NCBI RefSeq assembly: GCF_000759025.1
Contig: NZ_JPOS01000033.1
Location: 1-64,000 of the forward strand
Reading direction: 5' to 3'
Length of the DNA stretch: 64,000 nt
Source of the DNA: Phaeodactylibacter xiamenensis
GTDB lineage: Bacteria; Bacteroidota; Bacteroidia; Chitinophagales; Saprospiraceae
A program made the position numbers and the translations under genes. Every line of letters begins with the position of its first letter. Within the stretch, counting starts at the first letter, position 1. Below, one piece after another: positions 1 to 64,000 of this stretch. The notes beneath the pieces are model-generated. The model was given only the letters and a program-made list of their open reading frames with translations, was not told the origin of the DNA and ran no database searches.

Positions 1-641
1 GACCGTACTGTGGTTCTGTCTGCGCCACGAGCTTCCATATCGATAAGTGCTTCGCCTACAGCTTTTTGGTCTTTGCCCAGAGATACGCCTACTACCTTTT
101 TAGCTTGCCGGTCACATAGGATGGTCAGGTAGTTGTGCCCTTTCTTTCGTGAGGTCTCATCGACAGATAGGTCCTTGACCGCTCTTAGCTCCTGAGTAGC
201 CAAAGCGTTGCTTACATGGCGGCCCACTATACGGCTAGCTATACGGGAATCAAAGCTGTAGTGGCGGCCAACTGCAGAGGCGCTCATGCCTTTATCCATA
301 AGCTTTAGAACGTCAAGCTCAAACAAAAGGGTAAAGGAGCTGCCCGGCTCAGCCCAGGGCACAGCTACCAGGCGTACCTCTCCTGACTCCGTCTTCACCC
401 GCGGCACACGTGCGTGCAGATAGCAGTCATGTTGGAAAAAACGCAGATGCCGCCAACTCCGCAATTGATGATCGTGCACAGGGCACAGCTCGCCCTCGTA
501 CTCAAATTTGACCCGCTTATGGTGGTCTACTTCAATATGGAGCTCCTTTTCTCCTTGTGCTGCATCTCGAAAGTCAATTTTCTTGATATACCACGGTGAC
601 TTTAGCGCTAGGGCTGCTGCAAATAGTTCGGTGTCTTTCAT
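1..641 (-). CDS. ISL3-family transposase, N-terminal part
   Basis: About 213 codons are present, with no stop; the C-terminal half lies before the window start. The ATG at 641 begins MKDTELFAAALAL and sits about 40 bp inside the element end. The translation has the features of ISL3 transposases: an N-terminal zinc-binding-like stretch (CPVHDHQLRSWRHL, then HDCYLHARVPRV), a linker with WAEPGSSFTLLFE, a helix-turn-helix-like segment (MSASAVGRHYSFDSRIASRIV), and the start of the DDE core with VDETSRKKGHNYLTILCD, where the D is the likely first catalytic acid. It should catalyse movement of its own element. Whether it is intact cannot be judged here. Confidence 0.85.
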   Translation of the reverse strand, partial: MKDTELFAAALALKSPWYIKKIDFRDAAQGEKELHIEVDHHKRVKFEYEGELCPVHDHQLRSWRHLRFFQHDCYLHARVPRVKTESGEVRLVAVPWAEPGSSFTLLFELDVLKLMDKGMSASAVGRHYSFDSRIASRIVGRHVSNALATQELRAVKDLSVDETSRKKGHNYLTILCDRQAKKVVGVSLGKDQKAVGEALIDMEARGADRTTVR

Positions 642-681
642 CTGCTAAAAATACAAAACCCACTATTAATGGCGAAGAGCC
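1..681 (-). mobile_element. ISL3-family insertion sequence, one end (continues beyond window start)
   Basis: The element carries an ISL3-type transposase reading leftwards. Its outer end lies at about 681: read inwards from there the sequence begins GGCTCTTCGCCATTAATAG, which resembles the GGCTCTT-type inverted repeats known for ISL3 elements. The left end is outside the window, so the partner repeat and the target duplication cannot be checked. ISL3 elements usually duplicate 8 bp; the candidate right copy would be ATTTTATT at 682-689. The element sits directly against the signal-peptide codons of the next gene, so it has removed that gene's start. Confidence 0.8.
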
Positions 682-3303
682 ATTTTATTTGTCTTTCTGG
701 TACTATCCGCAAGTAGTACTTTCGCTCAATTATATGCTCAGAATCGAGTTCTGGTGACCGTTTTTTCACAAGACAGCTTACCTGTTGCTGACGCAAGCGT
801 AGAGGTTTATTCCGAGGAGGGCGGTGATTTACTTTTCTTTGAAATAACTGATCAAAAGGGAATGTTTTCCTTTGATGCAGGAACGTATGACAGTTTACTG
901 TTTTTTTTTAGTCACCTCTCGTATGGAATACATAAAATAAAAAAGAACAAGGCGGAATGGCAGGGAAATAAACTTGCAATAAATCTAGCAGCAAAAAAAA
1001 TTGAGTTGGAAGAAGTAGTTGTCAGCTCGCGCAGGTCGGGCGTGATTTTCAAGGGAGATACTATTTCTTTTGACCTGAGCGTATTGCGGACGGGCAATGA
1101 AAATGATGTCAAATCTCTGCTAAGGGCTGTACCTGGCCTGGAGATAGGTGAAAATGGGAGCATCAGCTTCAATGGCAGGAAAGTGGATGAGATATTATTG
1201 AATGACAAAAACGTCATCCAAAGCCAATTTGAAGTATTGAATAACCTATTTCGGCCTGATGAACTGCTTACTGCCGAAATGATAAACGCAAAAAAGGAAG
1301 AGGCGCCCTTGATGCTAAATTTGATTCTGGATAAGCCCCGAAAGGAAAAGTTCCAAATAGCCGGAGGCTTAACGCACGATAAGCGCGTGGAATTGGACGC
1401 CAATAGGCTAAAGTTGCAGCCTGGAAGTGAATGGAGCAGTGTTGTCACAGCGAGATTTAACAATTGGGCAAATCCGGTTTTATCAGAACAAGACTTCCTT
1501 AGAGCTCAGGACTTCGACTACATAGTCCTGAAGCGGAAATATAATCGCTCCGAATCCATCGATTTAGACCTTGGAACCTTTTCGCCTCCTGTTTTTTCTG
1601 ATAAAGAGGAATCGCTTTTTCAGTTAAGTTTGAACCGGAAAAATGATGCTTCTACGACTAATATTTTTGTACGCTACCTGGGATCTGATAAAACAGTGGA
1701 GAAAGAGCATATTTTCTTTTCCGTTTTTGACAATGCGCCAATTGGTGGGTCGGAAGAGCTGAGCAATCGCAGAAAACAAGACGCCTTAGTGAGGGGGTCC
1801 CATCAATTTGATAGAGACAGACTTTCTCTCAAGTTATTCGCAGGAGTAAACTTAGCCATATTGAGCAATGAATCGGCAGGAAGCTCTTTCTTTCAGGGAG
1901 CGCAGCAAACCCATTCTTACCAATCCAAGCAAGCCAATACTGTGGGCTATGTGAGCGCAAACCTTATCTACGCGTTAGGGAATGGGTACTACTTTGATTT
2001 TTACAATAGCACTACCCTCGACAGAGAGTCCTCCAGCCACGATATATTAGACGGCTACGATGTTTTTGAGGCAGCTGAACTGCTCGCTAGCGGACAGTTT
2101 AGCTTTTCGACAGATCAAGCTGTAACAACCAAGAGCGCCTTCAATGCTTTCAGCTTTAAAAAAGCAATGAAAAACCTTGAATTGGCAGTTGGCAGCAACC
2201 TTGTGTGGGCTAGTGTTGTCAACCAATCCGAAAGCCCTGTTGAATCGAATCGTTTTAATTTGCTTTACGAAAAGAAAATATTTGAGTACTCCCCTTTCCT
2301 AAAAGCTTCATTCAATAGAGATGCCTTCAAGTCTTCTGTTCTGCTAAAGTCAAAAAATGCCTTTTCCTATGGGAGCACTACCGTAATCGACGAGGATATC
2401 CGACAAAATAATGCACCTTATGTACAGGTGTCGTTGCAGTATGAGCTCTCCCAAAATGTGCAAGCAGAACTAAGGTACCAGTATCGCGAAGATTATATCT
2501 CGCCACTACAAAGAAGGCGCGTACCTTTAGTACAGGATAATCGGAACTACGAATTCGACCCGGTGCGTACCTTCCCGGATATAGCGATGAGCAGCCTCAA
2601 TGTTAACATCAAATATTTACGCCCGAGTATTCCTGCCTTTGCCTTCGTCAATATTTTCTATTCGAGCACAGATAGCGTAATATATGGCTACCCCTTATAC
2701 TTGGAGGGCTATCAGGTGCAATCAGGACGGATGATTGAAGGCAATACCCGAGCAGGGTTCATATTTGCAGGGTCCTTTCGGTGTGCGAATAAAAACAGAA
2801 TGACCATCAGAGGAACAGGCATGCAAATCAAAGGCAAAACCCTGAATGCAGATGGGCTGCCCCGGGCAAGCACAACCACGCTGTATCAAGTGCAGCCGGG
2901 CTATCAGTTTTTTCCGGTACGACAAAGGTTTTCGACTAGTACGCACTTCGAGTTGAGCTACACCAGGCAGGCCTTTCAAGGCTCCACATTGGCCTACTCG
3001 GCATTCCGTATCGTCCCAAGGGTAGATATATCCTACAAAATTGCAAAGTGGTATTTTGAAATGTCAGGGAGGTACGATAGCCTGAGAAATTTCAACCCGC
3101 AGAATATACTTTCATTTAATATACAGTGGGCACCTACCTCTAAACTCAAAACGGAGATGGGCGTATTTGACCTGCTCAATTTCAATGGCAACAGCTACGC
3201 TTTAGCAGATTTTTCAGACAATGAGATAAGAGTAGAGCAATACCGTACAATAGGAGGTTATTTTTATGTCAAAGTCGGGTACTCAATTGACAAATCGGAC
3301 TAA
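682..3303 (+). CDS. TonB-receptor-like outer-membrane beta-barrel protein, 5' end removed by ISL3 insertion
   Basis: The frame is open from directly next to the IS end to the TAA at 3301-3303. The first codons (682 on) read ILFVFLVLSASSTFAQ, a clear signal-peptide core and cleavage site, but no ATG precedes them in frame: a TAA at 667-669 and the IS end come first. The true start must lie on the far side of the IS. The first usable start now is GTG at 754, which would give a protein with no export signal. After the signal there is a CarboxypepD-regulatory-like beta-sandwich (about 80 residues), a short plug-like region with GLEIGENGSISFNGRKVDEIL, then a long beta-strand-rich barrel ending near YFYVKVGYSID. 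It resembles outer-membrane receptors without a full SusC architecture. Substrate unknown. Probably inactive because of the insertion. Confidence 0.7.
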   Translation: MLFVFLVLSASSTFAQLYAQNRVLVTVFSQDSLPVADASVEVYSEEGGDLLFFEITDQKGMFSFDAGTYDSLLFFFSHLSYGIHKIKKNKAEWQGNKLAINLAAKKIELEEVVVSSRRSGVIFKGDTISFDLSVLRTGNENDVKSLLRAVPGLEIGENGSISFNGRKVDEILLNDKNVIQSQFEVLNNLFRPDELLTAEMINAKKEEAPLMLNLILDKPRKEKFQIAGGLTHDKRVELDANRLKLQPGSEWSSVVTARFNNWANPVLSEQDFLRAQDFDYIVLKRKYNRSESIDLDLGTFSPPVFSDKEESLFQLSLNRKNDASTTNIFVRYLGSDKTVEKEHIFFSVFDNAPIGGSEELSNRRKQDALVRGSHQFDRDRLSLKLFAGVNLAILSNESAGSSFFQGAQQTHSYQSKQANTVGYVSANLIYALGNGYYFDFYNSTTLDRESSSHDILDGYDVFEAAELLASGQFSFSTDQAVTTKSAFNAFSFKKAMKNLELAVGSNLVWASVVNQSESPVESNRFNLLYEKKIFEYSPFLKASFNRDAFKSSVLLKSKNAFSYGSTTVIDEDIRQNNAPYVQVSLQYELSQNVQAELRYQYREDYISPLQRRRVPLVQDNRNYEFDPVRTFPDIAMSSLNVNIKYLRPSIPAFAFVNIFYSSTDSVIYGYPLYLEGYQVQSGRMIEGNTRAGFIFAGSFRCANKNRMTIRGTGMQIKGKTLNADGLPRASTTTLYQVQPGYQFFPVRQRFSTSTHFELSYTRQAFQGSTLAYSAFRIVPRVDISYKIAKWYFEMSGRYDSLRNFNPQNILSFNIQWAPTSKLKTEMGVFDLLNFNGNSYALADFSDNEIRVEQYRTIGGYFYVKVGYSIDKSD

Positions 3304-3342
3304 AGGTGACCAATTAGAATTCGGGAATCATTGGAGTATTTC

Positions 3343-3512
3343 TTTTCCCCCGCTGTCGGTAGGTTAGCAGCCATGCCGCTGCAAGGCGTACGGACGCTAT
3401 CGGTTCTCGGAAGCTGACAACGCAGTTCGTTCTCCAGCATACACCGAAGCGTCAGTATGCACAAGCTATGACGAGCGTTGCGCTTGGGGGTAAGCTATGG
3501 GTAGCGGAAAAA
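3343..3512. repeat. Dispersed palindrome-ended repeat, copy 1
   Basis: This GC-rich intergenic stretch has roughly complementary ends: CCCCCGCTGTCGGTAG near 3348 and CTATGGGTAGCGG near 3495. Its inner part has TGACGAGCGTTGCGCTTGG. The same ACGAGCGTT...AGCTACGGGTAGCGG pattern returns at 5050-5095 and 5693-5735, and a decayed form at 8950-8990. No convincing coding frame runs through it. It lies between the receptor gene and the first toxin-antitoxin module. Confidence 0.5.
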
Positions 3513-3548
3513 CAAATCATACTTTGAAATGAATCATTTGCACTGGGA

Positions 3549-3580
3549 AACGTTATATTTATGGACTTAAACGAATGCTT
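3549..3580 (+). promoter_or_regulatory. Conserved leader of toxin-antitoxin module 1
   Basis: The 32 bases before the antitoxin start (AACGTTATATTTATGGAC, then TTAAACGAATGCTT) match the leader of module 2 at 4438-4469 almost base for base. The match begins only at this leader and runs into both genes. This conserved block probably holds promoter and autoregulation signals, but neither has a clear TAnnTTTG box. Confidence 0.4.
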
Positions 3581-3856
3581 ATGAGTACGGTAGAGATGAG
3601 AGATAAGGTTCATCAGATGATCGACGAAGTTGATAATACGCTGCTAGAGGCGATCCACGCTATGCTGGAAACCTACCAAAAGCGGCAGGAAGATGACTCT
3701 GTTGCGAGTTATGACGTAGTGACTGGAACGCCTAGGTCTGCTTCTGAGCTGACGGCTATTCTTGAAGAAGAAGTTGCCGCTGTCCTTCGTGGGGAGTTCG
3801 CTACCTTTGAGGACTTCCAAAAAGAATCTGCGCAATGGAACCAACGTACCAAATAG
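3581..3856 (+). CDS. Antitoxin of a ParDE/RelBE-like module
   Basis: A 91-residue acidic protein, MSTVEMRDKVHQMIDEVD onward, predicted to be mostly helical. A start six bases earlier (3575, MLM) is possible; 3581 is chosen because the paralogue at 4470 aligns from MSTVEM. The C-terminal half (ELTAILEEEVAAVLRGEFATFEDF) is typical of small antitoxins that wrap a RelE/ParE toxin and may bind the shared promoter. It overlaps the toxin gene by 22 bases, the usual translational coupling for these pairs. It should neutralise the toxin encoded at 3835-4155. The exact family (RelB, ParD or another addiction-module type) cannot be fixed by eye. Confidence 0.75.
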   Translation: MSTVEMRDKVHQMIDEVDNTLLEAIHAMLETYQKRQEDDSVASYDVVTGTPRSASELTAILEEEVAAVLRGEFATFEDFQKESAQWNQRTK

Positions 3857-4155
3857 TACTCTCCAGCGGAGCCCAGCAGAATTTACGTGACATCTATGAT
3901 TATCTTCATGATCACGTTTCTCTTGAGACAGCAGAACACGTGAAAGAAGGCTTGGAGGCAGCAATTGCCAGACTATCGCAATCACCGGAAGCAAACGGGC
4001 TATTAAAAGGTCATTCCAGCAGCATCGTATACCGAAGGGTATTGAAATGGTCATATCGGATCATTTTCACTATCGAAGAAAAACAGCTAATTGTTGTAGT
4101 TATCCGTGTTGATAACCAAAAAATGAGCCCTTCTAGCTTAGAGAATTTACCGTAA
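3835..4155 (+). CDS. RelE/ParE-family toxin
   Basis: A 106-residue basic protein with the RelE/ParE pattern: an N-terminal strand (TYQIVLSSGAQQNLRDIYDYL), two helices, then the antiparallel sheet with YRRVLKWSYRIIFTIEE and VVVIRVDNQK. The arginine in YRIIF and the final strand are the usual conserved positions. ParE members poison DNA gyrase and RelE members cut mRNA on the ribosome; the sequence alone does not say which applies. Its start overlaps the antitoxin's last codons. The length is normal for the family, so this module looks intact, unlike its downstream duplicate. Confidence 0.85.
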   Translation: MEPTYQIVLSSGAQQNLRDIYDYLHDHVSLETAEHVKEGLEAAIARLSQSPEANGLLKGHSSSIVYRRVLKWSYRIIFTIEEKQLIVVVIRVDNQKMSPSSLENLP

Positions 4156-4187
4156 CCCTCTGTTTGGCGTATGCTGTGCTCTTCAAC

Positions 4188-4385
4188 TTAAAGAACTGAC
4201 AAGCCATCAATTCGGTCGAAATGTTTCGTATTATGAGTAAGTACAGGCAATCCGTGAATAAATGCCGTAGCACCGATGAAAACATCCTACCATTGGGGAA
4301 CTTGCCATGTATTCATTTTTTTGCTGTTTGCCTGCATCGCTTCTATTTCTTTCTCACTCCAAGTAGAAACCTTTAAATCTTTGAC
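4188..4385 (-). pseudogene. VapC-like PIN-domain toxin remnant
   Basis: On the minus strand, codons 4385 to 4188 read KVSTWSEKEIEAM, then, after an in-frame TAG at 4287-4289, DVFIGATAFIHGLPVLTHNT, KHFDRIDGLSVL and a TAA. The second part matches the C-terminal end of PIN-domain VapC ribonucleases, where D-x-x-IAATA, GLPLVTRNT and HF-x-RI are conserved. The N-terminal half with its first catalytic aspartate is missing, there is no start, and a stop interrupts it, so it is dead. It lies between the two ParDE-like modules. Confidence 0.65.
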
Positions 4386-4469
4386 TTATAAGAATCGAAG
4401 CTTTCCGATTTTTCCTCTTTTTGTTTGCTAAGCAGGAAATGTTATATTCATAGTCCTAAACGAATGATT

Positions 4470-4718
4470 ATGAGTACTGTGGAGATGAGAGGCAAGGTTC
4501 ATCAGATAATTGGCGAGGTTGACCCTGCGCCGCTAGAGGCGATTCACGCCATGCTGGAGACTTACCAAAAGCGGCGGGAAGATGACCCTGTTGTAGGTGG
4601 TGAGCTAGATGGCACACCGATTACCGCGTCAACCTTAGAGCAGCAAGCTGATGACGCCATAGAGCAAGTCGCGAGAGGCGAGTACATCACATTGGAAGAA
4701 CTTGAAAAGGAATCGTAG
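4470..4718 (+). CDS. Antitoxin of the second, duplicated ParDE-like module
   Basis: An 82-residue paralogue of the antitoxin at 3581. The N-terminal 35 residues are nearly identical (MSTVEMRGKVHQIIGEVD, then LEAIHAMLETYQKR) and the C-terminal half diverges (TLEQQADDAIEQVARGEYIT). A start at 4464 (MIM) is also possible. The leader is shared with module 1. The toxin that should follow, three bases after the stop, is truncated, so this antitoxin has no intact local partner. It might still bind the shared operator or the neighbouring toxin, which is inference. Confidence 0.65.
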   Translation: MSTVEMRGKVHQIIGEVDPAPLEAIHAMLETYQKRREDDPVVGGELDGTPITASTLEQQADDAIEQVARGEYITLEELEKES

Positions 4719-4720
4719 GA

Positions 4721-4873
4721 ATGGCTGAAACGTACCAAATAATTGTCACTGAGGCAGCTAAGAAAGATATCAATGACATTCTTGATTACCTGCAAGACAA
4801 TGTCCCGGTTCGGCGTAGGCTGAGCCTACGTCATAGCAGTATCACAAAAAATAACTGCAACCCGGTTAGGTAG
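4721..4873 (+). pseudogene. ParE-like toxin, truncated by a repeat
   Basis: The frame begins ATG at 4721 and reads MAETYQIIVTEAAKKDINDI, LDYLQDNVP, clearly the N-terminus of a RelE/ParE toxin related to the one at 3835 (TYQIVLSSGAQQNLRDIYDY). After codon 29 it runs into repeat copy A (from about 4808) and ends after 50 codons with unrelated residues. The catalytic beta-sheet is lost, so it cannot be an active toxin. Confidence 0.8.
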
Positions 4874-5095
4874 ACTGTGTCTGCATCCTCCTCCACTGCC
4901 CATAGCCTGACACCCCAAATCCAAGCCACCAGCCACCACAATCAAAAGCAAGGTCGCAGGTGTCCTGTCTGACGCTTGGGGATTTCCAGCAGGCGCAACC
5001 TGCTAAATGGCAGTTTAGGTCAATAGGGCGTCGCAGCCGCAAGCAACGACGAGCGTTTTGTTTGGTTGGAGCAGGTAGCTACGGGTAGCGGAGGG
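4808..5095. repeat. Repeat copy A (unit shared with 7932-8056) plus palindrome-ended repeat copy 2
   Basis: Positions 4808-4930 match 7932-8056 in the same orientation: GCCTACGTCATAGCAGTATC is identical in both, followed by A-rich sequence, CCCGGTTAGGTAG, and CTGCCC-TAGC. The unit begins with a small hairpin (CGTAGGCTGAGCCTACG). From 4887 (CCTCCACTGCCCATAGCC) to 5095 (GGTAGCTACGGGTAGCGGAGG) the ends are imperfect inverted repeats, and the inside has CGACGAGCGTTTTGTTTGG as in the other dispersed copies. The unit replaced the 3' part of the second toxin gene. Confidence 0.65.
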
Positions 5096-5097
5096 TA

Positions 5098-5625
5098 TTA
5101 AAGAATATCGACCATGATAGCTTTAGATAACTCAAATTCCTTAAACTGCTTTTGCAGGGCGATGGTGAAAATATCAAACATGCCACCGTCCTCTTCCATC
5201 AATATTTTTCCTGCTGAATGAAGCCTGATGCTATAATAGCGTACGCCGACATGCCGCTGATGGATTGGCAGACGAATTATTTGTGAAAGTCCTATATCAG
5301 AGAAACTGGAAAAATTTGCTGCTAACAATCGCTTGTATCTTTCCTTAGCAGGCGTTTTTTCCAGCAGAGCTATGATGTCTTCTGCATCGCCAAACTTAGT
5401 GAATGTACCCATAGAATCATACAACGCTCGAAGAAAAGGCAGCAGTTCTTTTTCCAGAATATCTGGACGTAGCTTGCCTTCCCAGCTGCTTTCCTTGATT
5501 TTGCCTTCATAGATGTTTAGATGGATACCGTGTTCGGCGAGTGGAACTTTCACTTCTTCGATTGCCATTGTATCACAACTAACGCTGACTTCATTGACTA
5601 GCCCTATAGAGAGAAATGCACCCAT
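5098..5625 (-). CDS. Protein of unknown function
   Basis: A 175-residue protein. ATG at 5625 is chosen (MGAFLSIGLVNEVSVSC); an open frame runs back to a GTG at 5688, but those residues look like spacer. No signal peptide or membrane segment is seen. It has short conserved-looking blocks (GIHLNIYEGKIKESSWEGKL, RYYSIRLHSAGKILMEEDGG) and ends with a helical segment. I do not recognise the family. It is flanked on both sides by copies of the dispersed repeat (up to 5095, and from 5690), so it looks like a single-gene unit within the accessory region. A defence or toxin-related role would only be a guess from its neighbours. Confidence 0.6.
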   Translation of the reverse strand: MGAFLSIGLVNEVSVSCDTMAIEEVKVPLAEHGIHLNIYEGKIKESSWEGKLRPDILEKELLPFLRALYDSMGTFTKFGDAEDIIALLEKTPAKERYKRLLAANFSSFSDIGLSQIIRLPIHQRHVGVRYYSIRLHSAGKILMEEDGGMFDIFTIALQKQFKEFELSKAIMVDIL

Positions 5626-5689
5626 GTTTTTGAGGATAAGATAACAGGTTTTCTTTAAAATTCTCAGATTTGAGCCTTGACAAACCACC

Positions 5690-5741
5690 TGGGCGAGCGT
5701 TACGTTTGGGGTGGCAAGCTACGGGCAGCATGGGGGCTCTA
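5690..5741. repeat. Dispersed repeat fragment, copy 3
   Basis: The stretch CGAGCGTTACGTTTGGGG, then GCAAGCTACGGGCAGCATGG, is another version of the repeat ends at 3465-3510 and 5050-5095. Its right part is the reverse complement of the arm at 8018-8040 (CCCCGCTGCCCGTAGCATG), so inverted arms bracket the xisHI unit. Confidence 0.5.
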
Positions 5742-5767
5742 CTACAACCTCGGCAATCCCTATAATA

Positions 5768-6045
5768 CTATGCTGCATAACCGGTTAACGCTCTCTCATT
5801 TTCTGGAATAAAGCCAAGAACGATATCAAGGCGAGCTACCCCATAGCTCATTAGTTCTTCAGCAACGTCAATATCTGTCCAGTTGCACTGAATCCATACC
5901 TTTTCTTCTTTTATATCAAAATGCATAACGCAGTCATGGACGAACTCGTTTTTTTCCCATCCTACACGCATGAGCTGATAGTGGTTGTTAGCTTTATCAG
6001 CAATTACCTGATTTTCAATATTTTTAATATTTGAAGGTTTGATTT
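5768..6045 (-). pseudogene. xisI: xisI, C-terminal part (interrupted by IS)
   Basis: This is the larger piece of a XisI-family gene split by the IS at 6046-7433. The residues NHYQLMRVGWEKNEFVHDC, VMHFDIKEEKVWIQCNWTDI, DVAEELMSYGVARLDIVLGF are characteristic of XisI (known homologues have HGCIIHLDIKNGKIWIQ...DIVLGF). The gene ends with TAG at 5768-5770. Joining 7500-7434 to 6036-5768, which removes the IS and one target copy, restores an uninterrupted frame of 111 residues, the normal family length (junction reads KIKPSNIKNI). XisI was named as a factor controlling excision of the cyanobacterial fdxN element; its biochemical role is uncertain. It is not functional as it stands. Confidence 0.85.
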
Positions 6046-7433
6046 CAGCGATTCCCGCTTTGGCATCTAAGGCCCTGAAGCTGAATGATTTGAAGCTAAA
6101 GCCATGAGCAGGTGTTTAAATGAGTTGAGCCCCAGAAAACGGAAAACAGCCCTGAATTCATCCCAAAGACGGGTTTTAGTTTTTACCGCAGACAATACCT
6201 TTTTGAAAACCTTGCTGGCCAATTGCTGGATTTGGTCAATGAGGAAAACGAGCATCATCAAAGTCGCTAGCAAATTTGATAGATGTTTTTTCCCATGCCC
6301 ATAGTTGTGCTCAAAATTGTAGCCCTGATTTTTCAGCGTGTTGAACGTTTCGTTTTCGATTTTCCACCGGCCGCGGCCGCATCGGGCAAGAAGCACTACA
6401 TTTCTTTTGTTAATTTTAATATTTGTAACCCAAGTAAAAGTAGCGGTTTTGCCTTTTTTGCCCGTGACTTTTAAAATTAAAAAATTCGTGCGCACATCTG
6501 CCGCGCTGTTATTCAGTGGCAAATTATCACACCAGGAAAGATGCCATTCTTCATCGCCCACTTTTTGGTAATGGTGCTGATAAGCATGCTTATTTCCAGG
6601 GTGGCCATAGTGGGCGAAAAGCATTTCATGGCTATCAGGCTTGACGCTCAAAATATAGCTGTGCCCCGCTTGTGTGATTTCCCTGATCATCGGGCCATTT
6701 GCAAACAGGGCATCCCCCCCATGCAAGAACTTCCAGTTTGGGTGGCGTTCCCACAAGCGGCCCCACAGCCGATTGGCCGCTACCAGTTCATGGTCGTTCT
6801 TCTTTTGCCCGTCTTGCTTGTTTATCGGCTCGCAGTCCAATGGCAGGACTTCCCCAGCACCCGGCTTTACAATCACAGCACCCAACATAGCATGGGAGTA
6901 GCGGACTGCCTTGTCCTTGCCGCGGCTTCTCTTTTGCTGGCAGTACTCGCAGCTTACCTGGCTAGACGAAAAAAACTCTACCCCGTCCATCGGGGCCAGG
7001 AGGTGCCCGCCCAAGAGCTCGTACTGCTTTAGTTTGCCGCTCTTCTCAACTTCGCCCAATACCTGCCCGAATAAAGGCTGAAGCTGAGAAGGGGGGATTT
7101 CATCCAGCGTTTGGCGCATACTGGTGTCTGATGGCACCTTGTTTATGCCAAACAGCTGCCGAAGGTTAACCTCTTCCTTCTTTGTCCGCCCTTTGTCAAA
7201 GGCCAATAAGGAAGGGTACTTCAACTGGAACATCGCCATGGCGCTCAGAAAATAATCGGGCAATTTGATGGACGCATTCGGCGCACGCGGGTCAGGCACT
7301 CCACTGTAAAACGCTCTGCATAAGCCATATAGGCTGTCATAGCTGGTGCCGCTTGGCTTTTTCATTCTCTTTTTTCCTCAAAGGTACACCTTATTCTTTA
7401 TCAGTGGGTTGTGTGCCAAAGCGGGAATCGCTG
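6046..7433 (-). mobile_element. 1,388-bp IS element with 20-bp inverted repeats, IS4-like
   Basis: Both ends are visible. The left end starts CAGCGATTCCCGCTTTGGCA at 6046-6065, and the right end is its exact reverse complement at 7414-7433. The flanks carry a direct repeat, GTTTGATTT, at 6037-6045 and 7434-7442 (9 bp; 10 if the last IR base is counted as target). One transposase gene fills the element. Removing the IS and one target copy exactly restores the xisI reading frame, which confirms the boundaries. IS4-group elements commonly duplicate 9-12 bp. Confidence 0.9.
6067..7365 (-). CDS. DDE transposase (IS4-superfamily type)
   Basis: A 432-residue transposase that occupies nearly all of the IS. 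A good ribosome site (GAGGAAAAAAGAGA) precedes the ATG at 7365. Candidate catalytic acids are visible: D in LLAPMDGVEFFSS, D in FLHGGDALFANGP, and E in GRGRWKIENETFNTLKNQGY, a region resembling the YREK signature of IS4-type enzymes although the leading Tyr is not in the usual place. CEYCQQKRSRGKDK between the first two acids could be a metal-binding or DNA-contact insertion. The frame is intact, so the element may still be mobile. The precise IS family assignment would need a database comparison. Confidence 0.85.
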   Translation of the reverse strand: MKKPSGTSYDSLYGLCRAFYSGVPDPRAPNASIKLPDYFLSAMAMFQLKYPSLLAFDKGRTKKEEVNLRQLFGINKVPSDTSMRQTLDEIPPSQLQPLFGQVLGEVEKSGKLKQYELLGGHLLAPMDGVEFFSSSQVSCEYCQQKRSRGKDKAVRYSHAMLGAVIVKPGAGEVLPLDCEPINKQDGQKKNDHELVAANRLWGRLWERHPNWKFLHGGDALFANGPMIREITQAGHSYILSVKPDSHEMLFAHYGHPGNKHAYQHHYQKVGDEEWHLSWCDNLPLNNSAADVRTNFLILKVTGKKGKTATFTWVTNIKINKRNVVLLARCGRGRWKIENETFNTLKNQGYNFEHNYGHGKKHLSNLLATLMMLVFLIDQIQQLASKVFKKVLSAVKTKTRLWDEFRAVFRFLGLNSFKHLLMALASNHSASGP

Positions 7434-7500
7434 GTTTGATTTTAGCATATTCATTTAACACTTTTAGTATTGCTTCCTGGTATCTTGTTACTTTATCCAT
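7434..7500 (-). pseudogene. xisI: xisI, N-terminal part (other side of the IS)
   Basis: From ATG at 7500 the codons read MDKVTRYQEAILKVLNEYAK, IK, the expected XisI start (known members begin with MDKL-x-x-Y-x-x-I...EYA). After 67 bases the IS end begins. The ATG overlaps the last codons of xisH (xisH stop at 7488-7490), showing that the two genes were translationally coupled. Confidence 0.8.
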
Positions 7501-7903
7501 GCTGATATTTTTATGGCTCCAATTTGATAAACCAATAGCTTTATTTTTTTCCTTGTGACAATTTCTTTGATGAATGGCCGTTGAAAAAAGCCATCGTAAG
7601 TCCGTTTGGGTATTGCCAAGTAAAGTTCGCGATTAGGGTCATCAAAGTCAAGAGCCAATGAATACATTTCATACTGCCCAACAGCCTCGTGCATGTCCTG
7701 TACTGGTGAAGGTTTGATGAAGCTCTTTATTTCTACCGCTATCTTGTGGTTGTCCTTCTGCGCTGCTATTAGCTTTTCTGTCCAAGGTCTATCCTGAAGT
7801 CAACTTTTCCGTAGCTGAAAGAATATGGATCATCGGTGATGGTCCAGCCTTCCTTTTCTAACGCCTGCTTTACAACGTCATGATATTTATCTCTTGTTGA
7901 CAT
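7488..7903 (-). pseudogene. xisH: xisH with a one-base frameshift
   Basis: The gene starts at ATG 7903 (MSTRDKYHDVVKQALEKEGW, TITDDPYSFSYGKVDFRIDL) and runs into a stop because one base is missing between 7780 and 7781. Reading on in the other frame gives AEKLIAAQKDNHKIAVEIKS, FIKPSPVQDMHEAVGQYEMY and the C-terminal block ELYLAIPKRTYDGFF...KIKLLVY, exactly the XisH pattern. With one base added the protein would be 138 residues, the normal length. The E-x(n)-E-I-K segment resembles PD-(D/E)XK nuclease-fold cores, which has been suggested for this family. Sequencing error cannot be excluded, but the partner xisI is broken too. Repeat copy B lies just upstream. Confidence 0.8.
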
Positions 7904-7931
7904 ATCCTATCTTTTACACAGTAAAGATAAT

Positions 7932-8056
7932 CCGGTTAGGCGCAAGCTACGCCTACGTCATAGCAGTATCACATAAAAAACAACTGCGACCCGGTTAGGT
8001 AGGCTGTGCGTGCATCCCCCCCCCGCTGCCCGTAGCATGAAACCCAAAACCAAGCC
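7932..8056 (+). repeat. Repeat copy B (matches 4808-4930)
   Basis: This direct repeat of copy A begins CCGGTTAGGCGCAAGC and includes GCCTACGTCATAGCAGTATC, an A-rich tract, CCCGGTTAGGTAG and CGCTGCCCGTAGCATGAAAC. The two copies differ at roughly one base in seven. Both contain CCGGTT at two places about 60 bp apart and a hairpin near the start. It lies immediately upstream of xisH. Confidence 0.7.
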
Positions 8057-8475
8057 CAACGCTGCAAGTAGACTGCGTCTACGCGCTAGCTATCAGGGCG
8101 GGAAGAGGACACTCAATCTTTTGCGATACGCCTACTATTCTCGGATGCGAAGGAGGATAACCAAATTCACTCACCGCAAGCATCAGGCAGTGAAAGACTG
8201 AAACGCTGTCGATTCTTGAAAACAGGCTACCACACCAGTTTCATGCCATGCACTTGCACATAACCTTCGCTGTCTGCCGTTCTGACATAAGCTTGCGGAA
8301 GAAGCCTGCCGAGGTCTTCTTCGGGAAAAAAAAACTTTTTTCACTCCAACTAAATATTCGGCTTCACTGGTTTAATATTGGGGGGAAGCTAAGTTTACCC
8401 GGCTGTATATACCGGGGTTCAATCCCGTGGCGATCAGTCTATGCCTTGAGGCGATCAACAATAAAAGATATTTAC
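8057..8475. other. Gene-free stretch
   Basis: No convincing coding frame was found on either strand. Visible structure includes a hairpin with arms GGAAGAAG (8297) and CTTCTTC (8316), followed by an A-run rather than a T-run, so it is not a typical terminator on the plus strand. A second small hairpin lies near 8398-8420 (ACCCGG / CCGGGG), followed by GGTTCAATCC, which imitates a tRNA T-arm but has no complete tRNA around it. Confidence 0.4.
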
Positions 8476-8559
8476 GCGCAATAATTTGCCTCTTAACTTG
8501 TTTTGTGCGCAATAATTTAACAATTTTAAAGAGGTCAGTTATTTTATGCGCAAACATTT
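8476..8559 (+). promoter_or_regulatory. Iterated GCGCAATAATTT sites upstream of the Fic fragment
   Basis: GCGCAATAATTT occurs at 8476-8487 and 8507-8518, and a variant, GCGCAAACATTT, at 8548-8559. The first two are 31 bp apart, about three helical turns, as expected of a cooperative operator or of iterons. CCTCTTAA (8489) and TTTAAAGAGG (8525) form an inverted pair around the middle site. Many Fic genes with a winged-helix domain are thought to be autoregulated, so this may be the old operator (inference). Confidence 0.4.
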
Positions 8560-8562
8560 GAT

Positions 8563-8916
8563 ATGAACCCTATTGCCCGGGCCATTTACATGATGTTTCT
8601 GGTCAGTGAAGTGCACCCCTTTGATGATGGCAACGGACGTATTGCCAGGATAATGATGAATGCGGAATTAGTCCATGGAGGAAGCTCCAAAATCATCATC
8701 CCTACTGTTTATCGTGACGATTATATGCTGGCTTTACGAAGATTGACGAGGCAAAGAGATGCCAGCGTATTCGTAAGGATGATGGAACGGGCATCTGCCT
8801 TTAGCCACTGGCTGGAGCCGGTTGACTGGGAGGGCATGCATACACAACTAAAAAGCGCCAGCGCTTATGGAGAGCCAGATCAGGATGGGGCTGTTTTGCG
8901 TTGGGCGGAAGGGTAG
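8563..8916 (+). pseudogene. Fic-family protein fragment carrying the catalytic loop
   Basis: The 117-codon frame begins MNPIARAIYMMFLVSE and contains VHPFDDGNGRIARIMMN, a complete Fic signature (HPF-x-D/E-GNGR-x-x-R) whose histidine would act in AMP transfer. It continues with YRDDYMLALRRLTRQRDASV and ends at TAG. A full Fic core needs about 100 residues before this loop, plus the flap; these are absent, and a stop lies 11 codons upstream. It is therefore a fragment whose original start was lost, possibly still translated. It is not the missing core of the remnant at 9241-9628: its flanking residues belong to a different Fic subtype. Confidence 0.75.
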
Positions 8917-9200
8917 ACCTGCTACCAATAGCGGCATCGTAGCTGCAGGCTGGTACGAGCATTGCGTTGTATTTGAAAGCTTAAGGGCAGCATGGGATTC
9001 CCCAGCTATCAGGTTCGAGGTGAAAACGCCAGCAGTTCCACCTTCGCTAAGCTTCACCAGACACTTTGCGCTGCGGCAATCCTGAAAATCAGTAAAGCCA
9101 ATAATGACACGAAGAAACACGAATCGTGAAGGGCGCCAACATACAGATATCAGCAGTTGTGTAGCAATAATCGGGTATGCAAGGCCACTTGATTATAGCA
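8917..9200. other. Gene-free stretch with a decayed repeat
   Basis: Positions 8930-8990 carry a degenerate version of the dispersed repeat (GGTACGAGCATTGCGTTG, then AAGGGCAGCATGGGA). The rest, including AATGACACGAAGAAACACG at 9103-9121, shows no gene I can support. Confidence 0.35.
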
Positions 9201-9247
9201 TTTGCGGTGAATAAAGCGTATATTTACCGCAAAAATAGCGGTGAATA
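9201..9247 (+). promoter_or_regulatory. Palindromic operator-like site upstream of the DUF4172-Fic remnant
   Basis: TTTGCGGTGAATA (9201-9213) and TATTTACCGCAAA (9221-9233) form a 13-bp inverted repeat with one mismatch and a 7-bp spacer; a third half site, GCGGTGAATA, follows at 9238-9247. It sits directly at the 5' end of the remnant coding for a winged-helix protein. This is the kind of site an autoregulating Fic/wHTH protein would bind (inference). Confidence 0.5.
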
Positions 9248-9628
9248 GAGGCGCTTACATCCATCAACAACCAAACTGGCCGAATTTTATCTGGAATAAT
9301 TAACGCTTAATCACCCTGTTGGGCAAAGTGAGAAACGCGCAAGGCCGGTTAATCGGCAAGATGGAAAGTTTAGGGTTTGACCTTCAAAATGAGGCGACCC
9401 TGGAATCACTCACCTTAGAAGTTGTGAAATCAACAGAGATAGAAGGGGAATACTTGAACTATAGATGATTTTTTTGGAAACCTGACGACGAAGAAATGGG
9501 CTAAAATCGCAAAATGCTCTTCTGATACGGCATTAAGGGATATTCAGGATTTGTTGAAAAAAGGAATCTTGGTTAAAGATCATGCAGGGGGGAGGAGCAC
9601 AAATTATTTACTGAAACCAATCGAATAG
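9241..9628 (+). pseudogene. DUF4172-Fic protein remnant with the catalytic core deleted
   Basis: Two parts of one family are joined. From 9241 the codons read AYIHQQPNWPNFIWNN, a stop (TAA 9301-9303), then RLITLLGKVRNAQGRLIGKM, ESLGFDLQNEATLESLTLEV and VKSTEIEGEYLN, the N-terminal DUF4172 domain of Fic proteins including the inhibitory-helix-like S-x-IEGE motif. At about 9461 the frame changes and continues with FFGNLTTKKWAKIAKCSSDT, ALRDIQDLLKKGILVKDHAG, GRSTNYLLKPIE, the C-terminal winged helix of the same family. About 250 residues with the HPF...GNGR core are missing between them. An internal deletion, a stop and a frame change make it non-functional, although the winged helix is intact. 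Confidence 0.75.
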
Positions 9629-9639
9629 TAGCACTAAAG
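9613..9639 (+). repeat. 27-bp direct repeat, left copy
   Basis: These 27 bases, beginning GAAACCAATCGAATAG, are identical to 11604-11630. They cover the last codons and stop of the Fic remnant plus 11 bases after it. The pair brackets 1.96 kb that holds one small gene and an IS. Confidence 0.9.
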
Positions 9640-9691
9640 CCAAGCCCCTAATTTCAGGAACTCACAATTTTAAAAGCATGGCAAGTTTTAC

Positions 9692-10198
9692 ATGAAAATA
9701 CGCAGTATAATAATCTCAGCCCTATTCATTATGGTTCTTCTGTACGGAGCTTATATTTTATGGGCAATCCTTGCGTTTGGAGGGGGCTGTAACAGAATGG
9801 CTCCTGAAACACATTTTTTGCCGGATGGCTACACGGGGAAAGTATATATATTTTTTAATCAGAGCGAGGGCAGGGCAAGAGAATATGATGAAAATGCAAG
9901 GGTTTACAGGATTCCAAAATCCGGAGTGCTGCGAACCAAATTTAAATCCAATAGCGGCACGATAGATGCAAGGAAGGATTTGAATTTCTATTACCAAAAA
10001 CCAGATACCTTACTAGAGCTAAAGCAATATGTGTTTGCAAGGGCAGATAGCACTTTAAACCTTGACTCTAATACGGTAGTAGTATTTGGGTATCGTATAG
10101 GTAGAGACTGGTTCGGGTTTGGTAAAGAAGGAGAAAAGCTTAGATCAACCACCTATATAGTAGATAGCTTGAAAAACGTCAACAAAAGAGATTATAAG
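9692..10198 (+). pseudogene. Membrane-anchored small protein (DUF6843-like), split by an IS
   Basis: The gene starts MKIRSIIISALFIMVLLYGA with one N-terminal membrane segment or uncleaved signal ending at FGGGCNR, then HFLPDGYTGKVYIFFNQSEG and RVYRIPKSGVLRTKFKSNSG. This pattern resembles small proteins annotated as DUF6843; the function is unknown. At 10198 an IS begins. The missing end is at 11538-11573 and reads LTIERFEDWDH plus TAA. Removing 10199-11537 (IS plus one target copy) restores an uninterrupted 180-residue frame (RDYKL then TIERFEDWDH). As it stands, the frame runs on into the IS and ends at 10387 with foreign residues. Confidence 0.75.
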
Positions 10199-11530
10199 CT
10201 GACCTTTCGCACGCGAAAGGTTATGATAATTGAAAAAATTAGCAGTATTCAGGGTGCTTGGCACAGCAATCCCACTCAGTGCATGGCACTGAAAAAGCAC
10301 TCGCATGAACAAGTTAATCAAAGCCTTACCCCAAAAGAGGGGTGGCTAGCCCGTTTGGCGGCCCAATTGCAGGGACATAGGCTTTGAGCCTTTGCACCTC
10401 TTGAAAAGCCGCCCTGAGGGCATTGACATAAATTTTGGTTTTTAGGGCAAAGTGGTTGGTCTGCTCTTTTGCAGACAGCAGTTCGAGTTTAGTCCAGGCA
10501 ATCATGGCAGCAAAAACATGGTTGCACTGGGATGTCTCGTGCTTGGTGGGGGACTTTTCCAGCCCCACGTTTTGTTTGAGCGATTTGTGGAATACCTCCA
10601 CTCCCCAGCGTGTCCCGTAGGTTGTGCAGATAGCTGGGCCGCTTAGCTCCAGATCGTTGGTGACCAGGTACAAGTCTCCAGTTGAGCCGTCTTGGTTTAT
10701 AAAGACCTGTTTGACCAGCTGGACTTGGAAGTCCAGCCCTTTAAGGTAAACAGTAATGGCCTGGCCTGCTTGCAGTTCTAGCCCGTCGACTCGGTGGAAC
10801 TTGCCTTCCAGTTTGTCTTCCATGGTAAGGGCAGCCTTGCGGTTGCTCTTTAAGGCACTGATAAAATGCTTGCCCAGCTCATAGTGCACGAACTCAAAGT
10901 TCTCCTTGGCAGCAAACCAAGTGTCCCAGACCACATAGCGGAAGGGCACGCGGTTGTATTTGACAAGTGCAAAAAGCTGGTCGCGCAGCATCTCGTTCTT
11001 GCTGCGGGGGCTGCGCTTCTTTACCTGCCCGCTTTTGGTATCCACGTATTCTTGCGACTTGCGCACGATCTCAAAAGCAACAGGCAGCTCTATGCCCTGT
11101 GGGCTCTGGTAAAGGAAATTCAGGATGTTGATCCCTTTGGTGTGCCCCGCTTTCGGCTTCTTGGAGTGGTCCCAGTGCCAAGTGACCACTTCATTCTCCG
11201 TAGAGTGCGGCTTCTCCTCGATCGTGTCATCTATCTTGATGACCGCGTCCGGGTGCTCCACTTTACGTACCAAAGGCTTTATGCAACGCCAATAGTCCTT
11301 TGCCGTGAAGGCTTCCTGCCCTAAAAAACGGCTGATCTTGTCATGGCTCAGTGCCTGATCGGTCAGCTCGGACAAGCCGGTGGCTGTCGCCATGCGAAAC
11401 GATGCCAGCAGGTAGTCCGAATACAAGTCTAGTAACTTTGGGTCTTTCATCTTTCGCTCCTTTGAGCTGCAAGATAACTGCCCTGACATTATTAATCAAT
11501 TTTCCAAATATTTCGCGTGCGAAAGGTCAG
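10199..11530 (-). mobile_element. 1,332-bp IS4-type element with 20-bp inverted repeats
   Basis: The left end (10199-10218) reads CTGACCTTTCGCACGCGAAA and the right end (11511-11530) is its exact reverse complement. The repeat is itself partly palindromic (TTTCGCACGCGAAA). A 7-bp direct repeat, TTATAAG, flanks it at 10192-10198 and 11531-11537. Excision plus removal of one target copy restores the host gene frame, confirming the boundaries. One transposase gene fills it. Confidence 0.9.
10326..11450 (-). CDS. IS4/IS701-type DDE transposase
   Basis: A 374-residue transposase from ATG 11450 (MKDPKLLDLYSDYLLASFRM); GGAGCGAAAG just upstream is a good ribosome site, so the upstream ATG at 11489 is not preferred. 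Catalytic residues are clear: D in VIKIDDTIEEKP, D in YVVWDTWFAAKENF, and E in YGTRWGVEVFHKSLK. The last segment fits the IS4 signature Y-x2-R-x3-E-x6-K exactly. The C-terminal part (HVFAAMIAWTKLELL) is helical. The frame is complete, so the element may be active. It differs in sequence from the transposase at 6067-7365 although both are IS4-like. Confidence 0.88.
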   Translation of the reverse strand: MKDPKLLDLYSDYLLASFRMATATGLSELTDQALSHDKISRFLGQEAFTAKDYWRCIKPLVRKVEHPDAVIKIDDTIEEKPHSTENEVVTWHWDHSKKPKAGHTKGINILNFLYQSPQGIELPVAFEIVRKSQEYVDTKSGQVKKRSPRSKNEMLRDQLFALVKYNRVPFRYVVWDTWFAAKENFEFVHYELGKHFISALKSNRKAALTMEDKLEGKFHRVDGLELQAGQAITVYLKGLDFQVQLVKQVFINQDGSTGDLYLVTNDLELSGPAICTTYGTRWGVEVFHKSLKQNVGLEKSPTKHETSQCNHVFAAMIAWTKLELLSAKEQTNHFALKTKIYVNALRAAFQEVQRLKAYVPAIGPPNGLATPLLG

Positions 11531-11537
11531 TTATAAG

Positions 11538-11573
11538 CTAACAATTGAGAGGTTTGAAGATTGGGATCATTAA
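11538..11573 (+). pseudogene. 3' end of the split DUF6843-like gene
   Basis: The codons after the right target copy read LTIERFEDWDH and TAA (11571-11573) when joined in frame to AAG of the target. This is the missing tail of the gene starting at 9692. Confidence 0.7.
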
Positions 11574-11603
11574 AAACAGATGCATTATGCTGGGGCTTTT
11601 CAA

Positions 11604-11630
11604 GAAACCAATCGAATAGTAGCACTAAAG
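11604..11630 (+). repeat. 27-bp direct repeat, right copy
   Basis: Identical to 9613-9639. Sequences outside and inside the pair are unrelated, so the repeat is exactly bounded. It lies 31 bp downstream of the hemA stop. Confidence 0.9.
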
Positions 11631-11661
11631 ATCACACCACAAAACCCATCACTTCAACGCC

Positions 11662-12891
11662 CTACAGCACCGCCTCCCGCGCCGCCTTCATCGGAATGCC
11701 AATGCACTTCTTTTCCATGTAAGCCAGCATCTTTTCCATCAGCGCTTTGGTCTGATCGTCGAGGGTGGCGACCTCCTTGTGGAAGACTTCGTTTATGGCG
11801 CGCTCCCTGACGGCCTTGATTTCGATGGGGACCTGCCGCATGGCCAGTTCGATCTGACGCTGCTTGATGAGGGCAGGCATTTGCTGTATGTACTCGTTGA
11901 GGACTTTGTGGGCGCGTTCCACTTCGCGTTCGCGGAAAGCGAGGTTTTGCTTGGCGAGATTGCGCAGCCCTTCGACTTCGATGTACTCGAAATCGAATTG
12001 CTCGACAGCGGCTTCGGCTACGTTGTTGGGGATGGAAAGGTCGATGACAACTTTGCGTTCGGTGTCGCCCTGCAGCAGCTTTTCGTAAAGCGGGGCTGTA
12101 ATGATCGGCTCCGTAGCCCCGGTGCATACGATCAGGCAATCGAAGCCTTCCTGATAGTCAGACAGGTCGCTTAGCGGCAGCGCCCGGCCGTTTAGGGTTT
12201 TGGCCAACTGCTCAGCTTTGTCGAGGCTGCGGTTGAAAACAGTGATGTTGGAAAACTCGTACTTGCTCAGGAATTTGCCGACGAGCTGATTGGTCTGTCC
12301 GGCACCCACGAGCAGCACGCGGTCTTCTTTGTGGACGTGCGCTTTGAGCATTTGCTGAAAAGCCAGAGAAACCACGGAAACCGGCTTATCGCCAATCCGG
12401 GTACGGTTGTAAACGGCTTTGGCTGCCACTACGGCCTGCTGAAAAACGAGGCGGATGTACTCTCCGGTAGTGCCCCAGCTGTGGCAGAGCTCGTAAGCTT
12501 CGCGGATTTGACGGAGGATTTGGCGCTCACCGATCACGAGGGAGTCGATGGAAGCGGAAACATCAAAAAAGTGCCTGAGGGCTTCTTCTCCCTGATAGTG
12601 GTAAACGATATCATCAAGCTCGTCCACAAGCTCGATCGGCATGTCAGGGTTAATACGCTGAAAGAAACGCGCGATGAAGCGCTCGTCCACCTGATGATTG
12701 GTGGTGAAGAAGTACATGACCCGGTTGCAGGTGGGCAGGTAGAACAGCTCATCAATTTGAAACTGCGCCTTAAGCTGCTGCAGTTGCTGCTTCAGTGCCT
12801 CCTGATCGTCCACCTTGATCACAAAATCGCCTATATCCTTGAGGTTAGTGCATTTGTGTGTTACCGTAAGTATATTGTACTTCGCCAGCAT
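11662..12891 (-). CDS. hemA: Glutamyl-tRNA reductase
   Basis: HemA reduces glutamyl-tRNA(Glu) with NADPH to glutamate-1-semialdehyde, the first committed step of C5 tetrapyrrole (heme) synthesis in the cytoplasm. The 409-residue protein is of normal length. It shows the catalytic cysteine in ELFYLPTCNRVMYFF (C55), the VIGERQILRQIREAYELC block, the NADPH-binding VLLVGAGQTNQLVGKF near residue 195 and IDLSIPNNV. The C-terminal helical dimerisation region follows. The usual TCNRVE is TCNRVM here. A candidate promoter lies at 12918-12948. No other heme genes are adjacent. This gene marks where the conserved chromosome resumes after the mobile region. Confidence 0.95.
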   Translation of the reverse strand: MLAKYNILTVTHKCTNLKDIGDFVIKVDDQEALKQQLQQLKAQFQIDELFYLPTCNRVMYFFTTNHQVDERFIARFFQRINPDMPIELVDELDDIVYHYQGEEALRHFFDVSASIDSLVIGERQILRQIREAYELCHSWGTTGEYIRLVFQQAVVAAKAVYNRTRIGDKPVSVVSLAFQQMLKAHVHKEDRVLLVGAGQTNQLVGKFLSKYEFSNITVFNRSLDKAEQLAKTLNGRALPLSDLSDYQEGFDCLIVCTGATEPIITAPLYEKLLQGDTERKVVIDLSIPNNVAEAAVEQFDFEYIEVEGLRNLAKQNLAFREREVERAHKVLNEYIQQMPALIKQRQIELAMRQVPIEIKAVRERAINEVFHKEVATLDDQTKALMEKMLAYMEKKCIGIPMKAAREAVL

Positions 12892-13203
12892 AAAGCCCTT
12901 AAATTCAGTGTTCGGTTACAAAAGTAATTTTCGCTCGTTGCATCAATGTCACAAAACTGCAACAAGGTTCAACAAAACTATTTATCGACCGTATTTCTTG
13001 TCATGACATTTATCAATATCTTATATCTCCTTACGAAAAAATGACAAAAGAAATGTTGGTTTTCTGAAAGGCCACAGCTTGGTAAAGCCCTGCTATGCCT
13101 CTGTTTCAGCGTTTTTGTCGCAATAGTCAAGTATAAATACGAAGTGTAGGCTCGAACCGTTGTCAGGCTTCGGTCATAAAGTTGCACAAATTTTTTTGTT
13201 GAA
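12892..13203. other. Gene-free stretch between hemA and the THI5-like gene
   Basis: It holds the probable hemA promoter at its left end. The remainder (12950-13203) is AT-rich and shows no terminator with a clear stem, and no RNA gene that I can support. Confidence 0.4.
12918..12948 (-). promoter_or_regulatory. Probable hemA promoter (Bacteroidota type)
   Basis: On the minus strand TTG is followed after 17 bp by TACTTTTG, which fits the -7 consensus TAnnTTTG. The -7 box is at 12918-12925, about 27 bp before the hemA ATG. The spacing is slightly shorter than the usual 19-21 bp. Confidence 0.5.
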
Positions 13204-14128
13204 CTAAGTTCCTGATCCTGAAAGGAGTTCGTTGGTGAATATTTGCTCAATAGCTTCCAAAGTGGATTCGATATTGTTTGCCTTCAGCCACGTTACAAAC
13301 CTGGAGACGCGCGCTGCATCCATTTGCCCCCACGTTTGGGCAGTTCCGTAGTAGGGGTTGGTGCGTTTCTGGGCTTTTACCAGGTCAATGCGCTCCCGGT
13401 CGTGTGCGGTTACAAAAGCCCCCAGCATACGGGCCGCTGATTCGGGGTTTTCCAGGGCGTGGAGGTAGCCGGCTTTGGTGGCTTGTAAGAAGGCTTGGTA
13501 GGCTTCCCGGCGACTTTCAATTTGGTCTGCCAACGCCAGAAGCACCGGTGAATAGCCATAAGGTATGCCGTAATTGCCAAGTTCAAAACAACGCAGCTCA
13601 ATGCCCTGTGTTTCGGCTTCCACTCCTTCCCAGTTTTGGAATATCCAGGTGGCATCTGCTTTGTTCTCAAGCAAGGTATTCCAAATGCCGAGCTTGTCGG
13701 GATAGCTGAGGTAGATTTCGCCCCTGCCGCCGTCGTTGCGCACCATTTGTTGCACGATTTTGTCTTCGTACCGGGCACCATAGGAGGCATAGCTTCTGCC
13801 ATCCAACGCAGCGGGGCGGTTGATGTCACTGGAAGCCAGTACCGCGATGGCGCTCGCATCTTCCTGCAGGATGGCAGCCACGGCTTTGGCCTCCGCCTTC
13901 CTGGATTTAGTATTCAGGCTGATGGCGCTCTCCGTTGGGGCGATGGCAAAGTCTACCTGTCCGAGTTCCAGCTTCTTGGTCGGGGTAGTGGCGTATTGAT
14001 CTGCAGAAGGGTCAATAATTTGGACCTGTAGCCCGGCGTTTTCATAGTAGCCCAGCTCCTGCGCCACAAAGAAGCCGGTATGATTGGTGTTGGGGGTCCA
14101 GTCGAGTGCTATACTAATTAGGTGTCAT
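13204..14128 (-). CDS. NMT1/THI5-like substrate-binding protein, apparent frameshift near the start
   Basis: The protein family (NMT1/THI5, periplasmic-binding fold) binds thiamine precursors or acts in pyrimidine-precursor supply; which applies here is unknown. Recognisable blocks are LDWTPNTNHTGFFVAQELGY, YASYGARYEDKIVQQMVRND, GG, WIFQNWEGVEAE and NYGIPYGYSPVLLAL. The ATG at 14128 reads MTP, but one extra A near 14116-14117 throws the frame off; without it the start would be MTPISIALDWTPNTNHTGFF, as in the family. The longest uninterrupted frame begins at GTG 14067, inside the conserved N-terminus. No signal peptide is visible. Either a sequencing error or an inactivated gene; no thiamine genes are nearby. 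Confidence 0.7.
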
Positions 14129-14254
14129 AGTAGCAAGGTGTCTGTTTAATGATTTTAGGATATATTCTACAAAATAGCGAACGAATAGGTTTGAGGGGCT
14201 TCCACCAAATTACACCTTGTTATATAAGGTCATTCACAACTCCTCCTGTAACAG

Positions 14255-14285
14255 TTGGACAAAAAACAAATTTGCGTTAGCTTTG
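14255..14285 (+). promoter_or_regulatory. hppA promoter (Bacteroidota type)
   Basis: TTG at 14255-14257 and TAGCTTTG at 14278-14285 are separated by 20 bp, matching the Bacteroidota -33/-7 pattern. The expected start of transcription is about 85 bp before the hppA ATG, so the mRNA has a moderately long leader. Confidence 0.65.
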
Positions 14286-14376
14286 CCCCGCTAAATCATA
14301 AGCGATTAGCAGAACCTAAAACAAAGGGGGACCGATGGTTCCTCGGAAACAACTATAACTTTAAACAAAAAATGGT

Positions 14377-16584
14377 ATGGGTCAAACGATCACTTATTTA
14401 GTACCCGTCTTTGGTGTACTCGCCCTGTTGTACACCTTCTGGCGCTCTGCCTGGGTGTCTAAGCAGGAAGTTGGAACAGAACGCATGGGCCGTATCGCGG
14501 TGAATATCGCGGATGGCGCTATGGCATTTCTCAAAGCGGAATACCGCGTATTGGCCATCTTCGTACTGGCCGTGGCAATCCTACTGGGCATCAGCGGTAA
14601 TACTGCTGATTCCTCTCCCCTTATCGCTCTGTCTTTCGTACTGGGCGCGATTTGCTCTGCACTGGCAGGGTTTATTGGCATGCGTGTGGCGACTAAAGCC
14701 AACGTGCGCACCACCAACGCTGCTCGTCAGGGGCTGGGCAAAGCACTCGAAATTGCCTTCGCTGGCGGCTCTGTTATGGGCCTCGGTGTGGTTGGTCTTG
14801 GTGTGGTCGGCCTCGGTGTGCTCTTCCTGGGCTACTCCAGCATCGGCTGGGATGTTAACCGCGTGATTACCGTGATCACTGGCTTCTCCTTCGGTGCGTC
14901 CTCTATTGCCCTCTTCGCACGTGTGGGTGGTGGTATCTATACCAAAGCTGCTGACGTGGGCGCCGACCTTGTGGGTAAAGTGGAGGCTGGTATCCCTGAG
15001 GACCACCCTCTGAACCCGGCAACTATCGCCGACAACGTAGGCGACAACGTAGGTGACGTAGCCGGTATGGGCGCTGACCTTTTTGAGTCTTACGTGGGCT
15101 CTATCATCGGTACGATGGTACTGGGTGCTGCGTTCATCGGTTTGACCGGTTTTGAAAATTCAAATGACTTTGGAGGGCTCAATGCCGTGCTTCTGCCACT
15201 GGTACTCGCAAGTGTGGGCATCGTGACCTCTATCCTGGGTACTTTCTTTGTGAAGGTAAAAGAAGGCGGTGACCCTCAGAAAGCCCTGAACCGTGGGGAA
15301 TTTCTGTCTGCCGGTGTGATGCTGGCGGCTACTTTCGCCATCGTTAACTTTATGCTGCCTGCAGAATGGACTTTCGAAGGCACCACTTACACCTCTATGG
15401 GGGTATTCTGGGCGGTGATCTTCGGTCTTGCCGGCGGTTTGCTCATCGGTATGATTACGGAATACTACACGGGTACCGGTACCAAGCCGGTAAAGAGCAT
15501 CGTGGACCAGTCTCTGACGGGTGCGGCGACTAACATCATCGCTGGTCTTGGTGTGGGTATGCAGTCAACGGCTATCCCTATTCTGATCCTGGCAGTTGCT
15601 ATCGTAGGTTCTTACTCTTTTGCTGGCCTGTATGGTATCGCAATTGCTGCAGTAGGTATGCTTTCCAATACCGGCATTCAGCTGGCGGTAGATGCTTATG
15701 GCCCGATTTCCGACAACGCCGGCGGTATCGCTGAAATGGCGGAGCTGCCAAAAGAAGTGCGCGAGCGTACAGATAAGCTTGATGCAGTAGGTAACACTAC
15801 GGCTGCAATTGGTAAAGGTTTCGCAATCGGTTCTGCGGCACTTACTGCCCTGGCACTCTTTGCTGCCTTCATCACTGCGTACAACCTCAGTCACCCGGAT
15901 GCAAGACTAACCAGCATCAACATCACCAGCCCTTATGTCATGGCGGCCCTGTTTGTGGGCGGTATGTTGCCTTTCCTGTTCTCTGCCCTCTCTATGGGTG
16001 CAGTGGGCCGTGCGGCAATGGATATGATTCAGGAGGTGCGCCGTCAGTTCAAGTCTATCCCTGAGCTGACTGCAGCGCTTGACGTAATGCGCAAAAACGA
16101 CGGCAAAGACTTCGCTGACTGGAGCGATGCCGATCAGAAGACCTTCGAAGCAGCCGACGGCAAGGCCGAATATGGCAAGTGTGTGGAAATCTCCACTGCG
16201 GCTTCTATCCGCGAGATGGTGCGCCCTGGCCTGCTGGCCGTACTGGCACCGGTCGTGGTTGGCCTGACGCCTGGCCTGGTAGGCCTGGGTAGCCAACTGG
16301 GTGCAGAAATGCTTGGCGGCCTCCTCGCAGGTGTTACCGTAACCGGTGTACTCATGGCCATCTTCCAGTCTAACGCTGGCGGTGCATGGGACAACGCCAA
16401 GAAAATGTTTGAAGAAGGGGTGGATATCAACGGCGAAATGTACTACAAGGGTTCTGACCCCCACAAAGCAACCGTTGTTGGTGATACCGTGGGTGACCCG
16501 TTCAAGGATACTTCCGGCCCATCACTGAACATTCTGCTGAAGCTGATGTCTGTGGTCGCACTGGTAATTGCGCCACTGCTGTAA
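14377..16584 (+). CDS. hppA: Membrane-bound proton/sodium-translocating pyrophosphatase, K+-dependent type
   Basis: The 735-residue protein has about 16 membrane segments. It hydrolyses pyrophosphate in the cytoplasm and pumps H+ and/or Na+ outwards. Signature motifs are present: [36 protein letters not shown], and the C-terminal [15 protein letters not shown] and [20 protein letters not shown], which hold the acidic metal-PPi ligands. The stretch [14 protein letters not shown] has Ala where K+-independent enzymes have Lys, so this should be a K+-stimulated enzyme. Choice of pumped ion cannot be read with certainty. It recovers energy from PPi made in biosynthesis. It is a single-gene unit with its own promoter and a strong terminator at 16606-16640. 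Confidence 0.95.
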
Positions 16585-16605
16585 TCTCAGCGAAGGAATA
16601 ATTGT

Positions 16606-16640
16606 AACAGCCCCGGTAGAATGACGCTACCGGGGCTGTT
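16606..16640 (+). terminator. Rho-independent terminator of hppA
   Basis: AACAGCCCCGGTA (16606-16618) and TACCGGGGCTGTT (16628-16640) form a perfect 13-bp stem with a 9-base loop, followed by CTGTTT. It lies 22 bp after the hppA stop. Confidence 0.85.
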
Positions 16641-16887
16641 CTGTTTGGGGCTGGCACAACTTCTTTTCTGGTTTTATCGTTACCTTTTCGATAATTTGGC
16701 ACTGGATTTGTTACCATACCGTTAAAGCAACACCCGTGCAGGTACGATTATTCCCTTTTCTTGTTGAATGAAGTATATTTATTCGTTGAATTGCCTAGCA
16801 GAAAAAATTAGCAGAATAATCTAAGACAGCTGGCACCGGATATTGCTACTTGCAAACCGTGCATTAATCCAGAAAGCACACCTTAGG

Positions 16888-19011
16888 ATGTCAATAAAGA
16901 AATTTATCATGAAGTACAGAGGTCAGATCTTCTTCTCCGTTTTGTTAGTCGCCCTACTTGCCGCGGCTTACTACCCGCAACCCAATAATGCTGAAAAGGA
17001 AGCTGTTCTGATGCAGGCCGTATTGAGCGGTTTCGGACAGCTGCATTATCAGCCGAAGGATATCAATGACGATTTCTCCAGTCAGATTTTTGATTTTTAC
17101 CTCGATCAGGTCGATGGTGGCCGCCGGTTCCTGACACAGGAAGATATTGCTAAGCTTGAAGGCTACCGCACGAGTATTGATGATCAGGCGCAGGCCGGGC
17201 AGTTCGAATTTTTCGATGCCTCTGTTCAAATGCTGGAGGCCGCTCTTGATAAAACACAGGGTTATTACCGGGAAATGCTGGAGACGCCTTTTGATTATGA
17301 TACCAACGAATTTATTGAGCTGGATGGCGATAAGAAGCCCTTCGCTCAGCATGACGACGAGCTGAAGGAGTACTGGCGTAAGTACCTGAAGTACGAAACG
17401 GTAGAGCGCATCGTCAACAAAACCAAAGAAGAGGAAAAGAAAGGGGAAGAGGAAGCCCCAAAGTCCTTTGAAGAAATTGAGCAGGAATCCCGCAAAGAAG
17501 TCCTGGAATTTCTGGACGACTGGTACGGCCGTATGCGCAAACTGAAGCGGGAAGACCGCCTGAGTGTTTACCTCAATACCTTCACGCATATATTCGACCC
17601 GCACTCCGAGTACTATCAGCCCATTGATAAAGAAAACTTCAATATCCGCTTCAGTGGCCGGCTGGAAGGCATTGGCGCCACTCTGCGTACTGAGGATGAT
17701 TATACCAAAGTGGTGAGTATCGTAGTTGGTGGGCCGGCATGGAAACAAAAAGAGCTGGATGAAAACGACGTCATCCTGAAGGTTAAGCAGGAGGATGAAG
17801 ACGAGCCTAAGGATATTGCAGGCATGGTCATCAACGATGTGGTGCAGCTCATCCGTGGGGACAAAGGTACCAAGGTGACCTTAACAGTAAAGAAGATCGA
17901 TGGCAGTGTGAAAGATATAACGATCACCCGCGATGTAGTCGTCCTGGAAGAGCAGTTTGCAAAATCACTCATCCTGGAAGGGGAGGAAGGCAGCGAAGAG
18001 CGTATTGGATACATCCTGCTGCCCTCGTTCTATGCAGATTTTCAGAATAAAAACGGGCGCTTCTGCTCTACGGATGTGGCAGCAGAAATCGAGAAGCTCA
18101 AAGCTAAAAATGTAGATGGCATCATCCTGGACCTGCGCTACAACGGTGGGGGTTCCCTGCGGGATGTGGTCAAAATGACTGGCCTGTTCATTGAGAAAGG
18201 TCCGATTGTACAGGTGAAATCCCGTATTTCGGACCCTGAAGTGCTGAAAGACTCCGATTCGCGTGTGCAGTATGATGGCCCGCTCGTAGTTATGGTCAAT
18301 TCTTACAGTGCTTCTGCCTCGGAAATTCTGGCAGCAGCCTTGCAGGACTACGGCCGGGCGGTGATTGTAGGTAGCCCTTCCACTTTCGGTAAAGGCACCG
18401 TGCAGCGCTTTATCGACCTGGACCGCACGATCCGTGGCTTCAATGAGTTGAAGCCACTGGGCGAAATCAAGCTGACCACTCAGAAGTTCTACCGCGTCAA
18501 TGGCGGTTCCACCCAGCTCAAAGGCGTGACGCCGGACATTATCCTGCCAGACAATTTCTTCTACATCAAGACCGGCGAGCGCGACCGGGAGTATGCCATG
18601 GAGTGGACGGAAATCGACCCTGTGGAGTACGATCAGGATGTGCTGCAGGTGGATAACATCAGCAAGCTGCGCCGCCGCAGTGAAAAGCGGATTGAAGAAA
18701 ATGCGGCTTTCCAGAAAATCCTGGCTAATGCCAAGCGCGTAGAGCAGCAGCGCGAAGAGTCTGCCTACCCGATTGGGCTGGAGGCCTACCGCGAAATGCG
18801 CGAAAAACGTCAGGAACAGGCCGATGAGTTTGATGGCGTCATGGATCAGGTGGTCCTGGAGAATATCTCCAACCTGGAGGAAGACCTGCCTGGCATCGAA
18901 GCCGACGAGTCCAAAAAAGCCCGTAATGACGAGTGGCTGGAAAGTGTCTCCAAAGACATTTACATCAAGGAAACACTGGCGATCATGCATGATATGATCA
19001 AAGAGAAATAG
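16888..19011 (+). CDS. prc: C-terminal processing peptidase (tail-specific protease, S41)
   Basis: A secreted or membrane-anchored periplasmic serine protease that degrades proteins marked by their C-terminus. ATG at 16888 (MSIKKFIMKYRGQIFFSVLL) gives a normal signal anchor; in-frame ATGs at 16843 and 16909 are alternatives. Order of domains, numbered from 16843: N-terminal Tsp domain (50-250), PDZ (about 270-365, GRLEGIGATLRTEDDYTKVV), S41 core (380-560) and a C-terminal DUF3340-like helical region. The catalytic pair is visible as S491 in NSYSASASEILAAAL and K517 in STFGKGTVQ, with spacing that fits Prc/Tsp. An acidic-basic insertion (TKEEEKKGEEEAPKSFEEI) lies near 195-213. About 700 residues is typical. 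A terminator follows at 19032. Confidence 0.93.
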   Translation: MSIKKFIMKYRGQIFFSVLLVALLAAAYYPQPNNAEKEAVLMQAVLSGFGQLHYQPKDINDDFSSQIFDFYLDQVDGGRRFLTQEDIAKLEGYRTSIDDQAQAGQFEFFDASVQMLEAALDKTQGYYREMLETPFDYDTNEFIELDGDKKPFAQHDDELKEYWRKYLKYETVERIVNKTKEEEKKGEEEAPKSFEEIEQESRKEVLEFLDDWYGRMRKLKREDRLSVYLNTFTHIFDPHSEYYQPIDKENFNIRFSGRLEGIGATLRTEDDYTKVVSIVVGGPAWKQKELDENDVILKVKQEDEDEPKDIAGMVINDVVQLIRGDKGTKVTLTVKKIDGSVKDITITRDVVVLEEQFAKSLILEGEEGSEERIGYILLPSFYADFQNKNGRFCSTDVAAEIEKLKAKNVDGIILDLRYNGGGSLRDVVKMTGLFIEKGPIVQVKSRISDPEVLKDSDSRVQYDGPLVVMVNSYSASASEILAAALQDYGRAVIVGSPSTFGKGTVQRFIDLDRTIRGFNELKPLGEIKLTTQKFYRVNGGSTQLKGVTPDIILPDNFFYIKTGERDREYAMEWTEIDPVEYDQDVLQVDNISKLRRRSEKRIEENAAFQKILANAKRVEQQREESAYPIGLEAYREMREKRQEQADEFDGVMDQVVLENISNLEEDLPGIEADESKKARNDEWLESVSKDIYIKETLAIMHDMIKEK

Positions 19012-19031
19012 GCTTTTGGGCCCCTCAGCTT

Positions 19032-19073
19032 CGGAGGCTTTTCTACCTGGGTGGGAAAGCCTCCGTTTTTTTT
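19032..19073 (+). terminator. Rho-independent terminator of the protease gene
   Basis: CGGAGGCTTTT (19032-19042) pairs with GAAAGCCTCCG (19055-19065), followed by a run of eight or nine T. It lies 20 bp after the stop codon. Confidence 0.85.
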
Positions 19074-19104
19074 CGGCACAGGGGGCAACTGCTTAAGTCT
19101 TTTG

Positions 19105-19112
19105 TACTTTTG
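19105..19112 (+). promoter_or_regulatory. Possible -7 box of the ABC-F gene
   Basis: TACTTTTG fits TAnnTTTG and lies 27 bp before the GTG start. No clear -33 TTG at 17-23 bp distance is visible, so the call is weak. Confidence 0.35.
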
Positions 19113-19138
19113 CATATTCATTCACAGAATCCATAAGC

Positions 19139-21013
19139 GTGAATTATCTCAACCTCGAAGACGTCACAAAAATGTACGGAGAGAAAGTTCTCTTCGACAA
19201 TATTTCCCTGCAGGTTAATCAGGGGCAAAAGATCGCATTGGTCGCCAAAAACGGATCGGGGAAAACCACGCTGCTCCGGGTGATCGCCGGCGAAGAAGCG
19301 CCGGAAGGAGAGGCCGCCAAAGTCTACCTGCACAAGGATGTACGCATTGGCTTCCTGAATCAGGACCCTGAGTTTTTCGAGGAACATACTATTCTGGAGG
19401 CTGTACTGGATTCAGACAATGCTATGATTCAGGCCGTGCGGGCATACGAGTATGCTATGCTTTTTCCGGACGATACTGAGGCCATGCACAAAGCCATCGC
19501 TAAGATGGATACCCTGAAAGCCTGGGATTTTGAAGCCCGCATTCGGGAAGTGCTGACCAAGCTGGAAGTCAGCGACCTGAATAAATTGGTCAAAAACCTC
19601 TCCGGAGGGCAGAAAAAACGCCTGGCCCTGGCTAAGCTCATCATCGAAGAGCCGGAATTCCTCATTCTCGATGAGCCGACCAACCACCTCGACCTCGACA
19701 TGATCGAGTGGCTGGAGGAATACCTGCAGCAGCCACGCATCACCTTGTTCATGGTGACGCACGACCGCTACTTCCTGGAGCGGGTCTGTGACATCATTGT
19801 AGAGCTGGACCTGGGCAAGCTCTACCGCTACACTGGTAACTACAGTGAATTTTTGGAAAAGAAGACGACCCGCCATGATGTGGAGTCTGCCACGCTGGAG
19901 AAAAGCAAGAAACTGCTCAAACGGGAACTGGACTGGGTACGCCGCATGCCCAAAGCCCGGGGTACCAAAGCCAAGTCCCGGGTGGATGCCTTCCACGACC
20001 TGAAAGATGAGGTCTCACAGCAGCGTATTGATGAAGAGATGAAGATCGACATCAAGGGGCAGCGCATGGGCAAAAAAGTGCTGGAAGCCCACAACATCAG
20101 CAAGGCCTACGATGACAAAGTGCTGGTGGACGGCTTTACCTACAAGTTCCGAAAAGGGGAGCGCGCAGGCATCGTTGGGCCGAACGGGGTCGGTAAATCC
20201 ACTTTCCTGAAATTGCTCACGAATGAAATTCGCACAGATAGCGGCAAGGTCGTGGTGGGCGGAAATACCGTCTTTGGCTACTATACTCAGGACGGCATCC
20301 AACTCAAAGAAAATAAGCGGGTTATTGATGTGATTCAGGACATTGCTGAGTTTATCCCCATGGAAAAAGGGCAGAAACTGACCGCACCTCAGCTACTGGA
20401 GCGTTTTATGTTCAACCGCAAGCAGCAGCAGGTATACGTTTCTGAGCTCAGTGGTGGAGAACGCCGCCGCCTGTACCTGCTCACTGTCCTTATGGCCAAC
20501 CCCAACTTCCTTATTCTTGATGAGCCTACCAATGACCTGGACATCATGACGCTCAATGTGCTGGAAGATTTCCTGATGGATTTCCCGGGCTGTGTGCTGA
20601 TCGTCTCCCACGACCGCTACTTCATGGACAAAATCGTGGAGCATCTCTTCGTTTTTGAAGGCAACGGAAAAATCCGTGACTTCCCGGGCAGTTATACCCG
20701 TTACCGGGAGGTAAAAAAGGAAGAAGACCGGGAAAAAGCCCGCCTGGCCAAGGAAGCAGAAGCCTCCACGCCTGTTGCGCCAAAGCCAAAATCTAAAGCC
20801 ACGGCCCTGAGTCAGGATGAACGTAAAGAGTTGAAGCGGCTGGAAAAGAAAATTCTGAAACTGGAAGAAAAAAAGACGGAGCTAACTGAGCAGTTTAATG
20901 ACACAAGCCTGAGTGCTGAGCAAATTACAGATTTGTCGAAGGAGCTGAGTGATGTCAATGATGAGCTGGAAGAGCTGGAGCTCCGGTGGATGGAGCTGGC
21001 TGAAATGGCCTGA
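19139..21013 (+). CDS. ABC-F family ATP-binding protein (Uup-like)
   Basis: A 624-residue cytoplasmic protein with two ATP-binding cassettes and no membrane segments, so it is a ribosome-associated ABC-F protein rather than a transporter. Cassette 1 has Walker A AKNGSGKTTLLRV, signature LSGGQKKRLALAKLI and Walker B LILDEPTNHLDL; cassette 2 has GPNGVGKSTFLKLL, LSGGERRRLYLL and LILDEPTNDLDI. The linker between them (RELDWVRRMPKARGTKAKSR) and the lysine/glutamate-rich C-terminal coiled coil from about residue 545 are as in Uup, which is linked to ribosome and DNA-structure functions. The start codon is GTG at 19139; MNYLNLEDVTKMYGEKVLFD is the usual beginning. The next gene starts 28 bp after the stop and may be cotranscribed. 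Confidence 0.92.
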   Translation: MNYLNLEDVTKMYGEKVLFDNISLQVNQGQKIALVAKNGSGKTTLLRVIAGEEAPEGEAAKVYLHKDVRIGFLNQDPEFFEEHTILEAVLDSDNAMIQAVRAYEYAMLFPDDTEAMHKAIAKMDTLKAWDFEARIREVLTKLEVSDLNKLVKNLSGGQKKRLALAKLIIEEPEFLILDEPTNHLDLDMIEWLEEYLQQPRITLFMVTHDRYFLERVCDIIVELDLGKLYRYTGNYSEFLEKKTTRHDVESATLEKSKKLLKRELDWVRRMPKARGTKAKSRVDAFHDLKDEVSQQRIDEEMKIDIKGQRMGKKVLEAHNISKAYDDKVLVDGFTYKFRKGERAGIVGPNGVGKSTFLKLLTNEIRTDSGKVVVGGNTVFGYYTQDGIQLKENKRVIDVIQDIAEFIPMEKGQKLTAPQLLERFMFNRKQQQVYVSELSGGERRRLYLLTVLMANPNFLILDEPTNDLDIMTLNVLEDFLMDFPGCVLIVSHDRYFMDKIVEHLFVFEGNGKIRDFPGSYTRYREVKKEEDREKARLAKEAEASTPVAPKPKSKATALSQDERKELKRLEKKILKLEEKKTELTEQFNDTSLSAEQITDLSKELSDVNDELEELELRWMELAEMA

Positions 21014-21041
21014 TTTTCTCTGAGCAGAACCTTTGTAGTGC

Positions 21042-22430
21042 ATGATCATTAAGTACAGTAGCCTGGTTATTTTTCCATTGATGCTGCTTTTGCTGGCACC
21101 CGAGAGCAACCGGCAGAAAGCCGCCTTTCGTGCGCACTACAAGGGCATGTTGCTGTACTCAGAAGCCCACTATGAGCGGGCTGTCAGCCACTTTGAGAAA
21201 GCCCACAGCATCATTCCGGACAATTACAATTTCAACCTTTCCCTCGCCCTGGCGCTGAGCCGGGTTGGCCGGGCGGACGAAGGGCTGGGACTGCTGCAAA
21301 AGAGCGATATCCTGCTCCGGTCCGGCGACCCTGACCTCGCGCAAAAGGAATCTACACGCTATTTCCTCAAGGGCATGGTTCTGCTTTACGCTGACCGGGC
21401 AGGGCAGGCTTTACAACCACTGGAAAAGAGCATTGGCTTACAGGAAAAACTGGGAGACCCCAAGCGGTTATCCATTTATTACAACGCGTTGGGCTACGCT
21501 ACCATGCTCAATCAGGGGGGCAGCGACCACGGCAGCGATACCCTGGGCTGGCACTACCACGTACACCGGCGCGACTTGATCCGCTCTCTTGGCTATTTTG
21601 ATCAGGCGGTGAAGTACGACACGAAAAATGCTGCAGCCCTTTACAACTACTTCCTGGTGCGCGACACCCTCGGCATGGAGGGAATGAAAGACTACTATGC
21701 GCAACAGGATTCTGCGGGCCCAAAGCCGGTAGGGGAGCTCCCCGGCAATACGAACCGGACCCTGGAGTTTACCGACTACGAGGAGCTGCTCTTTCTGCTC
21801 GATTTATCCGGGTCCATGGTAATGGAGAAAGTGCCTTGTATGGGTACCACCCGGTTTGAAGTGATGAAACAGACGGCCTTGTTCATTCTGGATAGCCTTC
21901 CGGAGGCCACTCAACTCGGTCTGGGCAGCATAGATGGGGACTGCTGGACGGAGCCCAAAGCCTGGGATGCGGTGGGGGCGCTGAGCCGTTACGATATGCG
22001 CTACCGGCTGCGATTCCTGGTACCCAATGGCACTACACCGCTCCTCGAGCGCCTGCAAGCCAGCCCGGAGCTGTTTTCAGACGATGCGCAAACCCGGAAG
22101 TCGATCTTCCTTATCAGTGATGGAGCCAACGTTTGCCGGGCCGATGGGGAAGACATCTGTGAGTGGGCCAGCCGTTTGTCCAGCCGGAAAATCACTATCA
22201 ATATCCTCACTTTTCTGGATGCTACGGAGAGCAACACCAACGCATTCGCGGAATACGCCTGCCTTGCCGACAATACCGGAGGCGACATCCTCTACATGGA
22301 CAACTACCGCTGCGGGTACGAGTACTTTGGCGCCTCTATGGTGGAAGGCTGCCTGCCCCGTATCCCCAATTTGCGCAAGGTCACCTGCTGGGGGCGTGCC
22401 TACCAAAACCTATGGGCGGTGGAACGATAG
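21042..22430 (+). CDS. TPR and von Willebrand factor type A domain protein
   Basis: A 462-residue protein with an N-terminal hydrophobic segment (MIIKYSSLVIFPLMLLLLAP) that acts as signal or anchor, so the body is probably periplasmic. Residues 30-215 hold tetratricopeptide-like repeats (HYERAVSHFEKAHSIIPDNY). From about 248 a VWA domain starts with LLFLLDLSGSMVMEK; the metal-ion (MIDAS) residues are D-x-S-x-S, the threonine in NGTTPLLE, and the aspartate in LISDGANVC. The C-terminal part is rich in cysteines (CMG, CWT, CRADGEDICEW, CLAD, CGYE, GCL, VTCWG), suggesting disulfides outside the cytoplasm. It resembles stress or surface assembly VWA proteins; the partner is unknown. Only 28 bp separate it from the ABC-F gene. 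Confidence 0.75.
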   Translation: MIIKYSSLVIFPLMLLLLAPESNRQKAAFRAHYKGMLLYSEAHYERAVSHFEKAHSIIPDNYNFNLSLALALSRVGRADEGLGLLQKSDILLRSGDPDLAQKESTRYFLKGMVLLYADRAGQALQPLEKSIGLQEKLGDPKRLSIYYNALGYATMLNQGGSDHGSDTLGWHYHVHRRDLIRSLGYFDQAVKYDTKNAAALYNYFLVRDTLGMEGMKDYYAQQDSAGPKPVGELPGNTNRTLEFTDYEELLFLLDLSGSMVMEKVPCMGTTRFEVMKQTALFILDSLPEATQLGLGSIDGDCWTEPKAWDAVGALSRYDMRYRLRFLVPNGTTPLLERLQASPELFSDDAQTRKSIFLISDGANVCRADGEDICEWASRLSSRKITINILTFLDATESNTNAFAEYACLADNTGGDILYMDNYRCGYEYFGASMVEGCLPRIPNLRKVTCWGRAYQNLWAVER

Positions 22431-22491
22431 GCAGAAAAGTGCAAACCGGCAAAACAATATTTCGGTCCATCCTATCTATATTACATATGCA

Positions 22492-22522
22492 TTGCCAAAA
22501 AGAGGTAAAAATTGTACATTTG
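22492..22522 (+). promoter_or_regulatory. Aconitase promoter (Bacteroidota type)
   Basis: TTG at 22492-22494, then exactly 20 bp, then TACATTTG at 22515-22522. Both boxes and the spacing fit the consensus. It lies 266 bp before the ATG. Confidence 0.7.
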
Positions 22523-22788
22523 CCTACCTTTCAAAATCCTTGGAAAAATAAGGGTTTTACCCCGGTCCGCCTGCTTGTTTTTAACAGGGAGCACTACTGA
22601 AGGCAGCTATTGAAAACACCAAATAAAAAACCGCGTAGGGCATGAACGCATGCCTGACGAATTGAGCCGCAAATTTTGACCGTTTAAGACCCGTCAACAA
22701 AAGCGGTTCAGGCGTGAAAAGACTATCAGATAATCCGGTCTAGTCGCACTAGTCCCACATTACAATAAACAAATTAAATTCATCTGCT
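22523..22788 (+). other. Long untranslated leader of the aconitase gene
   Basis: If the promoter at 22492-22522 is used, the mRNA has a leader of about 255 bases. No coding frame of note and no riboswitch class that I recognise is visible. A second promoter nearer the gene cannot be excluded. Confidence 0.4.
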
Positions 22789-25068
22789 ATGCCATTCGAT
22801 CTCGATATGATCAAGGCAGTGTATAAAGCACTGCCTGCGCGAGTAGAGGAAGCCAGGAAAACCCTTGGCCGCCCGCTCACCCTTACTGAAAAAATCCTCT
22901 ATACCCACCTGCACCCTGAGTCGCCGTTGCAAAATTATTCCCGTGCCAAAGACTACGTTTTCTTTGCGCCTGACCGGGTTGCTATGCAGGATGCGACCGC
23001 ACAAATGGCACTGTTGCAGTTTATGATGGCTGGCCGCGATAACGTCGCTGTCCCTTCCACCGTGCACTGTGACCACCTCATTCAGGCCGAAGAGGGCGCT
23101 GCACAGGACCTCGCCAAAGCTAACGACGTGAATAAGGAAGTATACGACTTCCTGTCTTCTGTGTCCAACAAGTATGGTATTGGTTTCTGGAAGCCGGGCG
23201 CGGGTATTATCCACCAAATTGTGCTTGAGAACTACGCTTTCCCCGGTGGTATGATGATCGGTACCGACTCTCACACCCCTAATGCAGGTGGTTTGGGTAT
23301 GGTTGCGATTGGCGTGGGCGGTGCGGATGCCGTAGACGTTATGGCTGGCATGCCCTGGGAACTCAAGATGCCTAAAGTAATCGGCGTGAAGCTGACCGGC
23401 AAGATGAGTGGCTGGACTTCTGCCAAGGACGTCATCCTTAAAGTGGCGGGTATCCTGACTGTGAAAGGCGGTACTGGTGCCATCGTTGAATACTTCGGTG
23501 ATGGCGCAGAGTCGCTGTCTTGTACCGGAAAAGGCACGATCTGTAATATGGGTGCCGAAATTGGCGCGACCACCTCGACCTTTGGTTACGATGAGGCTAT
23601 GGGCCGCTACCTGCGTGCTACAGAGCGTGCCGAAGTTGCCGACCTTGCGGATGGCGTGAAAGAGCACCTCACCGGTGATGCCGAGTGCTACGCTAATCCG
23701 GAAAAATATTTCGACCAGGTGATTGAAATCAACCTGTCTGAGCTGGAGCCACATATCAATGGCCCTTATACCCCGGATTTGGCATGGCCAATTTCCAAGT
23801 TTGCTCAGGCCGTAAAGGAAAATAACTACCCGCAAAAGCTAGAGGTAGGGCTGATCGGTTCCTGCACCAACTCCTCTTATGAAGACCTCGACCGGGCGGC
23901 CTCTCTGGCACGTCAGGCGGTGGATAAGAAGCTCAAGGTGAAATCGGAGTTCACGGTGACGCCGGGCTCTGAGCAAATCCGCTTTACGGTAGACCGTGAT
24001 GGTCAACTTCAGGACTTTGAGAAGATGGGCGGCGTTGTGCTGGCTAACGCTTGCGGGCCGTGTATCGGTCAGTGGGCTCGCCACACCGATGACCCCAACC
24101 GGGCAAACTCCATCATCACCTCTTTCAACCGGAACTTCTCCAAGCGTAACGACGGTAACCCGCAGACCCGCTCCTTCGTGGCCTCTCCGGAGATTGTGAC
24201 GGCGATGGCCATTGCCGGTGACCTGACCTTCAACCCGCTGACAGATACGTTGAAGAACGAAAACGGGGAGGATGTGAAGCTGGACCCACCCACTGGCGTT
24301 GAACTGCCAGCCAAGGGCTTTGCCGTTGAGGATGCCGGGTTTATACCACCTGCTGCTGATGGTAGTGGTATTGAGGTAAAGGTAGATCCCAATTCAGACC
24401 GCCTGGAGCTGCTAACCCCATTTAAGCCGATCACTCAGGAGCAGCTGAAAGGCATGCGCCTGCTGATCAAAGCAAAGGGTAAGTGTACAACGGACCACAT
24501 TTCTATGGCGGGCCCATGGTTGAAGTACCGTGGCCACCTGGATAACATCTCCAACAACTGCTTCATCGGCGCCATCAACTTCTTCAATGGCGAAATGAAC
24601 AAGGTTGCGAACTACGTGGACAGTGAGGACGAAGCGGAATACCTGGGTGTGCCAGACTCTGCACGCAAGTACAAAGCCGCAGGCATCAGCACCGTGGTAT
24701 TCGGTGAGGAAAACTACGGTGAAGGTTCTTCCCGTGAGCACGCTGCTATGGAGCCGCGCCACCTGGGGGTCCGTGCGGTGATTGTGAAGTCTTTCGCACG
24801 TATCCACGAGACCAACCTGAAGAAGCAGGGCATGCTGGCTCTCACTTTCGTTAATCCGGATGATTACGAAAAAGTACGGCAGGACGACAAAATCGATATC
24901 CTCGGCTTCAATGAGATGGCACCGGATAAGAACCTGACCGTGAAGCTGCACCACAAGGATGGCTCAACGGAAGAGTTCGAGGTAGCACACACCTACAATC
25001 AGGCGCAGATCGATTGGGTAAGCGCGGGTTCTGCACTGAACAAAATCCGGGAGGAACTGGCGAGCTAA
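22789..25068 (+). CDS. acn: Aconitate hydratase (mitochondrial-type aconitase)
   Basis: The enzyme isomerises citrate to isocitrate through cis-aconitate in the TCA cycle and carries a [4Fe-4S] cluster. At 759 residues it has the length of the mitochondrial-type (not the 890-residue AcnA) enzyme. Cluster ligands are visible: C in [13 protein letters not shown] and two C in [13 protein letters not shown]. Other conserved blocks are [54 protein letters not shown], and the swivel domain's [20 protein letters not shown] with [17 protein letters not shown] at 22789 begins [16 protein letters not shown]. It is a single-gene unit between its own promoter and a terminator at 25104-25140. Confidence 0.96.
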
Positions 25069-25103
25069 GCCTGTTGCTCTGTTGAGATAATTTGAAAAAA
25101 AGT

Positions 25104-25140
25104 AAGCCATCCCAGGCAAATGCCTTGGGATGGCTTCTTT
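25104..25140 (+). terminator. Rho-independent terminator of the aconitase gene
   Basis: AAGCCATCCCA (25104-25114) pairs with TGGGATGGCTT (25126-25136); the loop ends (GGCA/TGCC) can extend the stem. CTTT follows, and an A-run lies on the other side, so it may work in both directions, also ending the minus-strand gene beyond it. Confidence 0.8.
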
Positions 25141-25170
25141 AATGATTGGGGTATATAGGTCAGGTGTTTT

Positions 25171-25872
25171 TCAGAAGGTATGCGCAGCGATTAGTACAAG
25201 GCTCCGGTGAAACGCTTCACTGGCGAAAAAGGTGAAGTCGAGCTGTGCGCCAAGCTGCAATCTTTCTGTTGCCGGGATAAGCACCCGTGCACTCAGTGGA
25301 ATGCCCACTATCCACTTATCAAGGGTCTCAATCTGGCTTTCCAGTACTTCCAGGTCATAGGTGGAGGTGATATTGTATCGCGCAAGGGTCTCATAGCGGT
25401 GCCGGCGGAAAGCCCCGCTCACACCGGTACCGATTTGCCACTGACTTTTAGCTCCGATGCCGTTGAGGTGGTAATAGCCTATGAGGTTGAACTGTGCGAG
25501 ACGTAGCGCACGCGGGCTTCTCGGGCTATGCGTGACTTCATTCTCCGCAACTGCATTGAAAGTCATGGAGCGGTCAGTACCGTACTCGCCTTTCCAGCCG
25601 GTATAGTTGACCTGTAAGCTGGCAGTCCACCTTGGATGTATGGCATAATTAAGGCCAATTCCAAATTGCATGCTTCGGATGGGGTAGGTCACGTTGCCAG
25701 TACTCCTGCCAGAGTTACCGTTTTCAAAGGTCATAAGCTCCGTGCGGAAGTCGTTGAAGATTTCAAACTGCTGGTAGCCCAGTGAGGTTTGTACGCTCCA
25801 TGGGGAGTCCTGCGCAGTTGTGATCGTTGCAAATAGGATCATTAGAAAACTAGCGATGGTTAGCCTTTTCAT
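25171..25872 (-). CDS. Outer-membrane beta-barrel protein of unknown function
   Basis: A 233-residue protein with a clean signal peptide (MKRLTIASFLMILFATITTA, cut before QDSPWSVQ). The remainder alternates polar and hydrophobic residues in short strands (MQFGIGLNYAIHPRWTASLQ, RLQLGAQLDFTFFASEAF) and ends in an aromatic residue, HTF, as expected for a small eight-stranded outer-membrane barrel. No specific family signature is seen. Its start lies 11 bp after the stop of the upstream minus-strand T9SS gene (25884), so the two are likely cotranscribed. Confidence 0.65.
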   Translation of the reverse strand: MKRLTIASFLMILFATITTAQDSPWSVQTSLGYQQFEIFNDFRTELMTFENGNSGRSTGNVTYPIRSMQFGIGLNYAIHPRWTASLQVNYTGWKGEYGTDRSMTFNAVAENEVTHSPRSPRALRLAQFNLIGYYHLNGIGAKSQWQIGTGVSGAFRRHRYETLARYNITSTYDLEVLESQIETLDKWIVGIPLSARVLIPATERLQLGAQLDFTFFASEAFHRSLVLIAAHTF

Positions 25873-25883
25873 AGCTTCAGCGT

Positions 25884-28691
25884 TTAGTGGTTAATAATAG
25901 TGCCGGCGGCGGTTAGCTTTTGGTCTACCCAGACCTGCAGCGCGTACTGCCCATTGGGCATTGCTCCCGGCCGGAGGGTAACGACCGGCGCAAACGGCTG
26001 CTCCAGTTGCCGGACGAGTTTGCCTTCCGTGTTGTAAATCAGGATTTGTACTGTATTTCCGGACAAGCCATCAAAGGAAATGTTCAGGAAATCGGTAAAG
26101 GGGTTGGGGTAGGCATTCAGGGACAAGCCGGGTACGTAGATCTCTTCCATGTTGACCAGGATAAAGTTTTCATCAATAGTGGTTAATGCCGTGTTGGTGA
26201 AAATGGGCTCGTTGAAGTCGAAGTAAATAGCGGCATCATTTTCGATGGTGGTGCCCAGTGGAAGCTCTTCCCGGTGTTCCGCCCGGTAGCGTACGTAGCC
26301 CTGTGAGGCTTCCAGATTGGTGGTGCTGTCGGGCAGCAGGATGTTATCAAACCGGAAGCTGAGCAGGTTGTCCTCCAGGACTGTCAGTTTATAGTCGTGG
26401 CTGCTTCCCAGGGGCTGTAATGTGCTCAGGTTGAGTTCAGGTGGGAAGGGGTTCAGGATTTCCACTGTGAATGCAGTGTCTGTGCCTGTATTCTGGAAAC
26501 GGATGAGGTATTCCAGCGTAGTGCCCGGCTCTACCTGCCCTTCAGGGCCATATCCTTTCGGGAACACCTGTATGTCATTGGGGTCGAAGCTGCCGATGTT
26601 CTCCCGGCAGTCGATATCGAGCCAGGGGTCGCTGTCGCTCTGCGGGAAAATGTTGACAAAGCCGGTGCTGAAGCCTCCATCGGAGTTGGTGCCACAGCCT
26701 TCAAGCACAGCGCTGAGGAAATCTGCCCCCGGTGCGCCCGGTTCCTGAGGTGTATTGAAGTAATAGGTGCTACCATTGGCGGGGAAGGTGAGCAGGGTCT
26801 CCTGTCCCTGCGTCAGGTCATAGGTTTCCTGCTGAAGCAGCACCGCATCTTCAATGACGATATATTCGAGTGGTGCGGCCATATCCCCATCGCCGGTATT
26901 CTGAATCCGGAAAAAGGCGGTGGTGTCCAGACAGAGGGCTTCCAGCTCCAGAAAAGCGCCAGAGTAACCGGGCACAGGTGGCAGGCAGAGGTCATCCGGG
27001 AAAATATGGGCTTCGGTGCAGTGGCTTTGCCCGAGCTCGGCTTCGCAACTGACCAGCACGGTCATATTGAAACGGCCGCATTGCCCGATATCGAGATTCT
27101 CCACGTCAAACTTATACCGGCCCGGGCTTAGCTCTTCAAATGGGATGGAAGCTTCCTGCAGCTCCAGGAAAGGGTCAAGGGTGATTTCCACATGCACATT
27201 ACCTGCGGATGCCGTGCCAATATTGCAGTAATCCACGGTGTAAGTATTGGAAAAGCAACGGCGCAGGAAAGGCGTGCTCAGGTTGACCTGTAGCAGCGGG
27301 CAGTAGACAACCGGTGTGGCTGGTACGTCAATGGAAAGGGTATCGAAAAAGCCGGAAAAAGCCAAAGCGTCCATAGGGCATTCTGATGCGTAGTAAGGAG
27401 AGTTAAAAAAGGGCGTCAGGTTAAAGGCACCGGTGTCCGCCTGCATGGTGAACCGCCCGGCCGTATCTGTGATGGCGATGCTCTCAAAGCCCGGTTTGGT
27501 CAGGGTGAGACCGGTATTGGGCAGAGTAGGCTCGGTATCTTCCTTCTGACAGTTGTTGTTAAGGTCCAGGAATACCTGCCCGCTAACTTGATTGGTGAAA
27601 AGATTGCCGAAGGCATCGGTTTTCATAAGAAACATACTACCTGAGGAAAAGTCTTGTGACACGGTGTTTCCACCAATTAAAAAACCTGCATCGACTGTGG
27701 GCAAAATCGCATCACCACCCTCAAATTCCAGGCGGGTGTAGGTGTGCTCCCAATTGTGGTTGCCATTCTCATCAAGATTTAGCAGGAAGATGTCATTCCT
27801 GTAGATACCGTTGGAAACCTGTACGCCGGTGATGGTAAAGTTGCCTTCCTGATCTTCAACGATTGAAGATGGGGAGTAACTGGAGGAAAGGGCATCACTC
27901 CAAAGCAGATTTCCATCGGTGCTAAGCCTTGAAATTTGTGGTACTCCCGAACCCACGATAATAATGCCTTCTGTGCCATTCATTACCACAATGCCATCCG
28001 GTGTATCACTGGCATTGCCATCATTGGGCAGCTCGGTGCGCCAGAGGGTATTTCCATCCGAATCTACCTTCAGTACGATGCGGGTGGAGAATTGCTCACC
28101 CGGTGGGGTACTTTGGAGCCCGAGGTAGATGTTGCCTGCTTCATCTTCCGCTAAGGCATGTACTTCTTCTTCGTTGGGGTGGGGGAAGGTGCGCGTCCAT
28201 ATTTCCTGTCCGGCGGGGTTCAGCCTGGTGATCATGGCGTGCCCGGTATTATTATGCCCGCCAAGCAGTAAATCTCCATTACCTGTAGACGCGACAGCCT
28301 GGTTTGCCGTGAATAGAAAGTCAAAATTGTCTGTTTCCGGAATAGCAGCCGTGCTAACCACCTCGCCCTCAGTGTCGATGACATTGACATATTCATCGGT
28401 GACAAAAGAGAAGGTACCATCGGTGTTCTCCGCAATAAAAATACCGTTCCCGCCAGGATAGCTTTTAAGCCAAACAGAATCGCCTTCAGCTGTGGTTTTT
28501 AGAATGGCTGCATTGAAAGAAGTGGTCAGGGAGGCAGAGGTAGCCGCCAGGTAGCCTCCATCTGGGTGTTGGGCAAGGCTGTATACCCGGTAGGAGTTGC
28601 TTGGGAAGTTATAAGTCTGCCGCCAGCCCTGCCCCGTGAGTTGTAAGGTGAGGAAGCTGAATAGTAAAAAGTAGATATACTGGGTCTTCAT
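25884..28691 (-). CDS. Large secreted protein with propeller, SdrD-like and T9SS sorting domains
   Basis: A 935-residue protein. Signal peptide MKTQYIYFLLFSFLTLQLTG, then six to seven beta-propeller-type repeats (about 30-370) with the phrase HPDGGYLAA, DEAGNIYLG, DENGNHNWE that recur in quinoprotein-like or 'delta-60' blades. Next a prealbumin-like SdrD/CNA-B repeat (GQVFLDLNNNCQKEDTEP), a cysteine-containing region, and a domain with GSFDPNDIQVFPKGYGPEG and YLIRFQNTGTDTAFTVEILN, the conserved DUF7619/DUF11-like module of Bacteroidota adhesins. The end (ILIYNTEGKLVRQLEQPFAP onward) is a type A T9SS sorting domain, so the protein should be secreted and attached to or released from the cell surface. 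No catalytic motif seen; a structural or adhesive role is likely. Confidence 0.8.
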   Translation of the reverse strand: MKTQYIYFLLFSFLTLQLTGQGWRQTYNFPSNSYRVYSLAQHPDGGYLAATSASLTTSFNAAILKTTAEGDSVWLKSYPGGNGIFIAENTDGTFSFVTDEYVNVIDTEGEVVSTAAIPETDNFDFLFTANQAVASTGNGDLLLGGHNNTGHAMITRLNPAGQEIWTRTFPHPNEEEVHALAEDEAGNIYLGLQSTPPGEQFSTRIVLKVDSDGNTLWRTELPNDGNASDTPDGIVVMNGTEGIIIVGSGVPQISRLSTDGNLLWSDALSSSYSPSSIVEDQEGNFTITGVQVSNGIYRNDIFLLNLDENGNHNWEHTYTRLEFEGGDAILPTVDAGFLIGGNTVSQDFSSGSMFLMKTDAFGNLFTNQVSGQVFLDLNNNCQKEDTEPTLPNTGLTLTKPGFESIAITDTAGRFTMQADTGAFNLTPFFNSPYYASECPMDALAFSGFFDTLSIDVPATPVVYCPLLQVNLSTPFLRRCFSNTYTVDYCNIGTASAGNVHVEITLDPFLELQEASIPFEELSPGRYKFDVENLDIGQCGRFNMTVLVSCEAELGQSHCTEAHIFPDDLCLPPVPGYSGAFLELEALCLDTTAFFRIQNTGDGDMAAPLEYIVIEDAVLLQQETYDLTQGQETLLTFPANGSTYYFNTPQEPGAPGADFLSAVLEGCGTNSDGGFSTGFVNIFPQSDSDPWLDIDCRENIGSFDPNDIQVFPKGYGPEGQVEPGTTLEYLIRFQNTGTDTAFTVEILNPFPPELNLSTLQPLGSSHDYKLTVLEDNLLSFRFDNILLPDSTTNLEASQGYVRYRAEHREELPLGTTIENDAAIYFDFNEPIFTNTALTTIDENFILVNMEEIYVPGLSLNAYPNPFTDFLNISFDGLSGNTVQILIYNTEGKLVRQLEQPFAPVVTLRPGAMPNGQYALQVWVDQKLTAAGTIINH

Positions 28692-28787
28692 GAGTTTGGT
28701 ATTAATTACCTCACAAAAGTGCAGGGTTTAACGCCCCGCTGCAATGCAATTATTTCTATATTGTAGAAATGAAAGCTACATTTTAGT

Positions 28788-30200
28788 ATGGGGAAATATC
28801 AATTATACGAACTCTTGGGGGCGCTTACCAGCGGAGAGATTCGTAAATTCAGGTGGTTTTTGAGCTCAGGCTACGCTACAAAGCGGGAAGAACTACACCA
28901 AATGCTAAGTTACCTTGTAGAAAGGAAAGCTGCAAAAAGACCCTGGCCAGAGCTGAAATTACTGTACAAACATGCTTTCCCCGGGCAGCCCTACGACAAT
29001 CAGCAGCTCCGGAATGCCATGAGCGAGCTGCATGCTTTACTGGAAGATTTCCTGTTGATGGAAGAAGCCCGGGCTTCCGGTCTGCCCCGCACCCGCCAAT
29101 TGGCCAAGCTGTACCGGCATCGCCGCCTCGACCGCCACTTCCAACGCACCATGCGGCGGCAAAAACAGCAGTTGGAACGGCAGCCCCTCAGGAATGCGGA
29201 CTATTACCAGGCTTTACTGACGTACCAGGTCAGCGAGTTGGAGCATCAGGCTGACAACAGACGCACAGAGCCTTTACAGCTGCAAGAGATTGCCGATACG
29301 CTCGACGTGGATTATCTGGCGCGGAAGCTTCGGCATGCCTGTACCCAACGCTCGCACGAGGCCGTTTTCAAAAAGTCCTACGATTATGGGTTGTTGGAAC
29401 CGCTAATCAGCCAAATTGAGGCAGGAGGGTATTTGCAGTACCCGGCGGTTGCCCTCTACTACCACTGCTTTAGATTTCTCGGAAGTGCGGAGCAGGAGAA
29501 ACATTTCCTGGCATTCCGCGAGCTGCAGCAGGCCTGTCAGGGGCAATTCACTGCTGAAGAGCAAAAGGACTTATACATGCTGTCTCTGAATTTTTGTATC
29601 CGGCAGATCAATACCGGTAATATCTTCTACGCTGAAGAAAGCTGGCGTTTGTACCAGGATGGGCTGGCGCAGGAAGTACTGTTTGATGGTGGGATGCTTT
29701 CGAGGTTTACCTTCAACAATATCGTGGCGGTTGGGATACGGCTGAGCTACCTGGATGCGGTGCGGGCATTTATCAAGGAATACTCGCCCCGATTACCGGA
29801 TGTCTATCGGGAGTCGGCCAGTCAGTTCAATCAGGCAAGGCTGCACTTCGCAGAGCAGGACTACGACCGGGCCCGGCAGCTATTGCTGACTACGGAAATT
29901 ACAGACTTGGTTAATGATTTGATTGCCCGGACCTTATTATTGAAAATCTACTATGAGCAAGGCGAATATGAACTATTGGAAGCCCATTTGGAAAGGCTGC
30001 GCAGTTTTGTAGCCCGGCGGGAGTTTAGCCAGTACCACCGGGAGAATTATGGTAATATCATCCGGATAGTCCGGCAACTGATCGCCTTGCCCCCCTATGA
30101 TATACCGGGCAGGGCAAGGGTAAGAAAGGAAGTGGAAAATATGGAACCCCTCACGGAACGGAGCTGGCTGCTGTCAAAAATTCCCGGAGGCTTGGACTGA
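28788..30200 (+). CDS. Helical protein of unknown function
   Basis: A 470-residue, arginine- and leucine-rich protein without signal peptide or membrane segment, so cytoplasmic. Predicted to be almost all helical, with TPR-like pairs in the C-terminal half (ESASQFNQARLHFAEQDYDR, ARTLLLKIYYEQGEYELLEA). The N-terminus (MGKYQLYELLGALTSGEIRK, FRWFLSS) has short conserved-looking blocks. I know similar proteins as hypothetical proteins in Saprospiria-like genomes, with no function assigned. It is divergent from the T9SS gene at 28691 (96 bp between starts), so regulation may be shared. Confidence 0.6.
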   Translation: MGKYQLYELLGALTSGEIRKFRWFLSSGYATKREELHQMLSYLVERKAAKRPWPELKLLYKHAFPGQPYDNQQLRNAMSELHALLEDFLLMEEARASGLPRTRQLAKLYRHRRLDRHFQRTMRRQKQQLERQPLRNADYYQALLTYQVSELEHQADNRRTEPLQLQEIADTLDVDYLARKLRHACTQRSHEAVFKKSYDYGLLEPLISQIEAGGYLQYPAVALYYHCFRFLGSAEQEKHFLAFRELQQACQGQFTAEEQKDLYMLSLNFCIRQINTGNIFYAEESWRLYQDGLAQEVLFDGGMLSRFTFNNIVAVGIRLSYLDAVRAFIKEYSPRLPDVYRESASQFNQARLHFAEQDYDRARQLLLTTEITDLVNDLIARTLLLKIYYEQGEYELLEAHLERLRSFVARREFSQYHRENYGNIIRIVRQLIALPPYDIPGRARVRKEVENMEPLTERSWLLSKIPGGLD

Positions 30201-30214
30201 GAGGCCCCCGGGAA
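30181..30214. terminator. Possible bidirectional terminator
   Basis: TTCCCGGAGGC (30181-30191) and GCCCCCGGGAA (30204-30214) form a hairpin with one mismatch that spans the stop codon of the preceding gene. ATTTGATTT follows. The T content after the stem is modest. Confidence 0.4.
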
Positions 30215-30221
30215 ATTTGAT

Positions 30222-30365
30222 TTAGCTGATGAGCTCTGCCTCCAGTGAAATGTCTGCATTGAGGACTTGAGAAATAGGGCAATTGGCCTTTGCGCCATTC
30301 CATACGGAAGTTGCTGTTCTTCCCATGAATACTTTTTGTTCTGCAACGGGTGTGCTGTCAGCTAT
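30222..30365 (-). pseudogene. OsmC-family C-terminal fragment
   Basis: On the minus strand the final codons read WNGAKANCPISQVLNADISL, EAELIS and stop (30222-30224). This matches the end of OsmC-type hydroperoxide-detoxifying proteins (AKANCPVS-x-x-L-x-A-x-I-x-L-x-A-x-L), including the second catalytic cysteine. Upstream codons (ADSTPVAEQKVFMGRTATSV) only partly resemble the family and the first cysteine domain is missing; the fragment begins right after the stop of the minus-strand gene at 30371. Likely a leftover of a deleted osmC. Confidence 0.5.
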
Positions 30366-30370
30366 GTTCG

Positions 30371-33037
30371 CTAGTCCACTAATAACCTAAGGCTCTGTTG
30401 GCCTGTCCGGGATTGCAGTTGCAAAACGTACAAGCCGGCAGGCAATGCTGAGACCGGAATATTGTGCTGGCTGACCGGAGGCAAATGCTGAAAGATCCCC
30501 CGCCAAACTTCCTGACCATTGATATGGTACAGACGGGCATGAAAGCGTCGGTCTTCCTGGGTTTTAATCCAAAGTGTTGCTGATTCACGGGCGGGTTGAG
30601 GAAGTATTTGATAATGCTCAGCGGCCCGGGCTTCAATATCGGAGGAAGGGAGGTTGGGATAAAGCTGTGATTTCGGGATGATGTCCTTAGGCGTTCTTAA
30701 ACTACTCCAGCGCAGTTCACAAACCGCGCCACCGCCTTCTTCAAAGTATTCGAGCCGGATGGCATAGCGCTGTCCCGCCTGCAGGGAAATCTCCCCGCTC
30801 ACCTCCGTAGGCGGCTGCGGTACCCATTGATCGATGATCAGCTCTTCATTCACCCAAAGTCTGGCTCCATCATCCGAATGGGTATAAAAGGTATAAGTTT
30901 CAGAAAAAGGCACTTCGATACTGCCCGTCCACTGAATACTGTAGAAGTCAGTACCAAGCAATGCCGGTGCCGCGGAACTGCCGCCCCAGTCAAATTGAAT
31001 GGTGGTATCAATTCGCCAGAATGCCGGGTTGCCGCTAAAGTCAGGCACCGGGCTGTTGTAATAGGCTCCGGTGAGTCCCGTCCCAGTGCCCAGGGGCGCT
31101 TCCTCGTAGTAAGCCAGGAAGGTTTGGTCGGCTTCAGGCATCGCAAAGGACAGCAACGGATCTGCACCGGCATTGGCCCATCCGTTGAAAGTGTACAGCA
31201 CGTTATCAATCACCTGACTGCTTGGGGCTTGCAGTGACCTTAAGACACCCACAACGCCTTCTTCGGTTTGAGGTGTAGTCAGGGAGCGGCCGTCAAGGCG
31301 GAGTTGCAGGCCAGGTGGGTCGGTCAGTAACTCCAGATTGCGCTTTTCAGGTAAGACGTCCTGATAGATGGATTGAGACAGCCCCTCCGCATCCGTAGCA
31401 GTCAGGTGGATACGGTACCAGACGTTAGGGGAGGTCTCGCCGATAACAGGAATATTGAAATTGCCTCCCCCTCCTGTTTGCGGAGACAAGCCCGGGTGGG
31501 TATGGTCATCGTGGTGGAAGTCTATGCGCCAGGTAAGCTGCTCAGGAGACAGCGCTCCTTCCTCCGGGTCGACCGCGGTGCCTTCAAATACCAGTACATC
31601 GCCAGCCCGATAGGTCAACCCGGTAGCAGGCAGTGTGATTTCAGGGATGGGGCGGTTATTGGCTGTTACCGAAAGCAGTGCTGCGCTCGTCCACACTTCG
31701 CCCTCGCCATTGCTGATACGGCATCGGTAAGCGCTGCCATCATCTGCAAGGGTGACGGCAGGCAAGGTCAGGATGGAGTCTGTTGCTCCCGGGATATCAA
31801 TATCGTCGCGTTGCCACTGATAGGAGAGGGTAGGGGCACCGGAAGCAGTGCAGGAAAAATGTGCTGTTTCGCCCACTACCCGCAGTACCGGCTGGGGCTG
31901 CACCGCTACGAATGGAGCTCCGCTGCCGGTATAGGACACTTTCCAAAGCACGCCATTAGCGGTGCTGGTATTGTCAATTTCTGAACCGCCGCCAAGTCCC
32001 CGACGCTCAATGTAGTACAGGCTGCCATCGGGTGCGGTGTGCAGGGCGATGGGGCGTTCAATGCCCGTGGCAAAAGGGGCATAAACGCTACCTGTGGAGG
32101 GGTCCATGGTCCAGATGATGCCTTCACAGTAATCAGCAAAGAAGTACCGGCCGGTGTACTCCGGAGGAAATTGCTGCAGAGTGGGTTGATAAAAAGCGGA
32201 GCCAATGACGGCACAGCCCACCCCATGATCGTAAGCATGCAGGGGAGCAACATAGCCATCGGGAAAAGGTGCTGCGCCCGGGCCTTCCTGTAGTGCCCAT
32301 CCGTAGTTGCCGCCGGCTATTATGGCATTGACCTCTTCAAAGTTGTTACTGCCCACATCATTGGCCATGATCGTGCCCGTCACAGGGTCAACAGCCATGG
32401 TGAATGGATTGCGAAAGCCATAAGCATAAATAGCCCGTTGTTGCCCGCTGAGCTCATTGTAGAATGGGTTGTCTTCAGGTATACTCCCGTCCGGGTTGAT
32501 GCGCAGCATCTTGCCCAACGTGGTATTCAGGTCTTGTCCGCTCTGTGGGTCGGCGCCATCGCCTACTGCAATGTAGAGCTTGCCATCGTTGCCAAAAACC
32601 ATCGCTCCACCGTTGTGGATGGTGCCGGAAAGGGGAGCCAGTTCAAAGAGAATAGTTTCGCTATTAGGCAGGGTGTGGTTGCCGTTTGCCGTAAAGCGGC
32701 TGATCCGGTTATAGTTGCCGCCGGGCACGGTGTAAAAGACGTAGAAATAGTTGTTCGCTTCAAAGTCAGGGTCGAGCACAAGCCCGCTCAGCCCTCGTTC
32801 GTTGTAGTTGTCCACTTCAATGCTCAAAAAGGGGTCCGGGAGCAGCGTGTCATCCTCTACAATACGGATACGGCCAGACTTTTCGGCAATAAAAACCCGC
32901 CCGTCCGGGGCAATGGTAAGCGTTGTGGGGTCAAGTCCGGTGGCTATTTGTTGTTCCACAAACCCTGCAGGCAGTTGCGCACTGTGGAGGCTTAGGGGGA
33001 AAAGCAGGAGGCTGAGGTAGAAAAGCGGGTACTTCAT
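30371..33037 (-). CDS. PQQ-type glucose/sorbosone dehydrogenase-like protein with Ig, PA14 and T9SS domains
   Basis: An 888-residue secreted protein. Signal peptide MKYPLFYLSLLLFPLSLHSA, then a six-bladed propeller of the soluble aldose sugar dehydrogenase (GSDH) family at about 25-360: GFVEQQIATGLDPTTLTIAP, DGRVFIAEKSGRIR, GGAMVFGNDGKLYIAVGDGA, QRAIYAYGFRNPFTMAVDPV, NYGWALQEGPG. An Ig-like domain (about 375-455, HFSCTASGAPTLSYQWQRDD), a second beta-sandwich (465-565), a PA14 domain (about 650-780, YTFYTHSDDGARLWVNEELI) and a T9SS type A tail follow. Family enzymes oxidise sugars with PQQ; PA14 often binds glycans. Substrate unknown, and the enzyme may be a lectin-like derivative. Confidence 0.85.
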   Translation of the reverse strand: MKYPLFYLSLLLFPLSLHSAQLPAGFVEQQIATGLDPTTLTIAPDGRVFIAEKSGRIRIVEDDTLLPDPFLSIEVDNYNERGLSGLVLDPDFEANNYFYVFYTVPGGNYNRISRFTANGNHTLPNSETILFELAPLSGTIHNGGAMVFGNDGKLYIAVGDGADPQSGQDLNTTLGKMLRINPDGSIPEDNPFYNELSGQQRAIYAYGFRNPFTMAVDPVTGTIMANDVGSNNFEEVNAIIAGGNYGWALQEGPGAAPFPDGYVAPLHAYDHGVGCAVIGSAFYQPTLQQFPPEYTGRYFFADYCEGIIWTMDPSTGSVYAPFATGIERPIALHTAPDGSLYYIERRGLGGGSEIDNTSTANGVLWKVSYTGSGAPFVAVQPQPVLRVVGETAHFSCTASGAPTLSYQWQRDDIDIPGATDSILTLPAVTLADDGSAYRCRISNGEGEVWTSAALLSVTANNRPIPEITLPATGLTYRAGDVLVFEGTAVDPEEGALSPEQLTWRIDFHHDDHTHPGLSPQTGGGGNFNIPVIGETSPNVWYRIHLTATDAEGLSQSIYQDVLPEKRNLELLTDPPGLQLRLDGRSLTTPQTEEGVVGVLRSLQAPSSQVIDNVLYTFNGWANAGADPLLSFAMPEADQTFLAYYEEAPLGTGTGLTGAYYNSPVPDFSGNPAFWRIDTTIQFDWGGSSAAPALLGTDFYSIQWTGSIEVPFSETYTFYTHSDDGARLWVNEELIIDQWVPQPPTEVSGEISLQAGQRYAIRLEYFEEGGGAVCELRWSSLRTPKDIIPKSQLYPNLPSSDIEARAAEHYQILPQPARESATLWIKTQEDRRFHARLYHINGQEVWRGIFQHLPPVSQHNIPVSALPAGLYVLQLQSRTGQQSLRLLVD

Positions 33038-33073
33038 TGTAGGTTTTGGATGCTTATCTACTCAAGAAAGGCA

Positions 33074-33727
33074 TTACTGCTCTAAAACCCAAATCTGACT
33101 ATTCTCTTTGAGAGCAATCACGCCCTTGCCCGGCTGCATAAAAAAGCCGAGGTTGTCCTGCTCAAAACTCCATACGTTATGAAAAGTAGTACCATTGAGC
33201 CCTACAGATTCCCATTTCTGCATCAGGTTGGTGATGCTGGTTTCTTCCGGGATCAGCGTGCCGTCAAAGCGTTGCTCAATGACCTGCCCGGCCTGAATGG
33301 AAGGTGTGCCGGAAGAAAAAGACGCCTGGAGCGCATCAAAGAAGTGTTCTGTTTCCCATGCATAGAGCCCTGTAAATACAGCAAGGTCGAGCAGACGTTC
33401 GTTATCTTCAGAGACAAAAATATAACGTAGGTTATCTGTTAGGTAGTACTCACAACTGGAGGGGCTGTTGAACCGGGCCTCGGTGCAGATGATATTAACG
33501 CAGAGCTGGTTTTTGCCTGCTTCCTCGCCCCGCGGCGCAGAAAAAGTCATGGCTTGTCCGCTGGCATTCACAAAGCGCAGCGTTTCGGTACCATCGTAAG
33601 GCAGGAAATTCCGACCGGCTTCACTAAGGCCGAGCTGACCGATTTCTTCATCCGGAGGGCAACTGCAGGCAATGCCGGTTAACAGCGTGAACAGACTGAA
33701 GAGGGAAAGGAGCTGAGAAGCATTCAT
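33074..33727 (-). CDS. Lipoprotein of unknown function
   Basis: A 217-residue protein. The start at 33727 (MNASQLLSLFSLFTLLTGIA) gives a normal lipoprotein signal with lipobox LTGIAC followed by SCPPDEE; an upstream ATG at 33748 is less likely. Several further cysteines (CVNIICTEARFNSPSSCEYY) may form disulfides. The C-terminus has two WSFEQDNLGF/IALKENSQIWVLEQ strand pairs. No family recognised. The start of the PQQ-type gene follows 37 bp after its stop on the same strand, so an operon is plausible. Confidence 0.6.
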   Translation of the reverse strand: MNASQLLSLFSLFTLLTGIACSCPPDEEIGQLGLSEAGRNFLPYDGTETLRFVNASGQAMTFSAPRGEEAGKNQLCVNIICTEARFNSPSSCEYYLTDNLRYIFVSEDNERLLDLAVFTGLYAWETEHFFDALQASFSSGTPSIQAGQVIEQRFDGTLIPEETSITNLMQKWESVGLNGTTFHNVWSFEQDNLGFFMQPGKGVIALKENSQIWVLEQ

Positions 33728-33748
33728 GATTGAACATTTACCTATCAT

Positions 33749-34065
33749 AACGCCTCAAACCGGATTTGTGTGTATGGAATAAAAAAAAAGAGCCACCGTT
33801 TGCAGATGGCTCTCCCGGCTATGCTAAGAGAGCGTATTAGTCTGCAGAGCAGACAATATCAAACTGAGTTAAGGCTTTTCCCATTTCTGTGAGCCCGATG
33901 GCTAATAGAAAGGAAGATGATTCGGTAAGGTTTAGGTGGCTTTGTGCAGAAGCGGTGCATCTGCCTGCAAAGCTTTATGATTTTCAAAGGTAGGACCAAA
34001 ACACGGAGGTTGTAGCCCACATCTGACCAACGGGCACCATTGCGGAATGAGAGGGCAGATAATGC
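33749..34065. other. Gene-free stretch downstream of the response-regulator gene
   Basis: Apart from the terminator-like hairpin at 33781-33813, I see no gene here on either strand. It separates the two-component operon from the lipoprotein gene. Confidence 0.4.
33781..33813 (-). terminator. Terminator of the two-component operon
   Basis: On the minus strand GAGAGCCATC, a 7-base loop region and GGTGGCTCT form a stem followed by nine T. It is 253 bp beyond the response-regulator stop, with nothing coding in between. Confidence 0.6.
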
Positions 34066-34809
34066 TTACAAGCGGGTAAGTTGTTGAAGGAATTCTCCGC
34101 GCCTTCGCTTAGAAACAGGGACCAGAGAGTGGTCTTCCATGGTTACCTGCCCCTCCCGGTTGTAGCGGAGGATGCGGTTGAGGTTAATCAGGTGAGACCG
34201 GTGGGTCTGGAAAAAACCGTAGGGCTCCAGCAACCGGACAAATTCTCCAATATTATAAGAGCTGACCAGGGAGCGGTTGCCGGCGAGGAATAATTTGGTT
34301 AGCTTTTTCTGGCCTTCGCAGTGGATAATATCGGAAGTGGGGATAAACTCCAGCCCCTCCTCTGTGGGTATACCGATCCGGTTGGAAGTGCTACCAGGGT
34401 GTTGAAGGTTGCGGATGAGCTCTTTGTTGCGCTCGTTATCCCGTTTTTGGCGAATGCGCTGAGCAGCGTTATGCACCGTTTTGATGAGCACGCTGGTTTG
34501 TATGGGCTTAAGGATGTAGCCAATCGCGCAGAAGTTAATTGCATCGATGGCGAAGTTGTCAAAGCCGGTCACAAAAATTATCTCAAAATCAAGACTGTCG
34601 AGTTGGCTAAGCATGTCAAAGCCGCTCTCGCCGGGCATGGCAATATCCAGGAAAACCAGCTCAGGTTTTAAGTCCTGAATGAGTATTCGGCCCTCTTTAG
34701 GATTGTCTGCTATGCCCAGGAGTTCAACTTCCGGGCAGTATTCTTCCAGTTTACTTTTCAGGGTAAGCCTGGCGTGGGCTTCATCTTCAATAATTATTGC
34801 TTTGATCAT
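34066..34809 (-). CDS. LytTR-family response regulator
   Basis: A 247-residue regulator. ATG at 34809 (MIKAIIIEDEAHARLTLKSK) is chosen because the receiver fold starts there and it lies 7 bp after the stop of the sensor gene. The receiver domain (1-120) has the acidic pocket (EDE) and the phospho-acceptor D55 in LVFLDIAMPGESGFDML, T in VTGFD and K in ILKPIQ. The C-terminal LytTR DNA-binding domain (about 150-245) shows IIHCEGQKKLTKLFL, FFQTHRSHLINLNRI and VPVSKRR. LytTR regulators bind direct repeats upstream of exoprotein or envelope genes; the targets here are not visible. It must work with the sensor at 34817. Confidence 0.93.
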   Translation of the reverse strand: MIKAIIIEDEAHARLTLKSKLEEYCPEVELLGIADNPKEGRILIQDLKPELVFLDIAMPGESGFDMLSQLDSLDFEIIFVTGFDNFAIDAINFCAIGYILKPIQTSVLIKTVHNAAQRIRQKRDNERNKELIRNLQHPGSTSNRIGIPTEEGLEFIPTSDIIHCEGQKKLTKLFLAGNRSLVSSYNIGEFVRLLEPYGFFQTHRSHLINLNRILRYNREGQVTMEDHSLVPVSKRRRGEFLQQLTRL

Positions 34810-34816
34810 GGGGTGC

Positions 34817-37800
34817 TTACTCAATTTCCGGAACCGCAATGATGACTCGGGTGCCTGCAGCTGAACCATCCTGGTTTGTCAGGTCTGCTACTTCCACTTT
34901 GACATCGTAACCTTCAATGACCCTAAGGGCATGCAGGCGTTCGTTAGTAATCTGCATGGCGCGGGAGCGATAAGCTTTACCTGCCTTTTGCTGAATACTT
35001 TTGGCAGCAGTACGACCTACGCCGTTATCTTTTAACGTACAAATTAACATCTGGTTCTCATCCTTAACAATGTCCAGACTCAATTTGCCACCTGCCATTT
35101 TATGGAACAAACCATGGTTGATAGCATTCTCTACAAAAGGCTGCAGGAGCATGGTGGGGATTAAGGTCGTATACGGATTGATATCCGGCTCCATAGTAAT
35201 ATCTGCCTCAAACCGGTTGGGGAACCGCATTTGTTCCAGCTCAATATACAGCCTGATCAGGTGCAACTCCTGATGTAGGCTGAGATAACGGGTTTTGGAA
35301 GACTCCAAAAATTGCCGCATCAGCATCGCAAATTTAGAAAGGTAGTTGTCAGCTTGTTGTTTTTCATTGGCCGCAATGAAGTACTGTATGGCGCTCAGAG
35401 AGTTGAAAACAAAATGGGGGTTCATTTGAGCCTGAAGCGCCTGTAGTTCCAACTCCGCAAACTGCCGGTTAATCGCGTTTTCCTGTTCGGCTTGCTGTCG
35501 GTGACGATGTAACCGCCAGCGGTAAAACAGCCAGGCCGTCAAAGCAACGACTAGCATGGCGATTATCCAGGGCATGAATTGCTGCCAAAAATTAGAATGA
35601 ATCGTAAGGTTAACAGTATAAATCTCACTGCGCTGTTGATTGTTGTCTTCTGCCAGCACCGTGAAGGTATACTCGCCGGGTGAAAGATTGGTATACCGAA
35701 TCTGCCGGTCGGAAGTTTGCATGACCTGTTCGTCCACGCCTTTGAGCTGATAAAAATATTGAATATCCCCCAGGCTCTTAAAAGACAGGCCTATGAAGGA
35801 AAAAGAAAGCTGATAGGGCACGCTATTCATCGTATAGCTGGTATCGGGAGGGAGCGGCACCTCGTCGACCTCTAATCCTGAGAAATAGAGCTTCGGGTGC
35901 CGGTAGTTGAAGTAGGCTTCCTGCTTTGAAATTTTAGCCAGCCCCATGGCACTGCCTATGTAGATCGCCCCGCTGTCTGAGGTGATAGCCTGGGTTTCCA
36001 CGGAGGGGATCCCTTCCCGGATACTGTAAGTTTCCGCAACCTGTGAATGGATGACATCCGGACTAATTCTGATGAGTTGAGCCCCCTGATTAGTAGCGAC
36101 GAATAAGGTCTTATCCTCAAGGTGAAGGTCATTAATGCTTAAGCCCTCCGTGCCTTTGACGGTGAAAGCGGTGTCTTTGTAAAGCGCAATAACCCCTCCT
36201 CCATCAGACCCTATCCACAGGATTTCATGGCTGGAATCATAGATGAGTTTCTGTATGTAAAGCCCCTGAATGAGTTCGGGTGCCAAAGCAGGCTGATACC
36301 CCTCCTCTGTTGTGTACGCAGCCAGGCCGTCAATATGGCCAAGCCAGATCTTGCCATCTGGTGAAAAGGCACAGGCATAAGTTCGTTTACTGGTCAGGAG
36401 TTCCAGCCGTTGGGGCCTGTCTTTCCCCTCAAAATGGAGGAGATAGGAATGGGTGCCACGAGCAACACATAGCCTTTGGGAAGGGGCATGCCAGGCGAGG
36501 TCCTTGATGCCCAGCCCCAGACCAAGCTTCCTTGCAGGAGTATCAAAAAAATGGGGAATACCGTGGTCTTCTATAGATAGTTTTTCGTAATCAACCGGCT
36601 GCGTGATGGTTTGATGGTTGCTTAGTTTAACATATTCCAACGGTAGGATCGGGCGGGCAATCCACAGGTGTTGGTCGTCCCGAACGCAAATAGCATTGAT
36701 ATTCCGGCTATCATTGAGTTGACCTTTTAGTTCAGGTAGCAGCAGTTGAAATTCTTCATTTGGATTCAACTTTAGCAGGGCCCCTTTACGGGTGCCGGCT
36801 ACGATGGCCCCTTTGCCAGATTTCCGGATGTGTGTGATCCCAACTTCGTACCGGCCTTCGATCGTGAATAGTTTAGCGTTCCGTTGGCGGGCAGTTAGAA
36901 AGAAGACACCACGATCCTTTGTACAGACCCAATAGTTGCCTTCCCGGTCACGAAAAGACCGGTGGACATCACTGTCTGCAGCAAGTTGAAACTTTAGCGT
37001 ATCTACACCATTCAGTTGGTTATCCAGAATGAAAAGCCCCAGGTTAGTCTGAATCTGCAGCTGTCCATGCAGTTGCTGATACCTTAGCAGGTGAGGGGTT
37101 GCGCCAAAGACCTGTTTGAGGTTGTAGTGCAGTAGTTTTCCGGTCTTCAGCGAAAAATAATACAGGAGGCTGTCCTTAGGGGGCCAGAAAAAGAGTTCTT
37201 TATTCCAGTAAGTACGGCTATGCCGGTGGTTATGGTTCAGGCGGCGCCAGGTTGCAGCGTCTTGCTTATCGAGGAGATAACTTTCCCGGAATCCACCATT
37301 AGCAATCAGGGTGATTTGAGATAAGGATTTATGGAACTGCAAAAAAGTATCCCGGGAACAGGGCAATAGCAGGTAGTCCGGAATGCTGTCAATTACCTTA
37401 GGCACCGGGAGCCGTTGCAATCCCCTCTGACTATCCGGGATGAGTAGCTGCCCGGTACCTTTTTCGTAAATGGCCAGGTCTTGGTCATTTGCGAAAAAGT
37501 CAAAACGCTGAAAATGGGGATCTGTACTTTCATAGTAAGTTTTGACGCTATCGTCTTCTATAGCAACAAGCTTCGTCCCGAAAGTATTCAGCCATATGCG
37601 CCCTTGCCTGTCCTCAGCGAGATACCAGACATCATTCACCGGCAATCCGTCCTCTACGGTGTAGTTGCGGAACTCCTGCCCGTCGAAGCGGCTGACGCCA
37701 TGCTCAGTATAGAACCAGATGAACCCTTTTTGGTCCTGAATGCCTCCGTATACGGCATTGGTAGGCAGGCCATCATTAGCCGTATACTGTTTAAAGTGGT

Positions 37801-37903
37801 AGGTTTGCCCATCTGCACTGACAGCCCAAAATAAGGATAGCCCCAGGCTCATTAGGCTAAGGGCGACCTTCAACTTTTTGCTGCTCATCGCGCTTGGTGT
37901 CAT
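34817..37903 (-). CDS. Sensor histidine kinase with beta-propeller, Y_Y_Y and LytS-type kinase domains
   Basis: A 1028-residue inner-membrane sensor. N-terminal signal (MSSKKLKVALSLMSLGLSLF, from an alternative ATG at 37888), a periplasmic two-component-regulator propeller of about 14 repeats (NDGLPTNAVYGGIQDQKGFI, WYLAEDRQGRIWLN), a Y_Y_Y domain (about 690-760, SPGEYTFTVLAEDNNQQ), one membrane helix (FMPWIIAMLVVALTAWLFYR), then a short coiled coil and a LytS-type kinase: MNPHFVFNSLSAIQYFIAAN with the phosphorylated histidine and LLQPFVENAINHGLF plus CTLKDNGVGR in the ATPase part. This architecture is like the SusR/HTCS sensors but has no fused regulator; it passes the phosphate to the LytTR protein 7 bp downstream. 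The ligand is probably an extracellular sugar or peptide (inference). Confidence 0.92.
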   Translation of the reverse strand: MTPSAMSSKKLKVALSLMSLGLSLFWAVSADGQTYHFKQYTANDGLPTNAVYGGIQDQKGFIWFYTEHGVSRFDGQEFRNYTVEDGLPVNDVWYLAEDRQGRIWLNTFGTKLVAIEDDSVKTYYESTDPHFQRFDFFANDQDLAIYEKGTGQLLIPDSQRGLQRLPVPKVIDSIPDYLLLPCSRDTFLQFHKSLSQITLIANGGFRESYLLDKQDAATWRRLNHNHRHSRTYWNKELFFWPPKDSLLYYFSLKTGKLLHYNLKQVFGATPHLLRYQQLHGQLQIQTNLGLFILDNQLNGVDTLKFQLAADSDVHRSFRDREGNYWVCTKDRGVFFLTARQRNAKLFTIEGRYEVGITHIRKSGKGAIVAGTRKGALLKLNPNEEFQLLLPELKGQLNDSRNINAICVRDDQHLWIARPILPLEYVKLSNHQTITQPVDYEKLSIEDHGIPHFFDTPARKLGLGLGIKDLAWHAPSQRLCVARGTHSYLLHFEGKDRPQRLELLTSKRTYACAFSPDGKIWLGHIDGLAAYTTEEGYQPALAPELIQGLYIQKLIYDSSHEILWIGSDGGGVIALYKDTAFTVKGTEGLSINDLHLEDKTLFVATNQGAQLIRISPDVIHSQVAETYSIREGIPSVETQAITSDSGAIYIGSAMGLAKISKQEAYFNYRHPKLYFSGLEVDEVPLPPDTSYTMNSVPYQLSFSFIGLSFKSLGDIQYFYQLKGVDEQVMQTSDRQIRYTNLSPGEYTFTVLAEDNNQQRSEIYTVNLTIHSNFWQQFMPWIIAMLVVALTAWLFYRWRLHRHRQQAEQENAINRQFAELELQALQAQMNPHFVFNSLSAIQYFIAANEKQQADNYLSKFAMLMRQFLESSKTRYLSLHQELHLIRLYIELEQMRFPNRFEADITMEPDINPYTTLIPTMLLQPFVENAINHGLFHKMAGGKLSLDIVKDENQMLICTLKDNGVGRTAAKSIQQKAGKAYRSRAMQITNERLHALRVIEGYDVKVEVADLTNQDGSAAGTRVIIAVPEIE

Positions 37904-37977
37904 GAATGATGTGCAATAAATGTTTAGGGGCTGGCATCGTCGGCAGGCAATTTACTGGCCGCAAACCCTTCGTTGCC

Positions 37978-38241
37978 TTAGATCGGCAGGTTCAATTCTT
38001 TTGCGAGGTAACGGTGGTAAATGAAAAGCACGAGCACGGCACCGCCCGTAGCAATCAGAATCCTGCCGATAAAATGGGTGCTTTCAATGCCGAGAATGCC
38101 TCCTAAAAAGTGGCCAACAAAGGAGCCAATGATACCAATGACAATAGAAGAAATCCAGCCGCCCTTCTCATTTTGCGGCGTAATCATTTTGGCGAGCGCC
38201 CCTGCAATGAGGCCGATAATTAAGGTGTAGATTAAACCCAT
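37978..38241 (-). CDS. GlsB/YeaQ/YmgE-family membrane protein
   Basis: An 87-residue, three-helix membrane protein with glycine-rich helices: MGLIYTLIIGLIAGALAKMI, GGWISSIVIGIIGSFVGHFL, GGILGIESTHFIGRILIATG. The pattern is typical of the transglycosylase-associated/GlsB family, often induced in stress; its molecular role is not known. Full length. It stands alone, upstream of the sensor kinase on the same strand with 74 bp between. Confidence 0.88.
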   Translation of the reverse strand: MGLIYTLIIGLIAGALAKMITPQNEKGGWISSIVIGIIGSFVGHFLGGILGIESTHFIGRILIATGGAVLVLFIYHRYLAKELNLPI

Positions 38242-38458
38242 AGTTTTTTGTTTTTCGTTTATAATCGGTGCAAATCAATGTTTGCGTTTTCAAATTACAT
38301 AAATTACTGCAGTTGTTCTAAAAATTCTTCCTCCGTTAGAATCTGAAAATGCTGAGTACTTATCCCAGCTGTTGGTCCTTTCCATGAATATTTTTAATTG
38401 GCAACCGGGAAGTCATCTTTAAGGTTAGAAAAGAAAACGTAACTGAATATAACAAAAA

Positions 38459-38911
38459 ATGAAAGGTACTTCTTTTTTTATATTGGTTTTATCATTGCTG
38501 GTTTCCTGTCAAATGGGAAAAGACGTTTCTTCAGATATTAAGGCTATAGAAGCTATGAGCAACGCAAGGGCAAAGGCATTCAATGAGGGCGATGCAAAGA
38601 CGATAGCCGCCTATTTTTCTGAAGATGCAGTTCTGCTGGCACCGGGCGCTGAACCTAAAATAGGCCCCAAAGAGGTGGAAGCCTATTATCAATCCATTTT
38701 TGACCAGTATGAAACCCGTCTACACAGTTACTACGATGAAGTTGAGGTTTCCGGTGACTTAGCATTTGGAAGAGGCACAGCGGAAGTGACACTCATCCCA
38801 AAAAATGGGGATAGTACAACAGCTTCGGTTTCCAAATACCTGAATATCCTGCAAAAGCAGCCCAACGGCGAATGGAAAACGACTCACGATATTTGGAATG
38901 ACAACCAATAG
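38459..38911 (+). CDS. SnoaL-like/DUF4440 lipoprotein
   Basis: A 150-residue lipoprotein: MKGTSFFILVLSLLVSC with lipobox LVSC (C17), then a cone-shaped alpha+beta barrel domain of the SnoaL/NTF2 (DUF4440) type: MSNARAKAFNEGDAKTIAAY, FSEDAVLLAPGAEPKIGPKE, YLNILQKQPNGEWKTTHDIW. Such domains bind small molecules or act as isomerases; no catalytic residue can be assigned. It converges with the nuclease-like lipoprotein gene at 38923. Confidence 0.8.
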   Translation: MKGTSFFILVLSLLVSCQMGKDVSSDIKAIEAMSNARAKAFNEGDAKTIAAYFSEDAVLLAPGAEPKIGPKEVEAYYQSIFDQYETRLHSYYDEVEVSGDLAFGRGTAEVTLIPKNGDSTTASVSKYLNILQKQPNGEWKTTHDIWNDNQ

Positions 38912-38922
38912 ATGATATGCTT

Positions 38923-39798
38923 TTAATGTGGCTGGTATTCCATCAAAGCGATAACTGGGAAATGGTCAGACAAATAATTATTATTGTACGAAAGGTTATT
39001 GGTTTCATAAAGCTCCACTGAAAACCCTTTGAAGAAGACATAATCAATGCGGCGATCATGGCTGGAATTCGGATTGAAGCCATTGAAGGTTCCGGTTGGC
39101 CCCAGCCGAACTTTTGCCTGTTCGTAGCTGTCTTGTAAATCGGTTTGCACGATAGTTTGGTAAGCTTCCGTGTTGGGTTCAACATTAAAGTCGCCGCTTA
39201 GGATGACCCAATGGCCAGCACTTTTAGCAGCTATAGAGTCCATAATCAGGGCAGCGCTGTTTACACGGGCCTCTTTCCCGACATGGTCGAAGTGGGTATT
39301 ATAGAAATGTACCTCCCGGCCGTTACGCTTGTCTTTCAAAACAGCGTAGGTACATATCCTTTCCATGGCGGCATCCCAGCCCACAGAAGGCTGCTCCGGC
39401 GATTCGGATAACCAGAAGGTGCCACTGTCTAAAACGGTAAACATGTCGTCACGGTAGAAAATAGGAGCATACTCTCCTTTACTAATACCATCCTCTCTGC
39501 CTACGCCGATGACTTTGTATTGGTCTAATTCATTTTTCAGGTACTGGAACTGATTATCAAGCACCTCTTGCATACCAATAATGTGCAGGTTTTCCGACTC
39601 AATATAGGCCGCCACTGCTGCTTTGCGTTTGTGCCAGTTGTTGGCTCCATCACCTGCGTGATCCAATCGGATATTAAAAGAAGCTGCTTTAACCTGATCC
39701 CGGGTAATGGATTTACCTGTGACTTCTACCGCCTTTTTTTCAAAAGCGCACTGCAGCAAGCCAAAGCCTACCAGTACGGCGAACAGTAGGCTCCTCAT
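38923..39798 (-). CDS. Endonuclease/exonuclease/phosphatase-family lipoprotein
   Basis: A 291-residue protein of the EEP superfamily (DNase I-like fold: phosphodiesterases, sphingomyelinases, inositol phosphatases). The ATG at 39798 gives MRSLLFAVLVGFGLLQC, a lipoprotein signal; a longer start at 39837 is possible. Active-site motifs are present: SFNIRLD, GMQEVLDNQ with the metal-binding E, YNTHFDHVG, LSGDFNVEPN, and the closing SDHFPVIALM. It is probably anchored in the outer or inner membrane, acting on extracellular phosphodiesters; the substrate is unknown. A second, unrelated-looking EEP domain occurs at 42.2-42.9 kb. Confidence 0.88.
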   Translation of the reverse strand: MRSLLFAVLVGFGLLQCAFEKKAVEVTGKSITRDQVKAASFNIRLDHAGDGANNWHKRKAAVAAYIESENLHIIGMQEVLDNQFQYLKNELDQYKVIGVGREDGISKGEYAPIFYRDDMFTVLDSGTFWLSESPEQPSVGWDAAMERICTYAVLKDKRNGREVHFYNTHFDHVGKEARVNSAALIMDSIAAKSAGHWVILSGDFNVEPNTEAYQTIVQTDLQDSYEQAKVRLGPTGTFNGFNPNSSHDRRIDYVFFKGFSVELYETNNLSYNNNYLSDHFPVIALMEYQPH

Positions 39799-39912
39799 TG
39801 ATGGGCGGTTGATATATGAGGCAATTGTATGGTACATTTCTTAAGAGCTTTTTTGACCTGACAGGAAGGGATAAAAAACAAGCAGAATCGAACTGTGTGC
39901 AAATGAAACGAT

Positions 39913-39958
39913 AAAAAAACAGCTACGCTCTCAAGCGAAAGCCACCGAAGAGCGTAGC
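39913..39958 (-). terminator. Terminator of the choice-of-anchor J lipoprotein gene
   Basis: On the minus strand GCTACGCTCT (from 39958) and AGAGCGTAGC (to 39922) form a perfect 10-bp stem, followed by TGTTTTTTTATC. It lies 29 bp after the stop at 39987. Confidence 0.8.
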
Positions 39959-39986
39959 CATTTTTAAATCCTTTACAGAGCAATTA

Positions 39987-40991
39987 CTAGTTATCCGTAA
40001 CGGATACGTTGCCTACTCTGAGTATCGTAGCGTCAAAAGATGCAGGAGCACCTGCCCGGTACACAAATGCAATGGCAATCACTTCACCATTGTAAGCAGA
40101 AAGGTCCAGGTCACCGGTATTGGCAAGGTTATCTACACCGGGATCATTATCAGCTATAGCGGTATGACCAGCCTCAAAACGCTGCCAGGTGGCATTTTCC
40201 ACACTAACTGAGTAGTCCGTAGAAATCAGTACGTCATAAGCCCCTTCCGGATAAGGGAAATCAGCAGTAGGGTCAAAGCGCCGGTCAACATCAAAGCTAA
40301 GTACTGGATTAGTCGCTTCGGTCAGGTTCAGGCGGGGCGTTACCAGCCAAACTTCTGAACTCATATTGTCGGCTGAGCCGGGGACGAAAGCATTGACCTG
40401 CACAGCATTAGAGCCAAGGAAGTTGGCATCGCCACAGACCCAGGTCGCTGAGCCCTCGCCGTTCTGCTGGATTACGGCCTCGGTCCATCCGTCAGGTATG
40501 GGCTGCTGTGGGTCTTCCTCGCAGCCTGCAAAATCTTCCATAAGCGGCAAGTCAGCCCCTACATCTACAATTGTAATGATGGATTCAATGGTGATGCCGG
40601 TCGTAAGGCCAGGACCAGTGCTGGTCAGCATAAGGTTTGCAGTAAGCTGCCCTTCAATACCCGCCTCAATGGGCGTAAAGGTGAAAGAGGCCGTGCTGGC
40701 ACCGGACTGTACTGGGATCACCACTGTAGTGCCTGAAATAGCAGGATCAGTGCTGAAAGCTACGCCTGCGTCTGCGCCAGAGATCTCAATCTCAATCTCT
40801 GAGTCTTGAGTAGCTGCTGGAGAAATAGCCAGCTCCACCTCAATCGGGCTTAAGTCACTGGTAGTCAGATTGTAAATATCCTCTGTAAAGTTTACCGTTG
40901 AGATGGTGTCATCACCATCGTCATCGCAGCCCATGAAAGTGAGGGCGGAAATAGCAAAAAGACTAAGAATTAAATAATGCCAATTTTTCAT
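39987..40991 (-). CDS. Lipoprotein with Calx-beta-like and choice-of-anchor J domains
   Basis: A 334-residue surface lipoprotein. The start at 40991 (MKNWHYLILSLFAISALTFM, then GCDDDGDD) gives a lipobox MGC followed by acidic residues, a pattern known to help surface export of lipoproteins in Bacteroidota. A beta-sandwich of about 110 residues (DLSPIEVELAISPAATQDSE) is followed by a choice-of-anchor J domain (PLMEDFAGCEEDPQQPIPDG, WSEVWLVTPRL-like) of the jelly-roll type. No catalytic site is seen; adhesion or ligand binding is likely. A terminator follows. Confidence 0.75.
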   Translation of the reverse strand: MKNWHYLILSLFAISALTFMGCDDDGDDTISTVNFTEDIYNLTTSDLSPIEVELAISPAATQDSEIEIEISGADAGVAFSTDPAISGTTVVIPVQSGASTASFTFTPIEAGIEGQLTANLMLTSTGPGLTTGITIESIITIVDVGADLPLMEDFAGCEEDPQQPIPDGWTEAVIQQNGEGSATWVCGDANFLGSNAVQVNAFVPGSADNMSSEVWLVTPRLNLTEATNPVLSFDVDRRFDPTADFPYPEGAYDVLISTDYSVSVENATWQRFEAGHTAIADNDPGVDNLANTGDLDLSAYNGEVIAIAFVYRAGAPASFDATILRVGNVSVTDN

Positions 40992-41154
40992 AGATGTCTT
41001 GATTTTTAAAGATTTTGGTTTTAAAAGATCAGTATTCATTGGGAAGCCACTGACCAGATGCCTTAGCTTCTTTATTATAACGATTGTGACCGGCACTTCG
41101 TCTACCAGGAGACGGAACTAAATATTTTGAGATTTGTGAAATTTCATGGAAGGG

Positions 41155-41327
41155 CACTAGTGGTCTGTCAAGTGTTAATTTATGGGTTGAGTGGGAGCGA
41201 ATTTTGAGGCTAATCAAGGCGGATGTTCCCGCGCATAGCAGCGCTACGTAAGGGGTTATCCAACGAAGAGTAGCCTCAAAAGTCGCCGCAGGCAACCCCT
41301 AGTTTTAGCCTTGACAGACCACTAGTG
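41155..41327. repeat. Palindrome-ended element 1 of a tandem pair
   Basis: Perfect 18-bp terminal inverted repeats, CACTAGTGGTCTGTCAAG at 41155-41172 and its complement at 41310-41327. Inside, TTTTGAGGCTA (41202-41212) pairs perfectly with TAGCCTCAAAA (41271-41281), and AGGGGTT (41251) with AACCCCT (41294). No coding frame. The layout is like a MITE or a long structured transcript. Confidence 0.7.
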
Positions 41328-41489
41328 GCTCAAGTCCTAAATCCTTGACAACCCAAGCCTTGCTCTTTTGCCCGCTGATGTAACCTAAAAGCCTCGCCGT
41401 AGCTTCGGCTACGCCTACGTTTCCAGGCTTTATCAGCGAACAAAATTCCGGCGGCTTAATTATCAGAGACTTAGAACTTGAGCCACTAG
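41322..41489. repeat. Palindrome-ended element 2 of a tandem pair
   Basis: 19-bp ends, CTAGTGGCTCAAGTCCTAA at 41322-41340 and the complement with one mismatch at 41471-41489. Nested inside are CGCTGAT/ATCAGCG (41373, 41432), AAAGCCT/AGGCTTT (41388, 41425) and a GTAGCTTCGGCTAC hairpin with a TTCG loop (41399-41412). It overlaps element 1 by six bases (CTAGTG). Confidence 0.7.
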
Positions 41490-41751
41490 CGACCAGGGAA
41501 AGTTGAGTTACGTTGGCGCTTTGCGAAAAGTACTGATGTAAAATGAGTTAACTGGTTTTCGTCTGTCTGCTAAGATAGTTAAAAAAAGCAAAACATAAGT
41601 TGATCTTCCTTTTTGGTCTGGATGTGTTTGTGCGAGAAAAAATGTATATTTATTGTTATGCCTCCTTTAATAGAAGTGGGAAATGGAAGATCCCATGAAT
41701 TTGACCTTGCACGGAGGGCTGGTGCCGGGCATTATTACAAATCAGATACCA
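41490..41751. other. Upstream region of the large secreted nuclease-like gene
   Basis: No gene is supported here. An in-frame extension of the next gene back to an ATG at 41683 exists, but it would put 23 extra residues in front of the signal peptide. No clear TAnnTTTG box is visible. Confidence 0.35.
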
Positions 41752-44700
41752 ATGACAATTTTTACGATATTTCACCAAAACATAAAAGAAAACACCCTTA
41801 CAAGGTTGACATTGCTTTTACTCATACTTTTCTCCTGGGTGTATTCCGCAGCGCAATCCATCACCTGGCAAGCAGATTTAAATGGTCTGACTGGTGGCGA
41901 GTTATTAGCCAATCAGATAGGCGACGCTACAACTAACCAGGGGGCTTTCGGCTTGAACAATGCCAACCGCAATGCCCGTGAGGTAGAAACAGGCGGTGAT
42001 ATACTGGTTTTTCCAGGTATGATGACCGAGCTGGCGGTGAGCCCGGCCAGCCACTCTTTCCCTGATCAACAGATTTTACAGAGCTCGGTCCCACAGGCTT
42101 TTGACATTCAAAATACGGGTTCGGCTCCTCTGGCACTTAATCCCGACCAGATTTATCTGGAGGCTCAGGGCGCACAGTCGGCTCCCTTTTCTATCATGAC
42201 TTACAACCTCTGGTTTGACTCTCAAAACTGGCCCGCACGCTTCAACTACATGCTGGGTGAAATCCGGGAAGCCGATCCGGATGTGATCTGCCTGCAGGAA
42301 GTTATCCAACGGCCCAATCTGCCCAATCAGGCGGCCTCAATGGCGGACTCGCTGGGCTATTTCTACGTATTTACCTCACGCGACCCGGAAGGCGCGCCGA
42401 CCCGCTTCGGCAATGCCATTCTCTCTCGCTACCCCATTGAGGAAAGTAACGCGGTGGACCTGTCGCCGCTTAGTGATTTCCGTACCGCCATCCACGCGCA
42501 GATCGAGATCGGGGGCAATGTGATCGACATTTACAATACCCACCTGCATAACTCGGCAGTAGGCCAGCAAATCCGGGTTGAGCAAATCGAGGGCCTGAAA
42601 AGCTTTATCGACCAAACACAGACAGGTGATCTAACCTTTCTTTGCGGCGACTTCAACGCCGATCCCGACTGGGAAGAGATGGAGCTGGTGTATGAAGATT
42701 TTATCGATGTCTATCCGCTCTTTCACGAGAACGATCTGGCACCCGAGCACGGTACGCTTAATTTTAACCTGGATCATCAACAGCGGCGTATCGACTACAT
42801 CTTCTTCAGCAGGGAGAGCGCGGAGCAGCTCCGGCCTTTGCAAGCCGGTATTTTGCTGAATCAGCCATCGCCTACCGGTATCTACGGCTCAGACCACTTC
42901 GCGGTTGGGGCATCTTTTGATGTGCTTTCTCATGCTGACGAGTTCGTGTTGGAAAACCTGGATGCGGAAGTGATCCTGCAACCTAATCAAAGCGCCACAG
43001 TACAAGTAAGCTTTGTGCCTGAGACGGTGGGGCTCAAGGAAATCTTTCTGGTCGTTGATACCCTGAAAATACCGGTGAGCGGCACGGCTTTCGATGCGCG
43101 TGTGCTTTCATTCCCTTGGTTCGAGGGATTTGACGACCTGACTGATGGCAGTTTGCCTCAGGGGTGGGCGCGGACCCATCCGAACTGGAGGACTGTCGAT
43201 GCCAATTCGGCTGGTGGCAGTGCGCCGGAAATGAACTTCTGGAGGGAACCCATCACTACGGGCGAGCTGAGGCTGACCACGCCTGGTATTTTTACCAGTG
43301 GCCTGGACAGTATGGCTTTTTCCTTCAAACACCGGGTGCTGGACCCTGGGGAGCCTGGCCCCTTTTCTGTGAAGGTACTTGCCATCGCTGAAGGTGAGGA
43401 GTCCCTGATCCAAGAATGGACGGACCCCGCTGATATTGCTGCTAATGAGTACGAGACTACATTGTACAAGGCACAGCACGGTATCGGGACAGCACCCCTG
43501 CAATTGGCCTGGGTTTTCGAAGGCAACACCGCAGACATTACACAGTGGGATATTGACGATATAGGTTTGCGGGCACTGCCGGCGCTGAGCGTCAGCCCTG
43601 ATTCTGCTGATTTTGGTGCGGTGGTACTGGAAGAGGTTTCCGAGCCCACCTCCTTCACCATTCGCAATATCGGGGGCGATACCCTGCGGATAAGCCCTCA
43701 GGATATTGCCATATCCGGTCCGGCAGCGCAGGCGTATGTATTGGAAAACCTGACGGAAGAAGTAGCGCTGGGCGCTGGTGATCAGGTCTCTGTTGCTGTC
43801 TCTTTATTACCGATGGGGGAAGGGCTGCAAGAAGCCGTACTACAAGTGCAGCACCTGAGCATTCCCCTCACGGGAACGAGCGTGGACCCTACCATAGCTG
43901 AGCTGCCATGGATCGAGCCTTTCGAAGGGCTGGCTGGCGGTGGGCTGCCTATCGGCTGGGATGCAGAAGTGGAGAACTGGGGTGCCTTTAACGCAAATAA
44001 TGCCGGCGGTGAATCCCCGGAGATGACCTTCTGGTGGCAGCCGGAAACCCAGGGTGCCTTCCCACTGTATTCGCCCAAGGTGCTGACGGGGGATGCAGAT
44101 AGCCTTCTGTTCTCCTTCAGGTATCGCATTCGTGACTTTGGTTCGCCGGGTATTTATACCCTGAAGGTAGTAGCCATGACCGGGAGCGAGCAGCACCTCA
44201 TCGCAGAATGGGTGGATCCACCTCTCATTGATGCCGCTGATTTTTCCGCTATCCTCACTCAGGAGGAGCATGGGTTGGGTGCGGATGATCTACGCTTCGC
44301 CTGGATTTTTGAGGGGCAGACCGATAATATTACCCAATGGGATATTGATGACATCACGCTGGGTTTCATACCCGAAAATCCGGAACTGACGGTGAGCACA
44401 GCTGTTATTGATTTTGGTGAACAGGAGACCGGCGATGTTTCCGCGCCGGCTGCACTGACCTTTAGCAACGCAGGCGGCGGGCAACTGACTCTTCAACCGG
44501 AAGATATCTTTATTGACGGAGCGGATGCCGACGATTTTGTATTGGAAAACATCTCTCAGCAGGTCACCCTGACGACGCTCGAAGAGACCAGTATTTCCAT
44601 TGCCTTCGCACCGGAGACAGTCGGTGCAAAACAGGCCACCTTGCACATTCAGGGCGTGGAGATTGACCTGACGGGGCAAGCAGTGGAGCCTGCTGACTAC

Positions 44701-45483
44701 TTTGTTTATTCCGATTTCAGCATTATTGAGGATGGGAGGGAATATACCAATGTGGGCGGCTTCCGTGAGGTTGCTGGCTTCTCAGCAGGCAGTATGACGG
44801 CGGTGGATCAATCAGGCGTTGGCGAATACGGCGACGTGGCAGTCGAGCTGGATTTCGATACCGAGTTGAGCACATCGCGCACCGTTTACTACATGTGGGC
44901 TTTCCCGCCCGTGGACTTGAGTACCTTCAACCGCATCGTCATCGTGGCCCGGGCAGAAAATCCGGCTATAGATGTGAAAATCAACTTGCAGGATACGCAA
45001 GGTGTCAATGGTCAGGACGGTGGCAGCGAAACTTTTATCGATATTGGCACGGATTGGACGCTGATTGACCTCCCCGTTGAGGAATTCGACCTTGCGAGCT
45101 GGGCAACTAACCCACCCAGTATGTCGGAGATTCAAAAGATCGATATGGAATTTGTGCAGGATGTTACGCTACCCAGCGCCAATAAGGTCTGGGTTGACCT
45201 GGTCGGTTTGTACTTCGATCCGGCTTTGTCGAGCGCTGAGGCAACCGATGAAGCGCCCTTCAAGCTATTCCCAAATCCCGCCCAGACGCACTGCTGGGTG
45301 CAGACAGAGGCTGCGGGTCGAATACAGCTCTGGAGCGCTACCGGCCAACTGCTGGAAGAAGTGCCGCTGCAAACGGCGGGCAGGCAGCAGCTTTCTATCG
45401 AAGAACTGCCGGTGGGTGTATATTGGGTGCGCTTTCTGCAAAAGGATGGTGGTACAGCGGTGCACATGTTGCTGAAGCAGTAG
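41752..45483 (+). CDS. Secreted multidomain protein: EEP nuclease domain nested in an Ig-like domain, anchor J/D repeats, T9SS tail
   Basis: About 1243 residues from the chosen ATG (41752), which gives signal TLTRLTLLLLILFSWVYSAA. Residues 92-446 are a choice-of-anchor D (Ig-like) domain with an endonuclease/exonuclease/phosphatase domain (about 144-394) inserted in one loop: the first half ends QIYLEAQGAQ, the nuclease has IMTYNLWF, CLQEVIQRP, YNTHLHN, LCGDFNADPDW and GSDHFAVGASF, and the Ig half resumes at DEFVLENLDAEVILQPNQSA. Two choice-of-anchor J domains (FPWFEGFDDLTDGSLPQGW, LPWIEPFEGLAGGGLPIGW) alternate with two further intact D domains. Then comes a carbohydrate-binding-like jelly roll (about 990-1150) and a type A T9SS sorting tail. 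All EEP metal and catalytic residues are kept, so it is probably an extracellular nuclease or phosphodiesterase. Confidence 0.85.
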   Translation: MTIFTIFHQNIKENTLTRLTLLLLILFSWVYSAAQSITWQADLNGLTGGELLANQIGDATTNQGAFGLNNANRNAREVETGGDILVFPGMMTELAVSPASHSFPDQQILQSSVPQAFDIQNTGSAPLALNPDQIYLEAQGAQSAPFSIMTYNLWFDSQNWPARFNYMLGEIREADPDVICLQEVIQRPNLPNQAASMADSLGYFYVFTSRDPEGAPTRFGNAILSRYPIEESNAVDLSPLSDFRTAIHAQIEIGGNVIDIYNTHLHNSAVGQQIRVEQIEGLKSFIDQTQTGDLTFLCGDFNADPDWEEMELVYEDFIDVYPLFHENDLAPEHGTLNFNLDHQQRRIDYIFFSRESAEQLRPLQAGILLNQPSPTGIYGSDHFAVGASFDVLSHADEFVLENLDAEVILQPNQSATVQVSFVPETVGLKEIFLVVDTLKIPVSGTAFDARVLSFPWFEGFDDLTDGSLPQGWARTHPNWRTVDANSAGGSAPEMNFWREPITTGELRLTTPGIFTSGLDSMAFSFKHRVLDPGEPGPFSVKVLAIAEGEESLIQEWTDPADIAANEYETTLYKAQHGIGTAPLQLAWVFEGNTADITQWDIDDIGLRALPALSVSPDSADFGAVVLEEVSEPTSFTIRNIGGDTLRISPQDIAISGPAAQAYVLENLTEEVALGAGDQVSVAVSLLPMGEGLQEAVLQVQHLSIPLTGTSVDPTIAELPWIEPFEGLAGGGLPIGWDAEVENWGAFNANNAGGESPEMTFWWQPETQGAFPLYSPKVLTGDADSLLFSFRYRIRDFGSPGIYTLKVVAMTGSEQHLIAEWVDPPLIDAADFSAILTQEEHGLGADDLRFAWIFEGQTDNITQWDIDDITLGFIPENPELTVSTAVIDFGEQETGDVSAPAALTFSNAGGGQLTLQPEDIFIDGADADDFVLENISQQVTLTTLEETSISIAFAPETVGAKQATLHIQGVEIDLTGQAVEPADYFVYSDFSIIEDGREYTNVGGFREVAGFSAGSMTAVDQSGVGEYGDVAVELDFDTELSTSRTVYYMWAFPPVDLSTFNRIVIVARAENPAIDVKINLQDTQGVNGQDGGSETFIDIGTDWTLIDLPVEEFDLASWATNPPSMSEIQKIDMEFVQDVTLPSANKVWVDLVGLYFDPALSSAEATDEAPFKLFPNPAQTHCWVQTEAAGRIQLWSATGQLLEEVPLQTAGRQQLSIEELPVGVYWVRFLQKDGGTAVHMLLKQ

Positions 45484-45643
45484 GTGTTGGGGGCATTATC
45501 ATTTAAAGAGTACATCTTTACGGTTTACACCTTACCGGGGCATAGCCGAAAACCATACTTTTTCTGAAGGCTTGTAGTTGATTATGGGCTGGCAATAAAA
45601 GATTGAAGTTCAGGAAATATAAACAAGTATTAACCTTAGCACT

Positions 45644-47263
45644 ATGAGATTGCTGTTATTCTTTACGGTATTCATGCTATCATTTTCGGCCTGCCAGCAA
45701 GCTGCCGAAGAGGCGGAAGAGCGCCCCAATATCATATTCATCATGAGTGATGACCATGCTTATCAGGCGATTAGCGCCTACGATGAGCGCCTGATCAGTA
45801 CGCCCAATATCGACCGACTCGCAAGAGAAGGCATGCTCTTCACGAATGCGTCGGTCACCAATTCCATCTGTGCACCGTCCCGGGCAACAATACTGACTGG
45901 CAAGCACGCCCACATCCACGGAAAAATTGATAATGTCTTTCCTTTCGATACGACCAACATCACTTTTCCACAAATCCTGCATGACAATGGCTACCAAACG
46001 GCCATGTTCGGCAAACTTCACTTTGGGAACAACCCAAAAGGCTTTGATGAATTTAAAATCCTGCCCGGGCAAGGTGATTACTACAACCCGGATTTCATCA
46101 CCAGCGAAGGCGATACCAGCATACAAGGCTACGTGACGGATATCATTACGGATATGACCCTCGACTGGCTGGGCAACCGCCGGGAGGAAGACAAGCCGTT
46201 TATGCTGTTCTACCTTCACAAAGCTTCCCACCGCGAGTGGTTCCCGGCTCCACGCCACTACAAGGAGTTTACTAAGCGTACCTTCCCGGAGCCAGCTACC
46301 CTTTTCGACGATTACAAAGGCCGGGGCACAGCGGCTAAAGAGGCGGAGATGAATTTGCTGGAGCATATGACCATATCTGCCGACAATAAAATCTACCCCG
46401 AACTGGCCAAAGAACTCGGCGTGGAAGAGCCCAGTGAATGGGGCTATCGGGTATTCAAGAGCAAATACTCCCGCTTCACCGAAGAACAAAAACAAGAGTG
46501 GGATGCCGTCTACGGGCCTATAAACGAAGAATTTGCGGAGCTGTACCCCACTATGGACGATTCTACGTTCATGCGGTGGAAGTATCAGCGCTACATGCAG
46601 GATTACCTGGCCTGCGTGGCAGCTGTAGACGAAAACGTGGGACGCGTCCTCGATTACCTTGATGAAAACGGGCTTAGCGACAACACCATCGTGGTTTACA
46701 CATCTGATCAGGGCTTCTACCTGGGCGAACATGGCTGGTTCGATAAACGGTTCATCTACGATGAATCTTTCCTGACTCCGCTGCTGGTCAAGTGGCCCAA
46801 AAAGATCAAGCCCGGCTCTGTCTCTAATGCAATGGTACAAAACCTCGACTTCGCCCAGACTTTCCTGGAGGCGGCAGGCGTGGAAGCTCCCGAAGATATG
46901 CAGGGCGAAAGCTTGATGCCCTTGCTGCAAGGTGATAACAGACAGTGGGGGCGGGATGCCGCCTACTACCACTACTACGAATACCCCGGTGCGCACATGG
47001 TTAAGCGCCACTATGGTATCGTCACTGAGGATTATAAACTGGCGCACTTTTACTACGATATTGATGAGTGGGAGCTGTACGACCGCAAAAAAGACCCCAG
47101 AGAGCTGAATAATGTCTACAATGACCCGGCTTACGCCAAAGTAGTGCAAGAGCTTACGCAAAAACTTTATGAGCTTCGGGAGCAGTACAAGGATTCAGAA
47201 GAACTGGACCAGAAATACATCGAATTGTACCGGGAGCGGGGGATCATTAAAGAGAAGCAGTAA
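45644..47263 (+). CDS. Sulfatase-family lipoprotein
   Basis: A 539-residue lipoprotein (MRLLLFFTVFMLSFSAC, C17). The type I sulfatase active site is complete: SICAPSRATILTGK, with C76 to be converted to formylglycine; calcium ligands D36/D37 in IIFIMSDDHAY and the later TSDQGFYLGEHGWFDKR. The second half (EWELYDRKKDPRELNNVYND) is standard. Sulfatases remove sulfate esters from glycans; related enzymes with the same fold cleave phosphonate or phosphodiester bonds. It needs a formylglycine-generating enzyme (anSME or FGE), not found in this window. It lies 468 bp before the glucanase genes, so its membership in that locus is uncertain. Confidence 0.92.
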   Translation: MRLLLFFTVFMLSFSACQQAAEEAEERPNIIFIMSDDHAYQAISAYDERLISTPNIDRLAREGMLFTNASVTNSICAPSRATILTGKHAHIHGKIDNVFPFDTTNITFPQILHDNGYQTAMFGKLHFGNNPKGFDEFKILPGQGDYYNPDFITSEGDTSIQGYVTDIITDMTLDWLGNRREEDKPFMLFYLHKASHREWFPAPRHYKEFTKRTFPEPATLFDDYKGRGTAAKEAEMNLLEHMTISADNKIYPELAKELGVEEPSEWGYRVFKSKYSRFTEEQKQEWDAVYGPINEEFAELYPTMDDSTFMRWKYQRYMQDYLACVAAVDENVGRVLDYLDENGLSDNTIVVYTSDQGFYLGEHGWFDKRFIYDESFLTPLLVKWPKKIKPGSVSNAMVQNLDFAQTFLEAAGVEAPEDMQGESLMPLLQGDNRQWGRDAAYYHYYEYPGAHMVKRHYGIVTEDYKLAHFYYDIDEWELYDRKKDPRELNNVYNDPAYAKVVQELTQKLYELREQYKDSEELDQKYIELYRERGIIKEKQ

Positions 47264-47731
47264 CCCATCAAGTCTATTGCCTTCAGGACAGTAGAATCTG
47301 CATGGCAGCCAGGATTAGCATTCCGAAGAATAATCAATAGACAAAAAACTACTCAGTTTAGTCTATCTGCTGAAAGCCATTATAATTTCAAAAGGATGCT
47401 GCTAATCGGCTCATATGCTTACATCATAGCAACCTGCGCAGAGGTCAGGCGTTTTTTTTTGGGGTAAGCAATGGCCTGTCACAGGAATAACAAAATCGAT
47501 CTTCGCTCACTGCCATGTCGGGTGCCCACCGATTATTACAGAATGTTGTGTCTTTATTCAGGGAGATTCCGGGAATTGCATATCTTCATAATTCATTAGC
47601 CCACGGTTGTAACAGCTACTCAAAAGCTGAAAGAATACACCACCCAGTTCGCTGCAAAGGGTTACCCTTTCGTTGTGTAAGCCCTGATTCACACAACAAT
47701 CCATCAATCATCGAAATATTCACTTCGTAAT
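47264..47731. other. Long upstream region of the glucanase operon
   Basis: 468 bp without a supported gene. It has a T-run at 47451-47460 without a clear stem before it. No TAnnTTTG promoter could be placed. As the likely promoter region of the first operon of the locus, it may hold regulator sites. Confidence 0.35.
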
Positions 47732-49723
47732 ATGCCACTAACCAATCGTCTGCTACCTTTCCTGGCGTTACTACTATTCGCGTCCCTTTGCTTCCTTTCC
47801 TGTGAAGAGGAAGAAGACCCTTCAGGTATGGGGATGGAGCGCCTGACGATAACTTTCGTCCGCCTGGGGAGCCAGAATATTTCCGATATGAGTACCGTGG
47901 ACGGCGATGGGGATCTTACCATGCGGTTCTCCAGCCCGGTGGAAGTGACCTCAAACGACCTGTTCCAGATATACGCCGATGGGGTACTATTGGAGGATAC
48001 AGAATCCTGGAATTCGCTGGATGAAAGACTAACGATTCAGCTAGAGGAAGATTGGGTGGAAGGCCAAACCTATACCTTACAGACACGTACACCAATCACG
48101 AGCCCGGGACTGGAGCCTCTGGAAGCTTTCTCCATTAGTTTTACCATCGGCCTTGGAGCGCTCTCTGTCGAAGCGCTGACGTCTGATACAGTCGCCTTTG
48201 CACTCGATGGTGAGTCCCTTAATGACGAAATCCCGGTGGCGGGGCCATTTACCATTACTTTTTCGCACGCATTGTCCATGTCGCCGGAGGAACTGGGGGG
48301 GCAGATGGCTATAGAAGGGCCTGAGGCGGTGGACTTTACCGTTTCGGCACAGAATGACTCCGTTTTTCAGTTGCAGTTTGCGCAGCCACTGGCCGATTTT
48401 ACAACCTACCAGCTATCGGTGTCCCCAAGCCTGGGAGCAGTCGCCGGGCGTGATTTTACCGGTTTGGACCTGACCTTTTACACCGGGGCTTCGGCAGAGC
48501 TGGATTTCCCGTTGTTGTCAGATGAAGACCTAATGACCAAAGTGCAGGAGCAGACCTTCCGCTACTTTTGGGACTTCGGGCACCCGGTTTCGGGTATGGC
48601 CCGCGAGCGCAATACCAGCCTGAATACGGTGACGAGCGGCGGCAGTGGCTTTGGCCTTATGGCGATGATTGTGGCTGTAGAAAGGGAATTCATCACTCTG
48701 AGCGAGGCCGTCGGTCGCTGGGAGCAGGTCGTCGGATTCCTGGAAAATGCCGATCGGTTCCACGGGGCGTGGGCGCACTGGATGGATGGAGAAACCGGAG
48801 CAGCCCGGCCATTCAGCGCACTGGACAATGGGGGAGATTTGGTAGAAACCGCTTTTTTGGTACAGGGCCTGCTGACCGTGCGCGAGTACCTGAAACAAGA
48901 AGTGCCAGGACAAACTGATCTGATCGACCGTATCACAGTGCTCTGGGAAGGGGTGGAGTGGGACTGGTACACCAAAGGGCAGGATCAGGCACTGTACTGG
49001 CACTGGTCGCCGGATCACGAATTCGAAATCAATTTGCCAATACGCGGGCACAACGAAACCCAGATGACCTATATCCTGGCAGCTGCCTCACCAACCTATC
49101 CGATAGAACCATCCGTATACCATTCGGGCTACGCAAGGGGAGGGGCAATGGTCAATGGCGACTCCTTCTACGGCGTCACCCTGCCATTGGGCAATAGTGA
49201 CTTTGGCGGGCCTCTGTTTTTTACCCACTATTCCTACCTCGGGCTCGACCCCCGAAATCTGGAAGACGACTATGCCAACTACTGGACACAAAATATCAAT
49301 CATTCCCTCATCAATCATCTGTACTGTGCTAATAATCCACGGAGATTCTTTGGCTACTCCGAACAGTGCTGGGGTTTGACCGCAAGTGACAGCTTCAACG
49401 GATACACGGCGCATAGCCCCACCAACGATCGCGGTGTTATTACCCCTACAGCCGCCTTGTCATCTATTGTATTCACCCCGGAAGAAAGCATGGCTGCTTT
49501 ACGTCATTTTTATTACGATTTGGGAGACCGCCTTTGGGGCGAGTACGGTTTCTACGACGCCTTCCACCCCGGCGAAAACTGGGTAGCGGACTCCTACCTG
49601 GCCATCGATCAGGGCCCTATCATCTGTATGATGGAAAACTACCGGACCGGGCTGTTGTGGGAGTTGTTCATGTCCGCTCCGGAAGTACAGCAGGGGCTGG
49701 ATGCTTTAGATTTCACCTACTAA
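47732..49723 (+). CDS. GH144-like endo-beta-1,2-glucanase lipoprotein with two N-terminal Ig-like domains
   Basis: A 663-residue lipoprotein (signal MPLTNRLLPFLALLLFASLC, FLSC with C24, then EEEEDPS, an acidic surface-export-like signal). Two Big_5/Ig-like domains (about 35-140 and 145-253) precede a catalytic alpha/alpha-barrel (about 262-660) of the 'glycoamylase' (Pfam PF10091) family that contains GH144. NADRFHGAWAHWMDGETG and DNGGDLVETAFLVQGLL stand out; D369 and E372 have the spacing of the two acidic residues that I recall as candidates for catalysis in the Chitinophaga enzyme. Family members cut linear beta-1,2-glucan to sophoro-oligosaccharides. First gene of a tight four-gene operon; the next start is 12 bp downstream. 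Confidence 0.82.
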   Translation: MPLTNRLLPFLALLLFASLCFLSCEEEEDPSGMGMERLTITFVRLGSQNISDMSTVDGDGDLTMRFSSPVEVTSNDLFQIYADGVLLEDTESWNSLDERLTIQLEEDWVEGQTYTLQTRTPITSPGLEPLEAFSISFTIGLGALSVEALTSDTVAFALDGESLNDEIPVAGPFTITFSHALSMSPEELGGQMAIEGPEAVDFTVSAQNDSVFQLQFAQPLADFTTYQLSVSPSLGAVAGRDFTGLDLTFYTGASAELDFPLLSDEDLMTKVQEQTFRYFWDFGHPVSGMARERNTSLNTVTSGGSGFGLMAMIVAVEREFITLSEAVGRWEQVVGFLENADRFHGAWAHWMDGETGAARPFSALDNGGDLVETAFLVQGLLTVREYLKQEVPGQTDLIDRITVLWEGVEWDWYTKGQDQALYWHWSPDHEFEINLPIRGHNETQMTYILAAASPTYPIEPSVYHSGYARGGAMVNGDSFYGVTLPLGNSDFGGPLFFTHYSYLGLDPRNLEDDYANYWTQNINHSLINHLYCANNPRRFFGYSEQCWGLTASDSFNGYTAHSPTNDRGVITPTAALSSIVFTPEESMAALRHFYYDLGDRLWGEYGFYDAFHPGENWVADSYLAIDQGPIICMMENYRTGLLWELFMSAPEVQQGLDALDFTY

Positions 49724-49735
49724 AAAACAGAAAAC

Positions 49736-51043
49736 ATGATTCGATACATTGCACTAGGCTTACTGTGCGCCTTATTGGGCAGCCCGGCTGTTGCGCAGTC
49801 CGACGAAGCGCTGCTCGACCGGGTACAGCAGCAAACCTTCAACTACTTTTGGGAGGGCGGAGAGCCCATCTCAGGCGCTGCACCGGAACGCATACACGAA
49901 GACGTCTACCCTCAGGACGATGCCGATGTGGTCACAAGTGGTGGCACGGGCTTTGGTATTATGGCTACGATCGCTGCCATTGAGCGCGGATATATCAGCC
50001 GTAAGGCCGGGCGAAAGCGCCTGCAAAAGCTGGCGGAATGGCTACGCGATGCCGACCGCTTTCACGGTGCCTGGGCGCATTGGATGTACCCTTCCGGCAA
50101 GGTCAAGCCTTTTAGCCGCTACGATGATGGAGGCGATTTGGTAGAAACCGCTTTCCTGGTACAGGGACTGATTGTGGCGCGGCAGTATTTCCGAAAGGGC
50201 AACAAAAAAGAGCGCGAGCTGGCAGAGCTGCTGGATCAGCTGTGGCGGGAGGTAGAGTGGTCGTGGTATACTCAGGGTGAGAATGTGCTGTACTGGCATT
50301 GGTCCCCCACCCACGAATGGCGCATGAACTTTGCAGTGACGGGCTACAACGAGTGCACCATCATGTACATTCTGGCTGCCGCTTCGCCTACCCACCCGAT
50401 TGACCCGGCCGCCTGGCACGAAGGCTATATGAAGGATGGAGAGATTGTCTCCAACGAAAGCGCTTACGGCTATGATGTCGTGCTTGACCACAACGGCGAG
50501 CAGACCATCCCGGTAGGTCCGTTGTTTTGGGCCCACTATTCTTTTCTGGGGCTGAACCCACAGGGGCTGCAAGATTCTTACGCCGATTATTGGGAGCTGA
50601 ACCGCAGTCACGCCCTGATCCACCATGCCTACGCTGTTGAAAATCCAAGGGAGTACAAGGGCTATTCGGAAGCCTGTTGGGGAATGACGGCCAGTTATTC
50701 CCTGGGTGGTTATACTGCTCACGCCCCTTCGAATGACATGGGGGTGATTACGCCCACTGCGGCGCTTTCCTCTTTTCCCTACACACCGGATGAGAGCATG
50801 GCCTTTTTGCGGCATTTGTACACTAATCACCCGGACTATATCGGGCAATATGGTCCCTACGATGCCTTTAGCGAGCAATCTGGCTGGTGCCCGCCCTGCT
50901 ACCTGGCCATCGACCAATTACCCATCCCCGTGATGATAGAGAACTACCGCTCGGGCCTGATTTGGGAACTATTTATGTCTGCCCCTGAAATACAGGAGGG
51001 GTTGAAAAAACTGGATATACAAAAGCATACAACCACAAAATAA
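49736..51043 (+). CDS. GH144-like endo-beta-1,2-glucanase, single domain
   Basis: A 435-residue paralogue of the preceding catalytic domain, with a cleaved signal (MIRYIALGLLCALLGSPAVA, cut before QSDEAL) and no lipobox, so periplasmic or released. Blocks match closely: QQQTFNYFWEGGEPISGAAP, DADRFHGAWAHWMYPSGKVK, DDGGDLVETAFLVQGLIVAR (D134, E137), YWHWSPTHEW, CWGMTASYSLGGYTAHAPSN, GVITPTAALSSFPYTPDESM. It is of the size of the single-domain GH144 enzymes. One surface lipoprotein and one soluble paralogue suggest a division of labour: the first cuts the polymer outside, this one trims imported chains (inference). Its stop overlaps the next start (TAATG). Confidence 0.88.
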   Translation: MIRYIALGLLCALLGSPAVAQSDEALLDRVQQQTFNYFWEGGEPISGAAPERIHEDVYPQDDADVVTSGGTGFGIMATIAAIERGYISRKAGRKRLQKLAEWLRDADRFHGAWAHWMYPSGKVKPFSRYDDGGDLVETAFLVQGLIVARQYFRKGNKKERELAELLDQLWREVEWSWYTQGENVLYWHWSPTHEWRMNFAVTGYNECTIMYILAAASPTHPIDPAAWHEGYMKDGEIVSNESAYGYDVVLDHNGEQTIPVGPLFWAHYSFLGLNPQGLQDSYADYWELNRSHALIHHAYAVENPREYKGYSEACWGMTASYSLGGYTAHAPSNDMGVITPTAALSSFPYTPDESMAFLRHLYTNHPDYIGQYGPYDAFSEQSGWCPPCYLAIDQLPIPVMIENYRSGLIWELFMSAPEIQEGLKKLDIQKHTTTK

Positions 51044-54039
51044 TGAACCGTACCACTATTCTTTCCTTTGTCTCACTTTTATTCGCTAACCTGGCGTGGA
51101 GCCAGACAGAGACCGGAACCTATCTGTACCGGCAGCATCAACATGGCGATTATACGCTCAATTACCGGGTGCTTTATCCGGAAGGGTTTGATGACCATCA
51201 ACGCTACCCAATCGTCTTATTCCTGCACGGACGGGGCGAAAGCGGCGATGATAACGAAAAGCAGCTCGTGCACGGCAGTTCGTTGTTTTTAGAAGCACAA
51301 ACGGAGTATCCGGCTATTGTGATTTTTCCGCAATGCCCAACCTCTGATTATTGGTCGAATATCGATCGTATTGAAAAAGATGGCGGCGGATTGCAATTCA
51401 AATTCCCCTCTGACCGGCCTGCCAATCCCGCACTGTCAGCAGTAATGGACTTGGTAGACCAGGAATTGAAAAAGCCGTATGTAGATGAAAACCGCCTATA
51501 CGTCACGGGGTTTTCCATGGGCGGTATGGGCACATGGGAGCTCCTGTGGCGGATGCCTGAGAAGATCGCCGCAGCAGCGCCCATTTGCGGGGGCGGCCCA
51601 CCGGAAATGGCGCACAAGATGACTGAGGTGCCCATCTGGGCGTTTCATGGTTTGAAAGACGATGTCGTGCAGCCCCGCTTTTCCATTAATATGGTGCGGG
51701 CGGTGCAGCGCGAAGGCGGGTTAGCCAAAATCACCCTGTTTCCGGACGCTAACCACAATTCCTGGGACCCCACTTTTGCCGATCCGGACTACTTGCCCTG
51801 GCTCTTTTCAAAGTATAAGGGGGAGCCTTATTCTTTGTTGGTAGACTCCCTGCTTTCCATCATGACACTGGAAGAAAAGATTGGACAGCTCAACCTCGTC
51901 ACACAAGGTGGAGCCGTAACCGGAGCGGTCATCAGCAGCGATGTAGAGCAAAAGATCAAAGACGGAAACGTGGGCGGCATCTTCGGCTCGCGCAGCGCTA
52001 AAAAGATGCGGGATATTCAGCAGATTGCCGTAGAGCAAAGCCGCCTGGGCATCCCCCTGCTGACGGCAATGGATGTCATTCATGGGCATCAGACTATCTT
52101 CCCAATCCCAATCGGTATGTCCTGCACCTGGGATCCTGATCTGCTGCAGCAAGTGGCCCGTACAGCAGCCCGGGAAGCCACGGCCGATGGTGTGATGTGG
52201 AACTTCTCGCCTATGGTGGACATTGCCCGCGACCCACGTTGGGGGCGGGTGGCGGAGAGTGCCGGAGAAGACCCATTCCTGGGAGCGCGGATCGCCGAAG
52301 CCATGGTGCGCGGCTACCAAATGAATGACCTCACTGACCCGACCACTGTCATGGCTTGCGTAAAGCACTTTGCGGCTTATGGTGCCTCAGAGGGGGGCCG
52401 GGACTACAATACCGTAGACATGAGCCGGGTGCGCCTGCACAATGAGTACCTGCCGCCTTACAAAGCGGCCGTGGATGCTGGTGTGGGCTCCATCATGACC
52501 TCTTTTAACGTCATCGATTATGTGCCCGCTACGGCTAATGAATACCTGTTCCAGACCATCCTGCGGGACCAATGGGGCTTCGATGGGTTCGTAGTGACCG
52601 ACTACACGACCATCAACGAATTGATCGAACATGGCATGGGCGACTTACAGAAGGTCTCCGCTTTGTCGCTCAAGGCTGGTGTCGATATGGATATGGTAGG
52701 GGAAGGCTATGTAACCACGTTGAAAAAATCCCTGGAAGAGGGGCTGATTACGGAAGCGCAGATTGACCTGGCTTGCCAGCGTATTTTGATTGCCAAAGAG
52801 CGGCTGGGCCTGTTTGATGACCCTTACCGTTACTTCGATGAAACCCGGGCGCCTAAGGAAATCCTTTCGGAAAAGAACCGCCGTTTTTCACGCGAAGTGG
52901 CAGGTCAGTCGGCAGTACTATTGAAAAATGAAGGTGGTGTGCTGCCGCTGGACAAATCGGCGAATATCGCACTGATCGGCCCACTGGCGGACAACCAAAC
53001 CAATATGCTGGGTACCTGGAGTGTATCCGGAGATTATAAAAAGTCGATCACCGTACGTCAGGGGCTGGAAGCACAGCTTGGAGCAAACGGAAGCATCCGC
53101 TACGCCAAAGGAGCCAATATTTCTGATGATAGCACCTTCGCCAAACGGGTAAATGCTTTTAATCCGCAGATTGTCATTGACGAGCGCTCACCAGAAACCA
53201 TGATTGCGGAGGCGGTCGATATCGTTAATCAGTCGGATGTGATTGTAGCAGTAATGGGGGAGGCTGCCGATATGAGCGGAGAGTCTTCAAGCATGGCTTT
53301 CATCGGGTTGCAACCCGCTCAGGAACGACTGCTGAAGGCCCTCAAGGCAACCGGTAAGCCCATTGTGCTGGTGCTATTCAACGGCCGGCCGATGACCTTA
53401 ACTTGGGAAGATGAAAACATGGACGCCATACTCGACGTCTGGCACCCAGGCACCGAAGCGGGCAATGCGGTGGCGGACCTGCTGTTCGGCGAGGTGAACC
53501 CTTCCGGGAAATTAACTACTTCCTTCCCTGTATCTGTGGGGCAAATCCCCGTTTACCACAGCATGCTGAATACTGGGCGCCCCTACGTGAAAGGAGGCCG
53601 CCGGAAGTTCCTGTCCAATTATCTGGACATCCCCAACGAGCCGCTTTATCCCTTCGGCTACGGGCTGAGCTATACCCAATTCGAGTATGGAACGCCTGTT
53701 ATTTCCAGAACAGAAATGGAAAAAGGCGGGAAAGTGACGGTTAGCGTAAGCGTAAAAAATACAGGTGAACGCGAAGGGCAGGAGGTCGTACAGTTGTACA
53801 TCCGCGATGTGGTAGGCAGCATCAGCCGACCGGTCAAAGAACTGAAGGGCTTCGAAAAAATCTTGCTGAAGCCCGGAGAGGAAAAAACGGTCCGTTTTGC
53901 CATCGATGAATCTTTGCTGGAATTTTGGACCCCCGAGAACGGATGGGCGGCGGAGCCCGGCGAGTTTCAGGTGTTTGTGGGTCCGAATTCCCGGGATGTG
54001 CAGATGCTATCCTTTGAGTATGCCAAAACAAAACGATGA
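51043..54039 (+). CDS. Fusion of an alpha/beta-hydrolase esterase and a GH3 beta-glucosidase
   Basis: A 998-residue exported enzyme (signal to SLLFANLAWS, cut before QTETG). Residues 25-258 are an esterase-type alpha/beta hydrolase: PIVLFLHGRGESGDD, nucleophile S158 in YVTGFSMGGMGTWEL, acid D206/D207 in FHGLKDDVVQP, and H238 in DANHNSWDP. Residues 265-998 are a full GH3 enzyme: the TIM-like domain with KHFAAYGASEGGRDYN, nucleophile D520 in FDGFVVTDYTTINELI, the second domain with VMGEAADMSGESS, and a C-terminal fibronectin-like domain (VKNTGEREGQEVVQLYIRDV). GH3 members in beta-1,2-glucan loci hydrolyse sophorose-type oligosaccharides. The attached esterase suggests substituted substrate. ATG overlaps the previous stop by one base, and the next gene overlaps by four. 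Confidence 0.92.
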   Translation: MNRTTILSFVSLLFANLAWSQTETGTYLYRQHQHGDYTLNYRVLYPEGFDDHQRYPIVLFLHGRGESGDDNEKQLVHGSSLFLEAQTEYPAIVIFPQCPTSDYWSNIDRIEKDGGGLQFKFPSDRPANPALSAVMDLVDQELKKPYVDENRLYVTGFSMGGMGTWELLWRMPEKIAAAAPICGGGPPEMAHKMTEVPIWAFHGLKDDVVQPRFSINMVRAVQREGGLAKITLFPDANHNSWDPTFADPDYLPWLFSKYKGEPYSLLVDSLLSIMTLEEKIGQLNLVTQGGAVTGAVISSDVEQKIKDGNVGGIFGSRSAKKMRDIQQIAVEQSRLGIPLLTAMDVIHGHQTIFPIPIGMSCTWDPDLLQQVARTAAREATADGVMWNFSPMVDIARDPRWGRVAESAGEDPFLGARIAEAMVRGYQMNDLTDPTTVMACVKHFAAYGASEGGRDYNTVDMSRVRLHNEYLPPYKAAVDAGVGSIMTSFNVIDYVPATANEYLFQTILRDQWGFDGFVVTDYTTINELIEHGMGDLQKVSALSLKAGVDMDMVGEGYVTTLKKSLEEGLITEAQIDLACQRILIAKERLGLFDDPYRYFDETRAPKEILSEKNRRFSREVAGQSAVLLKNEGGVLPLDKSANIALIGPLADNQTNMLGTWSVSGDYKKSITVRQGLEAQLGANGSIRYAKGANISDDSTFAKRVNAFNPQIVIDERSPETMIAEAVDIVNQSDVIVAVMGEAADMSGESSSMAFIGLQPAQERLLKALKATGKPIVLVLFNGRPMTLTWEDENMDAILDVWHPGTEAGNAVADLLFGEVNPSGKLTTSFPVSVGQIPVYHSMLNTGRPYVKGGRRKFLSNYLDIPNEPLYPFGYGLSYTQFEYGTPVISRTEMEKGGKVTVSVSVKNTGEREGQEVVQLYIRDVVGSISRPVKELKGFEKILLKPGEEKTVRFAIDESLLEFWTPENGWAAEPGEFQVFVGPNSRDVQMLSFEYAKTKR

Positions 54040-55883
54040 TGAATAAGCCAATTTTTCGCTGGCAGGTATACCTGCTGCTGCTCTTTCTTTTAGGCAGCTG
54101 CATGGAGCCTGTCGGCAAAGCGCAGGAAAGCACTACGGACCTGGCTACAGAACGCAATTACAAAACCTACTGCAATCCGATAGACATCGACTACTCCTAC
54201 ATGTCGCACTACCGGGCCCGGAACAATGTCTCCTATCGTTCCGGGGCAGACCCGGCGGTGGTTAATTTCAAGGGGAAATACTACCTCTTCGTCACCCGCT
54301 CCCATGGCTATTGGGTTTCTGACGATATGAGCAACTGGAAATTTATCCGCCCGCAGAGCTGGTATTTTAATGGTTGCAACGCTCCGGCGGCAGCCGTCAA
54401 GGATGGCAAAATCATCCTACTGGGAGACCCCTCCGGCCGGGGTGCGGTGATTGAGACGGATAATCCCGAGCTGGGAGACTGGACAACCAACTTCGCCGTC
54501 ATCAACGTACCGAGGGGCGTACAGGATCCCAACCTGTTTGTAGACGACGACGGGCGGGTCTATTTGTACGAAGAGTCCTCCAACAAGTGGCCTATCCACG
54601 GTATTGAGCTGGATCCCAACAACTGGTACGTACCCATTGGCGAGCAGGTGGATCTGTTCAATCTGAACCCGGAAAAGCACGGCTGGGAGCGCTTCGGGCA
54701 AGACCATAAATCAGACCTGAAGCCTTTCATCGAGGGCCCCTGGATGATGAAGCACGGCGATACGTACTACCTTGAGTACGGTGCCCCCGGAACGCAGTGG
54801 AACGTCTACGCGGATGGCGTGTACACCAGCAAATCCCCGCTGGGCCCCTTCGAATATGCGCCTTATAACCCCATTTCGTACAAGCCGGGAGGGTTTTTGA
54901 AAGGCTCCGGCCACGGCAGCACGGTGCAGGACAATAACGGCAACTACTGGCACTTTGCCACTATGGCGATTTCAGTCAACTTCAAGTTTGAGCGCCGCAT
55001 CGGCATGTACCCGGCAGGCTTTGACGAGGACGGGCAGATGTACGTCAATACCGCATACGGCGATTACCCGCACTATCTGCCGGATACGGAGGTGGAGAAT
55101 CACAAAAACCGCTTTACGGGCTGGATGCTGCTGTCTTTTGGCAAGCCGGTCACCACCAACTCCAAGCTGGTGGAGTCGGATGTGAATGTGGTGGACGAAA
55201 GCGGAGACGGCTATATGCTCGGGCAGATCACAGATTTTGGCATTGAGCAGATCAACGATGAAGAAATCCGTTCCTACTGGGTGTCGGTAGCGAACCACGA
55301 TTCCATTTATGTGCAGGTAGACCTGAAAGAAGTAATGGACGTGAAAGCCATTCAAATCAACTTCCAGGATTTCAAAAGTGAGATTTTCGGCCGGCCGGAT
55401 ACTTTGAAGCAGCAATTCGTCATCAGCGCTTCCCTGGACGGCGAGCAGTGGGAAGTGATTGCCGATTACTCGGACAACCAACGCGACATGCCGCACGGCT
55501 ACATTGAGCTGCCGGAGGCGGTGGAAGCCCGTTATATCAAATACGATCACGTGCACTGCAGCACCAAAAACTTGGCGATCTCAGAGTTCAGGGTGTTTGG
55601 CAATGGAAAGGAAGCCTTACCTGCTGCGCCGGCTGACTTCAAAGTAGAACGGCAGGAAGACCGCCGCAACGCCCTGCTTTCCTGGACGCCGGATCCCGAA
55701 GCGACAGGGCACGTCATCTACTGGGGCATTGCCGAGGATAAACTCAACTTGTCGGCACAGATGTACGATCAGGCATCATACGAACTGCGGGCGCTGAATA
55801 CGGACCAAGGCTACTATTATCAGGTGGAAGCCTTTAATGAAAATGGCATTTCAGGACGCAGTGGAATTGTTTATACAGATTGA
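54036..55883 (+). CDS. GH43-like propeller lipoprotein with F5/8 type C and fibronectin III domains
   Basis: A 615-residue lipoprotein (signal ends LLLFLLGSC, C22). A five-bladed-propeller domain (about 40-390) resembles GH43/GH117-like enzymes: SYRSGADPAVVNFKGKYYLF (D72 would be the general base), then VPRGVQDPNLFVDDDGRVYL, YLEYGAPGTQWNVYADGVYT, GSGHGSTVQDNNGNYWHFAT. A discoidin (F5/8 C, CBM32-like) domain (about 400-530) has RYIKYDHVHCSTKNLAISEF, followed by a fibronectin type III domain to the end. The linkage cleaved cannot be predicted; arabinose, galactose or a glycan side group are possible. Its start overlaps the GH3 stop by 4 bp, so it is cotranslated with the glucan enzymes. Confidence 0.83.
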   Translation: MMNKPIFRWQVYLLLLFLLGSCMEPVGKAQESTTDLATERNYKTYCNPIDIDYSYMSHYRARNNVSYRSGADPAVVNFKGKYYLFVTRSHGYWVSDDMSNWKFIRPQSWYFNGCNAPAAAVKDGKIILLGDPSGRGAVIETDNPELGDWTTNFAVINVPRGVQDPNLFVDDDGRVYLYEESSNKWPIHGIELDPNNWYVPIGEQVDLFNLNPEKHGWERFGQDHKSDLKPFIEGPWMMKHGDTYYLEYGAPGTQWNVYADGVYTSKSPLGPFEYAPYNPISYKPGGFLKGSGHGSTVQDNNGNYWHFATMAISVNFKFERRIGMYPAGFDEDGQMYVNTAYGDYPHYLPDTEVENHKNRFTGWMLLSFGKPVTTNSKLVESDVNVVDESGDGYMLGQITDFGIEQINDEEIRSYWVSVANHDSIYVQVDLKEVMDVKAIQINFQDFKSEIFGRPDTLKQQFVISASLDGEQWEVIADYSDNQRDMPHGYIELPEAVEARYIKYDHVHCSTKNLAISEFRVFGNGKEALPAAPADFKVERQEDRRNALLSWTPDPEATGHVIYWGIAEDKLNLSAQMYDQASYELRALNTDQGYYYQVEAFNENGISGRSGIVYTD

Positions 55884-56368
55884 AAAAATAAGTGCCTAAC
55901 GATTCTTCTTTTGCTGTACTACCTTTCGGTTTAACGCTTTAGATTTTCGTCTGCTGAAAAAAGAAAAGTTCCCCTGCTGGAAAATGGCGATAACAAATGG
56001 CTTGGCGATCCCAAATAGGTGTTTTGGCTTCTTGATCTTTGATTATGAGCTGGTTGAGGATTCCCTGCAGACAAGTAGGCCAGGAGCAGAATGTGTGCTA
56101 AAATGTTAGGTTTAGGGAAAAGATTAGAATTTATTCAGGCATTTTGGCAGGCAAAAAACTATTTAGTAACGGGCAGAGGTAGAAACCTGCGTGTTTAGCC
56201 CTCCTTCTTGTTTAAAAACAATTTTTATGTTAAATGTGTAGGGTGCTTTGCCAAATAAAATTTAGGCACAACGCTTCTTCGCCGACTTACAATTTATTGG
56301 TAGCTTAGTACTTTGGATTTCTATAGAGAACGATCAAGTACCAAATTATTTAAACTCACTCTTAGTTT
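55884..56368. other. Gene-free region upstream of susC
   Basis: 485 bp with no supported gene, no clear terminator after the preceding operon, and AT-rich sequence near the susC start. TTAGTACTTTGG at 56306-56317 is one base off the -7 consensus. A regulated promoter for the SusCD operon is expected here. Confidence 0.4.
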
Positions 56369-59300
56369 ATGAACAAGATTTTCAAAAACTCAGCTGTTGT
56401 GAGGGCTATTTTGCTAGGGATTGCCTTTAGCTTTACAGCCTTCACCTCTTTTGGGCAGAGAACGATTACCGGGACCGTGTTCTCGGCAGAGGAAAATGAA
56501 CCCCTCATAGGGGCAACGATTCAGATCAAAGGTGGCGTGACCGGGACGATTTCAGACGTTGACGGCGCCTACAGCATTCGGGCAACCGAAAGTGACACAC
56601 TCCTCTTCTCGTATGTTGGTTTTCTTCCACGGGAAGTATTAGTTGGGGCTCAAACCACTATAGACGTGGCTTTGGAAACCGACGCGGTTAATATGGAGGA
56701 AGTAGTCGTTATTGGCTACGGAACTCAACGGGAGCGCGATTTGATTTCTGCTATCTCTACCGTGGAGTCGGATGATATCGTGAAAACACCCACACCACAA
56801 GCGATGCAGTCATTGCAAGGAAGGGTTGCCGGCGTACAAATTGTAAGTAACGGTGCCCCCGGTGGTGCACCTACCGTCCGGGTACGTGGTATCGGTTCCT
56901 TTGAGGGTGCCGGAGCACCCTTGTTCGTTGTTGATGGCATGTTTGTAGATAACATCGACTTCCTTAATCCTTCGGATATCGAAACAATGTCAGTTTTAAA
57001 GGACGCGTCTTCTGCGGCGATCTATGGAGTCCGGGCAGGTAATGGAGTCGTGTTGATTACAACAAAGTCCGGCTCCTACAACCAGGCACCTCAGATTACA
57101 TATGACGGATATTACGGTATACAAAATCCACAGAACGTCATTCAGATGTCTAATGCTCAGCAGTTTGCACAGTATATCCAGGAGACGGGTTCAGCGGCAG
57201 ACCAAGGGTTTATTGACAACGCCATGCAGCGCTACGGAAGAAGTACTGTGGACCCCAACATCCCTGCGGTGAATACAGACTGGTATGACCTCATTATGAG
57301 CCCTGCCCCTATGCAGAGCCATAATGTGAGCTTTAGCGGAGGAACTAACCAAACAAAGTACTCCATTGGGCTCGGGTTTATTGATCAGGAAGGCTTATTG
57401 AATGAGACCCGCAACGAGTTCCAGCGGTTTAACATCAGAACACGGGTTGATGCCATATTGACCAATTGGCTTACCGTGGGAGGTAACATCAATGGAAGTC
57501 ATGCCACACGTTATGATGGCAGTAACGCGGCCTGGTTCAATGCCTATCATTCTGTGCCGATTCTTCCTAAGATCGATACGCTCAATACAGTTGCAACTGA
57601 TCCACAGCTGGCTAATGCACAACAATTAGGGTACAGAGGCTTACAGAATCCATTCTATTCCCTGATCTACAATGACAACCAGAACAAAATTATCAATGTG
57701 GTTGGTAATTTTTATGCTCAGGCGCAAATTATCCCCGAAAAGTTATCTTTCAAAACTCAATACAATTACAACTTTGGAAGTATCAACAACCGGTCGGTCA
57801 GCTTTGCCTTTAATGATGGGGTAACGGATCGTGTTTCCAGCCTCCGGAGAAGCCAGCAGACACGCTTCGACCAGGTTTGGGATAACTTCCTGACTTATAC
57901 CGACAATTTTGGGAAACACAATTTGCAGGTAACAGCTGGTCAGTCTTACCGAAGTGAATCTGTGGAAGGCCTGTTTGCTCGGGGTACGGAGCTCGACCCT
58001 AACCCTACCCGGGACAATGAGGAGCTTTGGTATCTGGATCGGGCCCTCAATTTTGAGCAGGATGGAATTGGTGATTTTGGCTCGAATTTGTTCTTCATGT
58101 CCTATTTTGGCCGGCTTTCCTACAATTTTGACGACAGATACCTGCTTTATGGTACATACAGAACCGATGGCAACAACAAATTCCAAACGAGGTGGAATGA
58201 TTTCGCTACGGTAGGAGCGGGTTGGATTGTATCCGGAGAATCGTTTTTTAACGTATCCGGGGTCGACTTTCTGAAGCTACGTGCCAGCTGGGGGCAATTG
58301 GGTAATGATGCCATCAGCCCTGCCGTCGGAACGCCAACCCTAAACCCGGGTAGATTGACTGTCTTCAACGGAGCACCAGTGGAAGGCCGGGTTTTTGACC
58401 CCACTTTCGACCTTATCGACCGTCCGGAAACTACAGTTGAAACCAACTTTGGAGTAGACGCACGGTTCTTCAATGAAAGACTGTCGGTTACTGCAGATTA
58501 CTTTATTCGTGATACCAGAAACCTGGCCATCTTTATTGAGCAGCCTTTGATTAGAGGTGCTGTGAGAAGGAGCCTCGGCGAGATTAGAAATGAAGGGCTT
58601 GAGGTTACAGCCAACTGGACAGGAGGCACCGGAGATTTCCGCTACAATATTGGGGGTAATTTTGCAACGCTCAACAACCAGGTGCTTAGCCTTGGCGGCG
58701 CAGATTTCCAGCAGACGGGAGGAGAGTTTCTGCAGCGCTCCATCGTAGGCGGTTCCTACCTGGCCTTCTTTGGATACGAGATCAATGGCGTGTTCCAGAG
58801 CCAGGCAGATATTGATAATAGCGGATATACAGAAGAGTTCCTGGCGAATGCCAATCTGGCTCCCGGAGACTTCTTCTTCAGGGATCAAAATGGAGACGGT
58901 GAGATCAATGATGAGGACCGGGTAGCGTTGGGCAGCTTCCTGCCTGATTTGACATTCGGAGCTAACTTAGGATTTTCCTGGAAAAACCTTGACTTCAGCA
59001 TGTTGTTACAGGGGCAGATGGGGCATCAAATCCTCAACCGTAAGCGGGGAGAAATTATTTTCACCAACGATACCAATATTGATGCCGAGTTGTTTAACAA
59101 TCTGTGGCGGGGCAATGGAACATCTGACCGCTATCCTTCCGCAGCCGGCCTGAGAAAAGGCTGGAACCAAAATAGTAGCGAGTATTACATTGAGGATGGA
59201 GACTTTTGGCGCATACAGAATATTCAGCTTGGCTACACTTTTGGCAATGAACGCTCCCCAAATGCCAATATGCCGACAATTCGGGTATATGCAACAGCTG

Positions 59301-59419
59301 AAAGACCACTTACTGTGTTTGATTATAATGGATTTAATCCGGAAGTACCTAACGGAATCGATCGTCAGGTCTATCCTGTAGCAGCAGTCTACACACTGGG
59401 ATTGAATGTGAAATTTTAA
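56369..59419 (+). CDS. SusC-family TonB-dependent outer-membrane transporter
   Basis: A 1016-residue SusC-type importer. Signal (AILLGIAFSFTAFTSFG, cut before QRTITG), an N-terminal carboxypeptidase-regulatory-like domain (31-105: GTVFSAEENEPLIGATIQIK), TonB box NMEEVVVIGYGTQRERDL, plug domain (PQAMQSLQGRVAGVQIVSNG, APGGAPTVRVRGIGS, YGVRAGNGVVLITTKSG) and a 22-strand barrel ending QVYPVAAVYTLGLNVKF. It moves oligosaccharides over the outer membrane, using energy from the TonB system, with the SusD lipoprotein 9 bp downstream as lid. The neighbouring operon suggests glucan oligosaccharides. Confidence 0.96.
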   Translation: MNKIFKNSAVVRAILLGIAFSFTAFTSFGQRTITGTVFSAEENEPLIGATIQIKGGVTGTISDVDGAYSIRATESDTLLFSYVGFLPREVLVGAQTTIDVALETDAVNMEEVVVIGYGTQRERDLISAISTVESDDIVKTPTPQAMQSLQGRVAGVQIVSNGAPGGAPTVRVRGIGSFEGAGAPLFVVDGMFVDNIDFLNPSDIETMSVLKDASSAAIYGVRAGNGVVLITTKSGSYNQAPQITYDGYYGIQNPQNVIQMSNAQQFAQYIQETGSAADQGFIDNAMQRYGRSTVDPNIPAVNTDWYDLIMSPAPMQSHNVSFSGGTNQTKYSIGLGFIDQEGLLNETRNEFQRFNIRTRVDAILTNWLTVGGNINGSHATRYDGSNAAWFNAYHSVPILPKIDTLNTVATDPQLANAQQLGYRGLQNPFYSLIYNDNQNKIINVVGNFYAQAQIIPEKLSFKTQYNYNFGSINNRSVSFAFNDGVTDRVSSLRRSQQTRFDQVWDNFLTYTDNFGKHNLQVTAGQSYRSESVEGLFARGTELDPNPTRDNEELWYLDRALNFEQDGIGDFGSNLFFMSYFGRLSYNFDDRYLLYGTYRTDGNNKFQTRWNDFATVGAGWIVSGESFFNVSGVDFLKLRASWGQLGNDAISPAVGTPTLNPGRLTVFNGAPVEGRVFDPTFDLIDRPETTVETNFGVDARFFNERLSVTADYFIRDTRNLAIFIEQPLIRGAVRRSLGEIRNEGLEVTANWTGGTGDFRYNIGGNFATLNNQVLSLGGADFQQTGGEFLQRSIVGGSYLAFFGYEINGVFQSQADIDNSGYTEEFLANANLAPGDFFFRDQNGDGEINDEDRVALGSFLPDLTFGANLGFSWKNLDFSMLLQGQMGHQILNRKRGEIIFTNDTNIDAELFNNLWRGNGTSDRYPSAAGLRKGWNQNSSEYYIEDGDFWRIQNIQLGYTFGNERSPNANMPTIRVYATAERPLTVFDYNGFNPEVPNGIDRQVYPVAAVYTLGLNVKF

Positions 59420-59428
59420 ATTTTTGAA

Positions 59429-60985
59429 ATGATGAAGACTATAAAAATATTATTTAGAGTTACAATAGTATTACTGCTTTCAGCGGTAATACTGCCCTCA
59501 TGCCAGGATATTGTTGACGAACCATTGCAAAATGTGCAACCTGCCGAGGGGGTAGACTACACAAGGTCTGAGGATATGGTTCTCCTCATTCAGGGCGCTT
59601 ATGGCGAATTTAACTTTCTGCAGTGGGAAACTTTCCCCCTGATAAGCGTCAGAGGAGATGATGTGAACGCCGCTGGCGACCAATTCCCGCTCATAGAAAC
59701 GGATGCGTTCCGCTACGATAGGAGCTTTTGGATGTACAATTCCGCCTGGCTCAACCTTTACGGAGATATTATCAACTCCAATGGTTTGATTGAGGGGGTC
59801 AACAGATTTAAGGAGAATGGAGCTGACGCTCAACTTGCAGATCAGTATATCGCGGAAATCCGTGTGATGAGAGCCTTTGCCTACCTGCAGGCCGCCCGTC
59901 TATGGGGCGATTTGTTCATCTTCGAGTCAAGCGATCCTACTACGCTGGTTGATATGGAAATAGCTGAGTTTGAAGAGGTCATGCAACATATTTCAGACCA
60001 GATGGATTTGGCGATTCCTGACTTGCCAGATGCCCGTCCAAACCAACGCACGGATATTCAAAATGGCATAACCAGATATGCAGCATTGGCCCTGAAAGCC
60101 TATGCCAACCTGGAATTGAAGAACTGGCAGGAAACGGTTAACGCAACCGATGAGATCATCAGTTCAGGGCTTTTTGAGTTGTATCCGGACTTTTATGACG
60201 CCTTTAATATTCCAGGCAAAAACAGCAACGAAAGCATTTTGGAACTGCAGTACTCAGATTTCGGGCAAAGCTCAGGTACCAATACCCGTTATCTGTGGAA
60301 CTTCTTCGGGCCTTCAAGCTACTCACCAGCCGTAGAAGGTATCGGTGGAGGCTGGGGCTTCTGGGAGCCTAATGAGAAGTTTATCAAGTTTATGCTTGAC
60401 CGGGGTGAAGAAACGCGCCTTATTGGCAGTGTGAACTTTACGCCTGACGGGATAGCAAGCCTTGAAAGCGATCCTCAATACAGCCCGCTACCTGATTTTA
60501 TTACCAATGTTTCACCTGATGGTGACATTTTCAACAATCACCCAAGGTATAACTTTCAAAGCGCAAAGCACTACATGCCTTCTAATCAGTATACCCCCGG
60601 AAGAACAACCTTTGGAGAAAACAACAATTTCCGGGTAATCCGGTATGCAGAGATATTGCTTATGCATGCTGAAGCACTGGTCTCCGGAGCATCAAGTAGT
60701 GTGATGAGTGCTGATGAGGCGGTCAATATGGTAAGAGAAAGAGCAGGAATGCCTACTTTGACTTCTGTAGACCTCGATGCTGTTTTGGATGAAAAGTATG
60801 CGGAATTGGCAATGGAATGGGGCCACCGGTTCTATGACCTGGTGCGGCATGACCGCATTGAGGAGCTCGACCATGAAATCAATGGTGAGCAGGTGAGCTA
60901 CCAGCGGGACGAGCGGTATTTACCGTACCCACTCTTACAGTTAGACCTGCTGCCGCAATTGAAGGACCACAACAACAATGAATAA
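59429..60985 (+). CDS. SusD-family surface glycan-binding lipoprotein
   Basis: A 518-residue SusD homologue. Lipoprotein signal (VTIVLLLSAVILPSC, then QDIVDEPL). The TPR-like scaffold is evident: YIAEIRVMRAFAYLQAARLW, GDLFIFES, RYAALALKAYANLELKNWQE, and C-terminal RYAEILLMHAEALV with LAMEWGHRFYDLVRHDRI, as in the RagB/SusD family. It covers the SusC barrel and binds the incoming oligosaccharide. It lies between susC (9 bp) and the LamG lipoprotein (15 bp), a standard operon order. Confidence 0.95.
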   Translation: MMKTIKILFRVTIVLLLSAVILPSCQDIVDEPLQNVQPAEGVDYTRSEDMVLLIQGAYGEFNFLQWETFPLISVRGDDVNAAGDQFPLIETDAFRYDRSFWMYNSAWLNLYGDIINSNGLIEGVNRFKENGADAQLADQYIAEIRVMRAFAYLQAARLWGDLFIFESSDPTTLVDMEIAEFEEVMQHISDQMDLAIPDLPDARPNQRTDIQNGITRYAALALKAYANLELKNWQETVNATDEIISSGLFELYPDFYDAFNIPGKNSNESILELQYSDFGQSSGTNTRYLWNFFGPSSYSPAVEGIGGGWGFWEPNEKFIKFMLDRGEETRLIGSVNFTPDGIASLESDPQYSPLPDFITNVSPDGDIFNNHPRYNFQSAKHYMPSNQYTPGRTTFGENNNFRVIRYAEILLMHAEALVSGASSSVMSADEAVNMVRERAGMPTLTSVDLDAVLDEKYAELAMEWGHRFYDLVRHDRIEELDHEINGEQVSYQRDERYLPYPLLQLDLLPQLKDHNNNE

Positions 60986-61000
60986 TTACAACAATTTGAT

Positions 61001-62083
61001 ATGAAATTCTCAAAATATATTTGGCTTTTTGTCATCGCACTGGCTTTTGGTTGTGACGAAGGCTACATCGATGATATTACTCCCGTAGAGACTGGTTCCG
61101 ATACGGAAAACCCGGAGGTGAAAATCAACTTCCCTGCAAACGGGACCTTGATCCGGGTAGTAGAGGACCTGACCGACATTACAGTTAGTTTCGAAGTGAC
61201 TGATGACATTTTCCTGGAACAAGTTACGCTGCAACTGGATGGTACTACTTTTGCCACCTTGTCAAACTTCAAAGATTTCCGCAGGGTAGTCGAAGAGGTG
61301 GTCTATGAAGACTTGACCAATGGCCCGCACACCCTGACTATTACGGCAGTGGATGGAGAGGGCAAAACAGGCTCCGCTTCAGTAGACTTCGAAAAAACCG
61401 AGCCTTACACCGCAAAGTATGACGGTGAGGTATTCTACATGCCTTTTGACAATGAGTATCTGGAGTTGCTCACTTTAACTTCTGCCGAAAGGGTAGGTAG
61501 TCCAGGGTTTACTTCAGATGCCAAAGTCGGAACCGGCGCCTATGCTGGTGCAGAAGGCGCGTACCTCACATTCCCGGCAGCAGGGCTGGTCAATGAGGAG
61601 TTTTCGGCTGTGATGTGGTATAAGTTGAACGCTGAGCCCAACCGTGCCGGTGTTCTTGTTATGGGCCCCGAAGGAGAGGATGCTCCCCCTGCTACCTTGA
61701 ACAATGGATTTAAATTCTTCAGAGAAGCTGGAGGAGACAATCAGATATTCAAGCTGAATGTCGGCACTGGTGAAGGGAATAGCTGGTTTGATGGTGGTCA
61801 GGATGCCAGCCTGAATCCGGCAGTGGATACAGATTGGCAGCACCTTGCTTTCACCATTTCCCCGGAAGGGAATACCGTCTACATCAACGGAAACGTGGTG
61901 AGAACGGGCGATTTTGCTGGTCCAAGCTGGGAAGGCGTTGAAATCATGTCAATCATGTCTGGCGCACCAAACTTCACACACTGGAACCATAACTCTGACG
62001 TAAGTCAACTGGATGAATTGCGGATTTTCAACAGGGCGCTGACTCAGGAAGAAATCCAGCAAATCATTGATGATGAATCGTAA
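61001..62083 (+). CDS. LamG/jelly-roll surface lipoprotein of the SusCD operon
   Basis: A 360-residue lipoprotein (MKFSKYIWLFVIALAFGCDE, C18 followed by acidic DEGYIDD, a likely surface-exposure signal). Residues 35-130 form an Ig-like beta-sandwich (PEVKINFPANGTLIRVVEDL), and 140-355 a concanavalin-like LamG_3 domain (GAYAGAEGAYLTFPAAG, WQHLAFTISPEGNTVYINGN, LDELRIFNRALTQEEIQQII). The place after SusD is usual for SusE/SusF-type or surface glycan-binding proteins, so it probably binds the polysaccharide on the cell surface. No catalytic motif. A terminator follows. Confidence 0.85.
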   Translation: MKFSKYIWLFVIALAFGCDEGYIDDITPVETGSDTENPEVKINFPANGTLIRVVEDLTDITVSFEVTDDIFLEQVTLQLDGTTFATLSNFKDFRRVVEEVVYEDLTNGPHTLTITAVDGEGKTGSASVDFEKTEPYTAKYDGEVFYMPFDNEYLELLTLTSAERVGSPGFTSDAKVGTGAYAGAEGAYLTFPAAGLVNEEFSAVMWYKLNAEPNRAGVLVMGPEGEDAPPATLNNGFKFFREAGGDNQIFKLNVGTGEGNSWFDGGQDASLNPAVDTDWQHLAFTISPEGNTVYINGNVVRTGDFAGPSWEGVEIMSIMSGAPNFTHWNHNSDVSQLDELRIFNRALTQEEIQQIIDDES

Positions 62084-62109
62084 GGTCTAAAGCTGTTTAC
62101 GATACTTTA

Positions 62110-62150
62110 AATGTTGGATGCTCCAAAGCGGAGTATCCAACATTTTTTTT
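62110..62150 (+). terminator. Rho-independent terminator of the SusCD operon
   Basis: AATGTTGGATGCTCC (62110-62124) pairs with GGAGTATCCAACATT (62130-62144), 15 bp with one wobble, followed by eight T. It lies 27 bp after the stop. Confidence 0.9.
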
Positions 62151-62256
62151 GCCCATCCAATATTGACTGAAGGACCTCAATCCTATAAGGTCATCCTGGT
62201 AGTCCGTCAGCAGTGTGAGGCTTAAAAACGGTATCACAAATAGTCAGGCTGCGAAA

Positions 62257-64000
62257 TCAACTCAGCTGCGCCAGAAACTCCTCCTCCGTTAACACCTGAA
62301 CAGTGCCCAGCGCCTGTGCTTTTTTGAGCTTAGACCCGGCTTTCTCACCCACCACCAGCACATCCAGATTGCCACTTACGGCGCTGATATTTTTGGCACC
62401 GGCTGCTTCCGCTTTGGCCTGTGCTTCCTTTCGGCTCATTGTTTGAAGGGAGCCGGTAAAGAGAATGGTTTTGCCGACAAAGGGCCCGTCACCGGAAGCC
62501 GCTTTGGGGATATCATCTTCGGTTTGCTTCAGATTGACGCCAAGGGCTTCCATCTCCTCCAGCATTTTGATGTTGTGCTCGTCGTGAAAGTAGTGGGCAA
62601 TGTTCTCCGCGACTACCGGCCCGACATCCTTGATATTGGTGAAATCCTCAGTGGTCCATTCCCGCAGGTCCAGCACATGCTGGATCTCCGCTGCGATAAT
62701 TTTAGAGACCTTGCGCCCCAGGTGATGAATGGCGAGGCTGTGCAGCAACCGGTGAATAGGGTTTTGTTTGGCCTTCTCAATGGAGACTTTTAGGTTGTCG
62801 GCTGACTTTTGCCCGAAGCCTTCCAGTTGGGCAATTTGGTCGTAGTCCAGGCGGTAGACATCAGCAATCGTGCGCAACCACCCAAGCTCATAGAACCGCT
62901 CGATGATGGACTTGCCCATGCCGTCGATGTCCATAGCGTTTTTGGAGACGTGGAAGATAATCTGCTGCAGGTTTTGCGCTCCGCACACACAGGTAGGGCA
63001 GCGCCATGCGGCTTCCCCCTCTGCCCGGACCAGCTCCACCGGCTCATCCGTATCATTCACCGGGCAGGTCCGCGGGAATTTGATCGGTTGTTCGGAACCG
63101 TCCCGGAGCTCGTCCATTGCTTTGACGATGTAGGGGATGACGTCACCGGCACGCTCAACCAGCACCGTATCTCCAAGGTGCAGGTCTTTGCCGGTGATGA
63201 AGTCTTCATTGTGCAGGGAAACGGAAGCGACCGTTACGCCCGCCAGTTGCACCGGCTCTACCTTAGCCACCGGAGTGATGGATCCGATTTTGCCTACCTG
63301 ATACTCTACATTCAACAACTTGGTGGTCGCTTGTTTGGCTTTGAATTTGAAGGCGATAGACCAACGGGGATGATGGCTCGTATACCCGGTCCGCTCCTGC
63401 AGTTCCCGGTCGTTCACTTTGACCACCATGCCGTCTATTTCGTAGGGGTATTCCTCCCGCTTTTCCTGCCACTTCAGGCAAAAATCCACCACCTCCCTGA
63501 TGTTTTTGCAAACCTTTCGCTCATCGCCTTCCGCCGGTACCTTAAAGCCCAGCTGATGCAGCATATCCAGGCTCTCCTTATGGGAGTTGAAGTTGCTCAG
63601 CACGCTTTCACCGTTTTCGCCGGTAGCAAATCCAAGCGTGTAAATGAACGCTTCCAGCCCGCGCCGGGCCACTTCCTTAGGGTCCTTCATGCGCAGGGCA
63701 CCGGTGGCGGTGTTCCGGGCATTGGCAAACAAAGTCAGCCCCTCCTTTTGGCGGGTGGCATTGATCTCCTCGAATACATCCTTCCGGATGAGCACTTCGC
63801 CTCTAAGCTCTGCTTTTTGAATACCGTATTTAGAAAAGGCGGCTTTCAGCGGTACAGACCGGATCACACGGGCATTGGCGGTCATTTCTTCGCCCATTTG
63901 CCCGTTGCCCCGGGTAGCGCCGCGGACCAGTTGGTCATTCTCATACACCACCGCTATGCTGCCCCCGTCGAATTTGGGCTCCACAGCGTATTCGATGTCC
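62257..64000 (-). CDS. ligA: NAD+-dependent DNA ligase (N-terminal part beyond window)
   Basis: LigA joins nicked DNA with NAD+ in replication and repair. 581 codons are present, entering from the window end. The adenylated lysine is in VEPKFDGGSIAVVYENDQL, followed by GNGQMGEEMTANARVIRSVP, the OB-fold region (VGKIGSITPVAKVEPVQLAG, GDTVLVERAGDVIPYIVKAM), zinc finger, helix-hairpin-helix repeats (AMDIDGMGKSIIERF, LEGFGQKSADNLK) and a C-terminal BRCT domain (GKTILFTGSLQTMSRKEAQA). The zinc finger is altered: CPVNDTDEP has N where the second Cys is expected and the last part is RCPTCVCGAQ. The N-terminal Ia domain lies outside. A GTG at 63984 is internal, not the start. Confidence 0.95.
   Translation of the reverse strand, partial: DIEYAVEPKFDGGSIAVVYENDQLVRGATRGNGQMGEEMTANARVIRSVPLKAAFSKYGIQKAELRGEVLIRKDVFEEINATRQKEGLTLFANARNTATGALRMKDPKEVARRGLEAFIYTLGFATGENGESVLSNFNSHKESLDMLHQLGFKVPAEGDERKVCKNIREVVDFCLKWQEKREEYPYEIDGMVVKVNDRELQERTGYTSHHPRWSIAFKFKAKQATTKLLNVEYQVGKIGSITPVAKVEPVQLAGVTVASVSLHNEDFITGKDLHLGDTVLVERAGDVIPYIVKAMDELRDGSEQPIKFPRTCPVNDTDEPVELVRAEGEAAWRCPTCVCGAQNLQQIIFHVSKNAMDIDGMGKSIIERFYELGWLRTIADVYRLDYDQIAQLEGFGQKSADNLKVSIEKAKQNPIHRLLHSLAIHHLGRKVSKIIAAEIQHVLDLREWTTEDFTNIKDVGPVVAENIAHYFHDEHNIKMLEEMEALGVNLKQTEDDIPKAASGDGPFVGKTILFTGSLQTMSRKEAQAKAEAAGAKNISAVSGNLDVLVVGEKAGSKLKKAQALGTVQVLTEEEFLAQLS

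Follow-up and report, generated by a model that had tools for sequence, protein, structure and literature searches.

An EEP enzyme nested within a choice-of-anchor D domain of a predicted surface protein of Phaeodactylibacter xiamenensis

Can a complete enzyme of the EEP superfamily sit within one loop of a small beta-sandwich domain, and what would it do there? The window analysed here, a stretch of 64,000 nucleotides from a Phaeodactylibacter xiamenensis contig, raises this question through one open reading frame (41683-45483, plus strand, 1266 codons) encoding a predicted surface protein of 1266 aa. An earlier note, made from the letters of this DNA, had proposed that a nuclease interrupts the first of three choice-of-anchor D domains (D1 to D3) of this protein. 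We find that an EEP domain does lie there. The best explanation as a whole, to which we give a probability of about 0.55, is that this nested EEP is carried by a scaffold displayed through the type IX secretion system (T9SS) and works as a phosphoesterase of a glucan locus.

The modules of the protein follow one another in the order signal-like N-terminus, choice-of-anchor J remnant, D1 enclosing the EEP, J1, D2, J2, D3, C-terminal domain and T9SS-type sorting tail. Picked by eye against the N-termini of homologues, the start is more likely the internal ATG at 41752, followed by a signal-peptide-like segment (residues 24-58, 41752-41856, plus strand, also by eye). The earlier note probably counted from this ATG: it had the right site, and its residues 92-446 become 116-473 in the numbering of the longest frame. 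Right behind the signal peptide, alignment to intact J domains revealed a truncated J remnant of about 55 aa (41857-42021, plus strand), which by its sequence would represent loss of an N-terminal module; the homologue L051 carries an intact J domain at this place, and L049 and L050 carry none. Behind D1, and all on the plus strand, come J1 (43102-43572; two stretches of NF038128, and alignment), D2 (43573-43893), J2 (43894-44373; best NF038128 stretch at residues 795-892) and D3 (44374-44694; best NF012200 stretch at residues 894-990). Both D2 and D3 are intact by our D profile (see below), and the borders of J1 and J2 were taken from the adjoining D domains. The choice-of-anchor D model NF012200 matched the whole protein in three stretches with 112.5 bits, passing its cut-off of 45, and the left half of D1 alone gave 27.3 bits, below that cut-off.

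A Pfam scan gave no match for the C-terminal domain (44698-45210, plus strand) in the window copy, and this domain is weakly CBM11/CIA30-like in homologues, always below the curated cut-off (CBM_11 at E 9.6e-4 in L060; CIA30 at E 3e-4 and CBM_11 at E 2.4e-3 in L053). The T9SS type A sorting domain (45265-45480, plus strand) scored just below the cut-offs of both of its models (TIGR04183, 21.3 vs 23 bits; PF18962, 23.4 vs 27). TIGR04183 was passed in all three homologues scored (L055, 51.5 bits; L060, 48.2; L057, 39.6), and the genome of the window encodes the translocon protein SprA (TIGR04189, 2372 bits vs a cut-off of 200). We consider display of the window protein on the cell surface by T9SS likely.

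D1 (residues 116-473, 42028-43101) is one choice-of-anchor D (ASH/PapD-like) domain split by a 254-residue insert that holds the EEP. Its left half (residues 116-162, 42028-42168) stops at Q162, the insert runs from G163 to S416 (42169-42930), and the D sequence restarts at H417 with the right half (residues 417-473, 42931-43101), all on the plus strand. When four nested D1s were aligned by MAFFT with the window's own D2 and D3, a single long gap spanned the EEP. The same nested order, for which the earlier note had suggested a search, was found in 12 public loci; the proteins encoded there share 46-87% identity with the window protein, and in the scan all 12 match the query at 47-87% identity over a stretch that begins at its residue 1 or 4 and ends at 357 or 358. 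The scan that gave these loci used two short peptide patterns, so that more distant nested forms may escape it. Across the 13 proteins (the window protein and these 12), the insert is 254 residues long in 12 and 255 in one.

To these 13 proteins we applied a D profile made exclusively from intact D2/D3 copies (18, from ten proteins), and it matched D1 as two complementary pieces in every case (E 6e-10 and 1.5e-13 for the two pieces in the window). The right piece begins at profile position 52 in 11 proteins and at 54 in two; the left piece stops at positions 54-66, and in some rows its match overruns the split by up to 14 positions into the first EEP strand, which blurs the left border. Run against 35 non-nested EEP proteins, the profile found no match (best E 1.1). 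A two-piece match in all 13 nested proteins and in none of the 35 others is a signal far above chance. Seen from the enzyme side, eight stand-alone EEPs match the model of the nested region from position 42-53 to 275-317 of 357, and the solved EEP structures listed align mostly from about model residue 51 to 301, giving an EEP structural domain at residues ~166-416 (~42178-42930, plus strand). In the better matches, the borders drawn from the D side and from the EEP side agree within a few residues. The strings quoted in the earlier note proved exact and correctly placed, and we consider the nested architecture practically certain.

What kind of enzyme is held in this loop? PF03372 covers residues 172-405 with 85 bits, against a cut-off of 24.5, and matches all 13 nested rows at E 0.001. 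Nine residues of active-site type are invariant in the 13 proteins (N175, E206, N285, H287, D323, N325, D371, D404 and H405); their catalytic roles are assumed from the DNase I-like superfamily. Profile matches in the PDB include sphingomyelinase-type enzymes, nocturnin and Tdp2. In an AlphaFold2 model of the nested region, built from 13 sequences, the EEP part matches Tdp2 best (4gyz_D; Z 24.3, rmsd 2.7, 227 residues aligned); its fold matches also include neutral sphingomyelinase (8j2f; Z 23.4, rmsd 2.9, 239 aligned) and the mannosyl-6-phosphatase BT3783 (4c1r; Z 23.2, rmsd 3.0, 228 aligned).

The gene neighbourhood points to glycans. Downstream of the nested gene, on the same plus strand, lie a sulfatase gene (45644-47263), two genes of the Glycoamylase family PF10091, which we take to cover GH144 (47732-49723, GH144-type with an Ig-like N-terminal part, and 49736-51043), a GH3 gene with an esterase-like N-terminal part (51043-54039), a GH43 gene (54036-55883), a SusC-like gene (56369-59419) and a SusD gene (59429-60985). 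The closest solved chain to the second PF10091 protein is 5gzh, an endo-beta-1,2-glucanase (E 1.2e-169). These are the only two PF10091 copies in the genome, and both lie behind the sulfatase gene, at most 6 kb downstream of the nested gene. Of the 12 public loci, seven (L052, L053, L054, L055, L058, L059 and L060) have a PF10091 gene immediately upstream of the nested gene and in the same orientation. The copy in L055 is closest to 4gl3, a 'putative glucoamylase' (E 1.4e-158), and matches 5gzh at E 4e-144. The distance from the nested gene to SusC and SusD genes is 11-15 kb in the window, where they are downstream, and 1.4-6 kb in L055, where they are upstream. No PF10091 gene was found beside the nested gene in L049, L050, L051, L056 and L057, where part of the neighbouring ORFs was scanned. 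In L049, L050 and L056 the contig stops close to the nested gene; L051 and L057 count against the idea of a glycan locus.

On the other side of the nested gene, and on the minus strand, lie a stand-alone second EEP gene (38923-39837), BT3783-like (E 7.9e-54 to BT3783), and a choice-of-anchor J lipoprotein-like gene (39987-41096; NF038128, 50.4 bits). Both also adjoin the nested gene, in the same order, on the contigs L040 and L041 (those of L049 and L050). The stretch upstream of the nested gene (41150-41490) shows by eye two adjoining imperfect inverted repeats (ccactagtgg; ggctcaagt/acttgagcc), MITE-like in appearance.

The strongest alternative keeps the same nesting but sees in the EEP a DNase or RNase of the cell surface, used for scavenging nucleic acid. 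Many nucleases belong to the EEP superfamily, the best fold match is Tdp2, and two exonuclease III models give weak matches (TIGR00195, E 5.3e-6; TIGR00633, E 9.9e-5). These models fall far short of their cut-offs, however (26.2 vs 182.55 bits and 22 vs 99.05 bits), the fold matches to 8j2f and BT3783 are nearly equal to that of Tdp2, and in seven of the 12 loci the gene adjoins a PF10091 gene. We consider a scavenging nuclease rather unlikely, and the word nuclease used in the earlier note goes beyond what the specific models and the usual context, a glycan locus, would justify.

A second alternative is a phosphodiesterase by which the cell would acquire phosphorus, its substrates being the head groups of phospholipids or other phosphodiesters. 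The best PDB profile match of the nested EEP, the sphingomyelinase-type 3i41 (E 1.4e-12), argues for it, as do SusCD-like complexes co-located with phosphodiesterases, known from Flavobacterium (PMC8115612). But the bacterial sphingomyelinase equivalog TIGR03395 reaches only 23.4 bits in the nested homologue L057, against a cut-off of 248.2, and is absent from the matches listed up to E 1 for the window protein, and the partner genes seen are glycoside hydrolases. We consider such a phosphodiesterase improbable. As a separate observation, a 519-aa protein of a relative (L046:5306-6862) fuses an EEP to a glycerophosphodiester phosphodiesterase-like domain, behind genes that look by eye like SusC and SusD; it is a further hint of phosphodiester use in such loci.

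We return to a phosphoesterase of a glycan locus, the reading that we favour. We give about even odds to the EEP being a metal-dependent phosphoesterase that serves this locus. The GH144-type context, together with the phospho-substituents of osmoregulated periplasmic glucans (OPG), makes it reasonable to predict that such an enzyme would strip phospho groups: in E. coli, OPG can bear phosphoglycerol and phosphoethanolamine groups (PMC10514313). Phosphate-linked substituents on beta-1,2-glucan-type glycans are a possible substrate, which we propose tentatively. In this scheme T9SS would deliver the protein to the cell surface, where the doubly tethered EEP would most likely strip the substituents, and the adjoining GH144-type glucanase and SusCD would then process the stripped glycans. 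The fullest version of the proposal is somewhat more doubtful still: a new T9SS-displayed family, with its EEP clamped in an ASH-like domain, that would take phosphate-linked substituents off beta-1,2-glucans and so let these Bacteroidota and their neighbours use decorated osmoregulated or cyclic glucans through their GH144-type loci, the double tether fixing the active site relative to the scaffold.

The double tether requires that the two halves of D1 close into one fold. The model of the nested region is confident (pLDDT 85.4, pTM 0.83), with blocks of 93-98 in the left flank and 92-98 in the right; a single segment, 235-252 within the EEP, falls below 50, and 29 residues score between 50 and 70. 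D2, modelled alone, reached a pLDDT of 95.5. Nine of its ten predicted strands have an in-register counterpart in the flanks of D1: to the left of the insert, D2 strands starting at 5, 26, 38 and 45 are found in D1 at 2, 23, 35 and 42 (offset -3), and to the right those starting at 55, 64, 71, 84 and 95 are found at 306, 315, 322, 335 and 346 (offset +251). The tenth (12-18) appears in D1 as a pair of short bridges (9-10 and 14-15), and a short helical turn preceding FVLEN is common to both models. The fold was named from D2, since searches with the whole nested model list EEP structures and say nothing on the D part. D2 matches the SPD-2 domain of CEP192 (7ptb; Z 13.4, rmsd 2.1, 101 aligned), the ASH region of OCRL1 (3qbt_F; Z 10.3, rmsd 2.0, 97 aligned) and HYDIN (2e6j, Z 10.2, rmsd 2.0, 97 aligned; 2ys4, Z 10.2, rmsd 2.3, 96 aligned), and its predicted fold is accordingly ASH/PapD-like.

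Sequence and model together place the EEP in the D1 loop, and the claim of one EEP in one loop with the D fold resuming behind it holds well, with confident flanks, elements that match the intact D2, and conservation in all 13 proteins. The further expectation that the flanks would form one sandwich agrees with the recurrence of the D2 strands on both sides; that the halves touch is what we infer from these strands and from the confidence of the predicted model. One could instead imagine a disguised tandem, in which the D1 halves stay separate and the EEP simply stands behind a half-D sequence. The contacts do rest on a predicted model, and some left D matches overrun the split by up to 14 positions, but all 13 proteins have complementary halves, the insert length is constant, nine of ten strands are in register and the flanks reach a pLDDT of 92-98, which makes such a tandem very improbable.

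How far does the nested form reach, and how old is it? Its full-length version was found in four genomes of a set of 147 relatives: that of the window, G001, G003 and G018. In 395 phylum-wide genomes (E 1e-15, best five candidates per genome) it was present in the window genome only, with stand-alone EEPs in eight others. The earlier note had read the protein as showing how T9SS scaffolds take up catalytic cargo; this is too general for one family present in 1 of 395 phylum-wide genomes and with no empty-site relative among the candidates scored. The 12 public loci are assigned in the database to Phaeodactylibacter, Saprospiraceae, Bacteroidales, Sphingobacteriia, Balneolales or just Bacteroidetes, and their isolate names presumably point to salt and soda lakes. 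A search of viral contigs gave 30 pattern matches, none of them related to the nested protein. An assembly chimera in a metagenome bin is hardly credible: all 12 loci with a stated source are MAGs, several from the same two sample series, but identical junctions occur in 13 proteins at 46-87% identity, from several projects and with an open frame throughout.

In a 48-row tree of EEPs, the 13 nested rows form one clade (support 100/100) on a long stem, which carries a long-branch warning and leaves the sister group unsure. In an unrooted 31-row tree of D domains, the D1s split from D2 and D3 at support 96. These trees fit a single old insertion that was passed on by descent, and perhaps by transfer as well; the insertion event and its single origin are what we infer from the sequences. 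The DNA bears no clear signal of a recent insertion: the 120 bases around each junction share no common exact word of at least 8, G+C is 0.553 in the left flank, 0.538 in the insert and 0.520 in the right flank, and third-position G+C is slightly raised in the insert (0.56, 0.65 and 0.58, respectively). The adjoining EEP gene (38923-39837) is a possible source of the insert; in the tree it is one of five rows placed together as sister to the nested EEPs, with support of only 91/81 and under the same long-branch warning.

A relative with an empty D1 was sought with a profile running from J1 to the C-terminal domain (E 1e-20) in the overlapping sets of 147 and 395 genomes, scoring up to seven candidates per genome in the former and two in the latter, so that weaker relatives may be missed. 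Among the candidates scored in the two sets, no full-length relative lacked the EEP, and, with the best few candidates per genome scored, no homologue combined an intact D1 with a separate EEP, the arrangement that the earlier note had named as speaking against nesting. Full-length matches came only from EEP-bearing proteins (G000, G003 and G018, best candidates per genome); the match in G001 is cut off by the contig end, and the others (G140, G264 and G434) span 127-159 of the 700 profile positions. Among the matches listed for PF03372 over the 147 relatives, the nested G018 protein alone has an ORF longer than 450 aa. No D domain is listed in any of the long EEP ORFs of the relatives L046 (519 aa), L044 (1015 aa) and L045 (763 aa). 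As to the content of the last two, L045:2880-5168, from a relative of the same order, combines a T9SS sorting domain with a sphingomyelinase-like EEP (TIGR03395, 151.1 bits vs a cut-off of 248.2), and L044:1063-4107 carries, next to its EEP part, a PRK13679-like match (47 vs 129 bits) and a weak match to a CBASS oligonucleotide cyclase (20 vs 200 bits).

The direction of the event, EEP into D, is suggested by the two D domains that this protein has kept intact, D2 and D3. The ancestor would have been a surface protein of alternating J and D modules, the latter ASH/PapD-like, which took up a complete EEP phosphoesterase in the D1 loop between the DIxI strand and the turn and strand 'ADxFVLEN'. 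The D fold would close around the insert and hold it by two short linkers, whose modelled lengths are about 5 and 2 residues. The EEP would thus sit near the N-terminal end of the module chain, with the weakly CBM11-like domain and the T9SS sorting signal at the far end.

The protein offers a clear natural example of a small beta-sandwich that accommodates a large enzyme, both folds apparently kept, and its internal repeats and the 13 related proteins pin the border nearly to the residue. It may serve as a template for the tolerance of domain insertion and for the rigid mounting of enzymes on surface scaffolds, and its frequent GH144-type neighbours hint, in a way that can be tested, at one step by which phospho-substituted glucans are degraded. 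Our literature search found no match for a choice-of-anchor D domain combined with a nuclease and, among the matches listed, no EEP partner of the GH144 endo-beta-1,2-glucanase loci (5gzh, 5z06), which the locus resembles through the 5gzh-like product of 49736-51043. Among the EEPs of Bacteroides, BT3783, which acts in a mannan locus, resembles the nested EEP in fold and the neighbouring gene 38923-39837 in sequence; it is stand-alone, however, and by the tree the nested EEP is only its distant kin. In a survey of domain insertions (PMC13114784), these occur in 20% of multidomain proteins and split the host as A1-B-A2, as in D1. The inserted domain is smaller than its host in 77% of the surveyed events (medians of 115 vs 199 residues), whereas here the host has about 107 residues and the insert 254; the main text of the survey contains none of the terms DNase I, endonuclease, immunoglobulin and Ig-like. 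Another likeness is found in the inositol 5-phosphatases OCRL1 and INPP5B, members of the DNase I-like superfamily in which a phosphoesterase is joined to an ASH domain like that matched by D2. There the two stand in tandem, the ASH domain of OCRL1 coming after the catalytic domain (PMC4278560), whereas the window protein holds its enzyme within the ASH-like domain, and does so in a bacterial surface protein. Domain insertion and the tandem of phosphatase and ASH were already known; the nested form varies them in a new way.
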